Shown in pieces: positions 1 to 64,000 of a stretch of 64,000 nucleotides of DNA. Under the pieces are notes generated by a model. That model was not told the DNA's origin. It searched no databases and saw only the letters and a list, made by a program, of their open reading frames with translations. How positions within the stretch are numbered: the first letter of the stretch is position 1; each line of letters begins with the position of its first letter. Source of the DNA: an uncultured Aquimarina sp. (lineage in GTDB: Bacteria; Bacteroidota; Bacteroidia; Flavobacteriales; Flavobacteriaceae); assembly GCF_947495315.1 (NCBI RefSeq), contig NZ_CANLYD010000001.1, forward strand, positions 186,001-250,000, given 5' to 3'. The position numbers were made by a program, and so were the translations under genes.

Positions 1-734
1 ATGGAACTAGTGTAGATGAGAATGGGAATAAATTTGTTGATCGTACGGGTGGATCTCTAGCATTTTCAGGACAGAGAGCTGTAGAAGGTTTTTCTGTAAA
101 TACTTGGTATTTAGTTCCTTATTTAGGAGTTAATCCTCAGACAGGAGATGCAGAATGGTTAGGTGCTGATGGTAGTCCAACGACAACTCCAGTAGCTGCA
201 GATAGACGTATAGTAGGTCAGGCAAATCCTGATGTAGTCGGAGGATTTACTAATGTGTTTACCTATAAAAACTGGTCATTAAATACATTATTCAATTTTT
301 CTTTTGGTAATGATGTCTTATTAACTTCTAGGACATTTACAGAAAACCCAATAAGTGGATTCAATAAATCAACAAGAGTGTTAAATGTTTGGCAGCAACC
401 AGGAGATCAGGCTTTTATACCAAGTCCTGATAGTCCAACTATAAATACTTTTAACCAAAACTCAACGGCTCAGCTCGAGGATGGATCTTTCGTTAGATTA
501 AAAAATGTAACCTTAGCGTATACACTTTCTGATAAATATTTAGAAAAAACTTTTATTAATAAAATAAGATTATATGCTACGGCAACAAATTTATTAACTT
601 TTAAAAGTGATGGATTAGACGGATATGATCCTGAAGTATCCAATGGTTCCGATGGTTTTGATGCGGCTGGTCAAGATTTCTTTACTTTACCACAAGCATC
701 AACATATACTTTTGGACTTAATGTTTCTTTCTAA
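1..734 (+). CDS. SusC/RagA-type TonB-dependent outer-membrane receptor, C-terminal part (copy 1, cut by window edge)
   Basis: The frame is open from the first bases to the TAA at 732-734 and gives about 243 residues of the C-terminal beta-barrel of a SusC-like TonB-dependent transporter. It aligns almost residue for residue with the end of the complete SusC at 2751-5783, including the GGFTNVFTYKNW stretch and the final strand ending in aromatic F. SusC proteins import glycans across the outer membrane with a SusD lipoprotein lid. The gene is followed after 25 nt by susD copy 1. The N-terminal plug and carboxypeptidase-like domains lie outside the window. Assignment is firm; the substrate is not shown by the sequence. 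Confidence 0.95.
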   Translation, partial: GTSVDENGNKFVDRTGGSLAFSGQRAVEGFSVNTWYLVPYLGVNPQTGDAEWLGADGSPTTTPVAADRRIVGQANPDVVGGFTNVFTYKNWSLNTLFNFSFGNDVLLTSRTFTENPISGFNKSTRVLNVWQQPGDQAFIPSPDSPTINTFNQNSTAQLEDGSFVRLKNVTLAYTLSDKYLEKTFINKIRLYATATNLLTFKSDGLDGYDPEVSNGSDGFDAAGQDFFTLPQASTYTFGLNVSF

Positions 735-759
735 CAGTTTAACGAGATAATACATATAT

Positions 760-2163
760 ATGAAAACAAGTATAAATACAAACAATAAATTTAGTGTACT
801 AGTAATTTTATTAGTAGTACTACTAACAACTTCTTGCGAAGATAAAATAGAATTATTACCTGAAGATCTTACGGTTAACGAAGTTGTATTTTCCAATGGA
901 GCCTTAGCATTAGGAGCTGTAACAGGAATATATAATAGAGCACAACAGGATGATGTATTGAACGGTACACTACAATTTAGTTCAGAGTGGCAAGCCGATA
1001 ATGTAGATTTTATAGGTACGTTTACCACATTTGGAGAGATAAGGGATTATGCAACGTTGGCTGCTAATACTTCAGTTTTTGGTATGTGGGATGATAATTA
1101 TGAAGTTATCGGAGCGGCAAATTTAGTTATTGATAATGTTCCTTTAATTGAAGATGTGAGTTTTACAGCAGAGCAGCGTACGCAGGCTATAGCAGAAGCT
1201 AGATTTCTGAGAGCCTTGGTATACTTTAATATCGCTACTGTCTTTGGTCAACCTTTGCAAGTTGGAGCAGGTGAAAATAATTTGAGTGTTCCTCTTGTGA
1301 CCTCGTCAGAACTTGATCAAGAATTACCTAGAGCAACGTTAGGCGAAATATATGATTTTGTAGAATCCGAATTCTTAGCTGTTATTCCTGATTTAGCTGA
1401 TGGTACTAGAATATTAGCTAATCCCGGAGCTTGCAGAGCATTTTTGGCACGATTATACTTATATCAGGAACGTTGGGATGATGCTGCAAATTTTGCAAAC
1501 GATGTGATCAATGATTCTTTTTATAGTCTAGCAACAGATTATACGTTCTATGATTCACCTGATGCAACAGAGCATATATTTACACTGCTAAATGACCCAG
1601 TGGATGGTCAGGATTCTGGACAAGGTTTTTCTGGATTAAGTAATCCTGTACCAGAAGGTAGGGGGGATGTTCCTTTTTCCCAAAATTTGTTAGATGCGTA
1701 TGCAGAAGAAGCTGGAGACCTAAGATTTATAACTCAGACAGGAGCTGGAGCTGAAGGTCCAGATAGAATCTTTACCAATAAATTTCCTGAGGGGGATAAT
1801 AATTCAGACGATGCCCCTGTGATGAGAGTTACCGAAATGTATCTAACCAGAGCAGAAGCTAATTTAAGAGGTAATACATCTATCGGTGCTACACCGCTTG
1901 ACGATATTAATGCCCTTAGAAGTAGAGCAGGATTATCTGATTTAACTAGTGTTGATTTAGATATTATTTTAAATGAACGTAGAAAAGAGTTGGCCTTCGA
2001 AGGACAAAGACGAATGGATCTTTTGAGAAATAACCTGAGTTTAAGAAGGTCTGGTCAACCAAACGAAGCTAATTCGGCACCAGGCATGGATAAAACTATA
2101 TATCCTATACCTCAGACAGTTAGAGATTTATCACCATTTCTTGATCAAAACCCTGGGTACTAA
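760..2163 (+). CDS. SusD/RagB family nutrient-binding outer-membrane lipoprotein (copy 1)
   Basis: 467 aa. The N-terminus is a lipoprotein signal with a hydrophobic run ending in LLTTSC, so Cys26 is the likely lipidated residue. The rest has SusD features: the TPR-like helical first half (ARFLRALVYFNIATVFG, ARLYLYQERWDDAANFA) and the characteristic C-terminal NERRKELAFEGQRRMDLLR and PIPQ...QNPGY ends. SusD binds the glycan at the surface and closes the SusC channel. It starts 25 nt after the SusC stop and is surely co-transcribed. The protein differs from copy 2 (5809-7212) at only about twenty positions. A rho-independent terminator follows at 2192. Confidence 0.95.
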   Translation: MKTSINTNNKFSVLVILLVVLLTTSCEDKIELLPEDLTVNEVVFSNGALALGAVTGIYNRAQQDDVLNGTLQFSSEWQADNVDFIGTFTTFGEIRDYATLAANTSVFGMWDDNYEVIGAANLVIDNVPLIEDVSFTAEQRTQAIAEARFLRALVYFNIATVFGQPLQVGAGENNLSVPLVTSSELDQELPRATLGEIYDFVESEFLAVIPDLADGTRILANPGACRAFLARLYLYQERWDDAANFANDVINDSFYSLATDYTFYDSPDATEHIFTLLNDPVDGQDSGQGFSGLSNPVPEGRGDVPFSQNLLDAYAEEAGDLRFITQTGAGAEGPDRIFTNKFPEGDNNSDDAPVMRVTEMYLTRAEANLRGNTSIGATPLDDINALRSRAGLSDLTSVDLDIILNERRKELAFEGQRRMDLLRNNLSLRRSGQPNEANSAPGMDKTIYPIPQTVRDLSPFLDQNPGY

Positions 2164-2191
2164 TTACAATAAAATATTTTACAAAAATAAA

Positions 2192-2218
2192 GGTCTACTG
2201 AAAAGTAGGCCTTTTTTT
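2192..2218 (+). terminator. Rho-independent terminator after susCD copy 1
   Basis: Stem GGTCTACT / AGTAGGCC (one G-T pair) with a GAAA loop, followed by seven T. It lies 28 nt after the susD stop. The same terminator is duplicated after susD copy 2 at 7239-7265. Confidence 0.9.
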
Positions 2219-2381
2219 ATTCTCATATTTTAAGATCTATCTTTTTAGCAAGTGGTTAAATTTCGTAAGAAATAATCTTTTCCAATACTATAAAATGAAT
2301 TTGATAATAATATAGCATTGTCAGGGAGTGATCAAAATGCGGGTTACTAAATTAGTTAAATATTTTTGCTTCAAACAGAAC

Positions 2382-2414
2382 AACCACCTAATCTAAAAAT
2401 TAGGTGGTTTTTTG
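2382..2414 (+). terminator. Orphan intrinsic terminator
   Basis: Perfect 10-bp stem AACCACCTAA / TTAGGTGGTT with loop TCTAAAAA, followed by a T run. It lies about 165 nt after the susCD terminator with no ORF between them, so it either ends an unannotated small RNA (from about 2230) or is a relic. Confidence 0.75.
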
Positions 2415-2750
2415 TATCAGATAGTGAACGAGACCTTCAATAGATACAATTAGGGAACTTTATCTGAACGATGTTAAATTCTTTGCAACCTAGTTTTTCT
2501 AGCCGTTTGGGTAAGTTTTCTTCGGAAAAAGTAAAGTTTCTTCGGGAAAAGTAAATCCTGATAAGGGTTGCCTTACTTCATTAATTCTATTACTTCTTTT
2601 ACAGTGTAATCATAATAAGGGTGAGCAATTTCTACATAAACTTTGTTCAAGTTTTATGAAATGTAATATTTGAGTTAGCCATCAAGATATTCTAGCCATC
2701 CTTTTATGATTATACTAAGCTAATTTATATAATCTTGAAAAATTTTATTT

Positions 2751-5700
2751 ATGAGAGTACATCATTACAAATTGCTAATGTTCATGTTTTGGATGTCCAG
2801 CATTGCATTTGCTCAACAAAAAACAATCTCGGGTATTGTAACCGATGACAAAGGGTTGCCATTGCCAGGTGTAAATGTATTGGTAAAAAATACTGATAAT
2901 GGTACCCAAACTGATTTCGATGGTAATTATTCTATTAATGTAGCAAGAGGAGCTGTTTTATCATTTAGTTATGTAAGTTTTACTACCAAAAGTATCGTAG
3001 TAGGCGATTCTGATACTATCAATGTGCAACTAGTAGTTTCAGCAGCGGAGCTAGAGGAGGTTGTAGTAGTTGCTTATGGATCACAAATTAAAAAGAAATT
3101 AGTAACTAGTATTAGTACAGTTGGAGGTGATGATATCGAAAATATTATTGCAGATTCTCCCCAAAATATATTACAGGGGCAAGCATCTGGAGTTCAGGTG
3201 TTTTCTAGTTCAGGAGGTTTAGGGGCGTCACCTACCATTAATATAAGAGGTTCTGCCTCCATAACAAGTAATACCAGACCATTGTTTGTTATTGATGGAA
3301 TAACTCTTGGGGACAGTTTTACCACCTTTAATCAAGGTACTGGAGCAGGTATTAATCCTTTAGCTAGTATCAATCCAAATGATATTGAGAGTATATCCGT
3401 TCTAAAATCGGCAGCTGCTTCGGGGTTGTACGGTTCTCGAGGTGCGAATGGGGTTGTACTTATTACAACTAAACGTGGAAATAAAAATGGAAAAGTAACG
3501 GTTGATATAGACGTAAATACTTCATTTGCTACGATTACGGATACACCCGACCTATTGAACGCTCAGCAATTCATAGATTTCACAACACTCGTAAGAAATG
3601 GTTCTGCTGTATCAGCAAATCCACTAACTAGTGCAGGAGGTGAGTTTGACGCATTAGATGCAGTTTTGAGAACGGCCGTTAGTCAATCCTACAACTTTAG
3701 TATAAGAGGCGGTACCGAAAAGAACAATTATTTTATTGGAGCTACTCGTGAGGATGTAGAAGGTATAAGAATAGGTGATAATTTAGAGAGGACTAGCTTT
3801 AGATCTAATATACAGGTTAAAGCCACTGATTGGTTAACAGCGACCTTAAATGCTAATGTATCACATAATCGATTCGATAGGGTTCCTAATGAAAATAGTT
3901 TTGCTTCCCCGTATACCATAGCTATACTGCAAAGACCAGATGTAGAGCCATTTGATGATCAGGGTAATTTTACAACAGCTGGTAATGTGGGCGGAGGTAA
4001 TGTGATAGCCCAAGAAACATTAAATCTTAACTTAGCTACAACCACCCGTATTATTGCAAATGGATCTCTAGATTTTAATCTATCTTCTTTGATAGATGGT
4101 TTAAGTTTTAAACAAGATATAGGAATTGACAGAACGTTTACGGAAAATCAACAAAGAAATGTTGAGCTATTAACTCCAGGAGGATTCGCAGCAAACTCTG
4201 TTTTTCAACAAAACAGGTATATTCTTAACAGTTTACTCTCCTATAATAAAACTTTTGGAGATGCACATAATCTAAATCTTTTGGCAGGATATTCCTTTGA
4301 AGATAATCAATTAAGGAATGTGCAGACAACAGGTACAGGGTTTTTATCCGATGCGCAATTAAATATTGAGTCGGCTTCAACATTTCCTATTACCTTTTCA
4401 AGTGGTGATGCAACTAGGTTAGTATCCTCTCTAGGTAGACTAACATACGATTATGCAGACGGTAGATATATTGTAGAAGGTTCTATAAGAAGAGATGGTT
4501 CATCTAGATTTGGTGCTAATAACAGATTTGGAACATTCTGGTCAGCAGCAGTGGGATGGAATATATCTGATGAAGCGTTTATGCAGAACGTAGATTGGAT
4601 TCAGGGACTTAAACTAAACGCAAGTTATGGTACAACTGGAAACAATAGAATAGGAGTTACTAATTTTTTCCCAGCATTAGGACTTTTTGCAGGAAATAAT
4701 TATAATGGTAACCCAGGTCTAACACCTTCAACATTAAGTAATCCAGATTTACAGTGGGAAAGTACCACAACTCGAGATATAGGGTTAACAGCAGCTTTTT
4801 TTAATAGAAGATTAACTTTTAATGTAGAATATTACAACAACGTTACCGATGATTTAATTTTAGCTGTTCCTAGAGACCCAACATTTAACAATGGCTTGAA
4901 TTCAGTAAGCGAAAACATTGGAGAATTAGAAAATAGAGGTGTTGACTTCACTTTGGACGCTGTGATTTTTGATAGTGTAAACGACGGTTTTAAATGGACT
5001 TCAAGCTTAAATCTTGGATTTAATGAAAATGAAGTAACTAGTCTTCCTGAAGGAACTAGTGTAGATGAGCTAGGAAATAAATTTGTTGATCGTACTGGTG
5101 GATCTCTAGCATTTTCAGGACAGAGAGCTATAGAAGGTTATTCTGTAAATACTTGGTATTTAATTCCATATTTAGGAGTTAATCCTCAGACAGGAGATGC
5201 AGAATGGTTAGGTGCTGACGGTAACGCAACCACAACTCCAGTAGCTGCAGATAGACGTATAGTAGGTCAAGCAAATCCTGATGTAGTCGGAGGGTTTACT
5301 AATGTATTTACCTATAAAAATTGGTCATTAAATACATTATTCAATTTTTCTTTTGGTAATGATATATTACTAACATCAAGAGCATTTAATGAAAACCCAA
5401 TAAGTGGATTCAACAAAACAACAAGAGTGCTAAATGTTTGGCAGCAACCAGGAGATCAAGCTTTTATACCAAGTCCTGATAGTCCGACTATAAATACTTT
5501 TAACCAAAATTCAGCTGCTCAGCTCGAAGATGGATCTTTTGTTAGATTAAAAAATGTAACGTTAGCGTATACATTTTCTAACAAACATTTAGAAAGAACT
5601 TTTATTAATAAAATAAGGTTATATGCTACAGCAACAAATTTATTAACTTTTAAAAGTGATGGATTAGACGGATATGATCCTGAAGTATCCAATGGTTCTG

Positions 5701-5783
5701 ATGGTTTTGATGCGGTTGGTCAAGATTTCTTTACTTTACCACAAGCATCAACATATACTTTTGGAGTTAATGTTTCTTTCTAA
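2751..5783 (+). CDS. SusC/RagA-type TonB-linked outer-membrane receptor (copy 2, complete)
   Basis: 1010 aa, full length for the family. Order: signal peptide (about 1-22, ending AFAQ); carboxypeptidase-D regulatory-like domain (about 24-95, with the GVNVLVKNT...G...TDFDGNY pattern); the conserved EVVVVAYGSQIKK segment that opens the plug; the plug with the SRGANGVVLITTKRG signature; then a 22-strand-type barrel ending in F. It imports a glycan with SusD and is energised by TonB/ExbBD. The ATG at 2751 precedes a clean signal peptide. The C-terminal quarter is nearly identical to the fragment at 1-734. The neighbouring amylase makes starch-like glucans the best guess for substrate, which is an inference. 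Confidence 0.96.
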   Translation: MRVHHYKLLMFMFWMSSIAFAQQKTISGIVTDDKGLPLPGVNVLVKNTDNGTQTDFDGNYSINVARGAVLSFSYVSFTTKSIVVGDSDTINVQLVVSAAELEEVVVVAYGSQIKKKLVTSISTVGGDDIENIIADSPQNILQGQASGVQVFSSSGGLGASPTINIRGSASITSNTRPLFVIDGITLGDSFTTFNQGTGAGINPLASINPNDIESISVLKSAAASGLYGSRGANGVVLITTKRGNKNGKVTVDIDVNTSFATITDTPDLLNAQQFIDFTTLVRNGSAVSANPLTSAGGEFDALDAVLRTAVSQSYNFSIRGGTEKNNYFIGATREDVEGIRIGDNLERTSFRSNIQVKATDWLTATLNANVSHNRFDRVPNENSFASPYTIAILQRPDVEPFDDQGNFTTAGNVGGGNVIAQETLNLNLATTTRIIANGSLDFNLSSLIDGLSFKQDIGIDRTFTENQQRNVELLTPGGFAANSVFQQNRYILNSLLSYNKTFGDAHNLNLLAGYSFEDNQLRNVQTTGTGFLSDAQLNIESASTFPITFSSGDATRLVSSLGRLTYDYADGRYIVEGSIRRDGSSRFGANNRFGTFWSAAVGWNISDEAFMQNVDWIQGLKLNASYGTTGNNRIGVTNFFPALGLFAGNNYNGNPGLTPSTLSNPDLQWESTTTRDIGLTAAFFNRRLTFNVEYYNNVTDDLILAVPRDPTFNNGLNSVSENIGELENRGVDFTLDAVIFDSVNDGFKWTSSLNLGFNENEVTSLPEGTSVDELGNKFVDRTGGSLAFSGQRAIEGYSVNTWYLIPYLGVNPQTGDAEWLGADGNATTTPVAADRRIVGQANPDVVGGFTNVFTYKNWSLNTLFNFSFGNDILLTSRAFNENPISGFNKTTRVLNVWQQPGDQAFIPSPDSPTINTFNQNSAAQLEDGSFVRLKNVTLAYTFSNKHLERTFINKIRLYATATNLLTFKSDGLDGYDPEVSNGSDGFDAVGQDFFTLPQASTYTFGVNVSF

Positions 5784-5808
5784 CAGTTTAACGAGATAAT
5801 ATATACAT

Positions 5809-7212
5809 ATGAAAACAAGTATAAATACAAACAATAAATTTAGTGTACTAGTAATTTTATTAGTAGTGCTACTAACAACTTCTTGCGAAGATAAAATAGA
5901 ATTACTACCTGAAGATCTTACGGTTAACGAAGTTGTATTTTCTAATGGAGCCTTAGCTTTAGGAGCTGTAACAGGAATATATAATAGAGCACAACAGGAT
6001 GATGTATTGAACGGTACACTACAATTTAGTTCAGAGTGGCAAGCTGATAATGTAGATTTTATAGGTACGTTTACCACATTTGGAGAGATAAGGGATTATG
6101 CAACATTGGCTGCTAATACTTCAATTTTTGGTATGTGGGATGATAATTATGAAGTTATCGGAGCGGCAAATTTAGTTATTGATAATGTTCCTTTAATTGA
6201 AGATGTGACTTTCACAGCAGAGCAACGTAGTCAAGCGATAGCAGAAGCTAGATTTTTAAGAGCTTTGGTATACTTTAATATCGCTACAGTCTTTGGTCAA
6301 CCTTTGCAAGTTGGAGCAGGTGAAAATAATTTAAGTGTTCCTCTTGTGACCTCGTCAGAACTTGGTCAAGAATTGCCTAGAGCAACGTTAGGCGAAGTAT
6401 ATGATTTTGTAGAATCCGAATTCTTAGCTGTTATTCCTGATTTAGCTGCTGGCACTAGAATATTAGCTAATCCCGGAGCTTGCAGAGCATTTTTGGCACG
6501 ATTATACTTATACCAGGAACGTTGGGATGATGCTGCAAATTTTGCAAACGATGTGATTAATGATTCTTTTTATAGTCTAGCAACAGATTATACGTTCTAT
6601 GATTCACCTGATGCAACAGAGCATATATTTACACTGCTAAATGACCCAGTGGATGGTCAGGATTCGGGAGAAGGTTTTTCTGGATTAAGTAATCCTGTAC
6701 CAGAGGGTAGAGGTGATGTTCCTTTTTCCCAAAATTTGTTAGATGCGTATGCAGAAGAAGCTGGAGATTTAAGGTTTATAACTCAGATAGGACCTGGTGC
6801 TGAAGGTGCAGATAGAATCTTTACCAATAAATTTCCTGAGGGGGATAATAATTCAGACGATGCCCCTGTGATAAGAGTTACTGAAATGTATCTAACCAGA
6901 GCGGAAGCTAATTTAAGAGGTAATACATCTGTCGGTGCTACACCACTTGACGATATTAATGCCCTTAGAAGTAGAGCAGGATTATCTGATTTAACTAGTG
7001 TTGATTTAGGTGTTATTTTAAATGAACGTAGAAAAGAGTTGGCCTTCGAAGGACAAAGACGAATGGATCTTTTGAGAAATAACCTGAGTTTGAGAAGACC
7101 TGGTCAAGTAAACGAAGCTAATTCAGCACCAGGCATGGATAAAACGATATTTCCTATACCTCAAACAGTTAGGGATTTATCACCATTTCTTGATCAAAAT
7201 CCTGGTTATTAA
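5809..7212 (+). CDS. SusD/RagB family nutrient-binding lipoprotein (copy 2)
   Basis: 467 aa, same length and architecture as copy 1: lipobox LTTSC with Cys26, a TPR-like helical fold, and the C-terminal NERRKELAFEG and PIPQ...LDQNPGY signatures. It starts 25 nt after the SusC stop, the same spacing as copy 1. Differences from copy 1 are scattered conservative changes (for example DQE to GQE, QTGAGAEGP to QIGPGAEGA), as expected after a fairly recent tandem duplication. It acts at the cell surface with the SusC encoded upstream. The terminator at 7239 ends the operon. Confidence 0.96.
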   Translation: MKTSINTNNKFSVLVILLVVLLTTSCEDKIELLPEDLTVNEVVFSNGALALGAVTGIYNRAQQDDVLNGTLQFSSEWQADNVDFIGTFTTFGEIRDYATLAANTSIFGMWDDNYEVIGAANLVIDNVPLIEDVTFTAEQRSQAIAEARFLRALVYFNIATVFGQPLQVGAGENNLSVPLVTSSELGQELPRATLGEVYDFVESEFLAVIPDLAAGTRILANPGACRAFLARLYLYQERWDDAANFANDVINDSFYSLATDYTFYDSPDATEHIFTLLNDPVDGQDSGEGFSGLSNPVPEGRGDVPFSQNLLDAYAEEAGDLRFITQIGPGAEGADRIFTNKFPEGDNNSDDAPVIRVTEMYLTRAEANLRGNTSVGATPLDDINALRSRAGLSDLTSVDLGVILNERRKELAFEGQRRMDLLRNNLSLRRPGQVNEANSAPGMDKTIFPIPQTVRDLSPFLDQNPGY

Positions 7213-7731
7213 TTACAATAAAATTTTATAAAAGTAAAGGTCTACTGAAAAGTAGGCCTTTTTTTATTCTCATATTTCAAGACTTATCTTTTTAGAAAGC
7301 GGTTGAGTTTAGAAAGCATATTGCTATAATTTCTATTATAGGTTTGTTGCTCTATATCTGTTTTGATATGCGTGTTAGTTGTTTATTAAATAGGTTCCTG
7401 ACTGTGCAGAAATAACAATTTTATATTAGAAAAAAAACGTTCATTTCGACATCTAATCATCTATTGATTTCTTTTTAAAAAATTAGCCGTAAAACAATAC
7501 AGTAGCACCTTTGTAATTTATAAAATACTCTTCTTTAGTTCTATAAGGAAATGTTTATCGGTAAAGGTAAATTTTGATCAGGTTTACCCTCTTTTTTAAC
7601 TTCTATAACGTCCTTTATAAATCAATTATAAAAAGAATAGGCAAGAGATCGCCGATGATAAGTGTATAGTTTATTCTTATTGGTGATGTTATTGTTGAGT
7701 TAGCCTTCAATATACTCTTGCCTTCCTTTAA
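7213..7731. other. Intergenic region after susCD copy 2, including a decayed susC leader
   Basis: No gene is seen. The first 100 nt match the sequence after copy 1. The part from about 7560 to 7731 resembles 2520-2735, the leader of SusC copy 2: both carry a GTAAA...TTT block and a shared GAGTTAGCC-TCAA-AT segment followed by GCC-TCCTTT. This implies that a third SusC gene once began here. Confidence 0.5.
7239..7265 (+). terminator. Rho-independent terminator after susCD copy 2
   Basis: Same GGTCTACT-GAAA-AGTAGGCC hairpin and T run as at 2192-2218, so the duplicated unit included its terminator. Similarity to copy 1 continues past the terminator to about 7310. Confidence 0.9.
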
Positions 7732-7914
7732 GATATTATTGATGAGCGTAAGCGGGAACTGGCTTTCGAAGGTTTTGCTTTACACGATATAAAACGTTTA
7801 CAAAGCGCAATTGGGGTATTAAATTATAATGATAACTTTTTGGTGATGCCAGTTCCTCAGAGAGAGCGAGATGCAAATCCTAATTTAATGCAAAATCCAG
7901 GTTACGGAAATTAA
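7732..7914 (+). pseudogene. SusD C-terminal stump (third susCD unit, deleted)
   Basis: An open frame without a start codon, 60 codons to the TAA at 7912-7914, reads DIIDERKRELAFEGFALHDI... and ends MPVPQRERDANPNL..NPGYGN. This is the diagnostic end of a SusD protein (compare NERRKELAFEG and the PIPQ...QNPGY end of the two intact copies). It is clearly diverged from them, so it is not a recent partial copy. The sequence just upstream resembles a susC leader, not SusD coding sequence, so a deletion removed SusC and most of SusD. Confidence 0.85.
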
Positions 7915-8244
7915 TCAATTGAGGTTGTGTTTTTAAAATACCTAAAAAGCGGATTAGATTTCTTCTTATTAGTGAAATCAAGAAAATGATTGTGGGAGAA
8001 TTTTTTAGGTAGTTTTATGTTTATTTATTAGAAGAAAAGCAAACTGTCGCGTTTCTATGTCTGGTTTTTCTTCTTCACTGAAATAAAGAAACTTAATTTT
8101 CTTTCATAGCGAATTAAAAATTCAAAAGATATTATTGGCAGCGGAAAGGTGTAACTCCTTTTCATCCCTCCAAAAAATTACCCACTTGAGTCGTTATCTT
8201 AAGTGGGTATTTATATTTTAATAGAAATATTATACTACAATAGC
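7915..8244. other. Intergenic region between SusD stump and amylase
   Basis: Convergent intergenic region. Apart from the bidirectional terminator at 8179-8209 no gene or strong motif is seen. Confidence 0.5.
8179..8209 (-). terminator. Bidirectional terminator between the SusD stump and amylase
   Basis: A 12-bp stem TACCCACTTGAG / CTTAAGTGGGTA (one G-T pair) with a 7-nt loop. On the minus strand it is followed by AATTTTTTGG, so it terminates the amylase; on the plus strand an A/T-rich tail follows. Confidence 0.85.
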
Positions 8245-11200
8245 TTATTGCTTTACAATTTTTCTGGTAGAGGATTTACCATCAATAGTGATTTTACAGA
8301 AGTAAATTCCAATCGCTAACGATTTTTCTCCTAATGAGTATCGATGTTCTCCTCGACTAACCTGTCTGCTAATTATAGTTTGAGAAGCACCGTAAACATT
8401 AATAAGTTCTATTCTGAGGTTACTCACTGTTTTTGTGGTATATAACTGTATTATAGAGTTTTCTGTTATCGGATTCGGAAATATTGTGATTTTTCCTTGA
8501 GAAGTATCATCTTCTGAAATAGTATTGCCCAATCTTATGGTATCTGGATTTTGATCATACCAGGTGCCATTATAATACCATCCATTTTGACATCTGTTAA
8601 GATCTGATGTTTGCGAAGTGCCATTATTACTAAAGATGATATTGGTACAAGATGTATTCAATAATGTATATCGATACCAACCATCTGTATCAGCTGTCAT
8701 AGATTCTCCAGGCCAGGATGTAGTTAATCCTGATGGAGTAGCATTCCAAAAGTAAATAGTTGGCGATGTATAAGAATCAGATTTAAAGTATACTGTTAAA
8801 TCCTGACTTTCCTCAGGATTACTATCATACCAAGTTCCATTATAATACCACCCATCTCCGCATCTTTGTAAATCTCCTGTTTGGTTAGCTCCATTACCGT
8901 TAAAAATTATATTGGCGCAGCTAATACCACTAAATGTAAACGAAAACCAACCATTACCAATATCGGTCATGGTAGCTCCTGGCCAAGGAACTGTTGATTC
9001 TATTGGGGTTGTATTCCAATAATAAATATTTGGATTGGACAGTGGTCCTTTGTAATAAACCGTCATTGAATCGGTTGTTTCAGAAAAAGTGAATGCATTA
9101 CGTATAACTTCAGAAGATAATCCTTCTGTGTCATAGGAAATAGCTTTTATAGTAGTATCTGATGTAATAGCTATTGATGAGGTATATCTAATAGAGGAAG
9201 TATTGGGTTCATCTCCATTAAGAGTGTAATAGATTTCAATTCCTTGAGGAGAATTATCAGTTGCACTTAATGATACGGTTACAGTTTCTCCTTCTGCAAA
9301 AGATCCTCCTTCAGGTGACATTACTATTGTTGGAGGAGTATTTTCGGTATTTCTAGGGTCTGTATCATACCAAGTTCCGTTATCAAACCATCCATCTCTA
9401 TCTCTTGTTAAGTCATCGGTTTTGATACCGCCATTATCGTTAAAGAGTAAATTAGTACTTTGGACTCCTTCAAAAATATATTCATACCATTCAGAGTTGT
9501 CAATTTGACTCATTTGTGGTCCTGGCCAGTTGCTAGGAGGTAAAACATCAGGTGATTCATTCCAATAATGTACATTGGCTTGTGTCCAAGAAGATGGTTT
9601 TTTAAAGTAAACGTGTAAACCTTCGATTGGACCAATCTGATAATTCTTTGTAATTACATCGGATGCAGTTCCATCTTTGTCAAAAGCAATCGCTTTAATA
9701 GTCGTAGATTCTGTGATCGTAAAAGAACTAGTATACTGAGAACTAACCGCACTAGGATTTGATCCATCGATGGTGTAGTAAATACTATACGGAGCACCAG
9801 CTCCTCCAACGGCTTCCATTGTAACTTGTATTGGGTTTTCGGAGTTTGTGGTGTTTGGATTAATAATTACAACTGGATTACTTGGACCATTAACACAGTT
9901 CTCAAAGAATCCTCCTCCACAGCTACCAATTAGACCAGGTCCGTTTAATACATATATTCCAGCAGATCCGGAAGTTACAGTAAAGTTTAACACTCCATTT
10001 TGTGCTGCTATTTCACGACCAGTTACGGCATCTCTATACAATCCATTTGTCATTCCCGAAATACTAAATGAAGCATTCCCATCTTTGGCTAATCCTACAG
10101 CAACTTCACTACCTTGATATACTCTGCGATAAGAAACAGCATTACCAGGAGCATCTTTCCAATCCCAGCTTCCTTTTTGTAATGCTGGAACAGCTTTTCT
10201 TATAGCATTTAGCTTTTTAATATGTTGGTATATTTTATGATTTGGAGCTTGATCTATAACATCTCCATAATAAGCTCTTCCGGTATTATTAATAGATTCC
10301 CTAATTCCTGCTTCATTATGAATGTCATTAAATTCACCAGCTTTGAATCGCATTTCGGTTCCATAATATACGGTTGGGATTCCTCTCCAGGTAAACATGA
10401 AATTCATACATGCTGCTAGATTTTCATCAGATCCTCCATAGCGTCTATTCCAGTCATTATTCGGTCCAAAATCATGATTGTCTAACCAAGTTACCAGTGT
10501 TGAAGGATCACTATATAAATTATCATATCTTGCTGCAGCTTTAACCGTTGGGAAAGATTGCCCTTCTTCAAACGTACCGTGAAAAGTAGCCTCTCCGAAG
10601 AAATCAATTACAGCAAGATCTAATGGCTGGGAGTTGTTAACTTCTCCTCTCCAAGTATAATAATGAGGGTTGGTTTCCTCTACAGGATGTAATTCGTGAC
10701 GTTTTTGTGCTACTTCTCCAAAAATAAACAAATCAGGGTTTATAGCTTTAAAGGCATCATAGAAATAGATAATGTCCTCTCTGCTCATATGCTTAACCGT
10801 ATCCCAACGGAAAGCATCTACTCCCATATTAATATAGGTAGCATATGCATTAACAAGATAATCTCTAACAACTTGACTTTCTGTATTTAGATCAGGAGTG
10901 TCACCTGCCAATGCTCTATTTTGTAAATTTTCTACATCATCAAAACCTTGTGCAAAGCCGTTTCCAGAATGATGATACCAATCTGGATCAGAAGTATCAA
11001 CATAACTCTCTTTCCCTGGGAAATTATGTTGTGATAAATCCTCATTATAAGGAGGAGGCATTTTTGCTAAATTAGCTCTACTCCATATAAGCCCATCTTC
11101 TGGATTGGGTGTTAAACCGTCATATTCCCAATTAGGATTGTCTGGTGCAAACCAGGGTTTTGTTGGGTCTGTATTATATTTTATTTCAGCTACATCTTTT

Positions 11201-11688
11201 ATTCCAAACCTTCCTGCATGATTAGTAACTACATCCAGTACAATTTTCATGTCACGTGCATGGATTTCGTTAATTAGGTCTTGAAATGTGGCTCCGGGAG
11301 ATTCTAAACGTGGATCGACCTTAGTGAAATCCCAGGCGTGATATCCATGATAGTCTAGTGGACTGCGGTTATGCACTATAGGAGTGATCCAGATGGCGGT
11401 AAAACCAAGATCTTTTATATAATCTAATTTTTGAATCAACCCTTTAAAATCTCCTTTCCAAGTCACATCATCAGAATCGGTAATGGTTGGATTTATTTCG
11501 GGATCAGGATTATAAGAGGACCATTCTGTTGGAGCATTATTATTAGGATCTCCATCAAAGAAACGAGTGGTCATTAAAAAATAAATCGTTTCTTCTCTGA
11601 AATCTGTCTGTGCAGTTATTAAATAAGAATTTAATAGTAAGCTCCATAGGCATAGAACGCCCAGGAATTTGAGTAATGAGTTTTTCAT
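8245..11688 (-). CDS. Secreted GH13 alpha-amylase with three starch-binding modules and T9SS sorting domain
   Basis: 1147 aa. Signal peptide 1-27 (ends ITAQ). GH13 catalytic domain about 30-585 with the family motifs: DVVTNH (152-157), nucleophile Asp296 in FRWDTVKH, acid/base Glu325 in FIFGEV, and Asp406 in WLDNHD; all catalytic residues are present. Two chitobiase-C-terminal-like spacer domains (about 604-685 and 785-868) alternate with CBM26-like starch-binding modules at about 690-778, 873-955 and 963-1048, each with a PWPG-like loop and a GW-NGTWYD end. A T9SS type A sorting domain (about 1063-1147) with FPNP starts the tail. It hydrolyses alpha-1,4-glucans outside the cell or on its surface and probably feeds the nearby SusCD transporters. 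It is convergent to them, so not in the same operon. Confidence 0.95.
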   Translation of the reverse strand: MKNSLLKFLGVLCLWSLLLNSYLITAQTDFREETIYFLMTTRFFDGDPNNNAPTEWSSYNPDPEINPTITDSDDVTWKGDFKGLIQKLDYIKDLGFTAIWITPIVHNRSPLDYHGYHAWDFTKVDPRLESPGATFQDLINEIHARDMKIVLDVVTNHAGRFGIKDVAEIKYNTDPTKPWFAPDNPNWEYDGLTPNPEDGLIWSRANLAKMPPPYNEDLSQHNFPGKESYVDTSDPDWYHHSGNGFAQGFDDVENLQNRALAGDTPDLNTESQVVRDYLVNAYATYINMGVDAFRWDTVKHMSREDIIYFYDAFKAINPDLFIFGEVAQKRHELHPVEETNPHYYTWRGEVNNSQPLDLAVIDFFGEATFHGTFEEGQSFPTVKAAARYDNLYSDPSTLVTWLDNHDFGPNNDWNRRYGGSDENLAACMNFMFTWRGIPTVYYGTEMRFKAGEFNDIHNEAGIRESINNTGRAYYGDVIDQAPNHKIYQHIKKLNAIRKAVPALQKGSWDWKDAPGNAVSYRRVYQGSEVAVGLAKDGNASFSISGMTNGLYRDAVTGREIAAQNGVLNFTVTSGSAGIYVLNGPGLIGSCGGGFFENCVNGPSNPVVIINPNTTNSENPIQVTMEAVGGAGAPYSIYYTIDGSNPSAVSSQYTSSFTITESTTIKAIAFDKDGTASDVITKNYQIGPIEGLHVYFKKPSSWTQANVHYWNESPDVLPPSNWPGPQMSQIDNSEWYEYIFEGVQSTNLLFNDNGGIKTDDLTRDRDGWFDNGTWYDTDPRNTENTPPTIVMSPEGGSFAEGETVTVSLSATDNSPQGIEIYYTLNGDEPNTSSIRYTSSIAITSDTTIKAISYDTEGLSSEVIRNAFTFSETTDSMTVYYKGPLSNPNIYYWNTTPIESTVPWPGATMTDIGNGWFSFTFSGISCANIIFNGNGANQTGDLQRCGDGWYYNGTWYDSNPEESQDLTVYFKSDSYTSPTIYFWNATPSGLTTSWPGESMTADTDGWYRYTLLNTSCTNIIFSNNGTSQTSDLNRCQNGWYYNGTWYDQNPDTIRLGNTISEDDTSQGKITIFPNPITENSIIQLYTTKTVSNLRIELINVYGASQTIISRQVSRGEHRYSLGEKSLAIGIYFCKITIDGKSSTRKIVKQ

Positions 11689-11961
11689 GAATTTTAGTGT
11701 TTGTGTTTGTGTCTTGTGTGAAATTTTGCCCTTCTTTAAGAAGTTGATGTCTAAATTGTCATATCGAAATAAAAATTTAAAAAATATTAATACAATGTTA
11801 TTTTTTTAATAATAAATTTGTTGAATTAGCAATTTAGGTAATAATTATTCGCTTAAGTATCAACCGAGTTACTCAAACGTTTTCGTGTTGATAAGATTTT
11901 TTATATTGGTTTTTTTGAGTAGAGTTAAACCTGAATTTTCTGTAAATAGAGTTTAGAAAAT

Positions 11962-12588
11962 CTATTTTCTAAAGCAGATAAGTTTTTTAGAGATAATCAT
12001 TTCATTATAGTTGAAATGGTTTTTAATCCAATTCAATGTCTTTTTGGTGTAGAAGAATACATGAGTAGGGTCATTCTTGTACCACCATGAATCAAAATCA
12101 ATAGATTCATCATAGAGATATGTCTTGCAGTATAGGTTTCCTTTATTTTTTAGTAATGAATGTAATAATTTGAACTCTTTAATAGGGTTATAGAAATGCT
12201 CCATTACTTCGCAACACGCGATATAGTCATAAGTAGATTGTAATGCTTTGGAATTAGGGTCAAAGAATGGGTCATATGTAGTAATAGTATACCCTTGATT
12301 TCTTAGCATGGTAGTAACAACTGGATCACTACCACTCCCAAAATCTAAACCTTTATGACTCTTCTCGTAGTCTTTTGTAATAGTATTAACGATTGGAGAA
12401 ACGAAATTTTGATAACCTGGATCTGTAACATCATTGTTATGTATTTCATACCTCTTCCTTTCTTTATCATCTGAAAGGAAATAAGATGGATGTAATGAAA
12501 TAGCATCACAATGAGAACAATGGTGGTATGCTCGTTTGTGTACAACAGAAAATTCTGAGGTTTTTGACCCACAAAGAGCACAATTCAT
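11962..12588 (-). CDS. Class I SAM-dependent methyltransferase with N-terminal zinc ribbon
   Basis: 208 aa. The N-terminus has a CxxC (Cys3, Cys6) and a second CxxC (Cys24, Cys27), a probable zinc ribbon. A Rossmann methyltransferase core follows with motif I LDFGSGSDPV, the acidic TYDPFF strand end, and the CCEVMEHF post-motif seen in methyltransferase type 11/12 proteins. The substrate is unknown; zinc-ribbon methyltransferases of this size often modify small molecules or sugars. It starts 9 nt after the stop of the DUF349 gene and is probably co-transcribed with it. Class assignment is good; no specific function can be given. Confidence 0.85.
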   Translation of the reverse strand: MNCALCGSKTSEFSVVHKRAYHHCSHCDAISLHPSYFLSDDKERKRYEIHNNDVTDPGYQNFVSPIVNTITKDYEKSHKGLDFGSGSDPVVTTMLRNQGYTITTYDPFFDPNSKALQSTYDYIACCEVMEHFYNPIKEFKLLHSLLKNKGNLYCKTYLYDESIDFDSWWYKNDPTHVFFYTKKTLNWIKNHFNYNEMIISKKLICFRK

Positions 12589-12597
12589 ATTGGAATA

Positions 12598-14853
12598 TTA
12601 GAGTTGTTTTATTTTCTTTAATTTATTCTTCCAAACTTCGAGACTGTCTTTATGCTTTTCAATGTTTTTTCGCACTTCGATTACCAATGGATTATTGTCA
12701 TCTGCGTGTTTAAAGAATTGCAGGTTGTTTTCTAATTGACGTATTTCACTGTGAACTTCTTCAATCTTTTTACGTATAAAATTTTGCTCATTTCTAAGTG
12801 CTCTATCATCAGACTGATTAGCAAGTGAATTGAGTTTATTTTCGTATTTGATCATTTCAGTCTCTTGTCTGCTTAAGTTTAATTGCCCAAAAAGGCCATC
12901 CAATACTTTATTGTAATCAGACTCGATGTTGCGTTTTTTATATGGAACTCTACCTATTGTCTTCCAAATACTAATATTTTCTTTAATGGTGTCAAGATCA
13001 CTTTTAGGGTCCCCAGATAGCTTTAGTTCCTTTAGTGCCTCAATATGAGCTAGTTTTTTTTCATACGCTGCAACTTCTTCCTTATTGGCTTCATTTTTTT
13101 CAGCGTGTATACGATCAAAATAGGCGTTACAGGCATCTTTAAATCTTTTCCAGATTCTATCACTATCCTTACGTGGTACGTGTCCAATCTTTTTCCAATC
13201 TGCTTGAATCTTTTTCATTAATGGAGTAGTAACAGAAAAATCATCACTATCCTTATTGTCTTCAGCAATTTTGATGAGTTCCATTTTCTTGTTCAGATTT
13301 TCGAACTGATCTTTTTTAAGACCTTTGTAGAAAGCGTTTTTATTTCTGTTAAAATCTCTTACCGCACCTTTAAACTGACTCCATGTTTCTTCATTTGCGC
13401 TGGATGGTACTTTTCCTGCTTTAAAAAACTCTTCTCTCAGCGCTTCTATTTCTTTGATTTTCTGTTGCCAGCCTCCATGATTTTTTGGATGTTCGGTAGC
13501 AACTTCAATAATCTTGGCAATAATTTCTTGTTTTACCTCTAGATTTTTTTCATAAACCTTGTCTTGTACTTTAAAAAATTGTTGGCGGTTTTCATGAATC
13601 TGTTTGGTAAGTTCACTAAATTTTTCCCAAATGGGCTCTCTATACTCTTTGCCAACAGGTCCCAAATCTTCTTTCCACATTTTGTGGAGAATTTGTAATT
13701 CTCTAAACGCTCTATTCACATCCGTTTCCTGAGCTAACTCAGTAGCACGTTCTATAATTTTAAGTTTTTGTTCTAGATTGTGTTTAAAATCCAGATCCCT
13801 AAAATCTCTATTTAGATGTAGGAAATCATAAAAATTTTCTGTGTGATGATGGTATGTATTCCAAACCGTATTGTATTTGTCTCTTGGGATTGGACCGGCA
13901 TTATGCCATCTTTCTTTAATTTCCTTAAAATGATTGTAGGTAGTATTGATATTCTCTTCTACGTTCAATAAACCTTTTAGTTCTTCAATGATATCTAATC
14001 TCTTCTGTAGATTTGCTTGAAGATCTTTCTTTAGGTTTTGATAGTACGCGTTTCTTTTCTCTTTATAATCAAAGTAAACAGAGTTAAATTCTTTTTTCAG
14101 TGGAGTCGAGTAGTAGAAGTCTATTATATTTCCACCATCAGCTAAAAATTCATCTTTTTTCTGTTCTACTTCTTCGTTAAACTTAGCATTAAACTCTGTC
14201 TTAATTTCTTCTACATGCTCCTTGATAGCCTGTATTTTCTCGCTTTTTATCAAATGGCGTAATTCAGATATGAGCTCATCCTTATTCATTGCATGATAGT
14301 CTTTCTTTTCGATATCATGACGCTCTAATTTACTTTCATCCTCGCTATCCTTCGCCACTGCTTCATCCATCTCACTTTGGATTTCATCACCTGGCGCTTC
14401 AGTAGATTCTGCGCTTTCTTTTGCTTTTTCAGTATTTGGTGTGTCTTCACTAACTGGAGACTCTTCGGTAGGTTCTGCACTTTCTTTTGCTTCTTCAGTA
14501 TTTAGTTTGTCTTCACTAACGGGAGGCTCTTCAGTAGGTTCTGCACTTTCTTTTGCTTCTTCAGTATTTGGTGCGTCTTCACTAATTGGAGACTCTTCAG
14601 TAGGTTCTGCACTTTCTTTTGCTTTTTCAGTATTTGGTGCGTCTTCACTAACTGGAGACTCTTCAGCTGGCATGCTGTCCTCAACAGATTCTTCTACTTT
14701 AGTGGATTCTTCAGATTTATCATCCTGTGATTCTTGTGTCTCAGAATCCGGTTCCGCTGCTTCGGAAACAGGATTTTCTGATTTTTCCTCTAAGGGTTTG
14801 ATCTTATTCTCTTCATTTCCATCTGCCTTAGGCAGGTTATCGTGTGTGGACAT
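12598..14853 (-). CDS. DUF349 repeat protein with acidic N-terminal repeats
   Basis: 751 aa. Residues 1-160 are low-complexity, rich in Glu, Ser and Pro, and contain four perfect-register 22-aa repeats (63-150). From about 190 onwards it is helical with at least five DUF349 units, each with a W-(x)-G-x-(V/I)-P-...-W-x-x-(F/Y) signature (RWHNAGPIP, GPVGKEY, AGKVPSS, IGHVPRK, IGRVPYK). A charged coiled-coil tail is Lys-rich. No signal or membrane segment is present, so it is cytosolic. DUF349 proteins are universal in Flavobacteriia but their role is not known to me. The gene lies between aroE and the methyltransferase, all on one strand. Confidence 0.9.
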   Translation of the reverse strand: MSTHDNLPKADGNEENKIKPLEEKSENPVSEAAEPDSETQESQDDKSEESTKVEESVEDSMPAEESPVSEDAPNTEKAKESAEPTEESPISEDAPNTEEAKESAEPTEEPPVSEDKLNTEEAKESAEPTEESPVSEDTPNTEKAKESAESTEAPGDEIQSEMDEAVAKDSEDESKLERHDIEKKDYHAMNKDELISELRHLIKSEKIQAIKEHVEEIKTEFNAKFNEEVEQKKDEFLADGGNIIDFYYSTPLKKEFNSVYFDYKEKRNAYYQNLKKDLQANLQKRLDIIEELKGLLNVEENINTTYNHFKEIKERWHNAGPIPRDKYNTVWNTYHHHTENFYDFLHLNRDFRDLDFKHNLEQKLKIIERATELAQETDVNRAFRELQILHKMWKEDLGPVGKEYREPIWEKFSELTKQIHENRQQFFKVQDKVYEKNLEVKQEIIAKIIEVATEHPKNHGGWQQKIKEIEALREEFFKAGKVPSSANEETWSQFKGAVRDFNRNKNAFYKGLKKDQFENLNKKMELIKIAEDNKDSDDFSVTTPLMKKIQADWKKIGHVPRKDSDRIWKRFKDACNAYFDRIHAEKNEANKEEVAAYEKKLAHIEALKELKLSGDPKSDLDTIKENISIWKTIGRVPYKKRNIESDYNKVLDGLFGQLNLSRQETEMIKYENKLNSLANQSDDRALRNEQNFIRKKIEEVHSEIRQLENNLQFFKHADDNNPLVIEVRKNIEKHKDSLEVWKNKLKKIKQL
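14404..14667 (-). repeat. Four tandem 66-bp repeats inside the DUF349 gene
   Basis: Four in-frame copies of a 66-bp unit encode a 22-residue acidic motif of the form (T/A)EESPVSEDAPNTE(K/E)AKESAEP. The units differ by a few substitutions; the third has PPVSEDKLNTE. Such arrays expand and contract by slippage, so copy number may vary among strains. Confidence 0.95.
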
Positions 14854-14994
14854 TATATAAAATGTTTTTGTTTGTCTGAGGTTAACGATTGACTAAGATA
14901 CTAACATCTTATATAAACTCAAAGCAAATGCTCGGTTTTAGGAATTACTTAATTAGGATCCAATGGGTAATTTTGTGCCTGAAAAAACAGAATA

Positions 14995-15723
14995 CTATTG
15001 ATTCCAGATTTCCCAAGATTTTTCTGCTTGTAAAATTAACATATTCAACCCATTAGAAGTTGTTGCTCCTTTTTGTTTGCCTTTTTTCATAAAGGTTGTT
15101 TGTTCTGGATTGTAGATGAGATCATACAACACGTGATTTTTGCCTAGGTATTCATAAGGAATATCCGGATGATTTTCTATATTAGGGTGGGTTCCTAAAG
15201 GCGTACAATTAATAATTAATTTATAATCTTTTATGATATCCTCATCCAGATCATTGTAACTAAGTTCTTTAAAATCTGGATTCCGAGAAACAAAAACATA
15301 TTCAATATTTAGTTTATCCAATGCATATGCTATGGCTTTTGATGCTCCACCAGTTCCTAGGATTAATGCCTTTTTAATCGTTGTATTAAGCAAAGGTTTT
15401 AGAGACTCCGTAAAACCATAGTAATCACTGTTGTATCCTGTTAATTTTCCGTTGTTTTCAAATTTAATTACGTTTACAGCTCCAATTTCTTTGGCAACAG
15501 GATCTAAAACATCTAGATAAGGAATAACTTCTTCTTTATATGGAATAGTTACATTCATTCCCTTTACATCTGTCTGCTGTGTGATTGTTTTTAATTCATC
15601 AATTGTTTGAAGATCAAAATTCTGATACTGACATTTTAGGTCTTCTTTGTTAAATTTATTGGAAAAATAGTTTCTAGAAAAAGAATAGCCTATATCTCTA
15701 CCTAGTAGTCCGTATATATTCAT
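14995..15723 (-). CDS. aroE: Shikimate dehydrogenase
   Basis: 242 aa from the ATG at 15721-15723. It reduces 3-dehydroshikimate to shikimate with NADPH in aromatic amino acid biosynthesis in the cytosol. Visible features are the N-terminal YGLLGRDIGYSFS substrate-binding loop, catalytic Lys63 in NVTIPYKEE, Asp100 in GYNSDYYGF, and the nucleotide-binding GTGGASKA loop. A longer frame (to 15768) exists, but this start gives the family N-terminus and forms an ATGA overlap with the stop of the upstream DUF368 gene, indicating translational coupling. Confidence 0.95.
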   Translation of the reverse strand: MNIYGLLGRDIGYSFSRNYFSNKFNKEDLKCQYQNFDLQTIDELKTITQQTDVKGMNVTIPYKEEVIPYLDVLDPVAKEIGAVNVIKFENNGKLTGYNSDYYGFTESLKPLLNTTIKKALILGTGGASKAIAYALDKLNIEYVFVSRNPDFKELSYNDLDEDIIKDYKLIINCTPLGTHPNIENHPDIPYEYLGKNHVLYDLIYNPEQTTFMKKGKQKGATTSNGLNMLILQAEKSWEIWNQ

Positions 15724-16748
15724 TTTGGTTTGGTTTTTAAAGTTCTTTCGCCGTACCATTCTAACCAAAGAACAATAGCAATACCTACTAAAACAAAAAA
15801 GAAGGCAATATATGTTGGTGCAATTGTTAGATCGGGAAGATAACGATCGTAATTATCAAGAATGGGATTGCCTTGCGCATCAATTAGAATTTCTCCTAAA
15901 TCATTTTGTTTATACATCTTGTATTTCCAAGGCCAAACAACACCAAGAGATCCAGTTATAAAACCAATAATTGCAGCAAAGGTGGCATTTTTATAATGCT
16001 TTAATACGTATCCTAAAAAATGTGATAACGTAACTAAACCAGTGATTGATCCTAAACTGAATACGACAAGAACTTTAAGTAATCGTATTCTCTTAGCATT
16101 TTCCATAAAGGACAAATCCCATTGTATAAGGTCGGCAATGGTATCGTATAAAGCATTTACCGCGTCTACCAATAATAATACATAATTTCCAAAAAGTATA
16201 AGGATAAATGAGCCCGATAATCCGGGTAATGTCATACCAGAAACACCCACGATACCACAGAAAAATACAAAAAATAAATTGTCATTTTCTTTAGCAGGCT
16301 CTAATAAACTGATACTAATACCTACAATTATTCCAATAATAATAAAGCAGATATTACGCCTGCTCCAATCATTAAAATCTTTTACTATATAATATATGGA
16401 GCCTATAATCATCCCGAAAAAAGCTGCCCAGACATACAATTCATAATGTATGATCAAATAATCGAGAATTTTGGAAACACTAAAATAACTAATTAGCATT
16501 CCTAAAATAAGCAGTGCTAAAAAACGGCCATTTATATATCTCCAGAAGCTTTTAAACCTAAAATTAATAAATAGCTTAAGTGCCTTAAGATTTATTTTCT
16601 GCAAAGAATAAATAAATTCTTCATAAAAACCTGCGACAAAGGCCACAACTCCACCAGATACACCAGGTACTTTATTAGCAGCTCCCATAGCCAAACCTTT
16701 AATGACTAAAAAAAACTTATCGCTAAACGTTCTGGTGTTTTCTGCCAT
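15720..16748 (-). CDS. DUF368 membrane protein (PopT-type undecaprenyl-phosphate translocase), second paralogue
   Basis: 342 aa, polytopic with about eight to ten membrane segments. It carries the two DUF368 signatures: KGLAMGAANKVPGVSGGV...GFYEEFI near the N-terminus and LPGLSGSFILILFGNY in the middle. Some DUF368 proteins have been shown to return undecaprenyl phosphate to the inner face of the membrane for reuse in envelope polymer synthesis (PopT family); a role here follows from family membership. It lies 3 nt after the DUF368 paralogue at 16752 and overlaps aroE by ATGA. The N-terminal motif differs from its paralogue at the AD position (AANK versus AADV). Confidence 0.88.
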   Translation of the reverse strand: MAENTRTFSDKFFLVIKGLAMGAANKVPGVSGGVVAFVAGFYEEFIYSLQKINLKALKLFINFRFKSFWRYINGRFLALLILGMLISYFSVSKILDYLIIHYELYVWAAFFGMIIGSIYYIVKDFNDWSRRNICFIIIGIIVGISISLLEPAKENDNLFFVFFCGIVGVSGMTLPGLSGSFILILFGNYVLLLVDAVNALYDTIADLIQWDLSFMENAKRIRLLKVLVVFSLGSITGLVTLSHFLGYVLKHYKNATFAAIIGFITGSLGVVWPWKYKMYKQNDLGEILIDAQGNPILDNYDRYLPDLTIAPTYIAFFFVLVGIAIVLWLEWYGERTLKTKPK

Positions 16749-16751
16749 CTA

Positions 16752-17717
16752 TTAATTATCTTTTTTTATTGCCAGGCGCTCTAATATAAGAATTAATAGA
16801 AATCCAATAGAGACAAAAAGTAGTGCCCAAATAATTCTGGGATCTCCATCAAAATTTGTAGGCAAAATACTTTTTTCAATAAAAGGAACCTCAAGACCTT
16901 CTGAGTTTGTTCTCCAGGAGACTACTTTTTTCCACGGCCAAATTTTATTCAAAGATCCAATCATAAACCCCGTAAGTAAGGCTAAGGTCATGTTTTTATG
17001 GTTGTTGAACATCCAGTTTAATACTTTAGAAAATAGTTTTAAACCGGTAATGGCACCAATACCTATGATAACTATTTTATAAAAAGCTTGCCATAACATG
17101 TCAAAATCCATGGTTGTCAATCCTTCTCTAAATTGATTAAGAATTCCAATAAATGTTTGATATGCTCCAAGGATCAATAGGATAAAAGCCCCCGAAACAC
17201 CTGGTAAAATCATTGCTATTATCGCAATAAATCCGCAAAAAAGTAAATACCAGAGACTTTCTGGAGATGCTATGGGTTCTGCTATAGTAACAAAATAAGA
17301 AATAACGGCTGCTAGTATTATGCTAAGAAAAACTTTTGGGTTCCACGAGTTTATTTGCTTACCGATATACAGGATACTTGCTAATACCAATCCAAAGAAA
17401 AATGACCATAACAATAAGGGTTCATTATGTAAAAGCCATTTAATTGCTTTGGCCAACGAAAGAATACTTATGGCTATTCCCATAAATAATGCTAACAAAA
17501 AAGAAAGATTGTATTTCTGCCAGGCACTAACAAAACCTTCGTTTTTCCAAACTTTGAAAAAATTAAGATCTAATGTATTGATTGTGGAAATAAGTTCCTC
17601 ATATATTCCTGAGATGAAAGCTATTGTTCCTCCAGAAACTCCTGGAACAACATCTGCAGCTCCCATAGCAATCCCTTTTAGTGAGATAACCAAGTAGTCC
17701 TTAAGACTTCGTCGCAT
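16752..17717 (-). CDS. DUF368 membrane protein (PopT-type undecaprenyl-phosphate translocase), first paralogue
   Basis: 321 aa, multi-spanning. It has the canonical DUF368 motif KGIAMGAADVVPGVSGGT...GIYEELI at about 14-40 and the paired LPGVSGAFILLILGAYQ motif at about 168-185, consistent with an inverted-repeat transporter fold. The expected role is lipid-carrier (undecaprenyl phosphate) recycling in the inner membrane. It is followed after 3 nt by a second DUF368 gene with the same topology, so the pair may form a heteromeric unit; that is an inference. Confidence 0.9.
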   Translation of the reverse strand: MRRSLKDYLVISLKGIAMGAADVVPGVSGGTIAFISGIYEELISTINTLDLNFFKVWKNEGFVSAWQKYNLSFLLALFMGIAISILSLAKAIKWLLHNEPLLLWSFFFGLVLASILYIGKQINSWNPKVFLSIILAAVISYFVTIAEPIASPESLWYLLFCGFIAIIAMILPGVSGAFILLILGAYQTFIGILNQFREGLTTMDFDMLWQAFYKIVIIGIGAITGLKLFSKVLNWMFNNHKNMTLALLTGFMIGSLNKIWPWKKVVSWRTNSEGLEVPFIEKSILPTNFDGDPRIIWALLFVSIGFLLILILERLAIKKDN

Positions 17718-17859
17718 TCTTTTTAGTTTAGCAATTGTTATACAAACAAATGTATGTATTTTTTGATTTAAAGTATGCTGTCATTTTAAGGAAATTAAAA
17801 TGTGAAATTAGTTTTATTGTCTTGTTTTGCTACTACACTCGTAATATATTCAATTCCTA

Positions 17860-19257
17860 CTACGTTTTGTACTCCAAAATGATATTTTGGACCAAAGTAA
17901 GATTAAATACACGTTCGAATAACTCTTCTAAAACAATAGTATATTCTATATCTAAGTCCAGTGCTTTTCTAAGATGAAATTCTCCTTTATCGTATTCTTG
18001 CTTTTCATAATGCAGTCCGGCCAACCTATATTGAACTTCGGCATTTTCAGGATAAAACTCTATTGCCTGATGCATATTTTGAATAGCAGCATCAGATTCA
18101 CCAATAAATGTTAAAATATCAGATCGATTAAGCCAAGTTTCAAGTTCATAATTGCCTAATTCTAATGCTTTCCTGTATCCACGTTCTGCTTCTTCAAAGA
18201 AAGCTAATCTGTTATTGATTTTAGCATAGCGTTTCCAGTACAATACATTTTCTGCATCAATGCTTATTGCTTTATTTGTATAGTATAATGCTTTCTGATA
18301 GTTGCGTTTTCGCATGTAGAAGTCCGTAATGGCAATCCAACCTTTATCTAATAATGGATCTTCATGTACGGTTTTGGAAAAATGCTGAATAGCTAAATCA
18401 TCGCTACCTAATTTTTCAAAACATTTTCCTATTCTTAATAAAGCAAAAGAAGTAGGGTCATCTAATTCTAAGGTAATACGATAATTTTCTATAGCTTCGT
18501 TATAGCGTTTTAGTTTCTCTAATACTTTTCCTTTTTCCAGATAAGCACCTATAAAATATTCATCACTAATGATTGCGAAATCAAATGCTGCTAAGGCTTT
18601 TTCGTAATCCTTAAGGTCAAAATATTGTTTACCTACCTGATGCCAAGCCACTTCGCAATATGGATTTTTATCTAAAAACATATTAAGATACGTAATGGCT
18701 TCTTCGTGCTGTTCTAAGAAGTCAAAACAGTATATGATATTATATAACGCAGAGTAGTCTTGATTATCAGACTCTAGACATCTCATAAAATTTACTTTCG
18801 CATTTTCGAAATCATCCATAAAGAGATATTCCATTCCGATCAAGGAATATACATCAGCCTCATCTGCTGTGTACTCCAGCGCTGTACTTAATAATTCAAT
18901 TGCTTTTATATGATCGTTTTGCTTAGAGAGAATATTTGCTTTTTGGATATATATTTCTTCATTTTCAGGTTCCAAGGCGTGAAGTTGGCCTAAAAGATTA
19001 TCCGCTTTATCTAATCGATCCTCGAAAACAAGGATTTCAACTTGTAAGAGTTTTAAGTTTACAGAAGACGGATGTTGCGAAAGTCCTAAAGAAATTGCCT
19101 TTTTAGCCTTTGCGATTTTTCCATTTTCCAGATAGTGATGAATAATAGATTCAAACTCATCAGAATCAAAAAACTTAACATCATTAGATCTCAGCATAGA
19201 CTCATAGCGAGTAATTGAGAAATTATTTTCTTCGAATTCTTCGTGGTTAAATTTCAT
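17860..19257 (-). CDS. Cytosolic tetratricopeptide repeat protein
   Basis: 465 aa made of about twelve TPR units (ALEYTADEADVYSLIGMEYLFMDDFENAK-type helices, repeated A-x-x-x-Y/F-x-x-A-L patterns). There is no signal peptide and no membrane segment, so it is probably a cytosolic scaffold. It is the first gene of a same-strand run leading to the DUF368 pair, aroE and DUF349, with a 142-nt gap that may hold a separate promoter. No partner can be named from sequence. Confidence 0.85.
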   Translation of the reverse strand: MKFNHEEFEENNFSITRYESMLRSNDVKFFDSDEFESIIHHYLENGKIAKAKKAISLGLSQHPSSVNLKLLQVEILVFEDRLDKADNLLGQLHALEPENEEIYIQKANILSKQNDHIKAIELLSTALEYTADEADVYSLIGMEYLFMDDFENAKVNFMRCLESDNQDYSALYNIIYCFDFLEQHEEAITYLNMFLDKNPYCEVAWHQVGKQYFDLKDYEKALAAFDFAIISDEYFIGAYLEKGKVLEKLKRYNEAIENYRITLELDDPTSFALLRIGKCFEKLGSDDLAIQHFSKTVHEDPLLDKGWIAITDFYMRKRNYQKALYYTNKAISIDAENVLYWKRYAKINNRLAFFEEAERGYRKALELGNYELETWLNRSDILTFIGESDAAIQNMHQAIEFYPENAEVQYRLAGLHYEKQEYDKGEFHLRKALDLDIEYTIVLEELFERVFNLTLVQNIILEYKT

Positions 19258-19672
19258 CCGTTCGTCCTTATTTTTAATAAATGTCAGATGGAATTCGCAT
19301 AGTACTCATTCCAATATTTTTGAAATTCATAAGTATGCTCATTTCATACACGTTGATTAAAGGTGCTCTATAAATCAAAAATATGTTACAAACCTTTTTT
19401 GTCTTCCCCAACAAGCAAGAGTTGTAAAAACATCATTACTTAATTTATTTTTGCACTTTTGATTTCCTCTGAATTAAAATTACAAATGAAATTGTACGAT
19501 ACTACTTCAGAAATCAATTGTTTTTAACAAACTAATTAACAAAATGTGTACCATTAATAATTAACGGTTTAGCATTTTTTATATTATAAGCCACTAGATG
19601 CGATTGAATGTGTGATTCGGTAAGATATTGTATTAAAGATAAGGGTTTTAAATCAATTTAGCAGTATTGTTT
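19258..19672. other. Intergenic region between TPR gene and aminotransferase
   Basis: No gene is seen. A 43-codon open stretch on the minus strand just below 19660 lacks a start and recognisable motif and was not called. The region must contain the TPR gene promoter. Confidence 0.4.
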
Positions 19673-20866
19673 TTAAAACTTTTTGTGGTTTCCAATCTCA
19701 TTTAATATTTCAAGAATGATCTGGCAGCCTTCCTTGATTTCTTCTTTAGATATTGTCAGAGGAGGCGTAATGCGTACTGCTAGGGGTTCAAAAAGCAACC
19801 AAAAAAGAATTAATCCTTTGTCTTGACATCTTAAAACAATTTCATTTGTGATTTCCGCAGAAGGAGTTATAAAGGCTAACATTAATCCAATACCTCTAAC
19901 TTCTTTAATTAACGGATGTATTAATAATGATCTGAATAATTTTTCTTTTTGTAAGGCTTCTGCCATTAAGTCACCTTCTGTAATTTCTTGTAATGTTGCC
20001 AAAGCGGCAGCTGCAATTACTGGATTACCTCCAAATGTTGTGATATGCCCAAGTTTTGGATTGTCCTGTAGTTGATCCATCATCTTAGAAGAAGCTGTAA
20101 AGGCACCTATCGGTAATCCACCTCCCATACCTTTACCCATAACGAGAATGTCCGGAATCATTTCGTAATGCTCGAATCCAAATAATTTTCCGGTACGTCC
20201 AAATCCGGGTTGTATTTCATCTAAAATAAGGAGCGCGCCAACTTCAGTACAACGTTCACGAACTCTTTTTAGATACTTATTTTTGGGTTCAATAAATCCT
20301 GCTCCTCCTTGTATAGTTTCTAGAATTACTCCTGCTGTTTTTTCTGTAATGCTTTGTAGATCCTCTTCTTTGTTAAATGTTATGAACGATACATCGGGAA
20401 TTAATGGTCTAAAAGCTTGTTTTCGTTCTTCGAATCCCATCACACTCATAGATCCCATAGTATTGCCGTGATATGCGTGTTTAGCAGCTATGATTTGACT
20501 TCTTCCGGTTACTCTTCTTGCTAATTTAAGAGAACCTTCGATAGCTTCGGTTCCGGAGTTGGTTAAATATGTTTTTTCTAAAGGATCGGGAAGAAGGGAG
20601 GCTAAAAGTTTTGTAAGCTCCACTGCCGGTTTCTGGATATATTCTCCATACACCATTACATGTAGATATTTATCTAGTTGTTCTTTTACAGCGTTTACAA
20701 CTCTAGGATGTCTATGTCCAAGACTACAAGCAGATACTCCTGCCACAAAATCCAGATACTTTTTGCTGTCCGTAGAAAAAATATAACTTCCTTCTGCATG
20801 AGAAATTTCCATAGCCAAAGGATGCGGTGTGGTCTGAGCCTGATATTTGTAGAAGTCTTTTTTCAC
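19673..20866 (-). CDS. Class III PLP-dependent aminotransferase (aspartate aminotransferase family)
   Basis: 397 aa from a GTG start at 20864-20866; no ATG is available upstream before an in-frame stop, and this start gives the usual KYQAQTTPHPLAMEISHAEG N-terminus. Fold-type I class III features: SGTEAIEGSLKLARR near the PLP phosphate site, the FDEIQ-like LILDEIQPGFGRTG aspartate motif that contacts the pyridine nitrogen, and the Schiff-base lysine in VMGKGMGGGLPIGA. It resembles acetylornithine/ornithine-type enzymes, but the exact substrate cannot be fixed. It follows the OstA-like gene by 103 nt on the same strand. Confidence 0.9.
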   Translation of the reverse strand: MKKDFYKYQAQTTPHPLAMEISHAEGSYIFSTDSKKYLDFVAGVSACSLGHRHPRVVNAVKEQLDKYLHVMVYGEYIQKPAVELTKLLASLLPDPLEKTYLTNSGTEAIEGSLKLARRVTGRSQIIAAKHAYHGNTMGSMSVMGFEERKQAFRPLIPDVSFITFNKEEDLQSITEKTAGVILETIQGGAGFIEPKNKYLKRVRERCTEVGALLILDEIQPGFGRTGKLFGFEHYEMIPDILVMGKGMGGGLPIGAFTASSKMMDQLQDNPKLGHITTFGGNPVIAAAALATLQEITEGDLMAEALQKEKLFRSLLIHPLIKEVRGIGLMLAFITPSAEITNEIVLRCQDKGLILFWLLFEPLAVRITPPLTISKEEIKEGCQIILEILNEIGNHKKF

Positions 20867-20969
20867 CTTGACAAAGTTAAATCAATCTATCGAAATTTTA
20901 GTTTCTTGATGTAAGAAACTCGCTAAAGTATAATTTGTAAAATAACAATTTTGTTGCTGATCTAGATTG

Positions 20970-22880
20970 TTATTTTTTCTTTTTGATACTATCAGCTGAT
21001 TTTTGGTTTTTTAAGCTAGTTACAGTAATACTATCGCGTTGTCTAGCAGTTCGATTAAGATCAGGATCTAAGAAGGAAGTTTTGGCAGATGTTTTCTTTT
21101 TTGAAGTTGTATCTTTTTTCTTTTTTAATTTTACTTCTTCTCTTATTTTTTCCTTTATTATTGGTGTTGAATCCAGTTCTTTATTTGTTTCTTTTAGTTG
21201 AGCATCTTCTAGTTTTTGTTCTAATAGGCGAGAGTCTTTGGATTTATTATCCTCTAAACGTTTTATGGTTTCCTCATCAAAGAAGTCATCATCTTCTACT
21301 GGTAGTGGTATTCCGGTTATTTTAGTTAATTTTGGTGGTGCTTCGCCTCTAAAAAGATCTTTTTTACTTAATATTTGTTCCTCTCCACGCCACTTAAAAC
21401 CTGAGAGCTCTCTGGCATTTTCTGGCAGATCGATTTCTCGATATAAGGTTCCATCTACATTTTGATAATAAAATACGTCTACAATTTCTCGTTGTTCCAA
21501 TAGTAACTTGATGGAACTGGATAATACTTTATTAATACCAATCAATTTCAGTTCTCCTTCACTTTCTCTCTGATAAAATATAGTTTCGGTGTTTTTATCT
21601 ATATCTACTTGATAAATTTCATTGTCCTCAAATAGTCCGTATAAAGTTTGTCCCTTCACCTGATTATATCCAGCTTTCAGTGTGTCTTCCTGTACTAAAA
21701 AGGCATTTTGGTATACGATCAGTGAATCTAGTTTTTCGGTTTCGGGATTAGAGATAATCTTAATGGTATCTCCTGTCATCTGATTACGCTGTGACCAGAT
21801 AATGGGTTTACCTATCATTTTAGTATATCCAGTTGTTTGATCTACATTGATAGAGTCACTTTTACCACTCATATTACTTTTAAAAATCCGGACATCATAA
21901 AAACCATTCATAATCCTGCGTTCAGGTTTTCCTGTTACCATTAATGTGTCACTATGAATGTATATAGAATCTTTCTCCTGTAAAGTGGCTGCTAAAGCTC
22001 TTTTGGTAATAAATACGGAGTCTTTGTCCTTAAAGACTTCGGCATAATGACCGGTAATTACAGAGTTGTTAGCTGTATCCAATACTTTTATATTATTGGT
22101 TGCGGATGCAAATTGAATTGCACTGTTGTAAAATATACTATCCCCATAAACCGTACGATTGTCATAATCAATCCGTGCATTTTTTATAGCATACCCGGTT
22201 TTTACCTTAGTATCATAAAAACCACGTTCGCAGTACAATGTGCTTTCTTCTCCTTTTACGGTTGATGGGCCATATAAATATGCGTGACCATTATCTGTGT
22301 AATAATCTAAACGATCAGAATCTACAGTGTTTTCCGGATTGACGATTTTTACTTGGGTATTAAATGAATATTGTTTTCTATCCATAAAATATCTACCTAT
22401 TCTACTGGTAAGCGTATTAGAAGAGTCTCTTACAGTTCCTCCACTTCGATAGTATGCTTGCTGACGTAGGCGGTCAAAAAATAACGTATCAGTGGTTAAT
22501 GTATTCGATGGAGTTTCTAAAAACACTTTTTCTCTTGCATAGGCAAACTTACTATTACCATTATACTCTGCATAAGAACTTGTCATTGTTAGTGTATCCC
22601 CTTGTTTCATTTTTACATTACCAAGAGCCTTAATGAATTTATCTTCGCTATAATGTATTGCTTGATCGCACCAAATCTCAATACCATCATGCTCAATATA
22701 AACTTGTTTGTTTACTTTGGCTAGAATCGTCGCTCCAGGAAAACGTTCCTCATTTTTAATAGTACGATCCGATTGAACCTTAATTTTTTTACCTTCTTGC
22801 GCAAATGTGATGGTAGAAAAAAACAGTATAAAAACTATATAGAAAAATGTATTTTTCAAGTATCTAATATTTGTTTGCAA
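20970..22880 (-). CDS. OstA-like protein, LPS-transport (LptA/LptD-N domain) family
   Basis: 636 aa. Signal peptide ends TITFAQ. The body is a long repetitive beta-structure of the OstA/LptA type (repeats such as GNVKMKQGDTLTMTSSYAEY, AKKVFLETPSNTLTTDTLFFD and similar D-x-L-x-Y strands), followed by a Lys/Ser-rich charged tail. These periplasmic proteins are thought to form or cap the bridge carrying LPS to the outer membrane. The frame has no ATG before the signal peptide: only TTG codons at 22878-22880 and 22857-22859 fit, and the second gives a compact signal peptide starting MKNTFF. The start is therefore uncertain by seven codons. Confidence 0.88.
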   Translation of the reverse strand: MQTNIRYLKNTFFYIVFILFFSTITFAQEGKKIKVQSDRTIKNEERFPGATILAKVNKQVYIEHDGIEIWCDQAIHYSEDKFIKALGNVKMKQGDTLTMTSSYAEYNGNSKFAYAREKVFLETPSNTLTTDTLFFDRLRQQAYYRSGGTVRDSSNTLTSRIGRYFMDRKQYSFNTQVKIVNPENTVDSDRLDYYTDNGHAYLYGPSTVKGEESTLYCERGFYDTKVKTGYAIKNARIDYDNRTVYGDSIFYNSAIQFASATNNIKVLDTANNSVITGHYAEVFKDKDSVFITKRALAATLQEKDSIYIHSDTLMVTGKPERRIMNGFYDVRIFKSNMSGKSDSINVDQTTGYTKMIGKPIIWSQRNQMTGDTIKIISNPETEKLDSLIVYQNAFLVQEDTLKAGYNQVKGQTLYGLFEDNEIYQVDIDKNTETIFYQRESEGELKLIGINKVLSSSIKLLLEQREIVDVFYYQNVDGTLYREIDLPENARELSGFKWRGEEQILSKKDLFRGEAPPKLTKITGIPLPVEDDDFFDEETIKRLEDNKSKDSRLLEQKLEDAQLKETNKELDSTPIIKEKIREEVKLKKKKDTTSKKKTSAKTSFLDPDLNRTARQRDSITVTSLKNQKSADSIKKKK

Positions 22881-23291
22881 AATAACGAAAATTGTATGTA
22901 ATGATTGTGAGGGTTTACTTAAAATAAAATTTCCCAGTTATAAGTTCATAGATAAATACTTAAGTAATTTGGTTTTGTTGCATTTTTGTATGTAAAACTT
23001 CTATTCACTATAATAGGATTTGGTGTGTTATTATGTTTAGTTCTTTCATGTTTAATAATAGCTTTGTTATATTACAGAAGAACACTTTACCCGACAGTCA
23101 TATTGAATCTGAATCGCGACTATAACTTCCAGTGAATTATATTCAATATTGAGTGTTTTTTACTCGAAATTGAATGTTTTTCATTCAATTTCGAATGTTT
23201 TTTACTCAACATCGAGTATTTTTTATTCAAGTGCAAGTGAATTATATTCTTAAAAAAGCAAAAAAGACTCTGTAAAGAATCTTTTTTGTTA
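22881..23291. other. Intergenic region upstream of the OstA-like gene
   Basis: No gene is seen. It holds a six-unit 21-bp repeat array (23124-23249) and, next to it at about 23262-23290, an imperfect hairpin with T-rich flanks that probably terminates the gene at 23292. The OstA promoter should lie between 22881 and 23123; no clear match was found. Confidence 0.5.
23124..23249. repeat. Six-unit 21-bp tandem repeat with internal dyad symmetry
   Basis: Six consecutive units of exactly 21 nt (23124, 23145, 23166, 23187, 23208, 23229). The four central units follow the pattern (A/G)A--T-GA-T(G/A)TTTTT--(A/T)TTC or ACTC, so each can fold as GAGTG..CACTC-like arms around a T run. The two outer units share the 14-mer AGTGAATTATATTC. 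Units 3 and 4 together form a perfect 13-bp inverted repeat TCGAAATTGAATG / CATTCAATTTCGA around TTTTT. 21 bp is two helical turns. Confidence 0.9.
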
Positions 23292-23819
23292 CTATTGTTG
23301 AATTTTTTCTATTTCAATTAATCTCTTAGAATACATTTCTATAATCGCATTTTCGTCCCATTCTTCATTTTCTGTTTTTCCGTGTCCAAGAGACATGGTA
23401 GTAATTACCTTATTATTTTGGATATAGAAATCACAATTCCATCTCATTTGTTCGAAACTATTGATAGGATTATAATTTTGAGTTTCTCTTGCATAGAGGA
23501 GTTTTCCCTTCTTTTCGAAATAAATTTCCTGAAAATAAGTAGCTTCAGCATGAGATTCTACCTGAATAATTCTATTCCCATTTTTTAATTTGCAAATCTT
23601 CCAAAACTCAGTTTTCCCATTAAAATTAGTAACACCATTTTTACTATAGAATGAGCAATCACTGTAGTTTTTGATAAACTCGGAATGAATAGAATCTCTC
23701 AATTTTTGTTCAGCTTCTTGTTGATTTTGAGCAAAACCTTGAATGATTGAGCATAATATCATGTATATCGTTAATCGCAGGGTGATCATAGTAGATTTTT
23801 GCCATATCGGTTTATTCAT
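23292..23819 (-). CDS. Secreted protein of unknown function
   Basis: 175 aa. An N-terminal signal peptide ends GFAQ; ATG codons at 23819 and 23789 are both possible, and the shorter gives a more typical signal. The mature part has no motif that I recognise; it contains two Cys (CSFYSKNG, KICKLKNG) and alternating charged/aromatic beta-like segments. It is alone on its strand segment, with a putative terminator just downstream. Confidence 0.7.
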   Translation of the reverse strand: MNKPIWQKSTMITLRLTIYMILCSIIQGFAQNQQEAEQKLRDSIHSEFIKNYSDCSFYSKNGVTNFNGKTEFWKICKLKNGNRIIQVESHAEATYFQEIYFEKKGKLLYARETQNYNPINSFEQMRWNCDFYIQNNKVITTMSLGHGKTENEEWDENAIIEMYSKRLIEIEKIQQ

Positions 23820-24003
23820 AAGGTCTAAAAATTAGTGGTTTGTTACATATCTTTAGATTAACTTATATTTTGGGTAAATATTCTTTTGGAATCAGATTTT
23901 TCTCGGTTTCTTAGGGCAGTATATATTTATTATCCACCTGCTTTTCCCGTCATTAAGTAATTAGATGAGAACCTAAATTTCATAAGGTGCTTTTTTAAGT
24001 TCA

Positions 24004-25362
24004 TTAGTCATTTAAAACTTTGGTGAGTTCCATAGGAGAATCAATACCTATAAGTTGGACAACATCTCCTTTATTATCTAATACAAATTGAATACGTTCT
24101 TTGATATCACCGACTTTAAAGGTGTGATTTTCTAATAGGGTTAATTCCATTTTACCTCCTTTTGCTCTCATCTGGCCATATAAAATATTATTTTCTAAGG
24201 AGATTGTGATGTGTATACTTCCTCCCTTATAGATTCCTAGGTATTTGGAATGCATTTCTTGATCTATTGCGGTGTTATTTTTGGGAATAGAAATGAAATC
24301 AATCAAATGGTCATAATTAGAAGGGTGTATGTTTCTTGTGTTGTTTTCTTTAGCATATTCCAAAGCTAGTTTATACCCTACAGAAAAAGCTTGAGTACCT
24401 GTAGTTGATATATGTGGGATAACTCCTGTTTTTTCGAAACTTGTTTTGGTTATAGCATTAATGGTTTCTTCACTAGATACTTGTATCGTAAATCGATCAT
24501 TAATCTCATGAATTGAAGCACCATTTCCTGCACCGGCAGTTGTTTTACCAATAATTGTGGCTCTACCCATATGTTTAAGCATGTAGGCGAATGATTCTGC
24601 GGCAGATCCGGTATTGGCATTGACCAGTACATATAATTTGATGTTGGGTAATTTGGTTCCCAATACATTCGGATCTGTAGAAACCCCGTATGTATGATTG
24701 TGTAATGTGCATCTATAGTCAGAAAGATGGATTGGATCTTTACTATCAACAAAATAACTGATATAGTATGCAACCATATCTTCGAAACCGCCACCGTTAT
24801 TTCTTACATCTACAATAAGCGCATCGGTGTTTTTTAAGGATTCGATAGCACTTGTTATTACAGGTTTAATGTTTTCCAAGAATTGGTGTCGTGTAAAGTG
24901 TTTAATTTTTAGATACCCTATATTTCCGTCTAATACTTTGATTTTATTTAACCCATAATTCGTCCAAAGTCCAGATTTATTTACTTGTATGGATGGAGTA
25001 TTAGCTGTAGAAATTTCTCTTGGAGATTTATAAACCATACTCATATGCAGATCTCCATTAATAGCTCTCAGATCTTCTTTAAGTGAATCGGATAATACTT
25101 GTGGATTTTTGATATCAGCGTAGTGACCTTTTTTATGTTTAGTGCGAATGTGATTTACAATCTGTCTCCCTGTTTCTGGTTCTATATAATACCGCTGCAC
25201 TATATCCGAAATAGAATCTATAAGAGTGTTTAGTTCTTTAGCATCTACAGATTTTATATTGTTTTGTTGCGCGGATGCTCCAATTGGTGCCAGATGAATG
25301 GTTATAACTAACAGTAATATAAGTAAGAGTTTGATCGTTTTGTTCTTAGATTTGATGTTCAT
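24004..25362 (-). CDS. S41 family peptidase (IRBP/RBP3-like) with C-terminal DUF3471-like domain
   Basis: 452 aa. Signal peptide about 1-31 (GASAQ). Residues 40-110 match the S41 N-terminal helical domain; the peptidase core follows with LIVDVRNNGGG (substrate-carboxylate loop) and nucleophile Ser253 in NTGSAAESFAYML. The GKTTAGAG segment replaces the catalytic-Lys segment of C-terminal processing peptidases, as in the IRBP-like branch. There is no PDZ domain. A final beta domain (about 365-450, YLGIYKGG...ILYGQM) resembles DUF3471. It is probably periplasmic. The AraC regulator gene lies 72 nt upstream on the same strand. Confidence 0.88.
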   Translation of the reverse strand: MNIKSKNKTIKLLLILLLVITIHLAPIGASAQQNNIKSVDAKELNTLIDSISDIVQRYYIEPETGRQIVNHIRTKHKKGHYADIKNPQVLSDSLKEDLRAINGDLHMSMVYKSPREISTANTPSIQVNKSGLWTNYGLNKIKVLDGNIGYLKIKHFTRHQFLENIKPVITSAIESLKNTDALIVDVRNNGGGFEDMVAYYISYFVDSKDPIHLSDYRCTLHNHTYGVSTDPNVLGTKLPNIKLYVLVNANTGSAAESFAYMLKHMGRATIIGKTTAGAGNGASIHEINDRFTIQVSSEETINAITKTSFEKTGVIPHISTTGTQAFSVGYKLALEYAKENNTRNIHPSNYDHLIDFISIPKNNTAIDQEMHSKYLGIYKGGSIHITISLENNILYGQMRAKGGKMELTLLENHTFKVGDIKERIQFVLDNKGDVVQLIGIDSPMELTKVLND

Positions 25363-25434
25363 AATGTTTGTTTTTTGATGCTATAAAAGTAGTGGTACTG
25401 GAGCATCAAAAATAGAATGGAATTAGCCTGTTTC

Positions 25435-26229
25435 TTAAAACTTTCTGTAATCCTTCGGCAAGAAGCCTGTAAGTTGTTTGAAGTTTCTAATAAAATGACT
25501 TTGGTCTGTAAAACCACAATGAAATGCAATTTCAGAAAGAGATAGTTGTGTGTTTTTGATTAGATCAATGCTTTTTTCGATTTTTAGCTTTCGTCGATAT
25601 TCTCCTAAATTACAATGAAAGTATTTTCGAAAGTTTTTTGAAATGGTTACAGGATGTGCACCTACTTGTATTGCGATTTCTTGTAGCGATATTGTCTCAT
25701 TCCAATTATCATTTAATAATTGGCTAAGTAGTATTACCCATCTGGGTTGCTGGGTATACGTTTTTTGTTTTTGATGTGATACTAGCTCAAGTAATAATGT
25801 CTGAAGATTTATATGATTATGATTATCTTGAACAAGTAGTTCGTTTTGAATTTTTAATATTAAAGCTTTTGCATTTATATTAGATAGAATAGCATTTTTA
25901 ATAGTAGGTTCAGTTAAATTATATTTTTGAAGAAAACTCTGTTCAATTTCTATATTGGCACTTTTTGAAACTGGTAGGGGAGAGATCCATCTATGTTTCT
26001 CTTCTGAATGATAAAAAAAAATACTTCCTTCTTTTTTACTGTAAGAGGTTTGATGCCTGGTTTCCGCTTTTCCTCCTTCGAATACAAAACAAATATGAAG
26101 ATTCTCGTGATAATGCCAATCAGGATTATTTTTGTTTACAGCATAGAGTGTATTTGTAATAGTACTTCCTTCTATATGAGCACTATGTATAATGTCTCCT
26201 GTGTATTCTCCCTTATGTAAGGCTATCAT
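25435..26229 (-). CDS. AraC family transcriptional regulator
   Basis: 264 aa. The N-terminal half is a small cupin-like sensor domain with a conserved HYHENLHICFVFEGG core (ligand-binding AraC type). The C-terminal 100 residues hold two helix-turn-helix motifs: SLQEIAIQVGAHPVTISKNFRKYF and LSEIAFHCGFTDQSHFIRNFKQLTGFLPKDYR, the second being the AraC signature. It lies directly upstream of the S41 peptidase gene on the same strand and is a likely regulator of it. Confidence 0.93.
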   Translation of the reverse strand: MIALHKGEYTGDIIHSAHIEGSTITNTLYAVNKNNPDWHYHENLHICFVFEGGKAETRHQTSYSKKEGSIFFYHSEEKHRWISPLPVSKSANIEIEQSFLQKYNLTEPTIKNAILSNINAKALILKIQNELLVQDNHNHINLQTLLLELVSHQKQKTYTQQPRWVILLSQLLNDNWNETISLQEIAIQVGAHPVTISKNFRKYFHCNLGEYRRKLKIEKSIDLIKNTQLSLSEIAFHCGFTDQSHFIRNFKQLTGFLPKDYRKF

Positions 26230-26401
26230 ATTTTGTGTTTAGCGTATAGATCTTTTAATGTATTTATTTGATTATTCTAAAATATGGAAAACAATTGAAA
26301 AACTAACTTTTGTTTCCAAGGAGTTTCGGATTGAAAGAAGCTAAGATTTAAATGTAGAATTTCTATTACTTACATTATAAATAAATGGCGATGATAATTA
26401 T

Positions 26402-27019
26402 TTATTTGTTATTACGTAACATTTTTATATTGGTTTCTACTTTTTGTATATTTTCCAATAATTGTTTTTCATTAATAAGCAAGTCACCGGTCATTAGTCT
26501 GATAGAACCAAAAACATCAATAATTTTTGTTGATGAATTAATATTTATCATTCTATTGAGTATCGAAGTTCCAAATTCGGTATATTTTTTTTGCTGATTA
26601 TAAATTTTTGAAATATCGTGTATAAATTCGATTTGATATTCTTGTATGATACCACTAATTTTAGCTCCTTCAAAAGCCGTATCCTCTAAATTAGCTAATC
26701 TAACTCCATTCCAACCTTTTATTTGATTGTGTTTAAACTTTTTATTGCCCCAATAAGCTTCATATACATCTGTCCCACTTAAAGTTGGAACAATACTATC
26801 CATTTTTGTTTTTATTAATTGATGATAACTGATAGATTTTTGAAGACTATTTTTATTGTCATTCAATTCCTCGAGAATATAGTTCACGGATTTTTCTCTT
26901 TCTTGTTTCGTTTTCTTCTTACTTTCTTGTTCACTAACATAGATCCCTAGAAAAACTCCGAAGGCTACAATTAAAAATTCCAGTAAATACTTCAATACAC
27001 TTTTAGTAGTTTTTTTCAT
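26402..27019 (-). CDS. DUF6090-like single-pass membrane protein
   Basis: 205 aa from the ATG at 27017-27019. A longer frame begins with TTG and overlaps the upstream gene, so it was not used. One N-terminal membrane segment (LEFLIVAFGVFLGIYVSEQ) is followed by a Lys/Glu-rich coiled coil and a helical domain, the pattern of the Bacteroidota DUF6090 family. Function is unknown. It begins 13 nt after the stop of the isomerase-like gene. Confidence 0.75.
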   Translation of the reverse strand: MKKTTKSVLKYLLEFLIVAFGVFLGIYVSEQESKKKTKQEREKSVNYILEELNDNKNSLQKSISYHQLIKTKMDSIVPTLSGTDVYEAYWGNKKFKHNQIKGWNGVRLANLEDTAFEGAKISGIIQEYQIEFIHDISKIYNQQKKYTEFGTSILNRMININSSTKIIDVFGSIRLMTGDLLINEKQLLENIQKVETNIKMLRNNK

Positions 27020-27032
27020 GTTATAGTGCTTT

Positions 27033-27377
27033 TTATACCATTGATTTATTGCAATACGTTGCTTTTTCAAAATCCCTAATGTTAATTGAAATGATTTGAA
27101 CGGTAGGAAACATTAATTTTAATTCAATAATAATTTTTTCAGAAAGGTTCTTTTTTTGAGCTGAGGTTCGTCCTTCCATAATATTAGCAAAAATGTGAAT
27201 AAAATCATCTTTAGTATTTCCAATAGTATAAAATTCAAAAGGATTAATTCTTACTTTGATGTCTCCTTTGTCGAAAAGGTCAGTTGACTCTGCTGTATCA
27301 TACACTTTCTGAATAATGTTTTTCGGTGATTCTATTTTTATGATATTCTCAGAGCAATCAATTACGAAATGTGGCAT
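27033..27377 (-). CDS. 5-carboxymethyl-2-hydroxymuconate isomerase (CHMI)/tautomerase family protein
   Basis: 114 aa, the usual size. The N-terminal Met-Pro-His places Pro2 as the catalytic base after Met removal, as in the tautomerase superfamily. The pattern PHFVIDCSENI...VRINPF...GRTSAQKKNLSEKII matches the CHMI family, which isomerises a homoprotocatechuate-pathway intermediate. No other homoprotocatechuate gene is nearby, so the native substrate may differ. Confidence 0.85.
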   Translation of the reverse strand: MPHFVIDCSENIIKIESPKNIIQKVYDTAESTDLFDKGDIKVRINPFEFYTIGNTKDDFIHIFANIMEGRTSAQKKNLSEKIIIELKLMFPTVQIISINIRDFEKATYCNKSMV

Positions 27378-27487
27378 ATTATTTTTTTTTATTCTAGTTT
27401 TATCAGTTCATTATAATATTTCGAAAGCTGCCCTAATTCACCTTTAAGAATTAATGCCTTCTTGTTGTATGCTTTGTTTTATTTAAT

Positions 27488-28459
27488 CTAAAGTAAGCCA
27501 TTCAATCGTTTGGTAATTAAGTTGTACGTTTCTTCCATTATACGGTCAATTAATTCTTTGCAGGTTGGTATATCCTGAATCAGCCCTACTACCATCCCAC
27601 ATGACCATGCTCCAACCTCCATATCTCCTTCCATCATTATTTTAGGATATACGCCTGCCACTTCCTCGATGATATCCTCAAACTTGATATTCTTTCCTAA
27701 CTTTTTTTCCTTTTCTAACAATCGTTGTACTGCGGCATTATTCATTACGCGTTCCGTATTTCTTAGCGGGCGCATTACCAGACGCGTATCCAGTTCAGTG
27801 GCGTCCAGAATGGCTTGTTTTACATTTTCATGGATAGGAGCTTCTTTGGTGGCCATAAAACGGGTTCCCATATTTATACCTTCAGCACCCATAGCCAAAG
27901 AAGCTACTAAAGAGCGAGCATCTGCCATTCCACCAGAAGCTAAAAATGGAATCTCAAGTTCTTCTTGGGCGCGCGGTAGCAAGATCATATTCGGAATGTC
28001 ATCTTCACCCGGATGGCCACCACACTCGAAACCATCAACTGATACAGCATCGCAACCGATAGACTGAGCTTTTAAGGCATGTCTTACAGAAGTACATTTG
28101 TGAATCACTTTAATTCCTGCGTCTTTTAGATATGGTAGTACCTCTTGTGGGTTTCGTCCTGCTGTTTCTACAACGGTTACACCACCTTCAATAATAGCTT
28201 TTACATAACCTGGATAATCTGGAGCGTTAACTGTAGGTAAAAAAGTGAGATTTACTGCAAAAGGTTTATCGGTAAGGTTCTTACATTTTGCAATTTCGTT
28301 TGCTAAATCAGCTGGAGTTTTTTGGGTTAATCCCGTAATTGTTCCAATACCACCAGCATTAGAAACAGCAGCAGCCAATTCGGCAAAGCCAACATAGTGC
28401 ATTCCTCCTTGCATGATAGGATGCTCAATACCAAACAGTTCAGTTATCTTAGTTTTCAT
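27488..28459 (-). CDS. Nitronate monooxygenase (2-nitropropane dioxygenase family)
   Basis: 323 aa TIM-barrel FMN enzyme. Family marks: PIMQGGMHYVGFAELAAAVSNAGG at the N-terminus, the VDGFECGGHPGEDD loop with the catalytic His in GGHPGE, the LASGGMADARSL phosphate-binding loop, and MGTRFMATKEAP. It oxidises alkyl nitronates to carbonyl compounds and nitrite in the cytosol. It stands alone, with 832 nt of intergenic DNA upstream. Confidence 0.92.
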   Translation of the reverse strand: MKTKITELFGIEHPIMQGGMHYVGFAELAAAVSNAGGIGTITGLTQKTPADLANEIAKCKNLTDKPFAVNLTFLPTVNAPDYPGYVKAIIEGGVTVVETAGRNPQEVLPYLKDAGIKVIHKCTSVRHALKAQSIGCDAVSVDGFECGGHPGEDDIPNMILLPRAQEELEIPFLASGGMADARSLVASLAMGAEGINMGTRFMATKEAPIHENVKQAILDATELDTRLVMRPLRNTERVMNNAAVQRLLEKEKKLGKNIKFEDIIEEVAGVYPKIMMEGDMEVGAWSCGMVVGLIQDIPTCKELIDRIMEETYNLITKRLNGLL

Positions 28460-29292
28460 TATATTACTTTTTAATAGTCAAGTTCAATTTATTATTTTTC
28501 TTGTCAGAAACCTTTAGTTCAATGATTATTTTAAGATTATTTTTTCTTCGTCCAATGCTTATAAGTTTTCGTTGCTCCTAGGGAAATTAACATTTCTCGT
28601 TTTTCTTAGGAATTAATTGGATGCACCTAAAATAAAGATATTGGTAGATGATTTCCATCTGATAATATAACAATTTCCTACATCATTTGTTATTCTTTTT
28701 GGCGACGAGAAATAATACTCAACAATAAAGTTATAAGTATTAATGATTTAAGTTCTTTCGTTAGTAAGTTTTATTTTTCTCTTTATACAAAATCAAATGA
28801 TTTGGAGACTTTGCAAATAAACATAAGTCTTTGGATTAGACATAGCTGTCCTATTTGCTATATATAATGTCATCGGCTTTTTTTTGGAACTCAGGATATT
28901 CTCCACAAGCTTTTCAGGATATTGATCTCTGAGATCGTCTATGGTAATTTGATAACATTTATTATCCTAGTGAGTAATATTTTTTATAATAAGTACTTCT
29001 AATATTTAATTGTTAAACTCTAAAGATAACCAAACCAAACTCATAGAGGTTTATAGGATAGTGTAATTGCTTATTTAAAAAGTAGGCGAGTTTGAAAAAG
29101 ATGATTACTTTTGCAGACGATATTAAGTTGTCAAAATATAAAGTAAGAAGAATTAAATAGTTTTAATGCGTAACTAGCTCTTCGGACATATACCTCTTAT
29201 AGAGGAGAATAGACTGAAGTAATACTTTTAAGTATTAATGATTATGATATTATATCATCATAATTGCATTAAAAAAATTTAAAAAGCAGTAA
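28460..29292. other. Long intergenic region upstream of the carotenoid operon
   Basis: 833 nt with no confident gene. It includes a 57-codon open stretch on the minus strand (28793-28966) that has no start codon but looks protein-like. A TACTTTTG element at 29106-29113 fits the Bacteroidota -7 consensus and could drive the carotenoid operon with a long leader; a small CCTCT-TAT-AGAGG hairpin lies in that leader near 29197. Confidence 0.5.
29106..29113 (+). promoter_or_regulatory. Putative -7 promoter element of the carotenoid operon
   Basis: TACTTTTG matches TAnnTTTG. No TTTG is found at the usual distance upstream (the nearest is only 11 nt away), so support is partial. Transcription would begin about 29120, giving a 170-nt leader. 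Confidence 0.35.
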
Positions 29293-30129
29293 ATGAAGGA
29301 ATTATTTGATGATGTATCATTTAAGTGTAGTAAAATTGTTACACAGAATTACAGTACTTCATTTTCAATGGGTATTAAACTGTTTGATAAATCAATAAGA
29401 GATAGCATCTATAGTATTTATGGTTTTGTGCGTTTTGCAGATGAAATTGTAGATACTTTTCACGATTACGATAAAGCCGCTTTGTTTTCTAACTTTGAAG
29501 AAGATTACTACCGAGCTTATAATCAGGGTATAAGTCTTAATCCTATACTAAATTCGTTCCAAATAACTGTTCGTAAATACAATATTGATGATGAACTAAT
29601 ACAAGCTTTCTTAAAAAGCATGCACAGTGATTTATCAAAGAAAGAGTTCGATGATGATGAGATTAAAGCGTACATATATGGATCGGCTGATGTAGTTGGG
29701 CTAATGTGTCTTAAGGTTTTTGTTAATGGTGATGAAGAACGTTATCAGGCTTTAAAACCTGCTGCAATGCGTTTAGGTTCTGCTTTTCAGAAAGTGAATT
29801 TCTTACGCGATATCAATGATGATATCAATGAGTTACATCGCATCTACTTTCCAATCTTAAGGGATAACAAACTAACTGAAGCTATCAAGAAAAAAATCAT
29901 TATTGATATTAATGAAGATTTTAGAGTTGCTTTAGAGGGAATCAAAGAACTGCCTGATAATTCAAAAAAAGGAGTGTATGCAGCTTATCTTTATTATACT
30001 AAACTTACGACTAAGATAGCGAGTACTCCCGTAGAGAAATTACTTAATGAGCGAATTCGAATTCCTAATAGAGTTAAGATATGGTCATTAGGCTCTATTT
30101 ATATCAGTAAGAAACTTAAACTGGCATAG
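29293..30129 (+). CDS. crtB: Phytoene synthase
   Basis: 278 aa. It condenses two geranylgeranyl diphosphates to phytoene, the first committed carotenoid step. The two Asp-rich metal-binding motifs of squalene/phytoene synthases are visible: DEIVD (50-54) and NFLRDINDD (169-177), followed by RIYFP. It is the first gene of a tight operon running to 35243. The lack of a complete desaturase next to it is unusual. Confidence 0.95.
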   Translation: MKELFDDVSFKCSKIVTQNYSTSFSMGIKLFDKSIRDSIYSIYGFVRFADEIVDTFHDYDKAALFSNFEEDYYRAYNQGISLNPILNSFQITVRKYNIDDELIQAFLKSMHSDLSKKEFDDDEIKAYIYGSADVVGLMCLKVFVNGDEERYQALKPAAMRLGSAFQKVNFLRDINDDINELHRIYFPILRDNKLTEAIKKKIIIDINEDFRVALEGIKELPDNSKKGVYAAYLYYTKLTTKIASTPVEKLLNERIRIPNRVKIWSLGSIYISKKLKLA

Positions 30130-30149
30130 AGCATAATAAATCACGAACT

Positions 30150-30848
30150 ATGTCACTTTATTTAATTATACTTGTTATATCACTTGCTGGGCCGCTTGCT
30201 TTGAGTTTCGAGAAAAACCTTAAGCTCTATAAGCGTTGGAAATACCTACTTCCTGCAATTTTAATAACGATGATTATTTTTGTGACATGGGATATTATCT
30301 TCACCCATATTGGATGTTGGTTTTTCAACCCAATTTATAATTCTGGCATTTATATAAATAAGCTTCCTTTAGAAGAATATTTCTTTTTCATTGCCATTCC
30401 ATATGCTTGTGCGTTCTCATTTTATGCAATTCAATTTCATTTTCCAAAATTCAAGTTAAATGAAAAATGGACAAAAGTTTTAACTTTTCTAATTGTAATA
30501 GCATCAGTTATAGTTTCATTGTTACATCAAGATCTGACGTATACTTTTGTTAATTTCCTTGTTTTGCCTGCGGTACTTTTGCTAAGTTATTATTTTAGCA
30601 GAGAAGTAGTACAGCACTATTTAGCAATATATCCGATTTTACTTATTCCATTTTTTATTATAAACGGAATCTTAACAGGTACAGGAATTGAACAAGCTGT
30701 TTTTGATTACAACCCTCAAGTAATATTGGGAATTCATATTTTTTCAATTCCGCTTGAAGATATGTTTTACAATTTTTCATTGCTTTTATCACCTTTGGCG
30801 TTAACTCATATTTTTGAAAAGAGGTCTAAAAAAACTAAAAAGGTATGA
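30150..30848 (+). CDS. Lycopene cyclase, CrtYc/CrtYd-type fusion
   Basis: 232 aa with about six to seven membrane segments. It has two internally related halves, each with the conserved P-L-E-(E/D) motif of heterodimer-type cyclases: LPLEEYFFF in the first half and IPLEDMFYNF in the second. It converts lycopene ends to beta-rings in the membrane. It starts 20 nt after crtB and its TGA overlaps the ATG of the crtI remnant (ATGA at 30845-30848). Confidence 0.9.
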   Translation: MSLYLIILVISLAGPLALSFEKNLKLYKRWKYLLPAILITMIIFVTWDIIFTHIGCWFFNPIYNSGIYINKLPLEEYFFFIAIPYACAFSFYAIQFHFPKFKLNEKWTKVLTFLIVIASVIVSLLHQDLTYTFVNFLVLPAVLLLSYYFSREVVQHYLAIYPILLIPFFIINGILTGTGIEQAVFDYNPQVILGIHIFSIPLEDMFYNFSLLLSPLALTHIFEKRSKKTKKV

Positions 30849-31012
30849 AGATTGTAATGATTGATTCCAGAATTGATGGCTTGGTTGCTGCTTGCGGATT
30901 CGTAGCCAAGGAAGATAAAGTAATTATGTTTGAAAAAAATGCATCTCATGGTGGAATACCGCTTTGTTTAGTTAATGCTAAAATTGTTGCTAATGAAATA
31001 CCTGCATTGTAG
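30845..31012 (+). pseudogene. Truncated phytoene desaturase (crtI) remnant, 55 codons
   Basis: An intact but tiny frame whose first 40 residues follow the N-terminal FAD-binding unit of CrtI-type desaturases: MKIVMI-x6-GLVAACGFVAKEDKVIMFEKNASHGG. The dinucleotide-binding GxGxxG is destroyed (DSRIDG), and the remaining roughly 450 residues are absent. The three changed codons (GAT, AGA, GAT) are each one G-to-A step from glycine codons. It is coupled on both sides: ATGA with the cyclase upstream, and its TAG directly abuts the next ATG. Non-functional as a desaturase; it may persist because it relays ribosomes. Confidence 0.8.
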
Positions 31013-31672
31013 ATGAACCGGATAGTTAAATACATTGTTAATGAAGGGCTCCCAATAACTTTTATAGTTTTTTACTGTGTGGGGTTGACTTTATATTTCA
31101 CACCTTTCACTCACAATTTATTTATAATAATTACACCTTTCACCCTGGTTTTAGTTTCCGTAGCTGTTTTTTCACATCATAAAGAGTGGAATATAAAAAC
31201 GATTACTGTTTTAGCAAGTATTTTTATACTAAGTATTGTAATCGAAATTATTGGCGTAGCAACCGGTAAATTATTCGGAGTGTATGAATACGGTAGAGGA
31301 CTTGGTGTTAAAATAGCTGATGTACCTATTATCATTGGTCTTAATTGGGTTTTCTTAACGTATGCTTCTAACAGTATTATCTCTAAATATACATCTAAAA
31401 ATATTCTGATTATTGTAGGTGCAGCGTCACTGATGGTACTATATGATATCTTACTTGAAAAAGCTGCACCCTTAATGGACATGTGGGTGTTTTCAAAAAA
31501 CGACCCGCCTATAAATAACTATCTGGCTTGGTTTTTATTAGCTTTAATCTTTAATTGGGTTATTCAGATGTTTAGGGTGAATACGAACAATAGACCTGCA
31601 CGTTGGTTGTTTTTTGTTCAGTTCGTTTTTTTTATAATTTTAGTTATTCACAATATTTATATTAAAAAATGA
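31013..31672 (+). CDS. Carotenoid biosynthesis protein, CruF-like (DUF422)
   Basis: 219 aa, about seven membrane segments. The EIIGVATGKLFGVYEYGRGLGVKIADVPIIIGLNW block is the hallmark of the CruF/DUF422 family, members of which hydrate the 1',2' double bond of acyclic carotenoid ends. It starts immediately after the TAG of the crtI remnant and overlaps the next gene by ATGA. With a cyclase and a glycosyltransferase in the same operon, a monocyclic 1'-hydroxy carotenoid is a reasonable predicted intermediate; this is inferred. Confidence 0.88.
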   Translation: MNRIVKYIVNEGLPITFIVFYCVGLTLYFTPFTHNLFIIITPFTLVLVSVAVFSHHKEWNIKTITVLASIFILSIVIEIIGVATGKLFGVYEYGRGLGVKIADVPIIIGLNWVFLTYASNSIISKYTSKNILIIVGAASLMVLYDILLEKAAPLMDMWVFSKNDPPINNYLAWFLLALIFNWVIQMFRVNTNNRPARWLFFVQFVFFIILVIHNIYIKK

Positions 31673-32289
31673 TAAGAGCCAATCATAGTAAATTGTGGGT
31701 AAAGTTTTCTAAGTATTATACAAAAATACTAATAGGCTTTTTTTTTAGTAGTATTAAGTATATAGGTGAATACGAAGAAAAAGGACTGCCTATTCTTATG
31801 ATCAGTAATCATTTTTCGTTTTATGATGGTTTTATTCAAATCTTATTAAACTTCAAAATTTTTAAACGAAGATTTAATTTCATGATGTTGGAAAAGGAGT
31901 TGAGTAAAAACATGTTACTAACCAAAATTGGCGCTAGTTCAATCAACAAAGGTAAGCGATCAAGTATAGCGAGCCTTGATTATGCCGTTGAAATGTTACA
32001 GGATAAAAAGAACCTATTTTTGTTTTTTCCGCAAGGGAGAATTAAGAGCATATATATACGAGAGTTTACTTTTGAAAAAGGCTTACTTTCCCATATTTTG
32101 GAGAACACAAAGAATGATTTCCAATTAGTTTATAATATTAACCTTATTAACTATGGAACTAAACTTAGACCTGATATGTTTGTATATTACGAGACACATA
32201 CTATAAGTACGAATACAAATGCTGAAGATGTAGAACGAGAATTTAATCGTTTTGCGAAATCGTGTTTTACAAAACAAGGCGTAAGATGA
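31669..32289 (+). CDS. PlsC-like acyltransferase (possible carotenoid glycoside acyltransferase)
   Basis: 206 aa. It has the HX4D catalytic motif of the lysophospholipid acyltransferase family in SNHFSFYDGF, an MMLEKELSKN block II and the FPQGRI block III (normally FPEGT). It transfers an acyl chain to a hydroxyl. Its position between CruF-like and glycosyltransferase genes suggests acylation of a carotenoid glycoside, as CruD does in green sulfur bacteria, though acylation of an ordinary lipid cannot be excluded. Both ends are ATGA-coupled. Confidence 0.85.
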   Translation: MIRANHSKLWVKFSKYYTKILIGFFFSSIKYIGEYEEKGLPILMISNHFSFYDGFIQILLNFKIFKRRFNFMMLEKELSKNMLLTKIGASSINKGKRSSIASLDYAVEMLQDKKNLFLFFPQGRIKSIYIREFTFEKGLLSHILENTKNDFQLVYNINLINYGTKLRPDMFVYYETHTISTNTNAEDVEREFNRFAKSCFTKQGVR

Positions 32290-33389
32290 TTTATTTCTGT
32301 TATTTTCTAATAATCCTGCTTATTATCAGATTGCTTGTAGCATTTGTTAATTATCTGTCGTTTGCTTATTTACCAAAAGTAACTTCATTAACATCGGTGC
32401 CTCGTGTTTCAATTTTAATACCGGCTCGTAATGAGGAAGATAATATCGGAACTTTATTGGAGCAATTATCAACGTTTGAATACAGTATGCTTGAAATCAT
32501 TGTCTATAATGATCACTCAACAGACAAAACGGAAAATATTATCAAGCATTGGACATCACTTAAACCTAATATTAAACTATTAAATGGAGACGGACTTCCA
32601 CAAGGTTGGTTAGGTAAGAATCATGCCTGCCATCAATTAGCACAAGCAGCTACTGGGGATTTATTACTCTTTTTAGATGCAGATGTAAGTGTAAAAAAAG
32701 ACGTAATCAAACGTAGTGTTAGCTATCTTCAGAAACACGAACTTCACTTGTTGTCGATATTTCCAAAGCAAATAGTAAAGTCTTTCGGAGAAAAAGTTTC
32801 GGTACCCTTAATGAACTGGGTTTTGTTGAGTATACTTCCAATTTATCTAATTCGAAAGTCAAAAAACAAAATTTTTTCAGCTGCAAATGGGCAATTCATG
32901 ATGTTTAAAGCGACTACTTATAAGGCAATATGGCCTCACGAAAAATATAAGTCTCATAAAGTAGAAGATATTGCTATTATAAGATTATTTAAACAAAAAG
33001 GGCTTGCCAGTGATACGCGCTTAGGAGATAATGATATTTCTTGCCGAATGTATGTAGGGCTAGATGATGCTATTGAAGGATTTATCAAGAACATATTTCA
33101 ATTTTTTGGGAATAGTATTTTAGTAACTATTTCCTTTGCAATTTTAACAACCATTGCTCCATTTGTAGTGTATGCACATATGGGTTTGTGGTGGTTAACT
33201 GCATATCTCACTGGCATTGTCTGCATTCGATTTTTTGTAATGTTGGCGAGTCAACAATCAATTGTTCAAAACCTATTTTTAGTCCTGCCACAGCACATTG
33301 TATTTCTTTTAATAATAATTAAAGGACTCATAAATAATAAACAGAAGAAACTAATATGGAAAGACCGAAATATATTACAAGATTTGTAA
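32286..33389 (+). CDS. Family 2 glycosyltransferase, probable carotenoid glycosyltransferase (CruC-like)
   Basis: 367 aa from the ATG at 32286, which overlaps the acyltransferase stop as ATGA; a GTG 24 nt earlier is less likely. An N-terminal membrane segment precedes a GT-A domain with VSILIPARNEEDNI, the DxD motif in LLFLDADV, and the acceptor-side KVEDIAI motif, then three C-terminal membrane segments. It would transfer a sugar from a nucleotide donor to a membrane acceptor, here most likely a hydroxy-carotenoid. Confidence 0.88.
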   Translation: MIYFCYFLIILLIIRLLVAFVNYLSFAYLPKVTSLTSVPRVSILIPARNEEDNIGTLLEQLSTFEYSMLEIIVYNDHSTDKTENIIKHWTSLKPNIKLLNGDGLPQGWLGKNHACHQLAQAATGDLLLFLDADVSVKKDVIKRSVSYLQKHELHLLSIFPKQIVKSFGEKVSVPLMNWVLLSILPIYLIRKSKNKIFSAANGQFMMFKATTYKAIWPHEKYKSHKVEDIAIIRLFKQKGLASDTRLGDNDISCRMYVGLDDAIEGFIKNIFQFFGNSILVTISFAILTTIAPFVVYAHMGLWWLTAYLTGIVCIRFFVMLASQQSIVQNLFLVLPQHIVFLLIIIKGLINNKQKKLIWKDRNILQDL

Positions 33390-34114
33390 TTGCAATTAGC
33401 GTTTTGTTGCTTTCAATACAATTGGGCTTTTCTCAAAGTCCTTACCGTGACCCAATTTACAAAGCGTATTCGAGAGGTAAAATGGATGTGTGGTATGAAT
33501 TAATGCATACCTGCGAAAAAAATGTAAACTCGAATAGTAGTTTTGATGAACAATTAGAACTTATTAGTTATTACTATGGTTATACAGCTTGGTTAATTGG
33601 TGCAGAAAAAGACGATACTGCTGAAGAATATATAGATAAATCGGAAAAAATTATAGATAAATTATTAGAAGAATCTCCCGAAAATCCAACTTTACTAGCA
33701 TATAAGGGAGCATATATTGCGTTTACGATTGGTATTTCAAATTTTAAAGCGATTTACTTAGGTAGGAAAAGCATGAAATACATTGACAAATCTATCGAAC
33801 TAGATCCAGAGAATATTCAGGGCAATATAGAAAAAGGAAACTCCATGTATTACCGACCATCTGCTTTTGGAGGAGATAAAGCAGCGGCAATCGAATATTA
33901 TGTAAAGGCAGTTAAAAGTTTTGAAAAACAGGGATTGGTTGTTAATAATTGGATGTATATCAATACAATGACTGCTTTGGGACAAGCATATGAAGCTACC
34001 GATCAAATACAACGAGCTAAATTATGTTATGAAAAAATTATGCGCATATTTCCCAACTTTATGTGGGTTGAGGATGAACTATATCCGGATATGATAAAGC
34101 GTAATAACCTGTAA
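33356..34114 (+). CDS. Exported TPR protein of the carotenoid operon
   Basis: 252 aa. The ATG lies 34 nt inside the end of the glycosyltransferase gene in another frame and gives a signal peptide (about 1-27, LGFSQ). The mature part is helical and contains TPR-like units (SIELDPENIQGNIEKGNSMYY, ALGQAYEATDQIQRAKLCYEKIMRIFP). A periplasmic role in assembling or transporting the pigment is possible but is based only on position. Confidence 0.8.
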   Translation: MERPKYITRFVIAISVLLLSIQLGFSQSPYRDPIYKAYSRGKMDVWYELMHTCEKNVNSNSSFDEQLELISYYYGYTAWLIGAEKDDTAEEYIDKSEKIIDKLLEESPENPTLLAYKGAYIAFTIGISNFKAIYLGRKSMKYIDKSIELDPENIQGNIEKGNSMYYRPSAFGGDKAAAIEYYVKAVKSFEKQGLVVNNWMYINTMTALGQAYEATDQIQRAKLCYEKIMRIFPNFMWVEDELYPDMIKRNNL

Positions 34115-34142
34115 TATTTTATTATCTAGCATATCTAGTATT

Positions 34143-35243
34143 ATGAAATTTATCATTTATAAAATAACATTGGATAGTATAAAATTCTTTATCCTACTAT
34201 GTTTTATTGTTACTCCTATAACGACGCACGCTCAAAATGAGAAGGAAGACATTTTTAATGCAGGAAAAACTCCTCCACGTATTATTCGAGCCTGTTGTGC
34301 TTTTGGTTATGATTTAAAAATATGGGGAGTGCCATTTGTTTCTATTGATCAGGTGATTAGTATTGATGAGTTGAATGAACATCATTATATGGGTAATAAA
34401 AGTGAAGGCACTGGAACGATTTATACGAATAAAGGAGGCTTTATTGATATTGGTCACTTACGAGATCAAATTGATTGGACACGTTATTTATACACCACAA
34501 TTCTAAATAGTAGAGGAAAAGGCGAAGTAATTTTACCTTTACGTAAAGAAGCAGGACGTAAGACTTTATATTTAAATGTACCTGCACAGCTTAGTAATAA
34601 TGACTGTATTCTATTAGCTGGAAAAATAACCTACGATCTGTCCCTATGGCATGAGATCTCTACTTGGTATGGCGCATCAACCATTCCTTTTATACCAGAA
34701 AAATTTTCTAGTTTCTCGGTTGAAGATGTATATTCAAACTTGCTTGGTATACACATAGGTATGAAAACTTTGCATTCAGAGCTTCCTTTTAATCAGGCAG
34801 CAACTAGGATTATCGAATCGACATTAGATAGTTTAGATGTTGTGAAAACGGCAAAAGAAACCTATGACGCATATGATGCTATTAATAATAAATGGTACAC
34901 GAATAAAAAAAGAATCCCTAGTAAGAATATTACACTAAAGCGTGATCCTGATGTTCTTAATTCAAGTCGTCCTTGGATAGTTCCTAATCTGGTAAATAAT
35001 ATTGATGATCCAATTGTTTTAGAGGTTCCTCTTTTAAATAGCAAGGGTCAGTTACTTACTAATTTTTATAAATTTACCATTGATCTTAATTATAGGTTTC
35101 CCGTAGAAGAAATTTTTCCGGGTCGAGAAAGTAATCTTATCAACCAAGATGACTTTGGGATATTGCTGGATACAATTACCGATGAGTTACAAATCATGGA
35201 ACAAAATATATTTGCAGAAAAGAAATTGAGTGCTCAGAAGTAA
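34143..35243 (+). CDS. Exported DUF4056-like protein of the carotenoid operon
   Basis: 366 aa. Signal peptide ends ITTHAQ. The mature N-terminus PPRIIRACCAFGYDLKIWGVPF and the core GTIYTNKGGFIDIGHLRDQIDWT resemble DUF4056 proteins as I know them; the paired Cys, the conserved His in GHLRD and the later WHEISTWYG segment could be functional residues. No activity is known to me. It starts 28 nt after the TPR gene and is the last gene of the operon. Confidence 0.7.
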   Translation: MKFIIYKITLDSIKFFILLCFIVTPITTHAQNEKEDIFNAGKTPPRIIRACCAFGYDLKIWGVPFVSIDQVISIDELNEHHYMGNKSEGTGTIYTNKGGFIDIGHLRDQIDWTRYLYTTILNSRGKGEVILPLRKEAGRKTLYLNVPAQLSNNDCILLAGKITYDLSLWHEISTWYGASTIPFIPEKFSSFSVEDVYSNLLGIHIGMKTLHSELPFNQAATRIIESTLDSLDVVKTAKETYDAYDAINNKWYTNKKRIPSKNITLKRDPDVLNSSRPWIVPNLVNNIDDPIVLEVPLLNSKGQLLTNFYKFTIDLNYRFPVEEIFPGRESNLINQDDFGILLDTITDELQIMEQNIFAEKKLSAQK

Positions 35244-35323
35244 GTGTCTTCGTAAATCATTCCTGATTAAACACAGAACTGAGTTTTTATGTTTTGTTTG
35301 CACTTACTTACTAGCTGTTTTTC

Positions 35324-35470
35324 TTATTGTGTTAGTAGCTTCCATTTCTTAACGTTAATTCCCATAATTAATAGCCACAACATTAATAATAATTCAGAAA
35401 TGTGAGTAATGATTAGTACAGGATTTGTCCATAGCGTTGCTTCTGTCCCTGGAAATAGACAACCTAATAA
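35324..35470 (-). pseudogene. C-terminal fragment of a DUF4386-like membrane protein
   Basis: 48 codons with no start, closed by TAA at 35324-35326 and preceded by an in-frame TAG. The translation LLGCLFPGTEATLWTNP...ISELLLMLWLLIMGINVKKW matches the last two membrane segments and the GIN-V-KW tail usual in DUF4386 proteins. It is a relic of a deleted gene. Confidence 0.65.
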
Positions 35471-35476
35471 CTAGTT

Positions 35477-35878
35477 TTATTCAGCATTGTTAGCTAATTT
35501 TTCTAAAACTTCAATCGCTTTTTTTGAATCTTTTGTGTCAACAAAAATATGGTCATGATAATATCCAGCAATAATATTACAGCTTATATTATTCTTAGCT
35601 AATTCTGCAGAAAATATTGCTGTTAAACCAACAGCGTCAAGTGATGAGTGAATCATTAACGTTATCCAAGAAGCAATATATTCATAATTCAAATTGATTT
35701 CGTCTGCTTTTTTCCTCTCAATAACTATAGTCGTTCCTTCTTTTTCTTTGAATTCACAAATAGTATCATTTCGATTAATCTTACTTATATCCTTTACAGT
35801 AGAAAACACATATTCTCCTATATTCAGTTTAGGAGTCATTCCTTTTAATAATTCAGAAATATTTGTTTCTCCAGCCAT
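35477..35878 (-). CDS. ACT domain-containing protein
   Basis: 133 aa. An N-terminal domain ([19 protein letters not shown]...YVFSTV) is followed by an ACT-type ligand-binding domain ([33 protein letters not shown]) with the beta-alpha-beta order typical of small stand-alone ACT proteins. It is cytosolic and probably binds an amino acid. No enzyme is fused, and the neighbours give no pathway clue. Confidence 0.85.
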
Positions 35879-35966
35879 TTAATTTAGGTTTTTTCCAATT
35901 AACTACAGAGGTAGTTAGATTGAGTTAAAGTTAGCAAAAAGGCACGAACCTGTCGTAAATTGAGAG

Positions 35967-36004
35967 AATTAATCGCTAGAACATAGATGTTCTAGCGATT
36001 AATT
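35967..36004. other. 17-bp perfect hairpin without T tract
   Basis: AATTAATCGCTAGAACA pairs perfectly with TGTTCTAGCGATTAATT around TAGA. It lies between the start of the ACT gene and the end of the GNAT gene. No poly-T follows on either strand, so it may be a processing or operator site and not a standard terminator. Confidence 0.8.
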
Positions 36005-36090
36005 ATATGCGTCTTTGTGGTAGGTAATTAAAAAGTAAAAGCTTCAATTCTTTTAATCACCAGGCACATTTTTTAGAAGCCTTATTAGTA

Positions 36091-36939
36091 TTAGTTTTTA
36101 TTGAGTTGTAATTTCATTTCTAGCTGCTCCAGATTTTTTTCAAATCCTATTTTTTGTAAAAAAGCATCAACGGTTTTTGAGCTTTTATCTACATTAATAA
36201 TTGAGAATGTTGGCCCATAATCCTCTGTTAATTTAGACATTAGCGTTGAAGCGATTCTTCGTTGTCTAAAGTTTTTATCTATCGCGATTTGTTGCAATCT
36301 TTTATTATTTGGATTGTAAATAATATATCCGACTAGCTGATTTTTAATATAAGCACCCAATGAAATATTAGTATTCTTTAATTGATCGACAATATTATTA
36401 GAGTTTTGCCAAGTAGGAGTGATATCCCAAAATGATTGTATTAAACTCCAGTCATAATCTTGTAATTTATAAATTTCTAAATTGTTGTTTAAGTTAGAAA
36501 TAACTATTTCTCCTTTGTAGCAGTATAACTCTCTTTCAACTTTATAACCAGATTTTTTGTAAGACTTAATGGCTGGTGTATTCTTAGAAATGACCTCAAG
36601 GAATAATTTGTTAATTCCCTTTTCTTTTAAGACAGGTAAAATGAAATTATACATCTGTTTGGTTAATCCTAAACCTCTTTTCTTTGGGATAACTCCTGTC
36701 CCCCCGTTATATACTATTTTTTCATTATTGATTTTATCAAAACCATGTAATATAAAAGCAATTAGTTTTTTATGCTCAAAAACTCCAACTGATAAGTTAA
36801 GATGAACCTTATCGGTTAACATTTTTGAATTCAGTTGTTCTTCTGTTAATTGAAACGGAATAAAATAATCTGAAAACGATTCATTGAATACATTTAGAAT
36901 GTCTTTTGTATCTATTCCTATTAAAGTATTAATCTCCAT
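36091..36939 (-). CDS. Double GNAT N-acetyltransferase
   Basis: 282 aa, twice the length of a single GNAT domain. The first domain has the acetyl-CoA loop region VIPKKRGLGLTKQMYNF and the typical NTPAIKSYKKSGY strand end; the second has QIAIDKNFRQRRIASTLMSKL and DAFLQKIGFE. It acetylates an unknown amine. It is the last complete gene before the cassette-like region. Confidence 0.88.
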   Translation of the reverse strand: MEINTLIGIDTKDILNVFNESFSDYFIPFQLTEEQLNSKMLTDKVHLNLSVGVFEHKKLIAFILHGFDKINNEKIVYNGGTGVIPKKRGLGLTKQMYNFILPVLKEKGINKLFLEVISKNTPAIKSYKKSGYKVERELYCYKGEIVISNLNNNLEIYKLQDYDWSLIQSFWDITPTWQNSNNIVDQLKNTNISLGAYIKNQLVGYIIYNPNNKRLQQIAIDKNFRQRRIASTLMSKLTEDYGPTFSIINVDKSSKTVDAFLQKIGFEKNLEQLEMKLQLNKN

Positions 36940-37046
36940 TTCGATTTTTAAATTACTACGAGTGTTCTGTATATAGTCCGTATCCCGAAGGGTGCATATG
37001 CAATATACAAATCTTACGTTTGAAATAGAATAAGTTTAATTTTCGA

Positions 37047-37166
37047 TCAGAAAGAATGAAAATTGCGATACAAATAGAAGCTAGAGACTTCATTAACATA
37101 GGTATTCATTCCATCATAAATATTCGCATCATAAATTAAATCACCAACTTTATGATTATTATCCAT
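37047..37166 (-). pseudogene. N-terminal fragment of a SAM-dependent methyltransferase
   Basis: An ATG-initiated 39-codon frame, MDNNHKVGDLIYDANIYDGM..., has the start common in Bacteroidota class I methyltransferases. After NTYVNEVSSFY the reading frame loses the family pattern and stops before motif I. A degraded gene, sitting in the 332-nt gap between the GNAT gene and the gene at 37272; the rest of that gap holds nothing recognisable. Confidence 0.55.
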
Positions 37167-37254
37167 TTTGTCCTTCAAGATCTATTAATTATTTATCTGT
37201 TATTTTTTATACATCTTAAGTTTGAAGTCTTGCTTTAAAGTCAAGTATAGTTGA

Positions 37255-37265
37255 GTTGGGTAACG
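37255..37265. repeat. 11-bp direct repeat, left copy
   Basis: GTTGGGTAACG, identical to 37819-37829 and exactly 564 bp away. The two copies bracket the gene at 37272-37805. It contains GTTGGGT, which fits the integron core pattern GTTRRRY. Confidence 0.9.
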
Positions 37266-37271
37266 TTTTTA

Positions 37272-37805
37272 TTATTCATACAATTCATTAATTTTTATAC
37301 TCTTTTTGTCTTTCAGATAATTGCTAACGAGTTTATTGTAGCAATTCAGATTTTTATAAACCATACATCCAAGGTGAAAATTTTCTATTCCGTATTTTTT
37401 TATGTTCTCCGATAAATTTCCCGAACCAACTAATCCGCTTGAAAAATACTTAACTTCATTATTCGTTAAATCAGTTTTGAATCGTTCGGTTATTTTTTTA
37501 CAATCTAACTCATGGTATTCGGTTAATACTTTTTCAGTTCTTTTCATTCCAAAATAATCCATAGTAAGTTGGGTTGTGAGAGTTATAAATACAATTCCAA
37601 TTCCAAGTGCAGTTAAAGTCAAAAATTTGCTTTTAATCTTTAAACTCTTTGGTAAGAAGAAGAATACAATGAGTAAAATAGCCAATACTATTGGAAAGTA
37701 AAACTCTTGATAAAAGAATTCATACATTTTGCTGTAACTGAAAACCCCCAATCCAATTCCAATTAGAGTTATAGTAAGAATTATGTTTTTCAGTTTTGTG
37801 TACAT
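37272..37805 (-). CDS. Small membrane protein of unknown function (cassette-like gene 5)
   Basis: 177 aa. Three N-terminal membrane segments (ILTITLIGIGLGVFSY, FPIVLAILLIVFFFLP, LTLTALGIGIVFITL) are followed by a soluble domain of about 100 residues with four Cys (LDCKKI, LGCMVY, LNCYNK). I do not recognise the family. The gene is exactly bracketed by the 11-bp GTTGGGTAACG direct repeat. Confidence 0.75.
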   Translation of the reverse strand: MYTKLKNIILTITLIGIGLGVFSYSKMYEFFYQEFYFPIVLAILLIVFFFLPKSLKIKSKFLTLTALGIGIVFITLTTQLTMDYFGMKRTEKVLTEYHELDCKKITERFKTDLTNNEVKYFSSGLVGSGNLSENIKKYGIENFHLGCMVYKNLNCYNKLVSNYLKDKKSIKINELYE

Positions 37806-37818
37806 TTCTGGTCAAAAT

Positions 37819-37829
37819 GTTGGGTAACG
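37819..37829. repeat. 11-bp direct repeat, right copy
   Basis: GTTGGGTAACG, same as 37255-37265; it forms the outer left end of the hairpin element at 37825-37926. Confidence 0.9.
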
Positions 37830-37926
37830 GTTTGTGTATAGTTAGTTGCGTGGTTCAACAACTAATTTAGCAAAAGGAAACCGAACGTAGAGAAAATCCG
37901 TAGCAATTAATTATACATGGTGTTGT
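37825..37926 (-). repeat. attC-like hairpin element 1 (after the VOC gene)
   Basis: An imperfect inverted repeat of 102 nt. The left arm starts TAACGGTTTGTGTATA and the right arm ends TATACATGGTGTTGT, with a paired GTTAGTTGC / GCAATTAAT inner part. On the minus strand it opens with ACAAC 21 nt after the VOC gene stop and closes with CGTTA 19 nt before the next gene start. Confidence 0.8.
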
Positions 37927-37947
37927 GTGCTGTCTTTTTTATTTATG

Positions 37948-38361
37948 TTAATTCCAAGGATTATATGAACCAAAATTCCAAATATGGTCTTCAATATCCT
38001 TGCATGTATAGCCACGACCACCATATTCTTGATCCTTAATTTCTAAAAGTATTTTTGCACCTTTGGCAACAGCATTTTTATAATGTTCATCAATTTTTTC
38101 AACAATTATATAGGGTGCTTGAGTATTCATTCCGTTCAAACTGTTGGGCGCTTTTACCAATTTGCCGTATTCGTTATTGTTTTCGGAACTTAACATAATC
38201 ATCGAATTTCTATATGTCAGTTGAGTATGTATAATTGTATTGTCTTCTCCTTGGACTACAAGGTGCTTTTCAAATCCGAATGCTGTACATAACCATTCGA
38301 TGGCTGTTTTTGCATTTTTATATTGAATTGTCGGGATAATACATGCTTTATTTGCTGTCAT
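37948..38361 (-). CDS. VOC superfamily (glyoxalase/PhnB-like) protein (cassette-like gene 4)
   Basis: 137 aa. Two beta-alpha-beta-beta-beta units of the vicinal-oxygen-chelate fold: ACIIPTIQYKNAKTAIEWLCTAFGFEK at the start and APYIIVEKIDEHYKNAVAKGAKIL in the second half, with the ending RGYTCKDIEDHIWNFGSYNPW typical of PhnB-like proteins. The substrate is unknown. It is followed at its 3' end by hairpin element 1. Confidence 0.9.
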   Translation of the reverse strand: MTANKACIIPTIQYKNAKTAIEWLCTAFGFEKHLVVQGEDNTIIHTQLTYRNSMIMLSSENNNEYGKLVKAPNSLNGMNTQAPYIIVEKIDEHYKNAVAKGAKILLEIKDQEYGGRGYTCKDIEDHIWNFGSYNPWN

Positions 38362-38450
38362 GATTTTATGGATTGCTTGTCCTAAAGTTACTAAAAATGT
38401 TTGTTTTTTGACTGGATTGATTCAGGTAAGTTCGGTTTATCCAGCTGCAT

Positions 38451-38620
38451 ACAACGGCAAATATATGAATCGGAGCAAGGCAAGTAAGCCAGAACCAATT
38501 GATTTATCTGCGCTATTTTTGTTTCTTATTTAATTTATGAAAATTTAGCGTCATTGCAAAAAGGAAAAGACCTTTCGACCTAGTATTAAACTTTGCTCTG
38601 ATTTTATATATAATGTTAAC
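38451..38620 (-). repeat. attC-like hairpin element 2 (after the carboxypeptidase-regulatory-like gene)
   Basis: The left arm ACAACGGCAAATATATGAAT-CGGAGCAA (38451-38478) pairs imperfectly with the right arm TTTGCTCTGATTTTATATAT-AATGTT (38592-38617). It is about 80 percent similar by eye over its full length to element 3. On the minus strand it begins about 15 nt after the stop of the gene at 38635. Confidence 0.85.
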
Positions 38621-38634
38621 CACAGTGATTTTTG

Positions 38635-39456
38635 TCAATATTTTACCGTGTAATTAAATCCAATTCCCACCGTATTTGATTTTGTCCATTCTCCTTGGCT
38701 GGTATATCTGTAAGCCATGGTATTCCCTAATAGTCCCGCTGAAAAGAATACCTCTTCCTCAGGTTTTTGGTTTTCCAATAATTCTATTGTAGAATAGAAA
38801 TCTTCTTCTACAACTATATCATATTTTTCAAGATCTAAGGTAAATTGTCCTTCTTTTACATTAATCGAGAATATTATATTTTCCTTGATTAATTTTTCGT
38901 TCGGTACTCCGTCTTTAATATTATAGAAATTAAGTCTAAAATTCACTTTTTTACTCGTGTTTGATATAACATTGGCGTGAAACTTTTTTATGTAGGTTGG
39001 GCTGTCTTTTATTTTGATTTTCACTCCAACTTCGTTACCAGCTACAGCGTTACGAAAAGCACCTCTCATTTTTTTAGATTTGGTTTTATTTCCAAGTGTT
39101 TTTTCTTTCAGTTTTTTGTTTGTAACAACAACTTCATTCAATTCCGTGATTTCTGGTAGAAGTTTTATTATTGGATTGGTTTTCAAAATTGCTACAAAAT
39201 CCTTTACGAGCATTGATTTTGGTTGATAGCCGATTGAGGATAATTTTATTGTGTCGTTCATTGATTTCGATGATATTTCGAATTCAAATTTGCCTTTGTC
39301 CGTTGAGACGGTTCCTTTGTCTTTTTTTATAATTCCAATATTGACATATGGAATGGGTTTGTCCGTCCTCACATCTTTGATAATTCCTTCTGTTGATATT
39401 TGTGCGAAAAGTGAAATACTGAAAAGAAAAAGTATAATATTGGTTCCTAATTTCAT
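38635..39456 (-). CDS. Exported protein with carboxypeptidase-D regulatory-like domain (cassette-like gene 3)
   Basis: 273 aa. Signal peptide about 1-18 (LFAQ). A CarboxypepD_reg-like beta sandwich follows (ISTEGIIKDVRTDKPIPYVNI...TDKGKFEFEI...SSIGYQP, about 20-90), then the ELNEVVVTNK linker seen in TonB-linked receptors, but no plug or barrel; the last 150 residues are a separate beta-rich domain that I do not recognise. It is probably periplasmic or surface-linked. Nearly identical hairpin elements (2 and 3) bracket it. Confidence 0.8.
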   Translation of the reverse strand: MKLGTNIILFLFSISLFAQISTEGIIKDVRTDKPIPYVNIGIIKKDKGTVSTDKGKFEFEISSKSMNDTIKLSSIGYQPKSMLVKDFVAILKTNPIIKLLPEITELNEVVVTNKKLKEKTLGNKTKSKKMRGAFRNAVAGNEVGVKIKIKDSPTYIKKFHANVISNTSKKVNFRLNFYNIKDGVPNEKLIKENIIFSINVKEGQFTLDLEKYDIVVEEDFYSTIELLENQKPEEEVFFSAGLLGNTMAYRYTSQGEWTKSNTVGIGFNYTVKY

Positions 39457-39630
39457 TTTTTTAGTTTAATTATCAAACTAAAGACAATAGTTTTTAATAA
39501 GTGTTACAATCGATATCCTTCATTACAATGTTTTAATTTCGGCAAATTTCAAGTTTAGTTATTGAAATTTAGTCACTTTATTTCCGTTAGCATGAGGAAT
39601 TAATAGGATTCTGATGTGAAGAATGTTTGC

Positions 39631-39794
39631 TAACGTTAAATATATGAATCGGAGCAAGGCAAACAAGCCTGAACCAATCGATTTATCTGCTCATTTTTAT
39701 TTCTTATTTAATTTATAAAAATCCAGAGCCATTGCAAAAAGTAAATGACTTTTGATCTAGCGTTAAATTGCTCTGATTTTGTATATGTTGTTGT
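39631..39794 (-). repeat. attC-like hairpin element 3
   Basis: The left arm TAACGTTAAATATATGAATC-GGAGCAA (39631-39657) pairs with the right arm TTGCTCTGATTTTGTATATG-TTGTTGT (39768-39794). It sits 6 nt after the stop of the gene at 39801 on the minus strand. The internal sequence GAACCAATCGATTTATCTGC is shared with element 2 (one or two changes). It fills most of the 344-nt gap 39457-39800. Confidence 0.85.
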
Positions 39795-39800
39795 AAACAG

Positions 39801-40913
39801 TTATATTTTTTCTAATGAACAATTTGTGTTTTTATTAAGGATATAAATATAACTTGAATTAAAGTCATCTTTGAATGTTAATTCAATTTCCCAAGCAGAA
39901 TTTTTAGCGTATTCGTGATTAATAGCATACTTTCCATTTCTACCTCTTGCAGCAAAAAGTTTTAATGGTAGACCAATTCCCCATTCGTGGTCTTCTTTTA
40001 AATTTTTTATTTCGATTAATTTAAGAGGTTTTCCTTTATTTATTATTTCAAATCCAGAGGCGGTACAATGAATTTTGATGTCAGGATCATTTAATAGTGA
40101 GTATTTGAAAGAATTATCGAAAACTAATCCATTCGAATTATCACTGAGTTGTTTTAATTGTTCATATGAGTTTGGAACAAACTTTTCGAAATGGTCTTTT
40201 GAAAACTTAAGAACTTTTAATTCTTTTTTGTTTTCCTCAAAAGTTTTATAAATAAAATAGGGTTGATCATAACGTTTTATTTTTTTTTCTTTACTATTCA
40301 AAACACCAATATGGATACTATCTCTAGTTGATCTAAGTACTTTCCCATAGCTAGTAGTGGAATAATCCCTGAGGTATAAATCAATATGCTTTTCTTTCAA
40401 TACTTTAAAAGATATAAAATAATTTTCATCTAAATTATTTACCATTTTTATCTTTTCATCATAAGTTGATTCAAGCCTATTGGATATAGTTTGAGAATAC
40501 TTATAATTATGCATTATAGGATTTAGTAAAAAATAGTTTAGTAGAAAAATTGCTAATGTAAGTGTAATAAATATTGGTCCAAAATACATATACCAAGGGC
40601 TTCTATCCTTTTTTATATATTTTTTTATCTTTTTAATGGAATTTTCTGTGGCATAATATAGTTTACCGTCTTTTTTTCGTAAAGTCCAATGTGTTTTGTT
40701 AGGAAAGATCGGTATGTATGCAATATGAAAGTATTGAACCCTTTTTTCTATTTTATTAGATTCTGTTTTTTTCGTAAATAGGAAACCAGAATTCCAAGGA
40801 TCTAGTTGGTCATATTTAACTGAAGATTTCATAGCATCTTCGTCAGTAATTTCAAACTTTGAAAGAGGGTAAGCTTTTAATCTACAGGTTCTATATCCAA
40901 TTATGGGAATCAT
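39801..40913 (-). CDS. Membrane-anchored protein of unknown function (cassette-like gene 2)
   Basis: 370 aa. One or two membrane segments lie near the middle of the N-terminal half (WYMYFGPIFITLTLAIFLLN). The part before it (GYRTCRLKAYPLSKFEI, YFHIAYIPIFPNKTHWTLRK) looks like a small cytosolic domain and the part after it is a large soluble domain without recognised motif. I cannot assign a family. Hairpin element 3 follows its stop codon closely and element 4 precedes its start. Confidence 0.75.
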   Translation of the reverse strand: MIPIIGYRTCRLKAYPLSKFEITDEDAMKSSVKYDQLDPWNSGFLFTKKTESNKIEKRVQYFHIAYIPIFPNKTHWTLRKKDGKLYYATENSIKKIKKYIKKDRSPWYMYFGPIFITLTLAIFLLNYFLLNPIMHNYKYSQTISNRLESTYDEKIKMVNNLDENYFISFKVLKEKHIDLYLRDYSTTSYGKVLRSTRDSIHIGVLNSKEKKIKRYDQPYFIYKTFEENKKELKVLKFSKDHFEKFVPNSYEQLKQLSDNSNGLVFDNSFKYSLLNDPDIKIHCTASGFEIINKGKPLKLIEIKNLKEDHEWGIGLPLKLFAARGRNGKYAINHEYAKNSAWEIELTFKDDFNSSYIYILNKNTNCSLEKI

Positions 40914-40971
40914 ATCTAGTTATTTTTAATTATATATAGAAAAATGTAGTCATACTCGTGAGTAATTGTGT

Positions 40972-41142
40972 ACAACGTTTAATATACGTGTCGTAGCGGA
41001 GCAAAATGTTACCTTGCTTTCCGGTTTTTCTTGCGCATTGGTTGCTAACTTTTACTTTCTGCAAGCATTGCGCCTTACCAAATATACAAGAACTATTCGA
41101 ATCATCACTTAACTGCTATGATCACATAGAATATAGTGTTGT
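40972..41142 (-). repeat. attC-like hairpin element 4
   Basis: The left arm starts ACAACGTTTAATATACGTGT and continues to GTAGCGGAGCA; the right arm CTGCTATGATCACATAGAAT-ATAGTGTTGT (41113-41142) pairs imperfectly with it. The CGGAGCAA block is shared with elements 2 and 3. It starts 10 nt after the stop of the gene at 41153 on the minus strand. Confidence 0.8.
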
Positions 41143-41152
41143 GGTATCGTTT

Positions 41153-41686
41153 TCAGCGAATTCTATTTACTTTCAATTCTGTAAATACTTTTTGAGTTCC
41201 GTGAATTTTTTTTCCGTATTTAATATCAATATAATAGTCTATTTGATATTCATTCAGAACTTCATCTATTTTGTCTTTTTTACTTTTTGCAAGATCAAAT
41301 TCTTGTTTGTATTCCCGTAGCATTTTATATGCAATTCCAAATGGCAAAAGTCCAATACCCATAATTGTGATATGGACATATTCAATAAACAAGCTGGGAT
41401 CTCTATCATCTAAAACATATTTCCCTAATACGTAACCATAAATAATAAATGCAAGTCCTATTAAAATAAAAATTCCTGAATATAGATATGTTAAGTTTTT
41501 TCGTTTTTTAACCTTATCATATTGAATATTTACAGTTTTTAATTTATTTTCAAACTTTTCATTAAGTTCAATTTTAGAACAAGTTTTATTAAATTCAGGT
41601 TTTCGACAAGTCAATTTGCAAGTCGTACCTTCTTTTAAGCTTGTTTTTTGATTATCACATAAATTACAGTGTCTCGCTAAGTCCAT
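41153..41686 (-). CDS. Membrane protein with N-terminal Cys-rich motif (cassette-like gene 1)
   Basis: 177 aa. The N-terminus has Cys7, Cys10, Cys23, Cys27 and Cys35 (HCNLCDNQ...TCKLTCRKPEFNKTC), which could form a zinc ribbon. A coiled coil is followed by two membrane segments (YLYSGIFILIGLAFIIYGYV, YVHITIMGIGLLPFGIAY) and a charged C-terminus. No family is recognised. It is the first of five same-strand accessory genes with hairpin elements. Confidence 0.75.
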   Translation of the reverse strand: MDLARHCNLCDNQKTSLKEGTTCKLTCRKPEFNKTCSKIELNEKFENKLKTVNIQYDKVKKRKNLTYLYSGIFILIGLAFIIYGYVLGKYVLDDRDPSLFIEYVHITIMGIGLLPFGIAYKMLREYKQEFDLAKSKKDKIDEVLNEYQIDYYIDIKYGKKIHGTQKVFTELKVNRIR

Positions 41687-41881
41687 TCAGTATTCAATTC
41701 TTTTGTAGTTTTTTTTTGAATTCTTAATCTTTTTTTTTAATTATTGCCAATTACTGCATAACAGCAATTACGTTTATTTTTATTTTATATACTTGATTAT
41801 AACCGTTTACTCTTGTTTAATAAATCTATAGTAAACGTTTAATTCTACGGCTATTAATCCTTTTGTTGATAAATATAAAAG

Positions 41882-41910
41882 AAAAACCCCCTAAATCAAT
41901 GATAAAGGGG
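41882..41910 (-). terminator. Terminator of fabV
   Basis: On the minus strand CCCCTTTATCATTGATTTAG-GGGG is followed by a T-rich tract (GTTTTTCTTTT). It lies 30 nt after the fabV stop. Confidence 0.75.
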
Positions 41911-41939
41911 ATGCTGTTCTGTACAAAGTAGAGAGAAAA

Positions 41940-43133
41940 TTAAGATTGTAATCCAGGAATTTCTACCACTTCGTTTACATCTTGATCATAATCCACTCCA
42001 GCTACCTTAAACCCAAATAGATTAAAGAAATCATTGCTGTATCCTTCTAGATCACCAATAGTTGCTAAGGTTTCTGTAGTAGCATTATCCCATAATTCTT
42101 TTATTTTAGCCTGAATATCTTCACGCATTTCCCAATCATCAACACGTATTCTACCTTGATCATCGGTTGCAATGTCGTTGCTACTATATAATCTATCCGC
42201 AAACAATCGTTGCATTTGCTCTATACAACCTTCGTGGATGTTATTTTCCTTCATTATTTTATATAATAGAGAAATATATAGAGGAATTACCGGAATTGCA
42301 GAGCTAGCTTGAGTAACTAGTGCTTTATTTACAGAAACATACGCTTTTCCGTTGATACTATTAAGTGATTTAGTAATGTCAAATGCAGTAGCTTCTAAAT
42401 GATCTTTAGCGCTGCCGATAGTTCCTTTTCGGTAAACAGGTTCAGTAAGTTTTGGACCGATATAAGAGTAGGCGACGGTTTTAGCTTCTGGAGCTAACAA
42501 ATTTTCTTTTTGTAACGCATTAATCCAGAACTGCCAATCTTCTCCACCCATTACGGTTACAGTGTTTTCTATGTCTTCTTCTGTGGCAGGTTCAATGGAT
42601 ATCTGAGATATGTCTCCGGTATGAAAATCTACTGTTTTATTTGTATACGGATCACCGATTGGTTTTAAAACGGATTTGTGTTTTACTCCGGTTTCCGGAT
42701 GCACTCGAACTGGTGATGCTAAACTATAAATAACTAAATCTATTTGTCCAAGATCTTGTTTGATGAGTTCTATGGTTTGTTGTTTAATTTCATTAGAAAA
42801 AGCATCTCCGTTAATACTTTTAGCATATAATCCGGCTTCATGTGCCTGCGTTTCAAAAGCAGCACTATTATACCATCCTGGAGAAGCTGGTCTGTTTGGT
42901 TTAGGGCGTTTTTCTAAAAACACACCAATTGTAGCAGCATTAGAACCAAATGCACTGGTTATTCTGGAGGCTAAACCAAAACCAGTAGAAGCACCAATGA
43001 CGAGTACTTTTTTTGGTCCGTTTATGGTTCCTTTGGATTTGATATAATCTATTTGGTTTATTACATTTTGTTCGCACCCTTTTGGATGTGCAGTTAGACA
43101 AATGAATCCGCGAGTTCTAGGTTCTATAATCAT
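41940..43133 (-). CDS. fabV: Enoyl-ACP/trans-2-enoyl-CoA reductase FabV
   Basis: 397 aa, the normal FabV length (longer than FabI). The N-terminus MIIEPRTRGFICLTAHPKGC, the NAD-binding VLVIGASTGFGLASR and the active-site Y-X8-K pair (Tyr234 and Lys243 in VYRKGTIGSAK) are all present. It catalyses the last reduction of the fatty-acid elongation cycle with NADH in the cytosol. FabV enzymes are usually little affected by triclosan. It stands alone between its terminator and a strong inverted repeat upstream. Confidence 0.96.
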   Translation of the reverse strand: MIIEPRTRGFICLTAHPKGCEQNVINQIDYIKSKGTINGPKKVLVIGASTGFGLASRITSAFGSNAATIGVFLEKRPKPNRPASPGWYNSAAFETQAHEAGLYAKSINGDAFSNEIKQQTIELIKQDLGQIDLVIYSLASPVRVHPETGVKHKSVLKPIGDPYTNKTVDFHTGDISQISIEPATEEDIENTVTVMGGEDWQFWINALQKENLLAPEAKTVAYSYIGPKLTEPVYRKGTIGSAKDHLEATAFDITKSLNSINGKAYVSVNKALVTQASSAIPVIPLYISLLYKIMKENNIHEGCIEQMQRLFADRLYSSNDIATDDQGRIRVDDWEMREDIQAKIKELWDNATTETLATIGDLEGYSNDFFNLFGFKVAGVDYDQDVNEVVEIPGLQS

Positions 43134-43191
43134 TGTGTAAATTCTTTTCTGAATATACGAACATAGCCTAAAAAGTAGGGATTTCCAAAGA

Positions 43192-43243
43192 AATTATCCG
43201 GTTATTTTTAGCAATAGATAAACTAGTAAATAACCGGATAATT
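43192..43243. other. 16-bp perfect inverted repeat upstream of fabV
   Basis: AATTATCCGGTTATTT and AAATAACCGGATAATT pair perfectly around a 20-nt loop. It lies 59 nt upstream of the fabV start and 29 nt downstream of the preceding gene's stop. It may terminate that gene (a weak TTTCTTT follows on the minus strand) or serve as a regulator site for fabV. Confidence 0.75.
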
Positions 43244-43271
43244 AAAATAGTAAAAGCCTTCTAAACAAGCA

Positions 43272-43916
43272 TTAATTTAGGCGTTTTTTTGTTTTTGTAA
43301 GCGCATACCCTGTTAGAATAATCCAACTTACCAATCCTGCTATAAATATTCTGAAACTATAAAGGTTTGTAAAAGCCACATTAAACAGCATTAATATAAT
43401 TGCGGTAATACCCAATAGTATTCCCAGATAGGCTATCCATTTAGGTAGGATTGATTTTTTGACAATAACAATCGACCATAATACGATTGCGAAGCAACAA
43501 GCTGCGATGAAAATATAATCCATAGCCTTGTTTAATGCAAACCCATAATGTATAATGTGATTAATTTGTGCTATGATTTCTGTAGATTGACCATGGTATC
43601 GTTTAATAAAAAAAGATAATGCTAGTCCATTAATAGCAGCTGCCATCATTCCTGCTAGTAATCCAAATACTATTATTATAAATCCTAATAAAGAGAGACT
43701 ATTGTTTTTACCCAATCGAACCGTTAATCCCCAAAATCCGAATGTGAGTATAGGAATTGAAAGAATAGCTAGCGCATGAGATGTAATAGCCATTTTTGAT
43801 ATTTTTAATAAATGTTCGAAATTACCGCCTACAGGGTGGAATACCATGGTGATAATAACCAAAATTGAACCGATAATGAGCGCAATACCTGCACTTTTTT
43901 CTAATTGATTTTGCAT
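43272..43916 (-). CDS. Six-segment integral membrane protein of unknown function
   Basis: 214 aa with six predicted membrane segments covering almost the whole length (ALIIGSILVIITMVF, ALAILSIPILTFGFWGL, LLGFIIIVFGLLAGMMA, DYIFIAACCFAIVLWSIVI, WIAYLGILLGITAIILML, FIAGLVSWIILTGYAL). The layout resembles DUF4386-type proteins but I cannot name the family. It lies 74 nt downstream of the Crp-like regulator gene on the same strand. Confidence 0.7.
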   Translation of the reverse strand: MQNQLEKSAGIALIIGSILVIITMVFHPVGGNFEHLLKISKMAITSHALAILSIPILTFGFWGLTVRLGKNNSLSLLGFIIIVFGLLAGMMAAAINGLALSFFIKRYHGQSTEIIAQINHIIHYGFALNKAMDYIFIAACCFAIVLWSIVIVKKSILPKWIAYLGILLGITAIILMLFNVAFTNLYSFRIFIAGLVSWIILTGYALTKTKKRLN

Positions 43917-43990
43917 AACTTTTATGTTTTAGTAAGAAAATCAAATTTGGCTTTTTACTAAGGAAGGAGCACTTGATCCAAATCAAGAAA

Positions 43991-44560
43991 TTAAGAAGAC
44001 TTGCTTAATTTATTTCGAACTCTACTTAAGGTTTCGGGAGTGATTTTTAAATAGGATGCTATATGCTTTAAAGGGAATTTCTGGATGAGTTGAGGATTAT
44101 GTGTGAGTATCGCTCTGTACTTCTGTTCTGGTGTTGGTAGATTTTGGTATAACTCAATCCCAAGTAGCGGTTGTTCTAATATTTTACCTAATTGGAAAAA
44201 TGAAGGTGATCGTCCTATTAATTCATGGATGGCATGAATATCCAGTTCATAGACTGTACAATCCTCAAAAGCCTGAATGGTTGTTGTAGATGGTTTTTGG
44301 GAGGTGAAGCTCTGATGCTCCAGCACCCAATTATTTTCCAGATACAAGTTTAGTGTGATCTCATCAAGATCTTCGGTAGTTCTATACTGTCGTATAGCAC
44401 CTTTTAAAATAAAATAAAACGCACTGCAGGTTTCACCGATTTTCAATAGATTTTCTTTTTTACGAAAATTTCTCAGTTTTGTTTTACTTATGATAAGTGA
44501 TGCTTCTTGTTCAGAAAAGCTTGCAAATCCTTGAAAAGATTTTAATAATTTTTCTTTCAT
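43991..44560 (-). CDS. Crp/Fnr family transcriptional regulator
   Basis: 189 aa from the ATG at 44558-44560; an upstream TTG extension is unlikely. The cyclic-nucleotide-binding-type beta roll (LKIGETCSAFYFILKGAIRQY...NWVLEHQSF) is followed by a short C-terminal helix-turn-helix (LKHIASYLKITPETLSRVRNKL). This compact form is common in Bacteroidota and usually acts as a ligand-responsive activator or repressor. It probably controls the adjacent membrane protein gene at 43272. Confidence 0.9.
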   Translation of the reverse strand: MKEKLLKSFQGFASFSEQEASLIISKTKLRNFRKKENLLKIGETCSAFYFILKGAIRQYRTTEDLDEITLNLYLENNWVLEHQSFTSQKPSTTTIQAFEDCTVYELDIHAIHELIGRSPSFFQLGKILEQPLLGIELYQNLPTPEQKYRAILTHNPQLIQKFPLKHIASYLKITPETLSRVRNKLSKSS

Positions 44561-44613
44561 AATGATCTGATTGCTTTTAAACAAATATGGATGCTACTTG
44601 TTGTATAATTTCA

Positions 44614-45024
44614 TTAAAAGGGTAATAAATCTGGCTCTACATATTGTGTCTTGGCCTTTTCAGAATTAAATATATCAAAACCGTAATGAGAGTCCAGCAA
44701 ATCTTTGAAATTATATTTCAATATTGGGAACTCGGTAATGAAATCCTGGAAACTGTTTGATTTAGATTTTTGCACAAAATGATTCACGGTTTTAACTGCC
44801 GCAATGGTAAGGGTTTTGTTAAATTTATCTGTTTTGCCTAATTGAGTCACATAGGCTAAAATTTGATTGGAAATTTCTTTACAAGCAGTATCAACCCCAT
44901 ATTTAGAAACATGTATCCACGCTAATCGCAAGTGAGCTTCATGACTAAACAAAGAGGGGTCAAGATTACCAGCTTTAAATTGTTTTTCGAATTCTGAATC
45001 GCTGAGATCTATATTAGTTTTCAT
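44614..45024 (-). CDS. Small cytosolic protein of unknown function
   Basis: 136 aa, all-helical in appearance, without signal or membrane segment. Strongly patterned segments such as FSHEAHLRLAWIHVSKYG, LTIAAVKTVNHFVQKS and KTQYVEPDLLPF look like a conserved family, with several His residues (HEAH, NHF, SHYG) that could bind metal. I do not know a function. It sits 53 nt upstream of the Crp-like gene on the same strand. Confidence 0.75.
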   Translation of the reverse strand: MKTNIDLSDSEFEKQFKAGNLDPSLFSHEAHLRLAWIHVSKYGVDTACKEISNQILAYVTQLGKTDKFNKTLTIAAVKTVNHFVQKSKSNSFQDFITEFPILKYNFKDLLDSHYGFDIFNSEKAKTQYVEPDLLPF

Positions 45025-45085
45025 TACTCTGGATATTAGGTAGTTGAAATATAATAATCATTTTTATTATTATTGATAAATGTGA

Positions 45086-45706
45086 TTAGCTTTTCTGATT
45101 TGTAACCGTAAACATAGGCAGTGAAACTTTATATTTTACGACTAATAAACGTATAATAATAATCAATAGCGTGGTAGTTATATATATGATATTGACAGGT
45201 ACGTTTAGTGAATACAAGATCATAAAACAAATTCCTCCAGCTATAGAGACTGTAGCATAAACTTCTTTTCTGAAAATCACCGGAATTTCATTACACAAAA
45301 TATCTCTGATCACTCCTCCAAAACATCCAGTCATGGTTCCTAACGCAACAGATACAATAGGATCAAGATCCGTTTGTATTCCTGTTTCTACTCCCATAAT
45401 CGTAAAAATCCCTAGTCCTATTGTATCAAACAGGAAAAGGGATTTTTTGAGGTAATCCAATTTATTCCTAAAGATGATGGATACACCGGTAACGCCCCCA
45501 ATTAGATATAAATTTATAGTGTTTTGCATCCATGATACCGGTGTTGCTCCTATAAGTACATCTCTTAGTGTTCCTCCACCAATGGCAGTAACAAAAGCGA
45601 TAATAAAGATTCCGAAAAGATCCAATCTTCTGTTCATAGCGCTCAATGCTCCTGAAATGGCAAAGGCAATTGTCCCCAAAATATCCAAAGTATCGAAAAG
45701 TGTCAT
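45086..45706 (-). CDS. TRIC-type cation channel family protein (UPF0126/YadS-YicG)
   Basis: 206 aa from the ATG at 45704-45706 (an upstream TTG was not used). Seven membrane segments in a duplicated half-structure, each half with the family's G-G-x-(L/I)-R-D motif: AIGGGTLRDVLIG and CFGGVIRDILCNE. Prokaryotic members form trimeric monovalent-cation channels; a related subgroup imports glycine, so the transported solute is open. Confidence 0.9.
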   Translation of the reverse strand: MTLFDTLDILGTIAFAISGALSAMNRRLDLFGIFIIAFVTAIGGGTLRDVLIGATPVSWMQNTINLYLIGGVTGVSIIFRNKLDYLKKSLFLFDTIGLGIFTIMGVETGIQTDLDPIVSVALGTMTGCFGGVIRDILCNEIPVIFRKEVYATVSIAGGICFMILYSLNVPVNIIYITTTLLIIIIRLLVVKYKVSLPMFTVTNQKS

Positions 45707-45749
45707 TTTTCTCAATTTTGGAATAAATGTAGGATATCTAATCCGAATT

Positions 45750-46076
45750 TTAATTTTTCGATAGATATTTAGTGTTTTTCCCTTCTATTTCCATTTGTAT
45801 GATTCCTGTTTGCATTTTTAGTGTATCTGGTATGATTCCGTATCTAAGTCCGATTCCTTTTACTAGAAAATAACGAATATAATCTCTTGCTAGTTTTATA
45901 TTGTCGAAAAGATAGGTTCCTCCGATAGTTTTGGTTTCTGTATTTATATAATAATATTTTCTAATAAGCCCTTCTACATTCGCCATCGTATCCATATGAT
46001 TGCTAGAAATTTTCTGTAACCTTTGCTGTGATAAATTTGATTTAAATTGAACATGGACTATTGCTTTTTCCTCCAC
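45750..46076 (-). CDS. YdhR-like putative monooxygenase/ABM-fold protein
   Basis: 108 aa from a GTG start at 46074-46076; no ATG is available upstream. The sequence AIVHVQFKSNLSQQRLQKIS...MANVEGLIRKYYYIN...TIGGTYLFDNIKLARDYI is the pattern of the YdhR-type dimeric alpha/beta barrel (ferredoxin-like) family, annotated as monooxygenase-like without a proven substrate. Confidence 0.75.
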   Translation of the reverse strand: MEEKAIVHVQFKSNLSQQRLQKISSNHMDTMANVEGLIRKYYYINTETKTIGGTYLFDNIKLARDYIRYFLVKGIGLRYGIIPDTLKMQTGIIQMEIEGKNTKYLSKN

Positions 46077-46120
46077 AAGTTTCTTGATTATGGGATTAAG
46101 TATTTCGTTTTAGATTTTAT

Positions 46121-46540
46121 TTAATTGAGGATTGATCTAGTTTTTCTAGACATGAATAATGAAATAACAATAACAAAAGTTGCATTAACTTTGACGATCA
46201 TCTTGCTTATTCCGAAAGCATTTATACTATCTTTCGATAGGTATAAAGAGATAATAAGTATAGCTGCGAATAGAGTTATCACAAATATTTCGATTAATTC
46301 ATTTGAAAAATGCAAATCAGACTTGGTTTGTAAAATATCTTTAGAAAAAAGTATCATGTTTATGATAATGTAAAATAAGGTTGCGTTATATATTTCTAAG
46401 TATAGCCACTCAATTGTACTTGACGTTCCGGAAGAAACAATTGAGAATAATAGCAAACTATAGGTAATAGCGCTAAATAATGACCTTCTATTAAGGAATT
46501 GAACCCAATACTTTTTAGATTTTTTTAACAGTGTATTCAT
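46121..46540 (-). CDS. Small membrane protein of unknown function
   Basis: 139 aa from the ATG at 46538-46540; the longer frame starts with TTG and adds 15 polar residues. Four membrane segments are visible (LFSAITYSLLLFSIV, ATLFYIIINMILF, LIEIFVITLFAAILIISLYL, IVKVNATFVIVISLFM). No family is recognised. Confidence 0.65.
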   Translation of the reverse strand: MNTLLKKSKKYWVQFLNRRSLFSAITYSLLLFSIVSSGTSSTIEWLYLEIYNATLFYIIINMILFSKDILQTKSDLHFSNELIEIFVITLFAAILIISLYLSKDSINAFGISKMIVKVNATFVIVISLFMSRKTRSILN

Positions 46541-46610
46541 AACTTGTTTTTTAATAGAAATTGTTAGGGTTTTTGTTTTGTCCAAAAACCCAGAACAATT
46601 TCATCACGAC

Positions 46611-47387
46611 TCAACTATTTTTTTTATTGATATCTCTGAAAAGCATCATATCTACAATTTTGCCAGATCCTCCGGAATAAAATCCGGATTCTCTGGGATG
46701 TACTTTTGGGTTGTTAAAAGTGCCAAATAACATATCGATAAAGGATAGGTCAGAATAGTTATAGGCATGCACCCCTTTTTTATGATGGTAGGTGTGTCCT
46801 TCCGGTCGCTGAACCAGATATCCAATCCAATGTGGAGTGATGATATTGCAGTGCTGTACAATAGTAAAAAAATTAGTAATCAAAATGATAATTACTACAG
46901 CTTTAGGGTCAAATCCAGCGATAATAGTAAAGCAGAAACTCCCTAGAAATGTAAATCCGATCATATCCATAGGACTGAAGTAGAATGCACTATAAGAATC
47001 CATACGTTCTATGCTATGGTGCATCTGATGGAAGACTTTCCATAAGAAGTCACTTGCGTGCATTGCTCTATGCCAGGCGTATAATGCGAATTCGTATATA
47101 AGAAACCCAAAAGCTGCTCCGCCAAAAACACCTAATCCTGTAAGATCAAAAAATTGGTATTCTATTAAATAGTTGTCCCAAATTAGTGGTAGATAAGAGG
47201 AAAGTAGGAAGAATACAGCAAAAGAGATTAATCCTTTTACTTTCCAGTATTTTACTTTTGGTAATTGACGTGCTGGAGCTACTGCTTCCCAAATCATCAG
47301 TGCAATATACATCCCTATAATAACCAGAGATATAGGATCCAGTACGATTGCTGATACAGATGGTAAATTCATAAATAACTCTTTCAT
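46611..47387 (-). CDS. Sterol desaturase/fatty acid hydroxylase family protein
   Basis: 258 aa, membrane-bound, with about five membrane segments. The di-iron His clusters are complete: WHRAMH (HX3H), HQMHHS (HX2HH) and HTYHHKKGVH (HX2HH). Members hydroxylate or desaturate lipids; in bacteria substrates include fatty acids, carotenoids and ether lipids. The carotenoid operon is 12 kb away, so no functional link can be claimed. Confidence 0.9.
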   Translation of the reverse strand: MKELFMNLPSVSAIVLDPISLVIIGMYIALMIWEAVAPARQLPKVKYWKVKGLISFAVFFLLSSYLPLIWDNYLIEYQFFDLTGLGVFGGAAFGFLIYEFALYAWHRAMHASDFLWKVFHQMHHSIERMDSYSAFYFSPMDMIGFTFLGSFCFTIIAGFDPKAVVIIILITNFFTIVQHCNIITPHWIGYLVQRPEGHTYHHKKGVHAYNYSDLSFIDMLFGTFNNPKVHPRESGFYSGGSGKIVDMMLFRDINKKNS

Positions 47388-47754
47388 TACCCTATATTTT
47401 TATGATGTAACCCATACTTCAATTCATTTTTTCTTCTTACCCAGTAATTTTTAAGTGTAAGTAAATCTTCATTTTTTTTGTTCCTCAACATTTTCCAAGT
47501 TTTTAAGAATTAATAATTTGTTTTGTTTTCCGGAATCAAAAGTATAGAAGAGGATAAGTCATTGCTAATAAATGGAGTATACGGTAAGTGGGCAGTCTTT
47601 TATTAAAAGTAGACAGGAATGTTTATTATGCTAATAGGAGGTAGACAGCAGGTGAACAATTATTTTTAAAACACTTATTTTCAGTGTTTTGTGTTTGTGT
47701 CTTTTAGAAATGTATTTTCATGAAATACTTAAAAACAGCACAGGGCATGCTGGA
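47388..47754. other. Intergenic region between sterol desaturase and TPR/LuxR genes
   Basis: No gene is seen. An 8-bp hairpin AAAACACT / AGTGTTTT (47668-47690, loop TATTTTC) lies 65 nt after the stop of the TPR/LuxR gene and is a candidate weak terminator. Confidence 0.5.
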
Positions 47755-49440
47755 TTATTCGTTTTCTAACGCTAATAAATACGTGAAGATTTCTTGATTT
47801 TGATGTAATTCGAGCTTTTTACGTAGTCGGTAACGTGCAGTTTTAGCACTCTCAGGAGAAATACCAAGGATACTTGCAGTTTCTTTAATATTAAGATTTA
47901 GTCTAGTCAGCGAACAAATTTTTAGATCGTTTGCACTTAATTCTGGATGTTTAGCTTTTAGTTTTGTATAAAAACCAACGTGTACTTCTTCAAAAAAGCG
48001 TTTAAAATCTTCCCAATCTTTATCAATGCTTAAGTTTTGTTGGATGGTTTTGTTTAGTTGATCTATTAATTTATCTTTTTCTTTTGGGGTTGATTTTTTT
48101 GCCAGTTGAGCTGTACTTTGCAAATTTTGCAATAATTCATTTTTTTGAACAAAATTGATTGCATAGGAGGTAAGTTCTTTATTTTTAAACTCAAGTTGCT
48201 GTTTTAGCTCTTGTTGTTTGAGTTTTGCATTTTCGAGTGCTTGTTGGTTTAGCGCTTCTTTGGATTGTAAAAGCTCATTACTTTTTTCTAATAGCTCTCT
48301 GTTTTTTCTGGAACGTTGTTTTACATTGGTTAGAATTAGAAAACTACTTATCAATAATACCAGAATACCAAAGGCAAGGCTCCATTTAATTAAAACATCT
48401 GTTTTTTCTTTTTCCTGAAGGAATTCTAGTTCTTTATCTTGCTGTTCCAGTTGATTTTTAAACTCGAGATAGGCAATCTGTTTAGATTTTTCAGTATTAA
48501 AAATTGAATCTTTTAAGTTTGAGTAGAAATCATAAAAAACTAATGCTTCTTTAGGTTTTTCTTGTAGTGTTCTAAGCTCTTTTAGTTCTTCGTAGGCAAG
48601 CAATTCATATTTCTTTAGGCTATTGTTTTTAGCTCTATTAAGTCCTAAATTAAGATGAATGTCTGCAGCCTCAAAGTTGTTTTCTAGCCGCAGTAGTTTA
48701 CCGTATTGGATTAGGTTACTGATCATACCATCTTCGTCCCCTATCTTTTTACCTACAGAAATGGATCTTTCTATATGATATTTTGCTTGAGCAAGCTCCT
48801 TTTCTTTTAAATACAGAATTCCTAAACGATTATGAGCTTCTGCGATTCCATATTGAAAATTATTCTTAGTGTGGAGTTTTAGAGCATCCGATATATATAT
48901 TCGTGCATCATTAAGGTTACCTTTTTCGATATGAATAGTTCCTATTTTTGTAAATGTAGTAGCAATACGACCTGAGAGGTTTAATGCGGTAAAATTATCG
49001 ATCGCATCGTTATAGTTTTTTAATGCCTTGTCATATTCTTTAAGATCTGCATACACCATTCCGATATTAAGCATAGTATTTGCAATACCTTCTTGATCCT
49101 TGTTGTTTTGAAATTTTTTCTGAGATTGAGTAAGATATAGTAATGCTTCGTTCTGATTTCCTTGTGCCCAATATGCTACTCCAATAATGCGATTTGCCAC
49201 TGCAATACCGGCATCATATGTTAATTTTTTAGAGAGCTCTAATGCTTCTTTTCCGTATTTTAAAGATTCGTTAGGATCGATTATCCAATATTCGAAACCA
49301 GTTTCATTTAATAAATCAACCTTTTTAGTATCCTCAGAAGTATGCGAATTTAATTTTAATCTAAGGCTATCTACTTTTGTGTTTTGAGAATATATACCCG
49401 AATTAATAATTATAAAGATAAGAAAGAGAAGGTGTCGCAC
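47755..49440 (-). CDS. TPR sensor protein with one membrane segment and LuxR-type HTH
   Basis: 561 aa from a GTG start at 49438-49440. Signal peptide (about 1-19, GIYSQ); five to six TPR units (about 40-330); a membrane segment (WSLAFGILVLLISSFLIL, about 352-370); a coiled coil (about 380-440); and a C-terminal helix-turn-helix (LSANDLKICSLTRLNLNIKE...SAKTARYRLRKKL). Such one-component proteins with a periplasmic TPR sensor and a cytosolic DNA-binding end are frequent in Bacteroidota. The gene is transcribed away from trxB, with a 163-nt shared upstream region. Confidence 0.88.
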   Translation of the reverse strand: MRHLLFLIFIIINSGIYSQNTKVDSLRLKLNSHTSEDTKKVDLLNETGFEYWIIDPNESLKYGKEALELSKKLTYDAGIAVANRIIGVAYWAQGNQNEALLYLTQSQKKFQNNKDQEGIANTMLNIGMVYADLKEYDKALKNYNDAIDNFTALNLSGRIATTFTKIGTIHIEKGNLNDARIYISDALKLHTKNNFQYGIAEAHNRLGILYLKEKELAQAKYHIERSISVGKKIGDEDGMISNLIQYGKLLRLENNFEAADIHLNLGLNRAKNNSLKKYELLAYEELKELRTLQEKPKEALVFYDFYSNLKDSIFNTEKSKQIAYLEFKNQLEQQDKELEFLQEKEKTDVLIKWSLAFGILVLLISSFLILTNVKQRSRKNRELLEKSNELLQSKEALNQQALENAKLKQQELKQQLEFKNKELTSYAINFVQKNELLQNLQSTAQLAKKSTPKEKDKLIDQLNKTIQQNLSIDKDWEDFKRFFEEVHVGFYTKLKAKHPELSANDLKICSLTRLNLNIKETASILGISPESAKTARYRLRKKLELHQNQEIFTYLLALENE

Positions 49441-49603
49441 AGTATTAGTTGATTTGTTTACAAATATATATGTGTAGAGAGTTATTGTTTTTCATTTTAG
49501 TATTTATTTAAGATGTCTATAAGCTTATAACAATTCTTAATAACTTTAGTGTAAGGTTTCTCTTCAAATTGCTACTTTTACATCAGATAAACCGAAAAAG
49601 ATT

Positions 49604-50572
49604 ATGTCAGATACAATAGAAAGAATAAAATGCTTGATTATAGGCTCAGGACCGGCAGGATATACTGCAGCAATTTATGCAGCACGTGCAGATCTTAAAC
49701 CCATTATGTATACTGGTATGGAACCAGGAGGACAGTTAACTACCACTACAGAGGTAGATAATTTTCCTGGATATCCTGAAGGTATTGATGGCCCAACAAT
49801 GATGGTACAACTACAACAGCAAGCAGAACGTTTTGGTACAGAAGTACGAATCGGAATGGTTACTGCCGTAGAATTCAGTAAAGAAGTAGGAGGAATCCAT
49901 AAAGTTACCGTAGATAATACAAAAGAAATTGAAGCCGAAGCTGTTATTATTTCAACAGGTGCTACTGCTAAATATTTAGGACTACCTAGTGAACAGAAAT
50001 TACGTGGAGGTGGAGTTTCTGCCTGCGCGGTTTGTGATGGATTCTTTTATAAAGGCCAGGATGTTGCTATTGTTGGTGCCGGAGATACTGCAGCAGAAGA
50101 AGCTACGTATCTTTCTAATATTTGTTCTAGCGTTACTATGTTGGTGCGTAAAGATTATATGAGAGCGTCTAAAGCTATGCAACATCGTGTAAATAATACA
50201 CCTAATCTTAAAGTATTATATAATACCGAAGTTGATGAGGTTGTTGGAGACCAAGTAGTGGAAGGGTTGCGTATGGTGAATAACCAAACAGGAGAGAAAT
50301 CTGAAATTGCTATTACTGGATTGTTTATTGCGATTGGCCATAAACCGAATACAGATATTTTTAAAGGTCAGATCGATATGGATGATACCGGATATATTAT
50401 TACAGAAGGTAAATCTACTAAAACCAATATTCCAGGTGTATTCGCATCAGGTGATGTTCAGGATAAAGAATATAGACAAGCAGTGACTGCAGCTGGTACT
50501 GGTTGTATGGCGGCATTAGATGCAGAAAGATATCTAGCCACTGTAGAAACTAGCGAGGAAGTTTCTGCATAA
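49604..50572 (+). CDS. trxB: Thioredoxin-disulfide reductase
   Basis: 322 aa. FAD-binding GSGPAGYTAA (14-23), redox pair CAVC (141-144), NADPH-binding GAGDTAAEEA, and the C-terminal FAD motif GVFASGDV are all intact. It reduces thioredoxin with NADPH in the cytosol. A rho-independent terminator follows at 50599. A TACTTTTA element at 49574 may be part of the promoter. Confidence 0.97.
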   Translation: MSDTIERIKCLIIGSGPAGYTAAIYAARADLKPIMYTGMEPGGQLTTTTEVDNFPGYPEGIDGPTMMVQLQQQAERFGTEVRIGMVTAVEFSKEVGGIHKVTVDNTKEIEAEAVIISTGATAKYLGLPSEQKLRGGGVSACAVCDGFFYKGQDVAIVGAGDTAAEEATYLSNICSSVTMLVRKDYMRASKAMQHRVNNTPNLKVLYNTEVDEVVGDQVVEGLRMVNNQTGEKSEIAITGLFIAIGHKPNTDIFKGQIDMDDTGYIITEGKSTKTNIPGVFASGDVQDKEYRQAVTAAGTGCMAALDAERYLATVETSEEVSA

Positions 50573-50598
50573 TAGATATTAAATCGAAAAATACTTTT

Positions 50599-50630
50599 AG
50601 ACCTGACAGTTTTTAAAATTCGTCAGGTCT
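50599..50630 (+). terminator. Terminator between trxB and the GIN-domain gene
   Basis: Stem AGACCTGAC / GTCAGGTCT around a 14-nt loop, then ACTATTTTTA. It lies 26 nt after the trxB stop and could also end the convergent gene at 50648. Confidence 0.85.
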
Positions 50631-50647
50631 ACTATTTTTAAGAATTT

Positions 50648-51508
50648 CTATTTTAATTTGAGTCTACTCGGACTATAGTCAATTTTTTTCTTGTACAAAG
50701 TAGCTTCGTTAGCAAACATCGTCATATTAATTGTAGGTTCTCCTAGTAAATAGATTTCTGTTTCATTTGTAGCTTCAATAGTAATTTCTTCATTTGCTAA
50801 CACATAGCAATCACTAGAACCTTCAGCAATAATAGACGTTTTACCTGATGTCAATTTTTCACCATAAAAATCTGTATCTCCATCTGCTCTTACCAGCATT
50901 GATTTAACATCTCCTTCTAATTTTGCATATCCTTTTTGATATAAATCTATCTTTAGACTATCGGCGGTTATGATTCCTTTTAATTCTGAATTTTCGTTTA
51001 CCTGATAAAATGCCTGTTTTGAGTCAACGTGTAAGTCAAGAGTTGCTTTTCCATTAGAAATACTTGTTATGCTGCCTGTATCTACGGATAAAAACACTTC
51101 TGAATTATCATTCGCTTCGATACTTAATTCTGAGGATTTTATAGGTGCCAATGATTTAAGGTTAATCTTGTCATACGCACTTATTTTTTTTAATTCTGAA
51201 GCGTATGAGATCGTTATGTTTAATGCTTTGGCGCGCCGGAAGAGTTTAGTTGCTCTTATTTTTAACACACTATCCTGTATTTCTACTTCTATAAACTCCT
51301 GAAGATTGCTATCCGCTTCAATCTTTATTATATGATCACTATCTTCATCTATAGAAACTTCGAAGTTATCATATAACTCGATCGTATGAAAAGCGTCTAC
51401 GATTTTTTCTTCGGTCATGACAATTTTATTGCCTTTAATCTTTTCTTTCTGAGCATGCAGGTTTCCTAAAGCGAAAATTGAAAATAGTGATAGCAGAAGT
51501 GGTCTCAT
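50648..51508 (-). CDS. Exported GIN-domain (DUF2807) protein
   Basis: 286 aa. Signal peptide about 1-19 (NLHAQ). The mature part is a repetitive beta-helix of the head-GIN/DUF2807 type: FHTIELYDNFEVSIDEDSDH, then rungs such as LSIEANDNSEVFLSVDTGS and TSIIAEGSSDCYVLANEEI. These proteins are common in Bacteroidota and of unproven role, probably periplasmic. It is convergent with trxB and is the most downstream gene of the envelope module. Confidence 0.85.
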   Translation of the reverse strand: MRPLLLSLFSIFALGNLHAQKEKIKGNKIVMTEEKIVDAFHTIELYDNFEVSIDEDSDHIIKIEADSNLQEFIEVEIQDSVLKIRATKLFRRAKALNITISYASELKKISAYDKINLKSLAPIKSSELSIEANDNSEVFLSVDTGSITSISNGKATLDLHVDSKQAFYQVNENSELKGIITADSLKIDLYQKGYAKLEGDVKSMLVRADGDTDFYGEKLTSGKTSIIAEGSSDCYVLANEEITIEATNETEIYLLGEPTINMTMFANEATLYKKKIDYSPSRLKLK

Positions 51509-51636
51509 TTTGTGTGTGGTTTATTTTTTAAACACTGTTTTTTATGTTTAAGTATATCCATTCGTTAAATTTATTTATAAAAAGACTGATTTCAGAAAAA
51601 AACGTTACATATATTCAGATTTCAAAAGGTATATCG

Positions 51637-51673
51637 AAAAGTATAACCTCTTAATTTAAGAGGTTATACTTTT
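51637..51673. terminator. 16-bp perfect hairpin, probable terminator
   Basis: AAAAGTATAACCTCTT pairs perfectly with AAGAGGTTATACTTTT around AATTT. It lies 44 nt after the stop of the NTF2-like gene (minus strand) and ends in TTTT on both strands. Confidence 0.85.
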
Positions 51674-51717
51674 ACTATATTCAAAGAGGTACGTAAAGAA
51701 ATGGTGAGACATTATTT

Positions 51718-52503
51718 TTATTTCACCTTCTTAGCTTCTTCTGCGATTTGCCCATTTTCTCGAACAATCATTTTGGATATAATCCCTTTGTCATCTTTTA
51801 TAAATTCAAAAGTTAGCGGACTTTGTTTATGAAAAAATAGGTTCTCTTTTTGAGGGTAAACAATGGCTTCCATTTTACCAGCTTTTATCTCTAACAGATT
51901 GTCCTTTTTAGTTATTGTTACGGTCCCTGTTTGTGGTGCTTGGTAAGTCCCTAAGTATTGATTCAAGATTTCATCGGATAAAGAGATTTCTTTTTTATCT
52001 GCGTTCTGGGGAGCAGGTTGGTGATCATAACTTAATGCTCTAGTCATTTTCCATTGCTCATTTTTATGCTGCCAGACGTGCGTGAATTTTGCAATCTCAG
52101 CAAGTCGTTCTGCTTTACCCTTTTCTGAAACATAAAAGACGTGTTCGCCGGTAATGATGGCTCCGTAATTATTAAGAGGAAATACATCGACACTTCCTTC
52201 TACCACTTCTCGTCGTACCCTGGGGTTTTCTGGATTACATAATCCATTTTCTACGCTGGACATCATTTTAGCAAGTCCAGATGTTAATCCTCCTTTATCA
52301 TGATAGAACTCAAAATCTTCTACAAAAAATGTTTTGAATGTGTTGATATCACAGCTGTTATAGGATTTCCAGAATTCGCCGTCTAATTCAAGGATAGTGT
52401 TCTTTAGATTTTTCGGAACTTCTGATTTTTGGGCATAGCTACTATATCCGGAAGCTACTATAATACATATGAATAGGATTAAATCCTTAAGTTTTGATGT
52501 CAT
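51718..52503 (-). CDS. Exported NTF2-like (DUF4440-type) protein
   Basis: 261 aa. Signal peptide ends YSSYAQ. Residues about 40-165 form an NTF2-like cone (ELDGEFWKSYNSCDINTFKTFFVEDFEFYHDKGG...VFYVSEKGKAERLAEIAKFTHVW), followed by a second beta domain (LNQYLGTYQAPQTGTVTITKKDNLLEIKAG) like the DUF3471-type tail also seen in the S41 peptidase at 24004. No catalytic role is evident. Its leader shares a block with the GIN and padR leaders. Confidence 0.8.
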   Translation of the reverse strand: MTSKLKDLILFICIIVASGYSSYAQKSEVPKNLKNTILELDGEFWKSYNSCDINTFKTFFVEDFEFYHDKGGLTSGLAKMMSSVENGLCNPENPRVRREVVEGSVDVFPLNNYGAIITGEHVFYVSEKGKAERLAEIAKFTHVWQHKNEQWKMTRALSYDHQPAPQNADKKEISLSDEILNQYLGTYQAPQTGTVTITKKDNLLEIKAGKMEAIVYPQKENLFFHKQSPLTFEFIKDDKGIISKMIVRENGQIAEEAKKVK

Positions 52504-52507
52504 TTTT

Positions 52508-52543
52508 TCGTTTTTTGATTCGCCTGGATCAGACAGATTGATG
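52508..52543 (-). repeat. Shared leader element, NTF2-gene copy
   Basis: The plus-strand block (T)CGTTTTTTGAT-CGCCTGGATC-AGACAGATTGAT lies directly before the NTF2-like start codon and matches the leader at 53487-53524, with a decayed central palindrome. Confidence 0.65.
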
Positions 52544-52615
52544 AATGTTGATATGATTGATAATCCATCTATAGAATAAGATGGTGGTAAAAAATTGAGA
52601 ATGATTAAAACATAA

Positions 52616-52692
52616 GAACCACCCGAAAAGTATAATATCTAAATAACTTGTCTGTCAACAAACAATGGGTACTTTTCTGGTGGTCCTATTTT
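52616..52692. terminator. Long imperfect hairpin after the GIN lipoprotein gene
   Basis: GAACCACCCGAAAAGTA pairs with TACTTTTCTGGTGGTCC (two mismatches) across about 35 nt; a run of T follows on the plus strand. It lies 48 nt after the stop of the gene at 52740. Confidence 0.6.
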
Positions 52693-52739
52693 TTTGGTTG
52701 GTAGTGGTTGGTTGAATTGATTGGTTAGGTTATTGATTA

Positions 52740-53459
52740 TTAATGTCTACGTACATTTCCTCCAGAGTTATCATCTTCAGATACTTTTTGAGGATCTCCA
52801 TAGTACACTACATCCGCGCCACTGGTTGCTTTTCCGGTAAACTGGTCTTTAGCGTGAATTTTTATATGCGCACCACTGGTTGCTTTTGCTTCCGAGATAA
52901 GACTTAAAAGCTCATCTGCTCTTATATCTGCTCCACTTGTTGCACTAGCTTTATGGTTATTTACTTTTCCTGATAAGTTCATCATAGCACCACTTGTTAC
53001 TGATGTAGTAAGTGTTTCGGCTTTTACCTTAAGTTCTATATCTGCACCACTTGTAGCACTAATAGCAAGATCTTTCTGCACAACGGCTCCCTGAGACGTA
53101 ATTCTAGCACCACTAGTTGCTGATATTTTTCCTAGTTTATCATAGGATACATAGACTGTCTTTTCATCAGCTCGATAGATATTCTTGTCAGAAGTAATAT
53201 ACAGAATTTCTCCTTCTACATATACTTCTATATGTTGATGTAGGTTTTCGTTTGCTTCAATAATTACTTTCTTATCTTTTTTATTAGTTAGTACCACATC
53301 TAAACCTCGACTGGATTTTATAGTATCAAAGTTTTCGTTGATAATCTTTTCTTTTCGGATTACTTCTCCTTCGCCTTTGATTCCGTCAAAAGCTATGTTG
53401 CAAGAACAACATAAAGCTGTAAGGATTACTGTTGCTATAATTTTAGTTAGTGTTGTCAT
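52740..53459 (-). CDS. GIN-domain (DUF2807) lipoprotein with SATSGA rungs
   Basis: 239 aa. The N-terminus MTTLTKIIATVILTALCCSC suggests a lipoprotein (Cys at 17, 18 or 20). Mature part: the DUF2807 opening FDTIKSSRGLDVVLTNKKDKKV, then five to six beta-helix rungs, each with the motif (S)-A-T-S-G-A-x-(I/V), spaced about 20 residues apart. It starts 62 nt after the pspC stop and shares its leader palindrome. It is probably co-transcribed with padR-pspC; an envelope-stress role is inferred from that context. Confidence 0.85.
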   Translation of the reverse strand: MTTLTKIIATVILTALCCSCNIAFDGIKGEGEVIRKEKIINENFDTIKSSRGLDVVLTNKKDKKVIIEANENLHQHIEVYVEGEILYITSDKNIYRADEKTVYVSYDKLGKISATSGARITSQGAVVQKDLAISATSGADIELKVKAETLTTSVTSGAMMNLSGKVNNHKASATSGADIRADELLSLISEAKATSGAHIKIHAKDQFTGKATSGADVVYYGDPQKVSEDDNSGGNVRRH

Positions 53460-53486
53460 AATAGTGTGATTTAATTTATTAAACTG

Positions 53487-53524
53487 TTCGTTTTTTGATC
53501 CGCCTTAGGCGGACAGATTGATTA
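53487..53524 (-). repeat. Shared leader element with 15-bp palindrome, GIN-gene copy
   Basis: It contains TCCGCC-TTA-GGCGGA (53499-53513), a perfect palindrome, flanked by TTTTTTGA and ACAGATTGATTA. The same flanks, without the palindrome, occur at 55667-55700 upstream of padR, and with a decayed one at 52508-52543. Confidence 0.75.
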
Positions 53525-55306
53525 ATTATCGGTTTTGATTTTTATTCCGTTCTCGTCTATTTTTATATCTACTTCTTCACTTTTGATTTGTACTCCATCT
53601 TCATCGATTTTAAGATTAGCATCCTCATCATCTGAGTTGATTTTGATTTGTACTCCATCTTCATCAATTTTAAGATTGGTTTCATCATCAGTATTGTTAT
53701 TGTCTTCCCATTCATTGTATTTCCATTCATCCTTAGGGCAATCCTGACAAGTAAACTTACCATCAATCAATTTTAGATATTTTTCTTCTTTACCGTCTAT
53801 AGTTAGATAATCATTGTATTTCCATGAGTTGTTATATCCAGACGTATTATCATCAGCGAATATGGTCATTCCTTCTGGGATAGAAAGTATAATTTCCACT
53901 TCCTGATCATTGTATTTATTTACGTAATCAGTAATTGCGTATCCATTTAATAATAACGTATTACCTTTTATGTCATAGTCGTACTTGATGGCTGCAGCTC
54001 TTTCTTTAGCTTCATCGTAGCTGCTTCCTTCAGCATTTCTTCTAATCATAATTTTCGGAATTGAATCTTCTCTGTTTTCTTTTATAAACACTTCGATATC
54101 CTGAATTACAATTACCTTATTGTCGTTTTGATCTCTTTTTATTTTAAAATCATTTCTATGATATAGGTTTCTTACATATCTATTGTTTCCGACCATTTTT
54201 ATATGTAAGGTATCGCTAGATTGAAGGTATAAGTTTCTTGAATCTTCAATTACTTCTGCGTCATAGGCTTCTTGAGTAGCCTGACGGATACCTACAATTG
54301 CTAATCCTATTACTGATAGAATCCAAACTGCCAATAATGCTAACTTAGCTGGAGTACCTATTGATTTCAGGTTATTAATAACAATTTTTAAACCTAAAAT
54401 GAATAAAAAGAAAAACGGAATACCAACAGCAAACAATGTAAGTAAGGATACTAGCCACAATGGTACATTAGGATGGTTAACAACATCTATATATTCAGTA
54501 AATGGTGTTTCTATAAACCCGAAAGTACCAACAGTGAATAAACTAATAAATAGACTTATTAAAGTGATTCCTGATACAAGGATTAATAGTACTCCTATGA
54601 ATTTTACAAATATTTTCAATATCACTAATAATACATCTCCAAGTGCATCAAAAAAACTGGTAGAACCACTTTTTACTTTATCACTATATTTCTGATAATC
54701 TACATCTTTTACCTTATCTGCAACATCATTAAATCCTTCCTTGATTTTTTTTTCGATGTTGCTAATATTTACAGCTTCTCCTTTCATTGCTAAATAATCT
54801 GCTGTACTTTTTGCTTCTGGCACAAAAATCCAGAATGCGATATAGATAAGGATAAAGGCTCCACTAGAAAATACGGTAAAAAGAATCCATGCTATTCTTA
54901 ACCAGATAGGATCTATACCAAGATAATGGCTTAATCCAGAACTTACACCTCCTACATAAGAGTTAGAAGTATCTCTAAATAACTGTTTAGATTTTGGAGT
55001 TCTTTGGTAAGAAGATTTTGGTTCGTCTTCAAAAATCTCTTCATCTAATCTATAATCTTCGGGTTGCCCCATAACCTCGATTACTTCATCTACTTCTTTC
55101 GTACCGATTACTTGTCTTTCGTCTTTTATTTTTTCACTGAAAAGCTCTGCTATTCGTGCTTCGATATCAGCGATAATTTCATCTCTACCTTGAGAGTCGG
55201 TAAATGAACGTTTTATCGCCTGAATATAGCGCTGCAGCTTTAAATAAGCGTCTTCATCGATGTGAAAAAATATGCCTGCTAAATTTATATTGACTGTTTT
55301 GTTCAT
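53522..55306 (-). CDS. PspC domain-containing membrane protein
   Basis: 594 aa. N-terminal helical domain (about 1-95, with the ADIEARIAELFSE pattern of permease-associated DUF1700/DUF1707-like leaders); PspC domain (about 115-170, SYVGGVSSGLSHYLGIDPIWLRIAWIL); three to four further membrane segments (about 230-345); and a periplasmic beta-rich domain (about 360-540). The last 60 residues carry three short acidic repeats of the KIDEDGVQIK type. It is coupled to padR by an ATGA overlap at 55303-55306. PspC proteins act in envelope stress responses. Confidence 0.9.
   Translation of the reverse strand: MNKTVNINLAGIFFHIDEDAYLKLQRYIQAIKRSFTDSQGRDEIIADIEARIAELFSEKIKDERQVIGTKEVDEVIEVMGQPEDYRLDEEIFEDEPKSSYQRTPKSKQLFRDTSNSYVGGVSSGLSHYLGIDPIWLRIAWILFTVFSSGAFILIYIAFWIFVPEAKSTADYLAMKGEAVNISNIEKKIKEGFNDVADKVKDVDYQKYSDKVKSGSTSFFDALGDVLLVILKIFVKFIGVLLILVSGITLISLFISLFTVGTFGFIETPFTEYIDVVNHPNVPLWLVSLLTLFAVGIPFFFLFILGLKIVINNLKSIGTPAKLALLAVWILSVIGLAIVGIRQATQEAYDAEVIEDSRNLYLQSSDTLHIKMVGNNRYVRNLYHRNDFKIKRDQNDNKVIVIQDIEVFIKENREDSIPKIMIRRNAEGSSYDEAKERAAAIKYDYDIKGNTLLLNGYAITDYVNKYNDQEVEIILSIPEGMTIFADDNTSGYNNSWKYNDYLTIDGKEEKYLKLIDGKFTCQDCPKDEWKYNEWEDNNNTDDETNLKIDEDGVQIKINSDDEDANLKIDEDGVQIKSEEVDIKIDENGIKIKTDN
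53581..53680 (-). repeat. 60-bp-spaced repeat in the pspC 3' end
   Basis: The block TTTTGATTTGTACTCCATCT-TCATC starts at 53581 and again at 53641, exactly 60 bp apart, encoding two copies of NLKIDEDGVQIK; a more diverged third copy (DIKIDENGIKIK) lies at the very end of the gene. Confidence 0.85.
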
Positions 55307-55644
55307 TTTTGTTTCTTTTTTTGTTTAGTAACTATAGTTACCGCATTTTGTAATTCGTCCCAAGTGGTATTTAATTCTTTTAGAAAAAGTTTTCCTGTTT
55401 CCGTAAGGCCATAATATTTACGTGGTGGTCCTGATGTAGATTCTTCCCAGCGATAACTAAGCAATCCGGCATTCTTAAGCCTTGTTAATAAAGGATATAT
55501 TGTGCCTTCTACAACTAGCATCTTTGCGTCTTTAAGGGTCCCTAAAATCTCTGCTACATAAGCGTCGTCATCCCTAAGAATTGAAAGTATGCAATATTCC
55601 AGAACACCTTTGCGCATTTGCGCTTTTGTGTTTTCGATCTTCAT
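55303..55644 (-). CDS. PadR family transcriptional regulator
   Basis: 113 aa, a short PadR-type winged helix. Motifs: KGVLEYCILSILRDDDAYVAEIL, GTIYPLLTRLKNAGLLSYRWEES, and GPPRKYYGLTETGK. It overlaps the pspC start by ATGA, so it is probably an autoregulated repressor of the PspC/GIN operon. The upstream 60 nt carry an element shared with other leaders of this cluster. Confidence 0.94.
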   Translation of the reverse strand: MKIENTKAQMRKGVLEYCILSILRDDDAYVAEILGTLKDAKMLVVEGTIYPLLTRLKNAGLLSYRWEESTSGPPRKYYGLTETGKLFLKELNTTWDELQNAVTIVTKQKKKQK

Positions 55645-55666
55645 AAAACTGGTTTTTAAAAAGTTA

Positions 55667-55700
55667 AACTGTTCATTTTTTGATTGATTAATTGATTGAT
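55667..55700 (-). repeat. Shared leader element, padR copy
   Basis: AAACTGTTCATTTTTTGATT-GATTAATTGATTGAT has the flanks of the GIN-gene leader (53481-53524) but lacks the GGCGGA palindrome. It lies 22 nt upstream of the padR start. Confidence 0.65.
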
Positions 55701-55704
55701 GATG

Positions 55705-56238
55705 TTATCTAAATATATATTGATCAGAGAATACAACTCCAGCAATAAAGACGGATGATAAAAGATAATTGATTAGGTTAAATTTTAAATTGTATCCCTG
55801 CTCTTTTGATGTTTTAATTAATAGTATTAGTAACGTAAAACCTACTAGTAATGGTAACATCCAATATCCAAGTCCAAGCCATTCACTAATACGAGCTTCA
55901 TCATTAGGATTAAAAATTGATATAATCATTGCTAATACTCTAGAGTAAAATGCAAAGAATAAAAATGGATACCAATACTTATTATTCGTTTTTTTGATGA
56001 AATAAAATATTACAAAAGCCTGAAGCATTGTAAATATGGGGCCAGCTGCACTAACTAATTGTTGGTGCCAAGCCGATTGGTATTCTCCTTCTAATAAGAA
56101 TGCAGAATTAAGTGTCATTCCCATTTCGTATCCTAAGAGTTTCCCAGTGATGAAGTGAGCCAACTCGTGAAAAAAGAAGGAGGATACCACAGCTATAGCA
56201 GTAATTAGAATATATTTTATGTTGATTGATGAGTTCAT
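55705..56238 (-). CDS. M50-like membrane metalloprotease-fold protein
   Basis: 177 aa, about five membrane segments. The first holds the zinc-binding HELAH motif (His24, Glu25, His28) in FFFHELAHFITGKLLGYEMG. A second metal-ligand motif is not certain; NPND at about 112 is a candidate. The small size places it among compact site-2-protease-like proteins. It begins 6 nt after the DUF4870 gene and is probably in an operon with it. Confidence 0.75.
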   Translation of the reverse strand: MNSSINIKYILITAIAVVSSFFFHELAHFITGKLLGYEMGMTLNSAFLLEGEYQSAWHQQLVSAAGPIFTMLQAFVIFYFIKKTNNKYWYPFLFFAFYSRVLAMIISIFNPNDEARISEWLGLGYWMLPLLVGFTLLILLIKTSKEQGYNLKFNLINYLLSSVFIAGVVFSDQYIFR

Positions 56239-56244
56239 TCTAAA

Positions 56245-56697
56245 TTACTTTATGAATCTTATTGTTAACGGATATCTATATAGTTCTCCTTTATTTCCTT
56301 TTAATGCTGCGGTGATAATAAAAATGATTTCTAAAAAGAACCCCATTAATGCTATAACACCTACGAATGAGGCACCTATTAACGTTCTGAATCCTCCATC
56401 GGTAGAAAAGTTAATATCTAGCCCGTTGTGATTAAAAATATCGAATAAAGATGCATCTCCAAGGATGTTAAACATAAAAAAAGGAACAGATATCATTCCT
56501 AAAATTATCGTATAAAGCAGTACACTCAACTGAAAATTGATAGCTTCTTTACCGTGGTTATCTATAAACTCTGATTTATCCTTATTGGTAGTCCATAATA
56601 ATATGGGAACTATAAAATTCCCAAATGGAATAAAGTATTTGGTAAATACCCCTAAGTGCATAAATGTTGCGATATTTTTGTGGTTGTTATTGGACAT
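56245..56697 (-). CDS. DUF4870 membrane protein
   Basis: 150 aa with three membrane segments. The pattern FMHLGVFTKYFIPFGNFIVPILLW...EFIDNHGKEAINFQLS...IITAALKGNKGELYRYPLTIRFI is the DUF4870 (Tic20-like) signature. Function is unknown. It is divergent from the DUF4442 gene, with a common 150-nt upstream region. Confidence 0.9.
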   Translation of the reverse strand: MSNNNHKNIATFMHLGVFTKYFIPFGNFIVPILLWTTNKDKSEFIDNHGKEAINFQLSVLLYTIILGMISVPFFMFNILGDASLFDIFNHNGLDINFSTDGGFRTLIGASFVGVIALMGFFLEIIFIITAALKGNKGELYRYPLTIRFIK

Positions 56698-56851
56698 TTT
56701 TAAAAGTATATAATAGTTTCTTATACAAATATATGGCTAAAAGAAGGTATTATGCAAAACATAGTACCATATTTTAACATAAATTTATGATTTAGCGCTA
56801 TTTTGTATGTCCATACTTTTTCAATACTTTAGGGAAATTAAATATGATATT

Positions 56852-57307
56852 ATGAAGATTACTCCTAGAAAGATCAACACCTTTACAATGTTCAAGTTAC
56901 CTTCTGCATGGCTTTGTGGGGTTCGTGTAAAACAAGTCAATGAATCTAGTTGTATAGTGAGTGTTAAGCACAGATGGATGAATCAAAACCCTTTTAATTC
57001 CATGTTTTGGGCAGTGCAGGGTATGGCTGCAGAAATGAGCACAGGAGCAATGGTATCGGGTCAAATCCATGAAAGTGGAAAGAAAATATCCATGTTGGTG
57101 GCAAATAACAATGCCACCTTTACTAAAAAAGCAACAGGTAGAATTACGTTTGTATGTAATGATGGACATTTGATTAAAGAAGCCATTCAAAAAACTATTG
57201 AAACGGGAGAAGGGCAAACGGTCTGGATGAAATCTGTAGGAACCAATAAGGAAGGTATCGAGGTTTCCACTTTTAACTTTGAATGGACAATTAAGTTAAA
57301 AAGTTAA
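56852..57307 (+). CDS. DUF4442 (hotdog thioesterase-like) protein
   Basis: 151 aa from the ATG at 56852; an ATG at 56807 exists but the shorter start gives the usual family N-terminus. The hotdog-fold pattern WLCGVRVKQVNESSCIVSVKHRWMNQNPFNSMFWAVQGMAAEMSTG matches DUF4442 proteins, which resemble PaaI-type acyl-CoA thioesterases. The substrate is unknown. Confidence 0.85.
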   Translation: MKITPRKINTFTMFKLPSAWLCGVRVKQVNESSCIVSVKHRWMNQNPFNSMFWAVQGMAAEMSTGAMVSGQIHESGKKISMLVANNNATFTKKATGRITFVCNDGHLIKEAIQKTIETGEGQTVWMKSVGTNKEGIEVSTFNFEWTIKLKS

Positions 57308-57434
57308 CAAGTTGTAGATTTTGGAAACATTGATAAATATTGTTTAGGTAAAAATGAATATGTAACATTTTTTAAAAACTTATTACTTATATATTGAAAT
57401 ATTCATTAATCAATAGAAACAAATAATAAAAAAC

Positions 57435-58235
57435 ATGACAGCACACGAAATAGACTATACCATTTATGGGGAAGAAATGCAATATGTAGAAATAGAATTG
57501 GATCCTCAAGAAGGAGTAATTGCCGAGGCGGGAAGTTTTATGATGATGGATGATGGTATTAAGATGGATACCATTTTTGGAGATGGCTCACAGAAAGATC
57601 AAGGATTCATGGGCAAGATTTTTGGAGCAGGAAAGAGGTTACTTACGGGCGAGAGTTTATTTATGACTGCTTTTTATAATGAAGTAATAGGTAAAAAGAA
57701 AGTAAGTTTTGCATCTCCATATCCAGGAAAAATTATTCCGATAGATCTAACCGAATATGGAGGAAAATTTATTTGCCAAAAAGATGCTTTTCTATGTGCT
57801 GCAAAGGGTGTTTCTGTTGGAATAGAGTTTTCCAGAAAATTAGGAAGAGGTTTATTTGGGGGAGAAGGGTTTATTATGCAAAAGCTCGAAGGAGACGGTA
57901 TGGCCTTTGTGCATGCAGGAGGAACCACCGCAAGAAAAGAATTACAAATAGGAGAAAAATTAAAAATAGATACAGGATGTATTATTGGATTCTCTAAAGG
58001 TGTTAATTATGATATAGAGTTTGTAGGAGGGATTAAAAACACCATTTTTGGAGGAGAAGGATTGTTTTTTGCAAACCTAACAGGACCTGGAGTGGTGTAT
58101 ATACAATCATTACCATTTAGTAGATTGGCTAATCGAGTATTAGCTTTGGCTCCTAGAGGTGGTGGTAAAAGTAGGGGAGAAGGTAGTATTTTAGGTGGGT
58201 TAGGCGATATTTTGGATGGTGATAATAGTTTTTAA
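57435..58235 (+). CDS. AIM24/TIGR00266 family protein
   Basis: 266 aa. A double-stranded beta-helix with strong Gly patterning: VEIELDPQEGVIAEAGSFMMMDDGIKMDTIFGDG, LTGESLFMTAFYN, RGLFGGEGFIMQKLEGDGMAFVHAGG and FGGEGLFFANLTGPGVVYIQSLP. This is the TIGR00266/AIM24 family found in many bacteria and in mitochondria; its bacterial role is not established. No signal peptide. Confidence 0.93.
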   Translation: MTAHEIDYTIYGEEMQYVEIELDPQEGVIAEAGSFMMMDDGIKMDTIFGDGSQKDQGFMGKIFGAGKRLLTGESLFMTAFYNEVIGKKKVSFASPYPGKIIPIDLTEYGGKFICQKDAFLCAAKGVSVGIEFSRKLGRGLFGGEGFIMQKLEGDGMAFVHAGGTTARKELQIGEKLKIDTGCIIGFSKGVNYDIEFVGGIKNTIFGGEGLFFANLTGPGVVYIQSLPFSRLANRVLALAPRGGGKSRGEGSILGGLGDILDGDNSF

Positions 58236-58367
58236 TAAAGTTAAATAAGGGTTAAAAGACAGTTTTTTGGTTTTATTTGACTATATTAGATTCAACAACT
58301 TTAAAATAGTAAGTATAATCCTACAATTACTTGTATTAAACCTAACATTTTAAACCCCTATTAATTT

Positions 58368-58565
58368 ATGGCGAGAGCAATGTTTGATTACACTAAGACT
58401 GTACTAAAAAAAGTTAGTTTTGATGTAAATCTATTTACAAAAGAGGTAATTAAAGCACTAAACAGATTACTTCCACACGAGATTGAAGAATTAAAACTTT
58501 GGATTCAATCTTTAGCACTAAACAAACCAGAGTTAGAACCTTGTTTAATTTATTTAAAATCATAA
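58368..58565 (+). CDS. Small helical protein of unknown function (65 aa)
   Basis: 65 aa: KTVLKKVSFDVNLFTKEVIK then ALNRLLPHEIEELKLWIQSL, with amphipathic helices and no signal. The clean start, codon pattern and dedicated terminator at 58570 support a real gene with its own transcript. No family name can be given. Confidence 0.75.
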   Translation: MARAMFDYTKTVLKKVSFDVNLFTKEVIKALNRLLPHEIEELKLWIQSLALNKPELEPCLIYLKS

Positions 58566-58569
58566 ATAT

Positions 58570-58593
58570 AAAAGCGACTTTTTAGTCGCTTTT
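58570..58593. terminator. Bidirectional terminator shared by the 65-aa gene and oxyR
   Basis: Perfect 9-bp stem AAAAGCGAC / GTCGCTTTT around TTTTTA. The oxyR stop codon (minus TAA, 58582-58584) lies in the loop, and a T run follows on the plus strand. Confidence 0.9.
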
Positions 58594-59532
58594 TATTTTA
58601 GATAAAGGGCTTATAATTTGTACATTCTGAAAAGTAATTGCGCCTTTTACTACTCCTGCAATTGTAGTATGTAGTGCTTCTATTATTTGCATTTTTAATT
58701 CACTTTTATGATAAATAAGACTTACTTCTCTAGCTGGAGATGGTTCATTGAAATGATGTAAGTTTCTTTTCTCTTTTTCATTAATATCTAGTGTATGGAG
58801 ATAAGGTAATAGTGTCATACCGAGTCCTTCATTAGATAACTTAACTAACGTTTCGAAACTTCCACTTTCTAACTGAAAGTGATCATCATCATAGCTTTTT
58901 TGAGTTTTACAAAGGTTAACAATCCCATCTCTGAAGCAGTGCCCGTCTTCTAGTAATAGCATGTCATCTATATCGAGATCAGAAACATCAATTTTATTCT
59001 TTTGATTTAATCTGTGACTAGGAGGAATATATCCTACGAAAGGCTCGTAATATAATACCCGTTCTTTTATATTTTCATTTTGCAATGGTGTTGCGGCAAT
59101 AGCAGCATCTAGATGTCCATCTTGTAAACGTTCCATAATAGCTTCTGTAGTCAGCTCTTCAATCTTCAGTTTTACTTTGGGATATTTCTTTATGAAATTA
59201 TGCAAGAACATTGGCAATAGTGTCGGCATCACCGTTGGTATCACTCCTAATTTAAATTCACCTCCTATAAAACCTTTTTGCTGGTCTACAATATCCTGGA
59301 TGCGTTCACTCTCATTCACAATATTTCTAGCCTGTAGTACTAATTTCCTACCTACTTCAGTTAGTTCAATTGGCTTTTTGCTTCGATCAAAAATAAGGAT
59401 GTCTAACTCTTCTTCTAGTTTTTGAATTTGCATACTTAAGGTAGGTTGAGTAACAAAAGTTTTTTCAGCTGCTTTTGTGAAATTCTGGTGTTCAGCTACC
59501 GCAAGAACATATCTTAATTGTGTTATAGTCAT
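58582..59532 (-). CDS. oxyR: LysR-type hydrogen-peroxide sensor OxyR
   Basis: 316 aa from the ATG at 59530-59532. N-terminal winged helix (ITQLRYVLAVAEHQNFTKAAEKTFVTQPTLSMQIQKLEEEL), then the LysR effector domain. The two redox cysteines are present as Cys199 and Cys208 in the DGHCFRDGIVNLC block, with the spacing of the known OxyR disulfide switch. It should activate peroxide defence genes; no catalase or Dps gene is adjacent. Its stop lies inside the loop of the shared terminator. Confidence 0.94.
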   Translation of the reverse strand: MTITQLRYVLAVAEHQNFTKAAEKTFVTQPTLSMQIQKLEEELDILIFDRSKKPIELTEVGRKLVLQARNIVNESERIQDIVDQQKGFIGGEFKLGVIPTVMPTLLPMFLHNFIKKYPKVKLKIEELTTEAIMERLQDGHLDAAIAATPLQNENIKERVLYYEPFVGYIPPSHRLNQKNKIDVSDLDIDDMLLLEDGHCFRDGIVNLCKTQKSYDDDHFQLESGSFETLVKLSNEGLGMTLLPYLHTLDINEKEKRNLHHFNEPSPAREVSLIYHKSELKMQIIEALHTTIAGVVKGAITFQNVQIISPLSKIKSD

Positions 59533-59643
59533 TGTCGTTTTTTTGCAACACAAAAATAAAAAAGCTATTGATAATATTGATCAAATAAATGATAAAAATT
59601 TGTTTTATCTATAGAAGGGTTAAGTAATGTAGTTCTCACTAAA

Positions 59644-60756
59644 TTATATGCTATTAGATATAAGTATAGGCAGTTTTATAGTAGTTAATACGCCTGAATT
59701 ATTTTGCCGTCCTTCGAAATTATCCATGCTGAAATGATAATTTCCTTGATAAATGGTATCTATTCTGGATAGAATATTGGTGATTCCTGTACCAAAAGTA
59801 ATATCCTCGTTTTTTGGTAGTGACTTACCGTTGTTAGATACTTCTATGATTAAATAATTTTTAGATTTTGACCCTTTTAAAGTGATTTTTAAATTATCAT
59901 GCTTCAAAGAAAATCCATGCTTTATCGAATTTTCTATAATAGGTTGTAAAACCAGAGGAGGAACCTGAAGCTCTAACAAATCATCCTCTATGTTTATTTT
60001 GAAATCAATTTTATCTCCAAACCGTATTTTTTCTATTTGAATATATTTTTTTAACAAATGCAATTCTTGCTTCAATGTAAGCAATTTTATATCTTTTAGA
60101 TTTAATGTATCTCGTAGCAAGTCACTTAAATCCGCAATAGCATTTTGGGATTTTTCAACATTAATTTCCATTAAGGCAGAAATGTCATTCAAAGTGTTAA
60201 ACAGAAAATGTGGTTGTAATTGTGATTGTAAGGCATTTATTTTAGAATCCAGTAACTGCGATTTTAGATTTTGCTCTCTTAACTCGGTATCGGTCTGTTT
60301 TTTAAGATAGTAATAGGCATACACAATGGCTAGCATAGTAAAGTAGACAAAAAAATTAAAACTAAGTCCACTTAAGCCTCTTACCCAAACCGACTCGATT
60401 GTTATTGGGGAAGTAGTCTGATGGATCAGTTTGCTGGATACCATGGCCATGAAGGATGAATAAAAAGACAATAAAAATGCTGCAAATGTGTGTAAGATTA
60501 GGGATTGTATAAAATACTTTCTTTTATATATAAATGGTAATGTTATATATATGGCTATACCTAAGAAAAGTGATTTATAAATATAATAAACAATAAACGT
60601 TACTATTGTTTTACCAATGTCCTGATCAACAGGGTTTGGTCTCCAGTAATTTACTAAAATAGATCCTGTAAAGTCTATAACATAGGCCATAAAATAAAAT
60701 AGAAGCAAAAACCGAAGTAACTTTTTGTTTAAAAAAAAATGTTTTCGAATACTCAT
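59644..60756 (-). CDS. LytS-like sensor histidine kinase (His_kinase family)
   Basis: 370 aa. Four N-terminal membrane segments (about 12-150), a coiled coil, then the His_kinase domain with phospho-acceptor His183 in SQLQPHFLFNTLN, followed by the ATPase N box PLVLQPIIENSIKHGF and the G box FGTGITNILSRI. It starts by an ATGA overlap with the LytTR response regulator upstream, so the two form one operon. The signal is unknown. Confidence 0.92.
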   Translation of the reverse strand: MSIRKHFFLNKKLLRFLLLFYFMAYVIDFTGSILVNYWRPNPVDQDIGKTIVTFIVYYIYKSLFLGIAIYITLPFIYKRKYFIQSLILHTFAAFLLSFYSSFMAMVSSKLIHQTTSPITIESVWVRGLSGLSFNFFVYFTMLAIVYAYYYLKKQTDTELREQNLKSQLLDSKINALQSQLQPHFLFNTLNDISALMEINVEKSQNAIADLSDLLRDTLNLKDIKLLTLKQELHLLKKYIQIEKIRFGDKIDFKINIEDDLLELQVPPLVLQPIIENSIKHGFSLKHDNLKITLKGSKSKNYLIIEVSNNGKSLPKNEDITFGTGITNILSRIDTIYQGNYHFSMDNFEGRQNNSGVLTTIKLPILISNSI

Positions 60757-61541
60757 TTTATATTCATTTTTCGTAAAAAATCGGATTTGTAATTTTTTGT
60801 AAGGACAAAGCTTTCTCCACTATTTATGGTAATACTGTAATCCCCAAGACCCTCGCTGAATACAGCTTTTATTTCTTTTAAACAGATGATTGTAGATCTA
60901 TTAATCCTTGTGAAGTTATCCGGATTTAATCTACCAATTAATTCACTCATCGAAATTCGATAGATATATTTCTCTTTATTCCTGGTAAAAATTTCGGCAT
61001 AATATGCTGATGAAGTAATATATTTAATATCATTTACATTAATAAAAATATATTTTTTACCAATTTTAATTACAATTTTATCCAAATATCTATTACTTCT
61101 ACCTTGATCAACTTGATTATTATCCAAAAAGTTTAGTAGATGATTAATTTTATTCCGATAGCCATTAAGTTCTTCGGATTTCAGCTTCAGTTTAGCCCTG
61201 TTAAAAGAGTCAATTAGGCGTTCCTTTTTGTAGGGTTTTAATAAAAAATCAACTGCTTGAATTTCAAAGGCCTTTACAGCAAAATTATCAAAAGCAGTTA
61301 CAAAAATAATAAGAGGAATGGTAAAGAGATCATTTTTTAATTTTTTGATAACATCAAAACCGGTCATATCAGTCATTTGGATATCGAGAAAGACAATTTC
61401 TGGTGTTTGCTCTCTTATAAGGTCAATAGTTTCTTTACCTGAACTGGATTCTATAATTTGATCCAAACCATCAAGTTTATTAAGAATACTAAAAACTCTT
61501 TTCCTTGCTAAATCTTCATCATCTGCAATTAAAACTTTCAT
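60753..61541 (-). CDS. LytTR-type response regulator
   Basis: 262 aa. Receiver domain with the acidic pocket DDED (7-10), phospho-acceptor Asp53 in VFLDIQMTD, and Lys in FLLKPYKKERL. The C-terminal LytTR DNA-binding domain runs about 155-262 (IVIKIGKKYIFINVNDIKYITSS...NFTRINRSTIICLKEIKAV). The first gene of the two-component operon; the partner kinase follows. Confidence 0.94.
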   Translation of the reverse strand: MKVLIADDEDLARKRVFSILNKLDGLDQIIESSSGKETIDLIREQTPEIVFLDIQMTDMTGFDVIKKLKNDLFTIPLIIFVTAFDNFAVKAFEIQAVDFLLKPYKKERLIDSFNRAKLKLKSEELNGYRNKINHLLNFLDNNQVDQGRSNRYLDKIVIKIGKKYIFINVNDIKYITSSAYYAEIFTRNKEKYIYRISMSELIGRLNPDNFTRINRSTIICLKEIKAVFSEGLGDYSITINSGESFVLTKNYKSDFLRKMNIK

Positions 61542-61776
61542 ATTTACTAAATAGCCTGATTGAACAAAACCTGTAAAATAAAATAAAACATATAATCCTT
61601 TACCGAATTGATAAGAAGATTATAAAATATAGATATGAGTTACTTAATTTTTGATATAAGCTTCTAGTCTGTGGTTAAGTTATGAAATAGAAATCTATTT
61701 GATGTCAAAGTATGTCTTATTTATCACCCTTTGAATCAAAAATATCAAATCTTGTTTTATGATAAATATCTGTTTT

Positions 61777-61784
61777 TAGTTTTG
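61777..61784 (+). promoter_or_regulatory. Putative -7 promoter element of DUF5694-doxX
   Basis: TAGTTTTG matches TAnnTTTG. A TTG lies 22 nt upstream (61752-61754), slightly longer than the usual spacing. Transcription would start about 61790, 30 nt before the start codon. Confidence 0.5.
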
Positions 61785-61821
61785 CAAATAACAGTTTAAG
61801 TTGAATTAGTATTAAATTTTG

Positions 61822-62646
61822 ATGAAGTATACTACTTTTTTTGGGATATTATCACTAGTGGTAAATATCTCTTGCAACGATATAATTGGTTCTGATAAAG
61901 TAAAAGCATCCGAACCAACTACTCCTTCTATAGCATTTTTAGGAACCTTTCATTTCGGATCTACAACAGATTACTCTTCTATGAAAACGGATAATTTCTT
62001 ATCGGATAAAAGACAGCAGGAGATAAACAAATTGGTAGCCGCTTTGGCTCAGTATCAGCCTACCAAAATAATGCTGGAATATACTGTTAAGGAAAACGAT
62101 AAAGTAATGGAGCATTTTACAAATTATCTTTCTGGAGGCTATGAACTTAGGTTAGATGAGAGAGAGCAACTTGGTTTTCGTTTAGCAAAAAGATTAGGGC
62201 ACAAAAAAATTTATTGTATTGATTATAAGAAGCCGCTTCCATTAAAAAGATTATCTGAATTTGCTAGCAAACACGATCCTGATACGTTCGAGAAATTTCT
62301 AAAAAGTATTAAAGAGAATGACAAAAAAGACTCTGAATATCTTAAAAATGTAACGCTTCTTGAATATTATACTTATAAAAATACAGAAACAGAAGATTTA
62401 AAAAATAAAAATCAATACTTAGTAGATACAGCGGGGTTTATTTCGGATTCTTCTTATATAGGAGTAGAATTCGTCTCAAAATGGTGGGAGCGAAATTTTC
62501 ATATTATGGCGAATATAGACTTGGAAATCGAACCAGAAGATCGTGTTTTGGTAGTTATCGGAGGAGCACATAGAGCCATTTTAAAGGATTTTTATAAAGA
62601 CAGGAATGATATAGAATATGTAGAAATCAACACGTTTTTAAAATGA
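61822..62646 (+). CDS. DUF5694 lipoprotein
   Basis: 274 aa from the ATG at 61822. The N-terminus FFGILSLVVNISCNDIIG suggests a lipoprotein with Cys near position 19. The body has the DUF5694 pattern: IAFLGTFHFGSTTDY near the start, KIMLEYTVKENDKVMEHFTNYLSG in the middle, and VLVVIGGAHRAILKDFY at the end, reminiscent of TraB/ChaN-like folds with His residues. Function is unknown. It is coupled to the DoxX gene by ATGA at 62643-62646. Confidence 0.85.
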   Translation: MKYTTFFGILSLVVNISCNDIIGSDKVKASEPTTPSIAFLGTFHFGSTTDYSSMKTDNFLSDKRQQEINKLVAALAQYQPTKIMLEYTVKENDKVMEHFTNYLSGGYELRLDEREQLGFRLAKRLGHKKIYCIDYKKPLPLKRLSEFASKHDPDTFEKFLKSIKENDKKDSEYLKNVTLLEYYTYKNTETEDLKNKNQYLVDTAGFISDSSYIGVEFVSKWWERNFHIMANIDLEIEPEDRVLVVIGGAHRAILKDFYKDRNDIEYVEINTFLK

Positions 62647-63071
62647 ATTTAGATCGTATTAAAAAGTATGCAGATGTTTGTATTCGCTTACCCATAGGAT
62701 TTCATTTGATATACGGAGTACAGGATAATATTTTTTCGTGGGATGATATGCTAGGATTCAGAGAATTTCTAGAAAGTCATGGATTTCCTTTCCCTTTAAT
62801 AGCTGCTCATATTTCGGTCTACGCACAGTTTATTTGCGGTGCGTTGTTTATTCTTGGTTACAAAACCAGGTATGCTGCTTTGGTTATGGTTTGCAACTTT
62901 ATCATAGCGATTATAGCTGTACATTTAAATGACCCTTATTTTAATAAATTTCCTGCAATCATGATGCTTTTCGGTTCGTTTTATATGTTATTACATGGTG
63001 ATGGATATTACACTATTAAAGTTTTGATGAATCAATTAAAGTCGAAACAAAGAAATCCACCTTTGTCATAA
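62643..63071 (+). CDS. DoxX family membrane protein
   Basis: 142 aa, four membrane segments. The family pattern IRLPIGFHLIYGVQDNIFSWDDMLGFREFLESHGFPFP and AQFICGALFILGYKTRYAALVMVCNFIIAI is clear. DoxX-like proteins are membrane partners of oxidoreductases, but the role of this one is open. It starts within the DUF5694 stop (ATGA). Confidence 0.88.
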   Translation: MNLDRIKKYADVCIRLPIGFHLIYGVQDNIFSWDDMLGFREFLESHGFPFPLIAAHISVYAQFICGALFILGYKTRYAALVMVCNFIIAIIAVHLNDPYFNKFPAIMMLFGSFYMLLHGDGYYTIKVLMNQLKSKQRNPPLS

Positions 63072-63173
63072 ATATCAAAAAATAGTAAAAACATATCTTA
63101 GGCTTTTAGGTCTATATCATTCTTAGCTAAACTAGCTTCTACTATCTTTTAATTTGTTGGAAAATCATAAGAC

Positions 63174-64000
63174 ATGAAAAAAATAGTACTACTTAACCTT
63201 ATATTTCTAAATATAACGTATCATTCGAATTCTCAATCTTTTGAAAATCAAAATATACCAGACGTGACAACAACTCTATCGGCATCGCGAAGTGCCAACT
63301 TTGTCGATATTAATAATGATGGATGGGATGATATATTTTTCTCAAATGGAAGATCAGGTGGACAGAATAACATGTTATATATCAACAATACAGATGGAAC
63401 TTTTACAACAGTTACAGGAGATGATATTGTAAGTGATAATAGCAGTTCTGATGGAACTAGTTTTGCGGATGCTGATAATGATGGGGACTTGGATGCATTT
63501 ATGGTAACTTGGGCATCTTCGCCAAATGGTATTAATTATTTTTATCGTAATAATGCTGATGGCACCTTTACTCACGAACCCAGTAATGTATCTGGTATTT
63601 CATCTACATTTTCTGAAATGATTACCTGGGTAGATATTAATAATGATCAATTATTAGATATCTATTTTACGAATAGTGCTGGAGCTACAGCCAATCGTTA
63701 TTATGAGAATCAAGGAGATGGTAGTTTTCTACCAGTTACTAATCTTTCTATTACTGGCGAAATTTTGCGTACCAGATCAGTTGATTGGATAGATTACGAT
63801 AATGACGGGGATTGTGATTTATTTCTGACGAATGAAAACAATACCAGAAATTCACTTTTTAGAAATGATGGAGTCAATAGTTTTACGCAAATAACAGATC
63901 TATCGATAGTACAGGACTTTAGAACTTCTGGAGGAAGTTCGTGGGGAGATATTGATAATGATGGGGACTATGATTTGTTTGTAGCTAATTATAGCAATCA
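63174..64000 (+). CDS. Secreted FG-GAP/VCBS repeat protein, N-terminal part (cut by window end)
   Basis: 275 codons are visible from the ATG at 63174. Signal peptide (about 1-21, HSNSQ). Repeats with calcium-binding D-x-(D/N)-x-D-G loops follow at regular spacing: VDINNDGWDDIFFSNG, ADADNDGDLDAFMVTW, VDINNDQLLDIYFTN, IDYDNDGDCDLFLTN, GDIDNDGDYDLFVAN. This is the FG-GAP/VCBS beta-propeller of many T9SS-exported Bacteroidota proteins, often ending in an ASPIC/UnbV or T9SS domain beyond the window. Confidence 0.92.
   Translation, partial: MKKIVLLNLIFLNITYHSNSQSFENQNIPDVTTTLSASRSANFVDINNDGWDDIFFSNGRSGGQNNMLYINNTDGTFTTVTGDDIVSDNSSSDGTSFADADNDGDLDAFMVTWASSPNGINYFYRNNADGTFTHEPSNVSGISSTFSEMITWVDINNDQLLDIYFTNSAGATANRYYENQGDGSFLPVTNLSITGEILRTRSVDWIDYDNDGDCDLFLTNENNTRNSLFRNDGVNSFTQITDLSIVQDFRTSGGSSWGDIDNDGDYDLFVANYSN

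Follow-up and report, generated by a model that had tools for sequence, protein, structure and literature searches.

Examination of the window (the whole 64,000-nucleotide stretch analysed, from an uncultured Aquimarina sp.) revealed five successive open reading frames on the minus strand, ending at 41153, 39801, 38635, 37948 and 37272, just as the first-pass annotation had listed them. Four of the five are followed by an imperfect attC-like hairpin of 99-167 nt running from AAC to GTT, near the lengths first given. The first gene (41153..41686; 177 aa) precedes site 1 (40974..41140; 167 nt), the second (39801..40913; 370 aa) site 2 (39632..39792; 161 nt), the third (38635..39456; 273 aa) site 3 (38453..38617; 165 nt) and the fourth (37948..38361; 137 aa) site 4 (37826..37924; 99 nt), all on the minus strand. 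A Pfam search attributed a CarboxypepD_reg-like domain to the third product and the glyoxalase family to the fourth, and gave no match at E 0.001 for the genes ending at 41153, 39801 and 37272. The fifth gene (37272..37805, minus strand; 177 aa), whose cassette starts with GTTACCCAAC at 37828, has no hairpin; at the place expected for one lies a lone CGTTACCCAAC box (37255..37265, minus strand), which repeats the start of cassette 5. A flanking gene, presumably fabV-like (41940..43133, minus strand), anchored the genome comparison; content between it and a GNAT gene (36091-36939) varies among genomes and differs between species, one genome per species having been compared.

In cassettes of this type the first nucleotides (GTT followed by N6) are reverse-complementary to a box preceding the hairpin at the cassette's own far end. 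Three window cassettes could be tested for this property, and two match at 8/9 positions: cassette 2 starts with GTTGTACAC and its far box, as reverse complement, reads GTTGTAAAC, while cassette 4 pairs GTTGTATGC with GTTGTGTGC. The match is poor in cassette 3 (GTTAGCAAA versus GTTAACCAC). The original 5' start box of cassette 1 appears to have been worn away; its start was predicted from the box preceding the site 1 hairpin, GTTGTGGTA, and the homologue of this cassette in genome G438 begins with GTTGTGGTTC, 8/9 nt being as predicted. Cassette 1 also shares 82% identity with a cassette of a recombinase-headed array in G014, in a match that ends at GTT (88% amino acid identity between the gene products), and homology of site 1 with the cassettes of G438, G014 and G422 stops 1-3 nt past its GTT. 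A homologue of the cassette 4 gene was found in 2 of 52 genomes of the genus, its own included; DNA identity with G421 is 91.5%, from a CCGTT boundary (CCGTA in G421) to inside the hairpin. Sites 2 and 3 are 85-87% identical across two stretches of 67 and 61 nt. The small genes of the window have the look of worn cassettes from a mobile system resembling an integron.

Folded singly, sites 1-3 are not unusually stable (z of -0.63, 0.01 and -0.86), so fold energy would not convince and was dropped as evidence. It is comparison that places the sites above chance, through BLAST relatives, a covariance-model family and the G014 cassette match. A BLAST search seeded with site 4 retrieved relatives elsewhere in the same genome, and a covariance model built from eight of them recovered the hairpin family in 15 of 16 genomes of the genus, with one-strand clusters. 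Site 4, which stands outside the building set of covariance model R1, scored 77.6 bits with it. The role of the eight-site alignment was limited to model building; its covariation stands out only weakly from that of shuffles (cells paired 76/500, both-side changes 32/500, further pair types 11/500).

A same-strand gene lies ahead of 160 of 177 intergenic sites, in stretches picked around hits rather than genome-wide; hairpins lying mostly far from gene 3' ends, the outcome that would have refuted a cassette reading, were not what these stretches contained. The similar hairpins scattered at many places in one genome could be MITE-like or REP-like repeats that landed behind genes, the MITE-like family having been considered from the start, but the orientation-independent position that such repeats would have is not met, and the boxes pair across the whole gene and not across the hairpin, which leaves this explanation hardly tenable. 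Next to no weight can be given either to transcription terminators or RNA elements of small genes, as the location just past stop codons might suggest: the conserved G-T pairs belong to the antisense and not to the transcribed strand, box matches span the gene, gene-less cassettes exist, and no Rfam match at gathering scores was obtained in the window.

Across arrays, 77 of 120 consecutive pairs show box complementarity with a run of at least 4, a length that the adjacent box reaches in 13 of 120, and the mean run is 4.37 versus 0.89 for shuffled starts; for the 43 pairs with a run below 4, missed sites, a misplaced AAC and real wear are all alternatives. In 114 of 115 cases the complementarity extends no further than 9-10 nt, the minimum asked being 9. 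Five real stretches held 17, 11, 10, 9 and 7 boxed cassettes on the array strand, and 20 dinucleotide shuffles (four per stretch) held none, except for one cassette in one shuffle; the loci were sorted for these counts only after the earlier array survey had been seen. Boxed pairs also occur on the opposite strand (0-10 per stretch), as expected because the sites are near-palindromic, and chance pairs amounted to one in the five fabV-flank stretches and one in positions 1-33000 of the window. Cassette genes share the strand of their site in 123 of 127 cases, with the start codon at a median of 25 nt past GTT and the stop at a median of 11 nt ahead of AAC, and among 111 cassettes 87 have one gene, 15 two and 6 none. 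The sites do not meet the criterion of classical attC cores (RYYYAAC/GTTRRRY): GTTRRRY fits 11 of 115 cassette start boxes and GTTR fits 110.

Gene content at cassette loci is patchy between genomes, and there are matches between genomes that begin or end at GTT. A gene-less cassette of 276 nt is present in eight full copies, each bounded exactly at G^TT by unrelated flanks, and one of them lies directly behind a recombinase gene. Together with box complementarity, these copies suggest that, as integron cassettes do, the cassettes move as units and cross over at G^TT, the recombination itself being inferred from the sequences. In silico, 95 of 109 sites have their more stable fold on the antisense (bottom) strand (one tie, 13 opposite); this bias averages -2.0 kcal/mol, near the scatter shown by random segments (mean absolute difference 1.5).

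Contig C23 of the same genome carries an array of such cassettes with a tyrosine recombinase at its head, and in several genera a recombinase gene stands first in a same-orientation array. The linked enzyme lacks the insert of about 42 aa found in IntI: the GLRxxE to HxLRH distance is 131 aa in IntI1 and ten IntI-type proteins, versus 89-90 aa (94 in L231) in the full-length Bacteroidota relatives with both motifs found. Three proteins scored 189, 203 and 187 bits with the integron integrase model TIGR02249, under its 265-bit cut-off; with NF040815 (XerA) the scores for three proteins were 222.1, 226.4 and 220.2 bits, over the curated cut-off of 220. In the tree, the 11 IntI group in a single clade (100/100), with the array recombinases placed elsewhere; an AU test did not reject IntI and array proteins as one joint clade (p 0.142). 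The available excerpts of two papers define integrons by an IntI-type integrase with an IntI-specific additional domain (PMC9668308, PMC2426708). Judged from its sequence, the linked recombinase is not an IntI, as it lacks the insert, is placed outside the IntI clade in the tree (a joint clade not being rejected) and carries an extra N-terminal domain of about 80 aa. Given the merely partial agreement of the cores with the classical consensus, the first-pass annotation had considered a different recombination system, and it had pointed to integron-type cassettes; both suggestions appear sound on the sequence evidence, the former by the insert-less recombinase and the rarity of GTTRRRY, the latter by box complementarity, G^TT boundaries, orientation and patchy gene content.

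Structure comparison gave Z 25.1 with XerA (PDB 5hxy, 4a8e; rmsd 14.2 over 253, the domains being turned) and Z 21.8 with Vibrio cholerae IntI4 (PDB 2a3v; rmsd 3.3 over 257 residues). An extra segment of IntI4 (chain 173-248 versus query 294-327) is missing in the Bacteroidota recombinase, and the sequence alignment of the two proteins falls into two pieces as a consequence. In contrast to XerA and XerC/D, which it resembles in fold and profile score, the enzyme is tied to cassette arrays, bears the N-terminal domain and is associated with many different sites. The only PDB match of the N-terminal domain profile up to E 1 was the HARP domain of SMARCAL1 (E 0.63); searched against Pfam, eight members gave HARP in two (0.0014, 0.035), DUF5710 in three (best 2.6e-7) and nothing in two. 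Likeness to HARP amounts to no more than a hint; the fold search run on the whole model hardly probed this domain.

The recombinase gene has the orientation of the cassettes, and a zinc-finger partner gene, conserved at the array head, often lies beside it; a structure search with the zinc-finger model returned nothing from the PDB at E 0.001 or below. Behind the recombinase, the first G^TT is closely preceded by an inverted repeat, an attI candidate often followed by CAATTG^TT, whose sequence changes between loci. In 29 of 48 tails at most 1/60 mononucleotide shuffles gave a repeat as good, and 11 tails showed no such repeat. Retention of the catalytic motifs in 18 aligned array recombinases and conservation of the partner gene and inverted repeat speak against cassettes being moved by a housekeeping Xer, with the linked gene only regulatory or a relic. 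That explanation, which we judge improbable, draws on the Xer-like genes present in 28 of 28 genomes searched, on G011, where only recombinase fragments were found and both arrays have no more than a C-terminal remnant close by, and on G002, G004, G005 and G012, which have sites but whose Xer-like genes are only distant, none being closely related to the linked gene.

The sites could also be ordinary integron cassettes (CALIN) of a classical IntI, lost or acting from elsewhere, with the XerA-like gene a passenger. The boxes, the bias in folding and the make-up of the cassettes are integron-like, and IntI-type locus L291 has three boxes of the same kind (two, less clear, in L293), yet among 395 genomes of the class just one has a true IntI over cut-off and none of the 14 TIGR02249 matches in the own genome passes the cut-off. 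Insert-less recombinases heading arrays in several genera, and the 276-nt copy directly behind one, also make a classical IntI an unlikely mover.

The arrays resemble sedentary chromosomal integrons and CALINs in having mostly one gene and one hairpin site per cassette in a single orientation, G^TT boundaries, complementary boxes within the cassette, an antisense strand that folds better, ORF-less cassettes and integrase-less arrays. They differ from sedentary chromosomal integrons in a recombinase that lacks the IntI insert, is placed by the tree outside the IntI clade, bears an additional N-terminal domain, is accompanied by a zinc-finger gene and is oriented as the cassettes, in an attI candidate formed by an inverted repeat that varies in sequence, and in the scarcity of GTTRRRY. 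In gene order they recall spirochaete integrons, the Treponema integron having intI in cassette orientation. Spirochaete integron integrases are IntI by their IntI domain. The excerpts available of PMC9668308 say of typical Spirochaetota IntIs that their orientation is generally reversed.

Boxes, boundaries, orientation, recombinase linkage and repeated insertion of one cassette are seen in the sequences. We interpret them as a putative integron-like gene-cassette system of Bacteroidota, in which the window is an old, integrase-less outlying array, with a probability of roughly 0.88. A cassette would be a short segment, usually of one gene, that starts with GTT and N6 and ends in an attC-like site, in which the N6 complement is followed by AAC, then by an imperfect stem and finally by the next GTT; on circularisation the two boxes would meet and form the full site. 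The antisense strand of the site is then inferred to fold, the linked XerA-like tyrosine recombinase to cut at G^TT, and the cassette to be exchanged with another site or with the one adjoining the recombinase gene (the inverted repeat). Enzyme activity, strand choice and the roles of the N-terminal domain and zinc-finger partner are inferred only. A bolder proposal is that of a second integron: cassette capture from folded DNA may have arisen apart from IntI, from a XerA-like recombinase in Bacteroidota, with hairpins recognised by the fused N-terminal domain (HARP-like fork-binding, on weak hints) and the zinc-finger partner in replacement of the IntI insert. We hold this to be quite possible, leaning slightly against it.

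According to available excerpts of a large survey, Bacteroidetes proper had one complete integron, in Salinibacter (PMC9024848), and excerpts of a review list Bacteroidota among integron-bearing phyla (PMC8618304). No description of the present cassette system was found by title or abstract in open-licence PMC, preprints excluded, which does not demonstrate its absence from print. Integrons have hardly been reported in Bacteroidota, and predicted arrays headed by a different recombinase are found in many of them. Integron surveys rely on IntI and classical-type attC searches; if our reading is true, a cassette system particular to a major phylum is widespread there and escapes such surveys, a domain held necessary for integron recombination is dispensable, and a second enzyme beside IntI becomes available for comparing folded single-strand recognition, as well as a new cassette-shuffling tool.

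Not all loci gave clear arrays. Among the 59 recombinases of the Bacteroidota clade 26 were not scored as array, 17 of them with less than 3 kb of DNA behind the recombinase and nine with more (L153, L204, L209, L218, L236, L240, L241, L253 and L254); these nine weigh against our main reading, as do the observations on G002, G004, G005, G011 and G012. The distant relatives L213-L216 had been chosen as expected array-less loci; boxed sites were present in L214, L215 and L216, and they therefore failed as negative controls. An Elusimicrobium locus (L279) scored as array by script has a very long branch and was taken as chance. No claim is made on defence cargo: PADLOC on the cargo gave 154 families over 115 proteins, and many of the 25 listed are overlapping methylase models with a hit to one protein each. 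Of the 395 genomes from the class, 68 have relatives of the recombinase, arrays having not been checked in all.

The five minus-strand ORFs listed at 37272-41686 of the window had been proposed by the first-pass annotation as a possible cassette array. Each of the first four is followed by a site, an attC-like hairpin read from AAC to GTT (167, 161, 165 and 99 nt, coordinates read from the window sequence), and a repeat comparison of the window placed sites 2 and 3 at 85-87% identity across 67 and 61 nt. Folded alone, the long sites were not unusual in stability; over 14 sites of the same genome, the antisense strand gave the better fold in 13 and a tie in one. Cassette 5 ends at 37255-37265 in a repeat of its start box, the short sequence flanking a hairpin, in place of a hairpin, as if the GTT within its far box had been hit by recombination. 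A perfect intergenic 18-bp inverted repeat with a 2-nt spacer, at 35967-36004, is unexplained.

A BLAST search of site 4 against its own genome returned nine matches below E 1e-4 besides itself, plus further weak ones. At a threshold of E 0.01, a covariance model of eight related sites had matches in 16 of the 28 genomes searched, namely 15 of the 16 genus genomes, own included and G010 excepted, against one of 12 others. Hits of a cluster shared one strand, save for a few weak opposite hits overlapping stronger ones. A scanner for antisense AACG, stem and GTT, which makes no use of boxes, was run on 34 stretches picked around hits or recombinases, some of them overlapping so that some sites were counted twice. 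It yielded 40 in-gene and 177 intergenic sites; among the latter, the preceding gene lay on the site's strand for 160, and 173 were carried by the majority strand of their own stretch. Six stretches from relatives covering the fabV flank, where the window cassettes sit, gave two intergenic sites in total. The scanner misses some sites and misplaces others, and it overlooked the site of a cassette gene that one of those six stretches, the fabV flank of G006 (L047), does hold.

The two ends of a cassette were compared for complementarity. Over 120 consecutive site pairs (some duplicated, since two stretches, L108 and L147, overlap), the cassette start, GTT plus six nucleotides, was compared with the box before its own far-end hairpin: the mean complementary run beyond GTT was 4.37, with runs of at least 4 in 77 pairs, against 1.13 and 13 of 120 for the adjacent next cassette's box, and 0.89 on average (maximum 1.19) over 200 shuffles of the starts. 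Boxed cassettes, whose start box is reverse-complementary to their own far box, were counted on the array strand: five real stretches had 17, 11, 10, 9 and 7, and 20 dinucleotide shuffles none, save one in a single shuffle; controls gave one in five fabV-flank stretches, one in window 1-33000 and none in window 45001-64000. Complementarity in 115 main-strand boxed cassettes, for which 9 nt was the minimum required, extended over 9 nt (43), 10 nt (71) or 13 nt (1). A box match spanning a whole gene makes sense if both cassette ends were once joined in a circle.

Boxed cassettes have a median length of 864 nt and median distances of 25 nt from GTT to start codon and 11 nt from stop to AAC. Most of the 111 scored carry one gene (87), the others two (15), more (3) or none (6), and 123 of 127 predicted cassette genes lie on the site's strand. 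The cargo is varied: across 115 proteins, 71 Pfam families are represented, each in at most two. Site lengths cluster near 60, 124, 160 and 188 nt, and the antisense strand was the more stable in 95 of 109 distinct sites, equal in one and less stable in 13.

Signs of cassette movement, like all the evidence here, are comparative, with mostly one genome per species. In the examined stretches of the own genome, a gene-less 276-nt cassette is present in eight full copies, 98.6-100% identical, and in partial copies, three of them at contig ends. It is seen in L062 (9389-9664, 14345-14620 and 16634-16909), L164, L163 and L055, and contigs C2, C19 and C31 end in it. All full copies begin at GTTAAATC, each after a different flank, and end in ..CACAAC followed by GTT and a different box each time; one lies directly behind the recombinase gene. 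The cassette is apparently built from two hairpin units, a short one of about 43 nt and a longer one. Only its first 48 nt are found at L057 11192-11239, as if the short unit had moved by itself. The gene of window cassette 4 occurs in two of 52 genus genomes, own included, and the cassette matches G421 at 91.5% from CCGTT (CCGTA in G421) to within the hairpin. Cassette 1 has homologues in nine of the 52, own included; DNA matches to G438 (89%), G014 (82%) and G422 (68%) stop 1-3 nt past its GTT, those to G423 and G013 are partial, only a hairpin piece matches in G450, and no DNA match was found for the homologues of G456 and G452. Cassette 1 of G438 starts with GTTGTGGTTC, of which 8 of 9 nt fit the prediction from the window hairpin; this start appears to have been lost from the window copy. 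In the close relative G006 the fabV locus is occupied by a different gene, which shares 79% identity (526 of 675 nt) with a boxed cassette in G001's array, near the recombinase of that array. A 459-aa ORF adjoining the G006 gene (L047 5694-7073) presumably resembles an IS110-family transposase; IS1111-attC elements are a known precedent for such a transposase next to a cassette gene. One array of G011 holds the same cassette twice (L154 8898-9679 and 13400-14181, 99.4% identical), and the recombinase gene nearby is a C-terminal remnant only.

Contig C23 of the own genome encodes a 397-aa tyrosine recombinase followed by same-orientation genes with sites at their ends. Catalytic motifs are intact in 18 aligned recombinases. 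The GLRxxE-HxLRH spacing is 131 in IntI1 and ten proteins of IntI type. Full-length relatives from Bacteroidota in which both motifs occur have a spacing of 89-90, except for L231 with 94. In a tree of 97 proteins, 11 IntI formed one clade (100/100), and a Bacteroidota clade of 59 (94/92) took in 33 of 34 array-scored proteins, all but L279; its 26 other members were not array-scored, 17 having less than 3 kb behind them and nine more. In a 35-protein subset, 14 array proteins formed a single group (97/96). Since constraining IntI and array proteins to one group was not rejected there (p-AU 0.142), a separate origin of the array recombinases is possible but not proven. An AlphaFold2 model of the Winogradskyella recombinase (pLDDT 83.6, pTM 0.56) matched XerA (Z 25.1) and IntI4 (Z 21.8); residues 1-80 (L219 9989-10228) are modelled as a small beta-beta-alpha-beta-beta-alpha domain, for which relatives show weak similarity to HARP and DUF5710. 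At the recombinase gene start in L062 (8147-8240), for which the ORF list gives TTG as the start codon, three direct DNA repeats encode MEPIYKYIT three times, possibly a slippage switch.

Of 395 genomes and 197 genera of the class, 68 and 50 respectively contain recombinase relatives (E 1e-70 or better), array presence being checked in part only; IntI exceeded its cut-off in one of the 395. Many arrays are interrupted by contig ends. Among 20 class loci, with boxed sites defined by runs of at least 6, such sites lay behind the recombinase in 10 of 16 closer loci (L197, L200-L203, L205, L208, L210-L212) and three of four more distant ones; three of the six closer loci without them end within 400 bases, and L204 has no array in the 15.7 kb behind its recombinase. 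In a scan of 80 loci from named genomes, sorted post hoc, 10 of the 12 full-length relatives from Bacteroidota with at least 3 kb downstream had at least two boxed cassettes behind them; of the 28 other Xer-like genes two did, L245 (likewise from Bacteroidota) and L279. Carriers of at least three include Winogradskyella ursingii, Seonamhaeicola aphaedonensis, Aequorivita sinensis, Algibacter onchidii and Flavobacterium aciduliphilum. Of ten IntI-type genes, none had such cassettes on the same strand and two had them on the opposite strand; in classical integrons cassettes lie opposite in strand to the IntI gene, the layout seen in L291 and less clearly in L293.

The available portions of the literature name the IntI-specific domain as defining (PMC9668308) or select IntI by it (PMC2426708), describe the insertion as incompletely conserved in an integron-like subgroup yet essential for integron function (PMC8138268), and record one complete integron in Bacteroidetes proper (PMC9024848). 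By these definitions, as far as those portions go, the system is not an integron by membership. Judged from sequence, the Bacteroidota cassette system nevertheless appears to work like one.

Before the recombinase lies a divergent zinc-finger partner gene, whose product has about 110-125 aa and two CxxC-like pairs. It is present at 12 of the 16 closer loci of the class and at 10 of the 11 from the genus or order (in L157 it is broken), and absent from all four distant ones. Relatives occurred at 13 of 81 loci of the named-genome scan, some 31-42% identical and adjoining more distant recombinases. In 28 genomes, close paralogues (at least 55%) always stood beside a recombinase or its remnants, barring a small G011 fragment of unexamined context; the genus generally has a further paralogue at 32-44%. 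The Persicobacter plasmid CP012862.1 (L218) carries a full-length recombinase relative (44.5%) and an adjoining zinc-finger relative (42%), with no boxed array found in the 15 kb behind the former. Between recombinase stop and first G^TT, often ..CAATTG^TT, lies an inverted repeat of varying sequence: among 48 tails, the script found none in 11; of 60 mononucleotide shuffles, more than one equalled the repeat in eight tails and at most one in 29. This repeat is a candidate attI.
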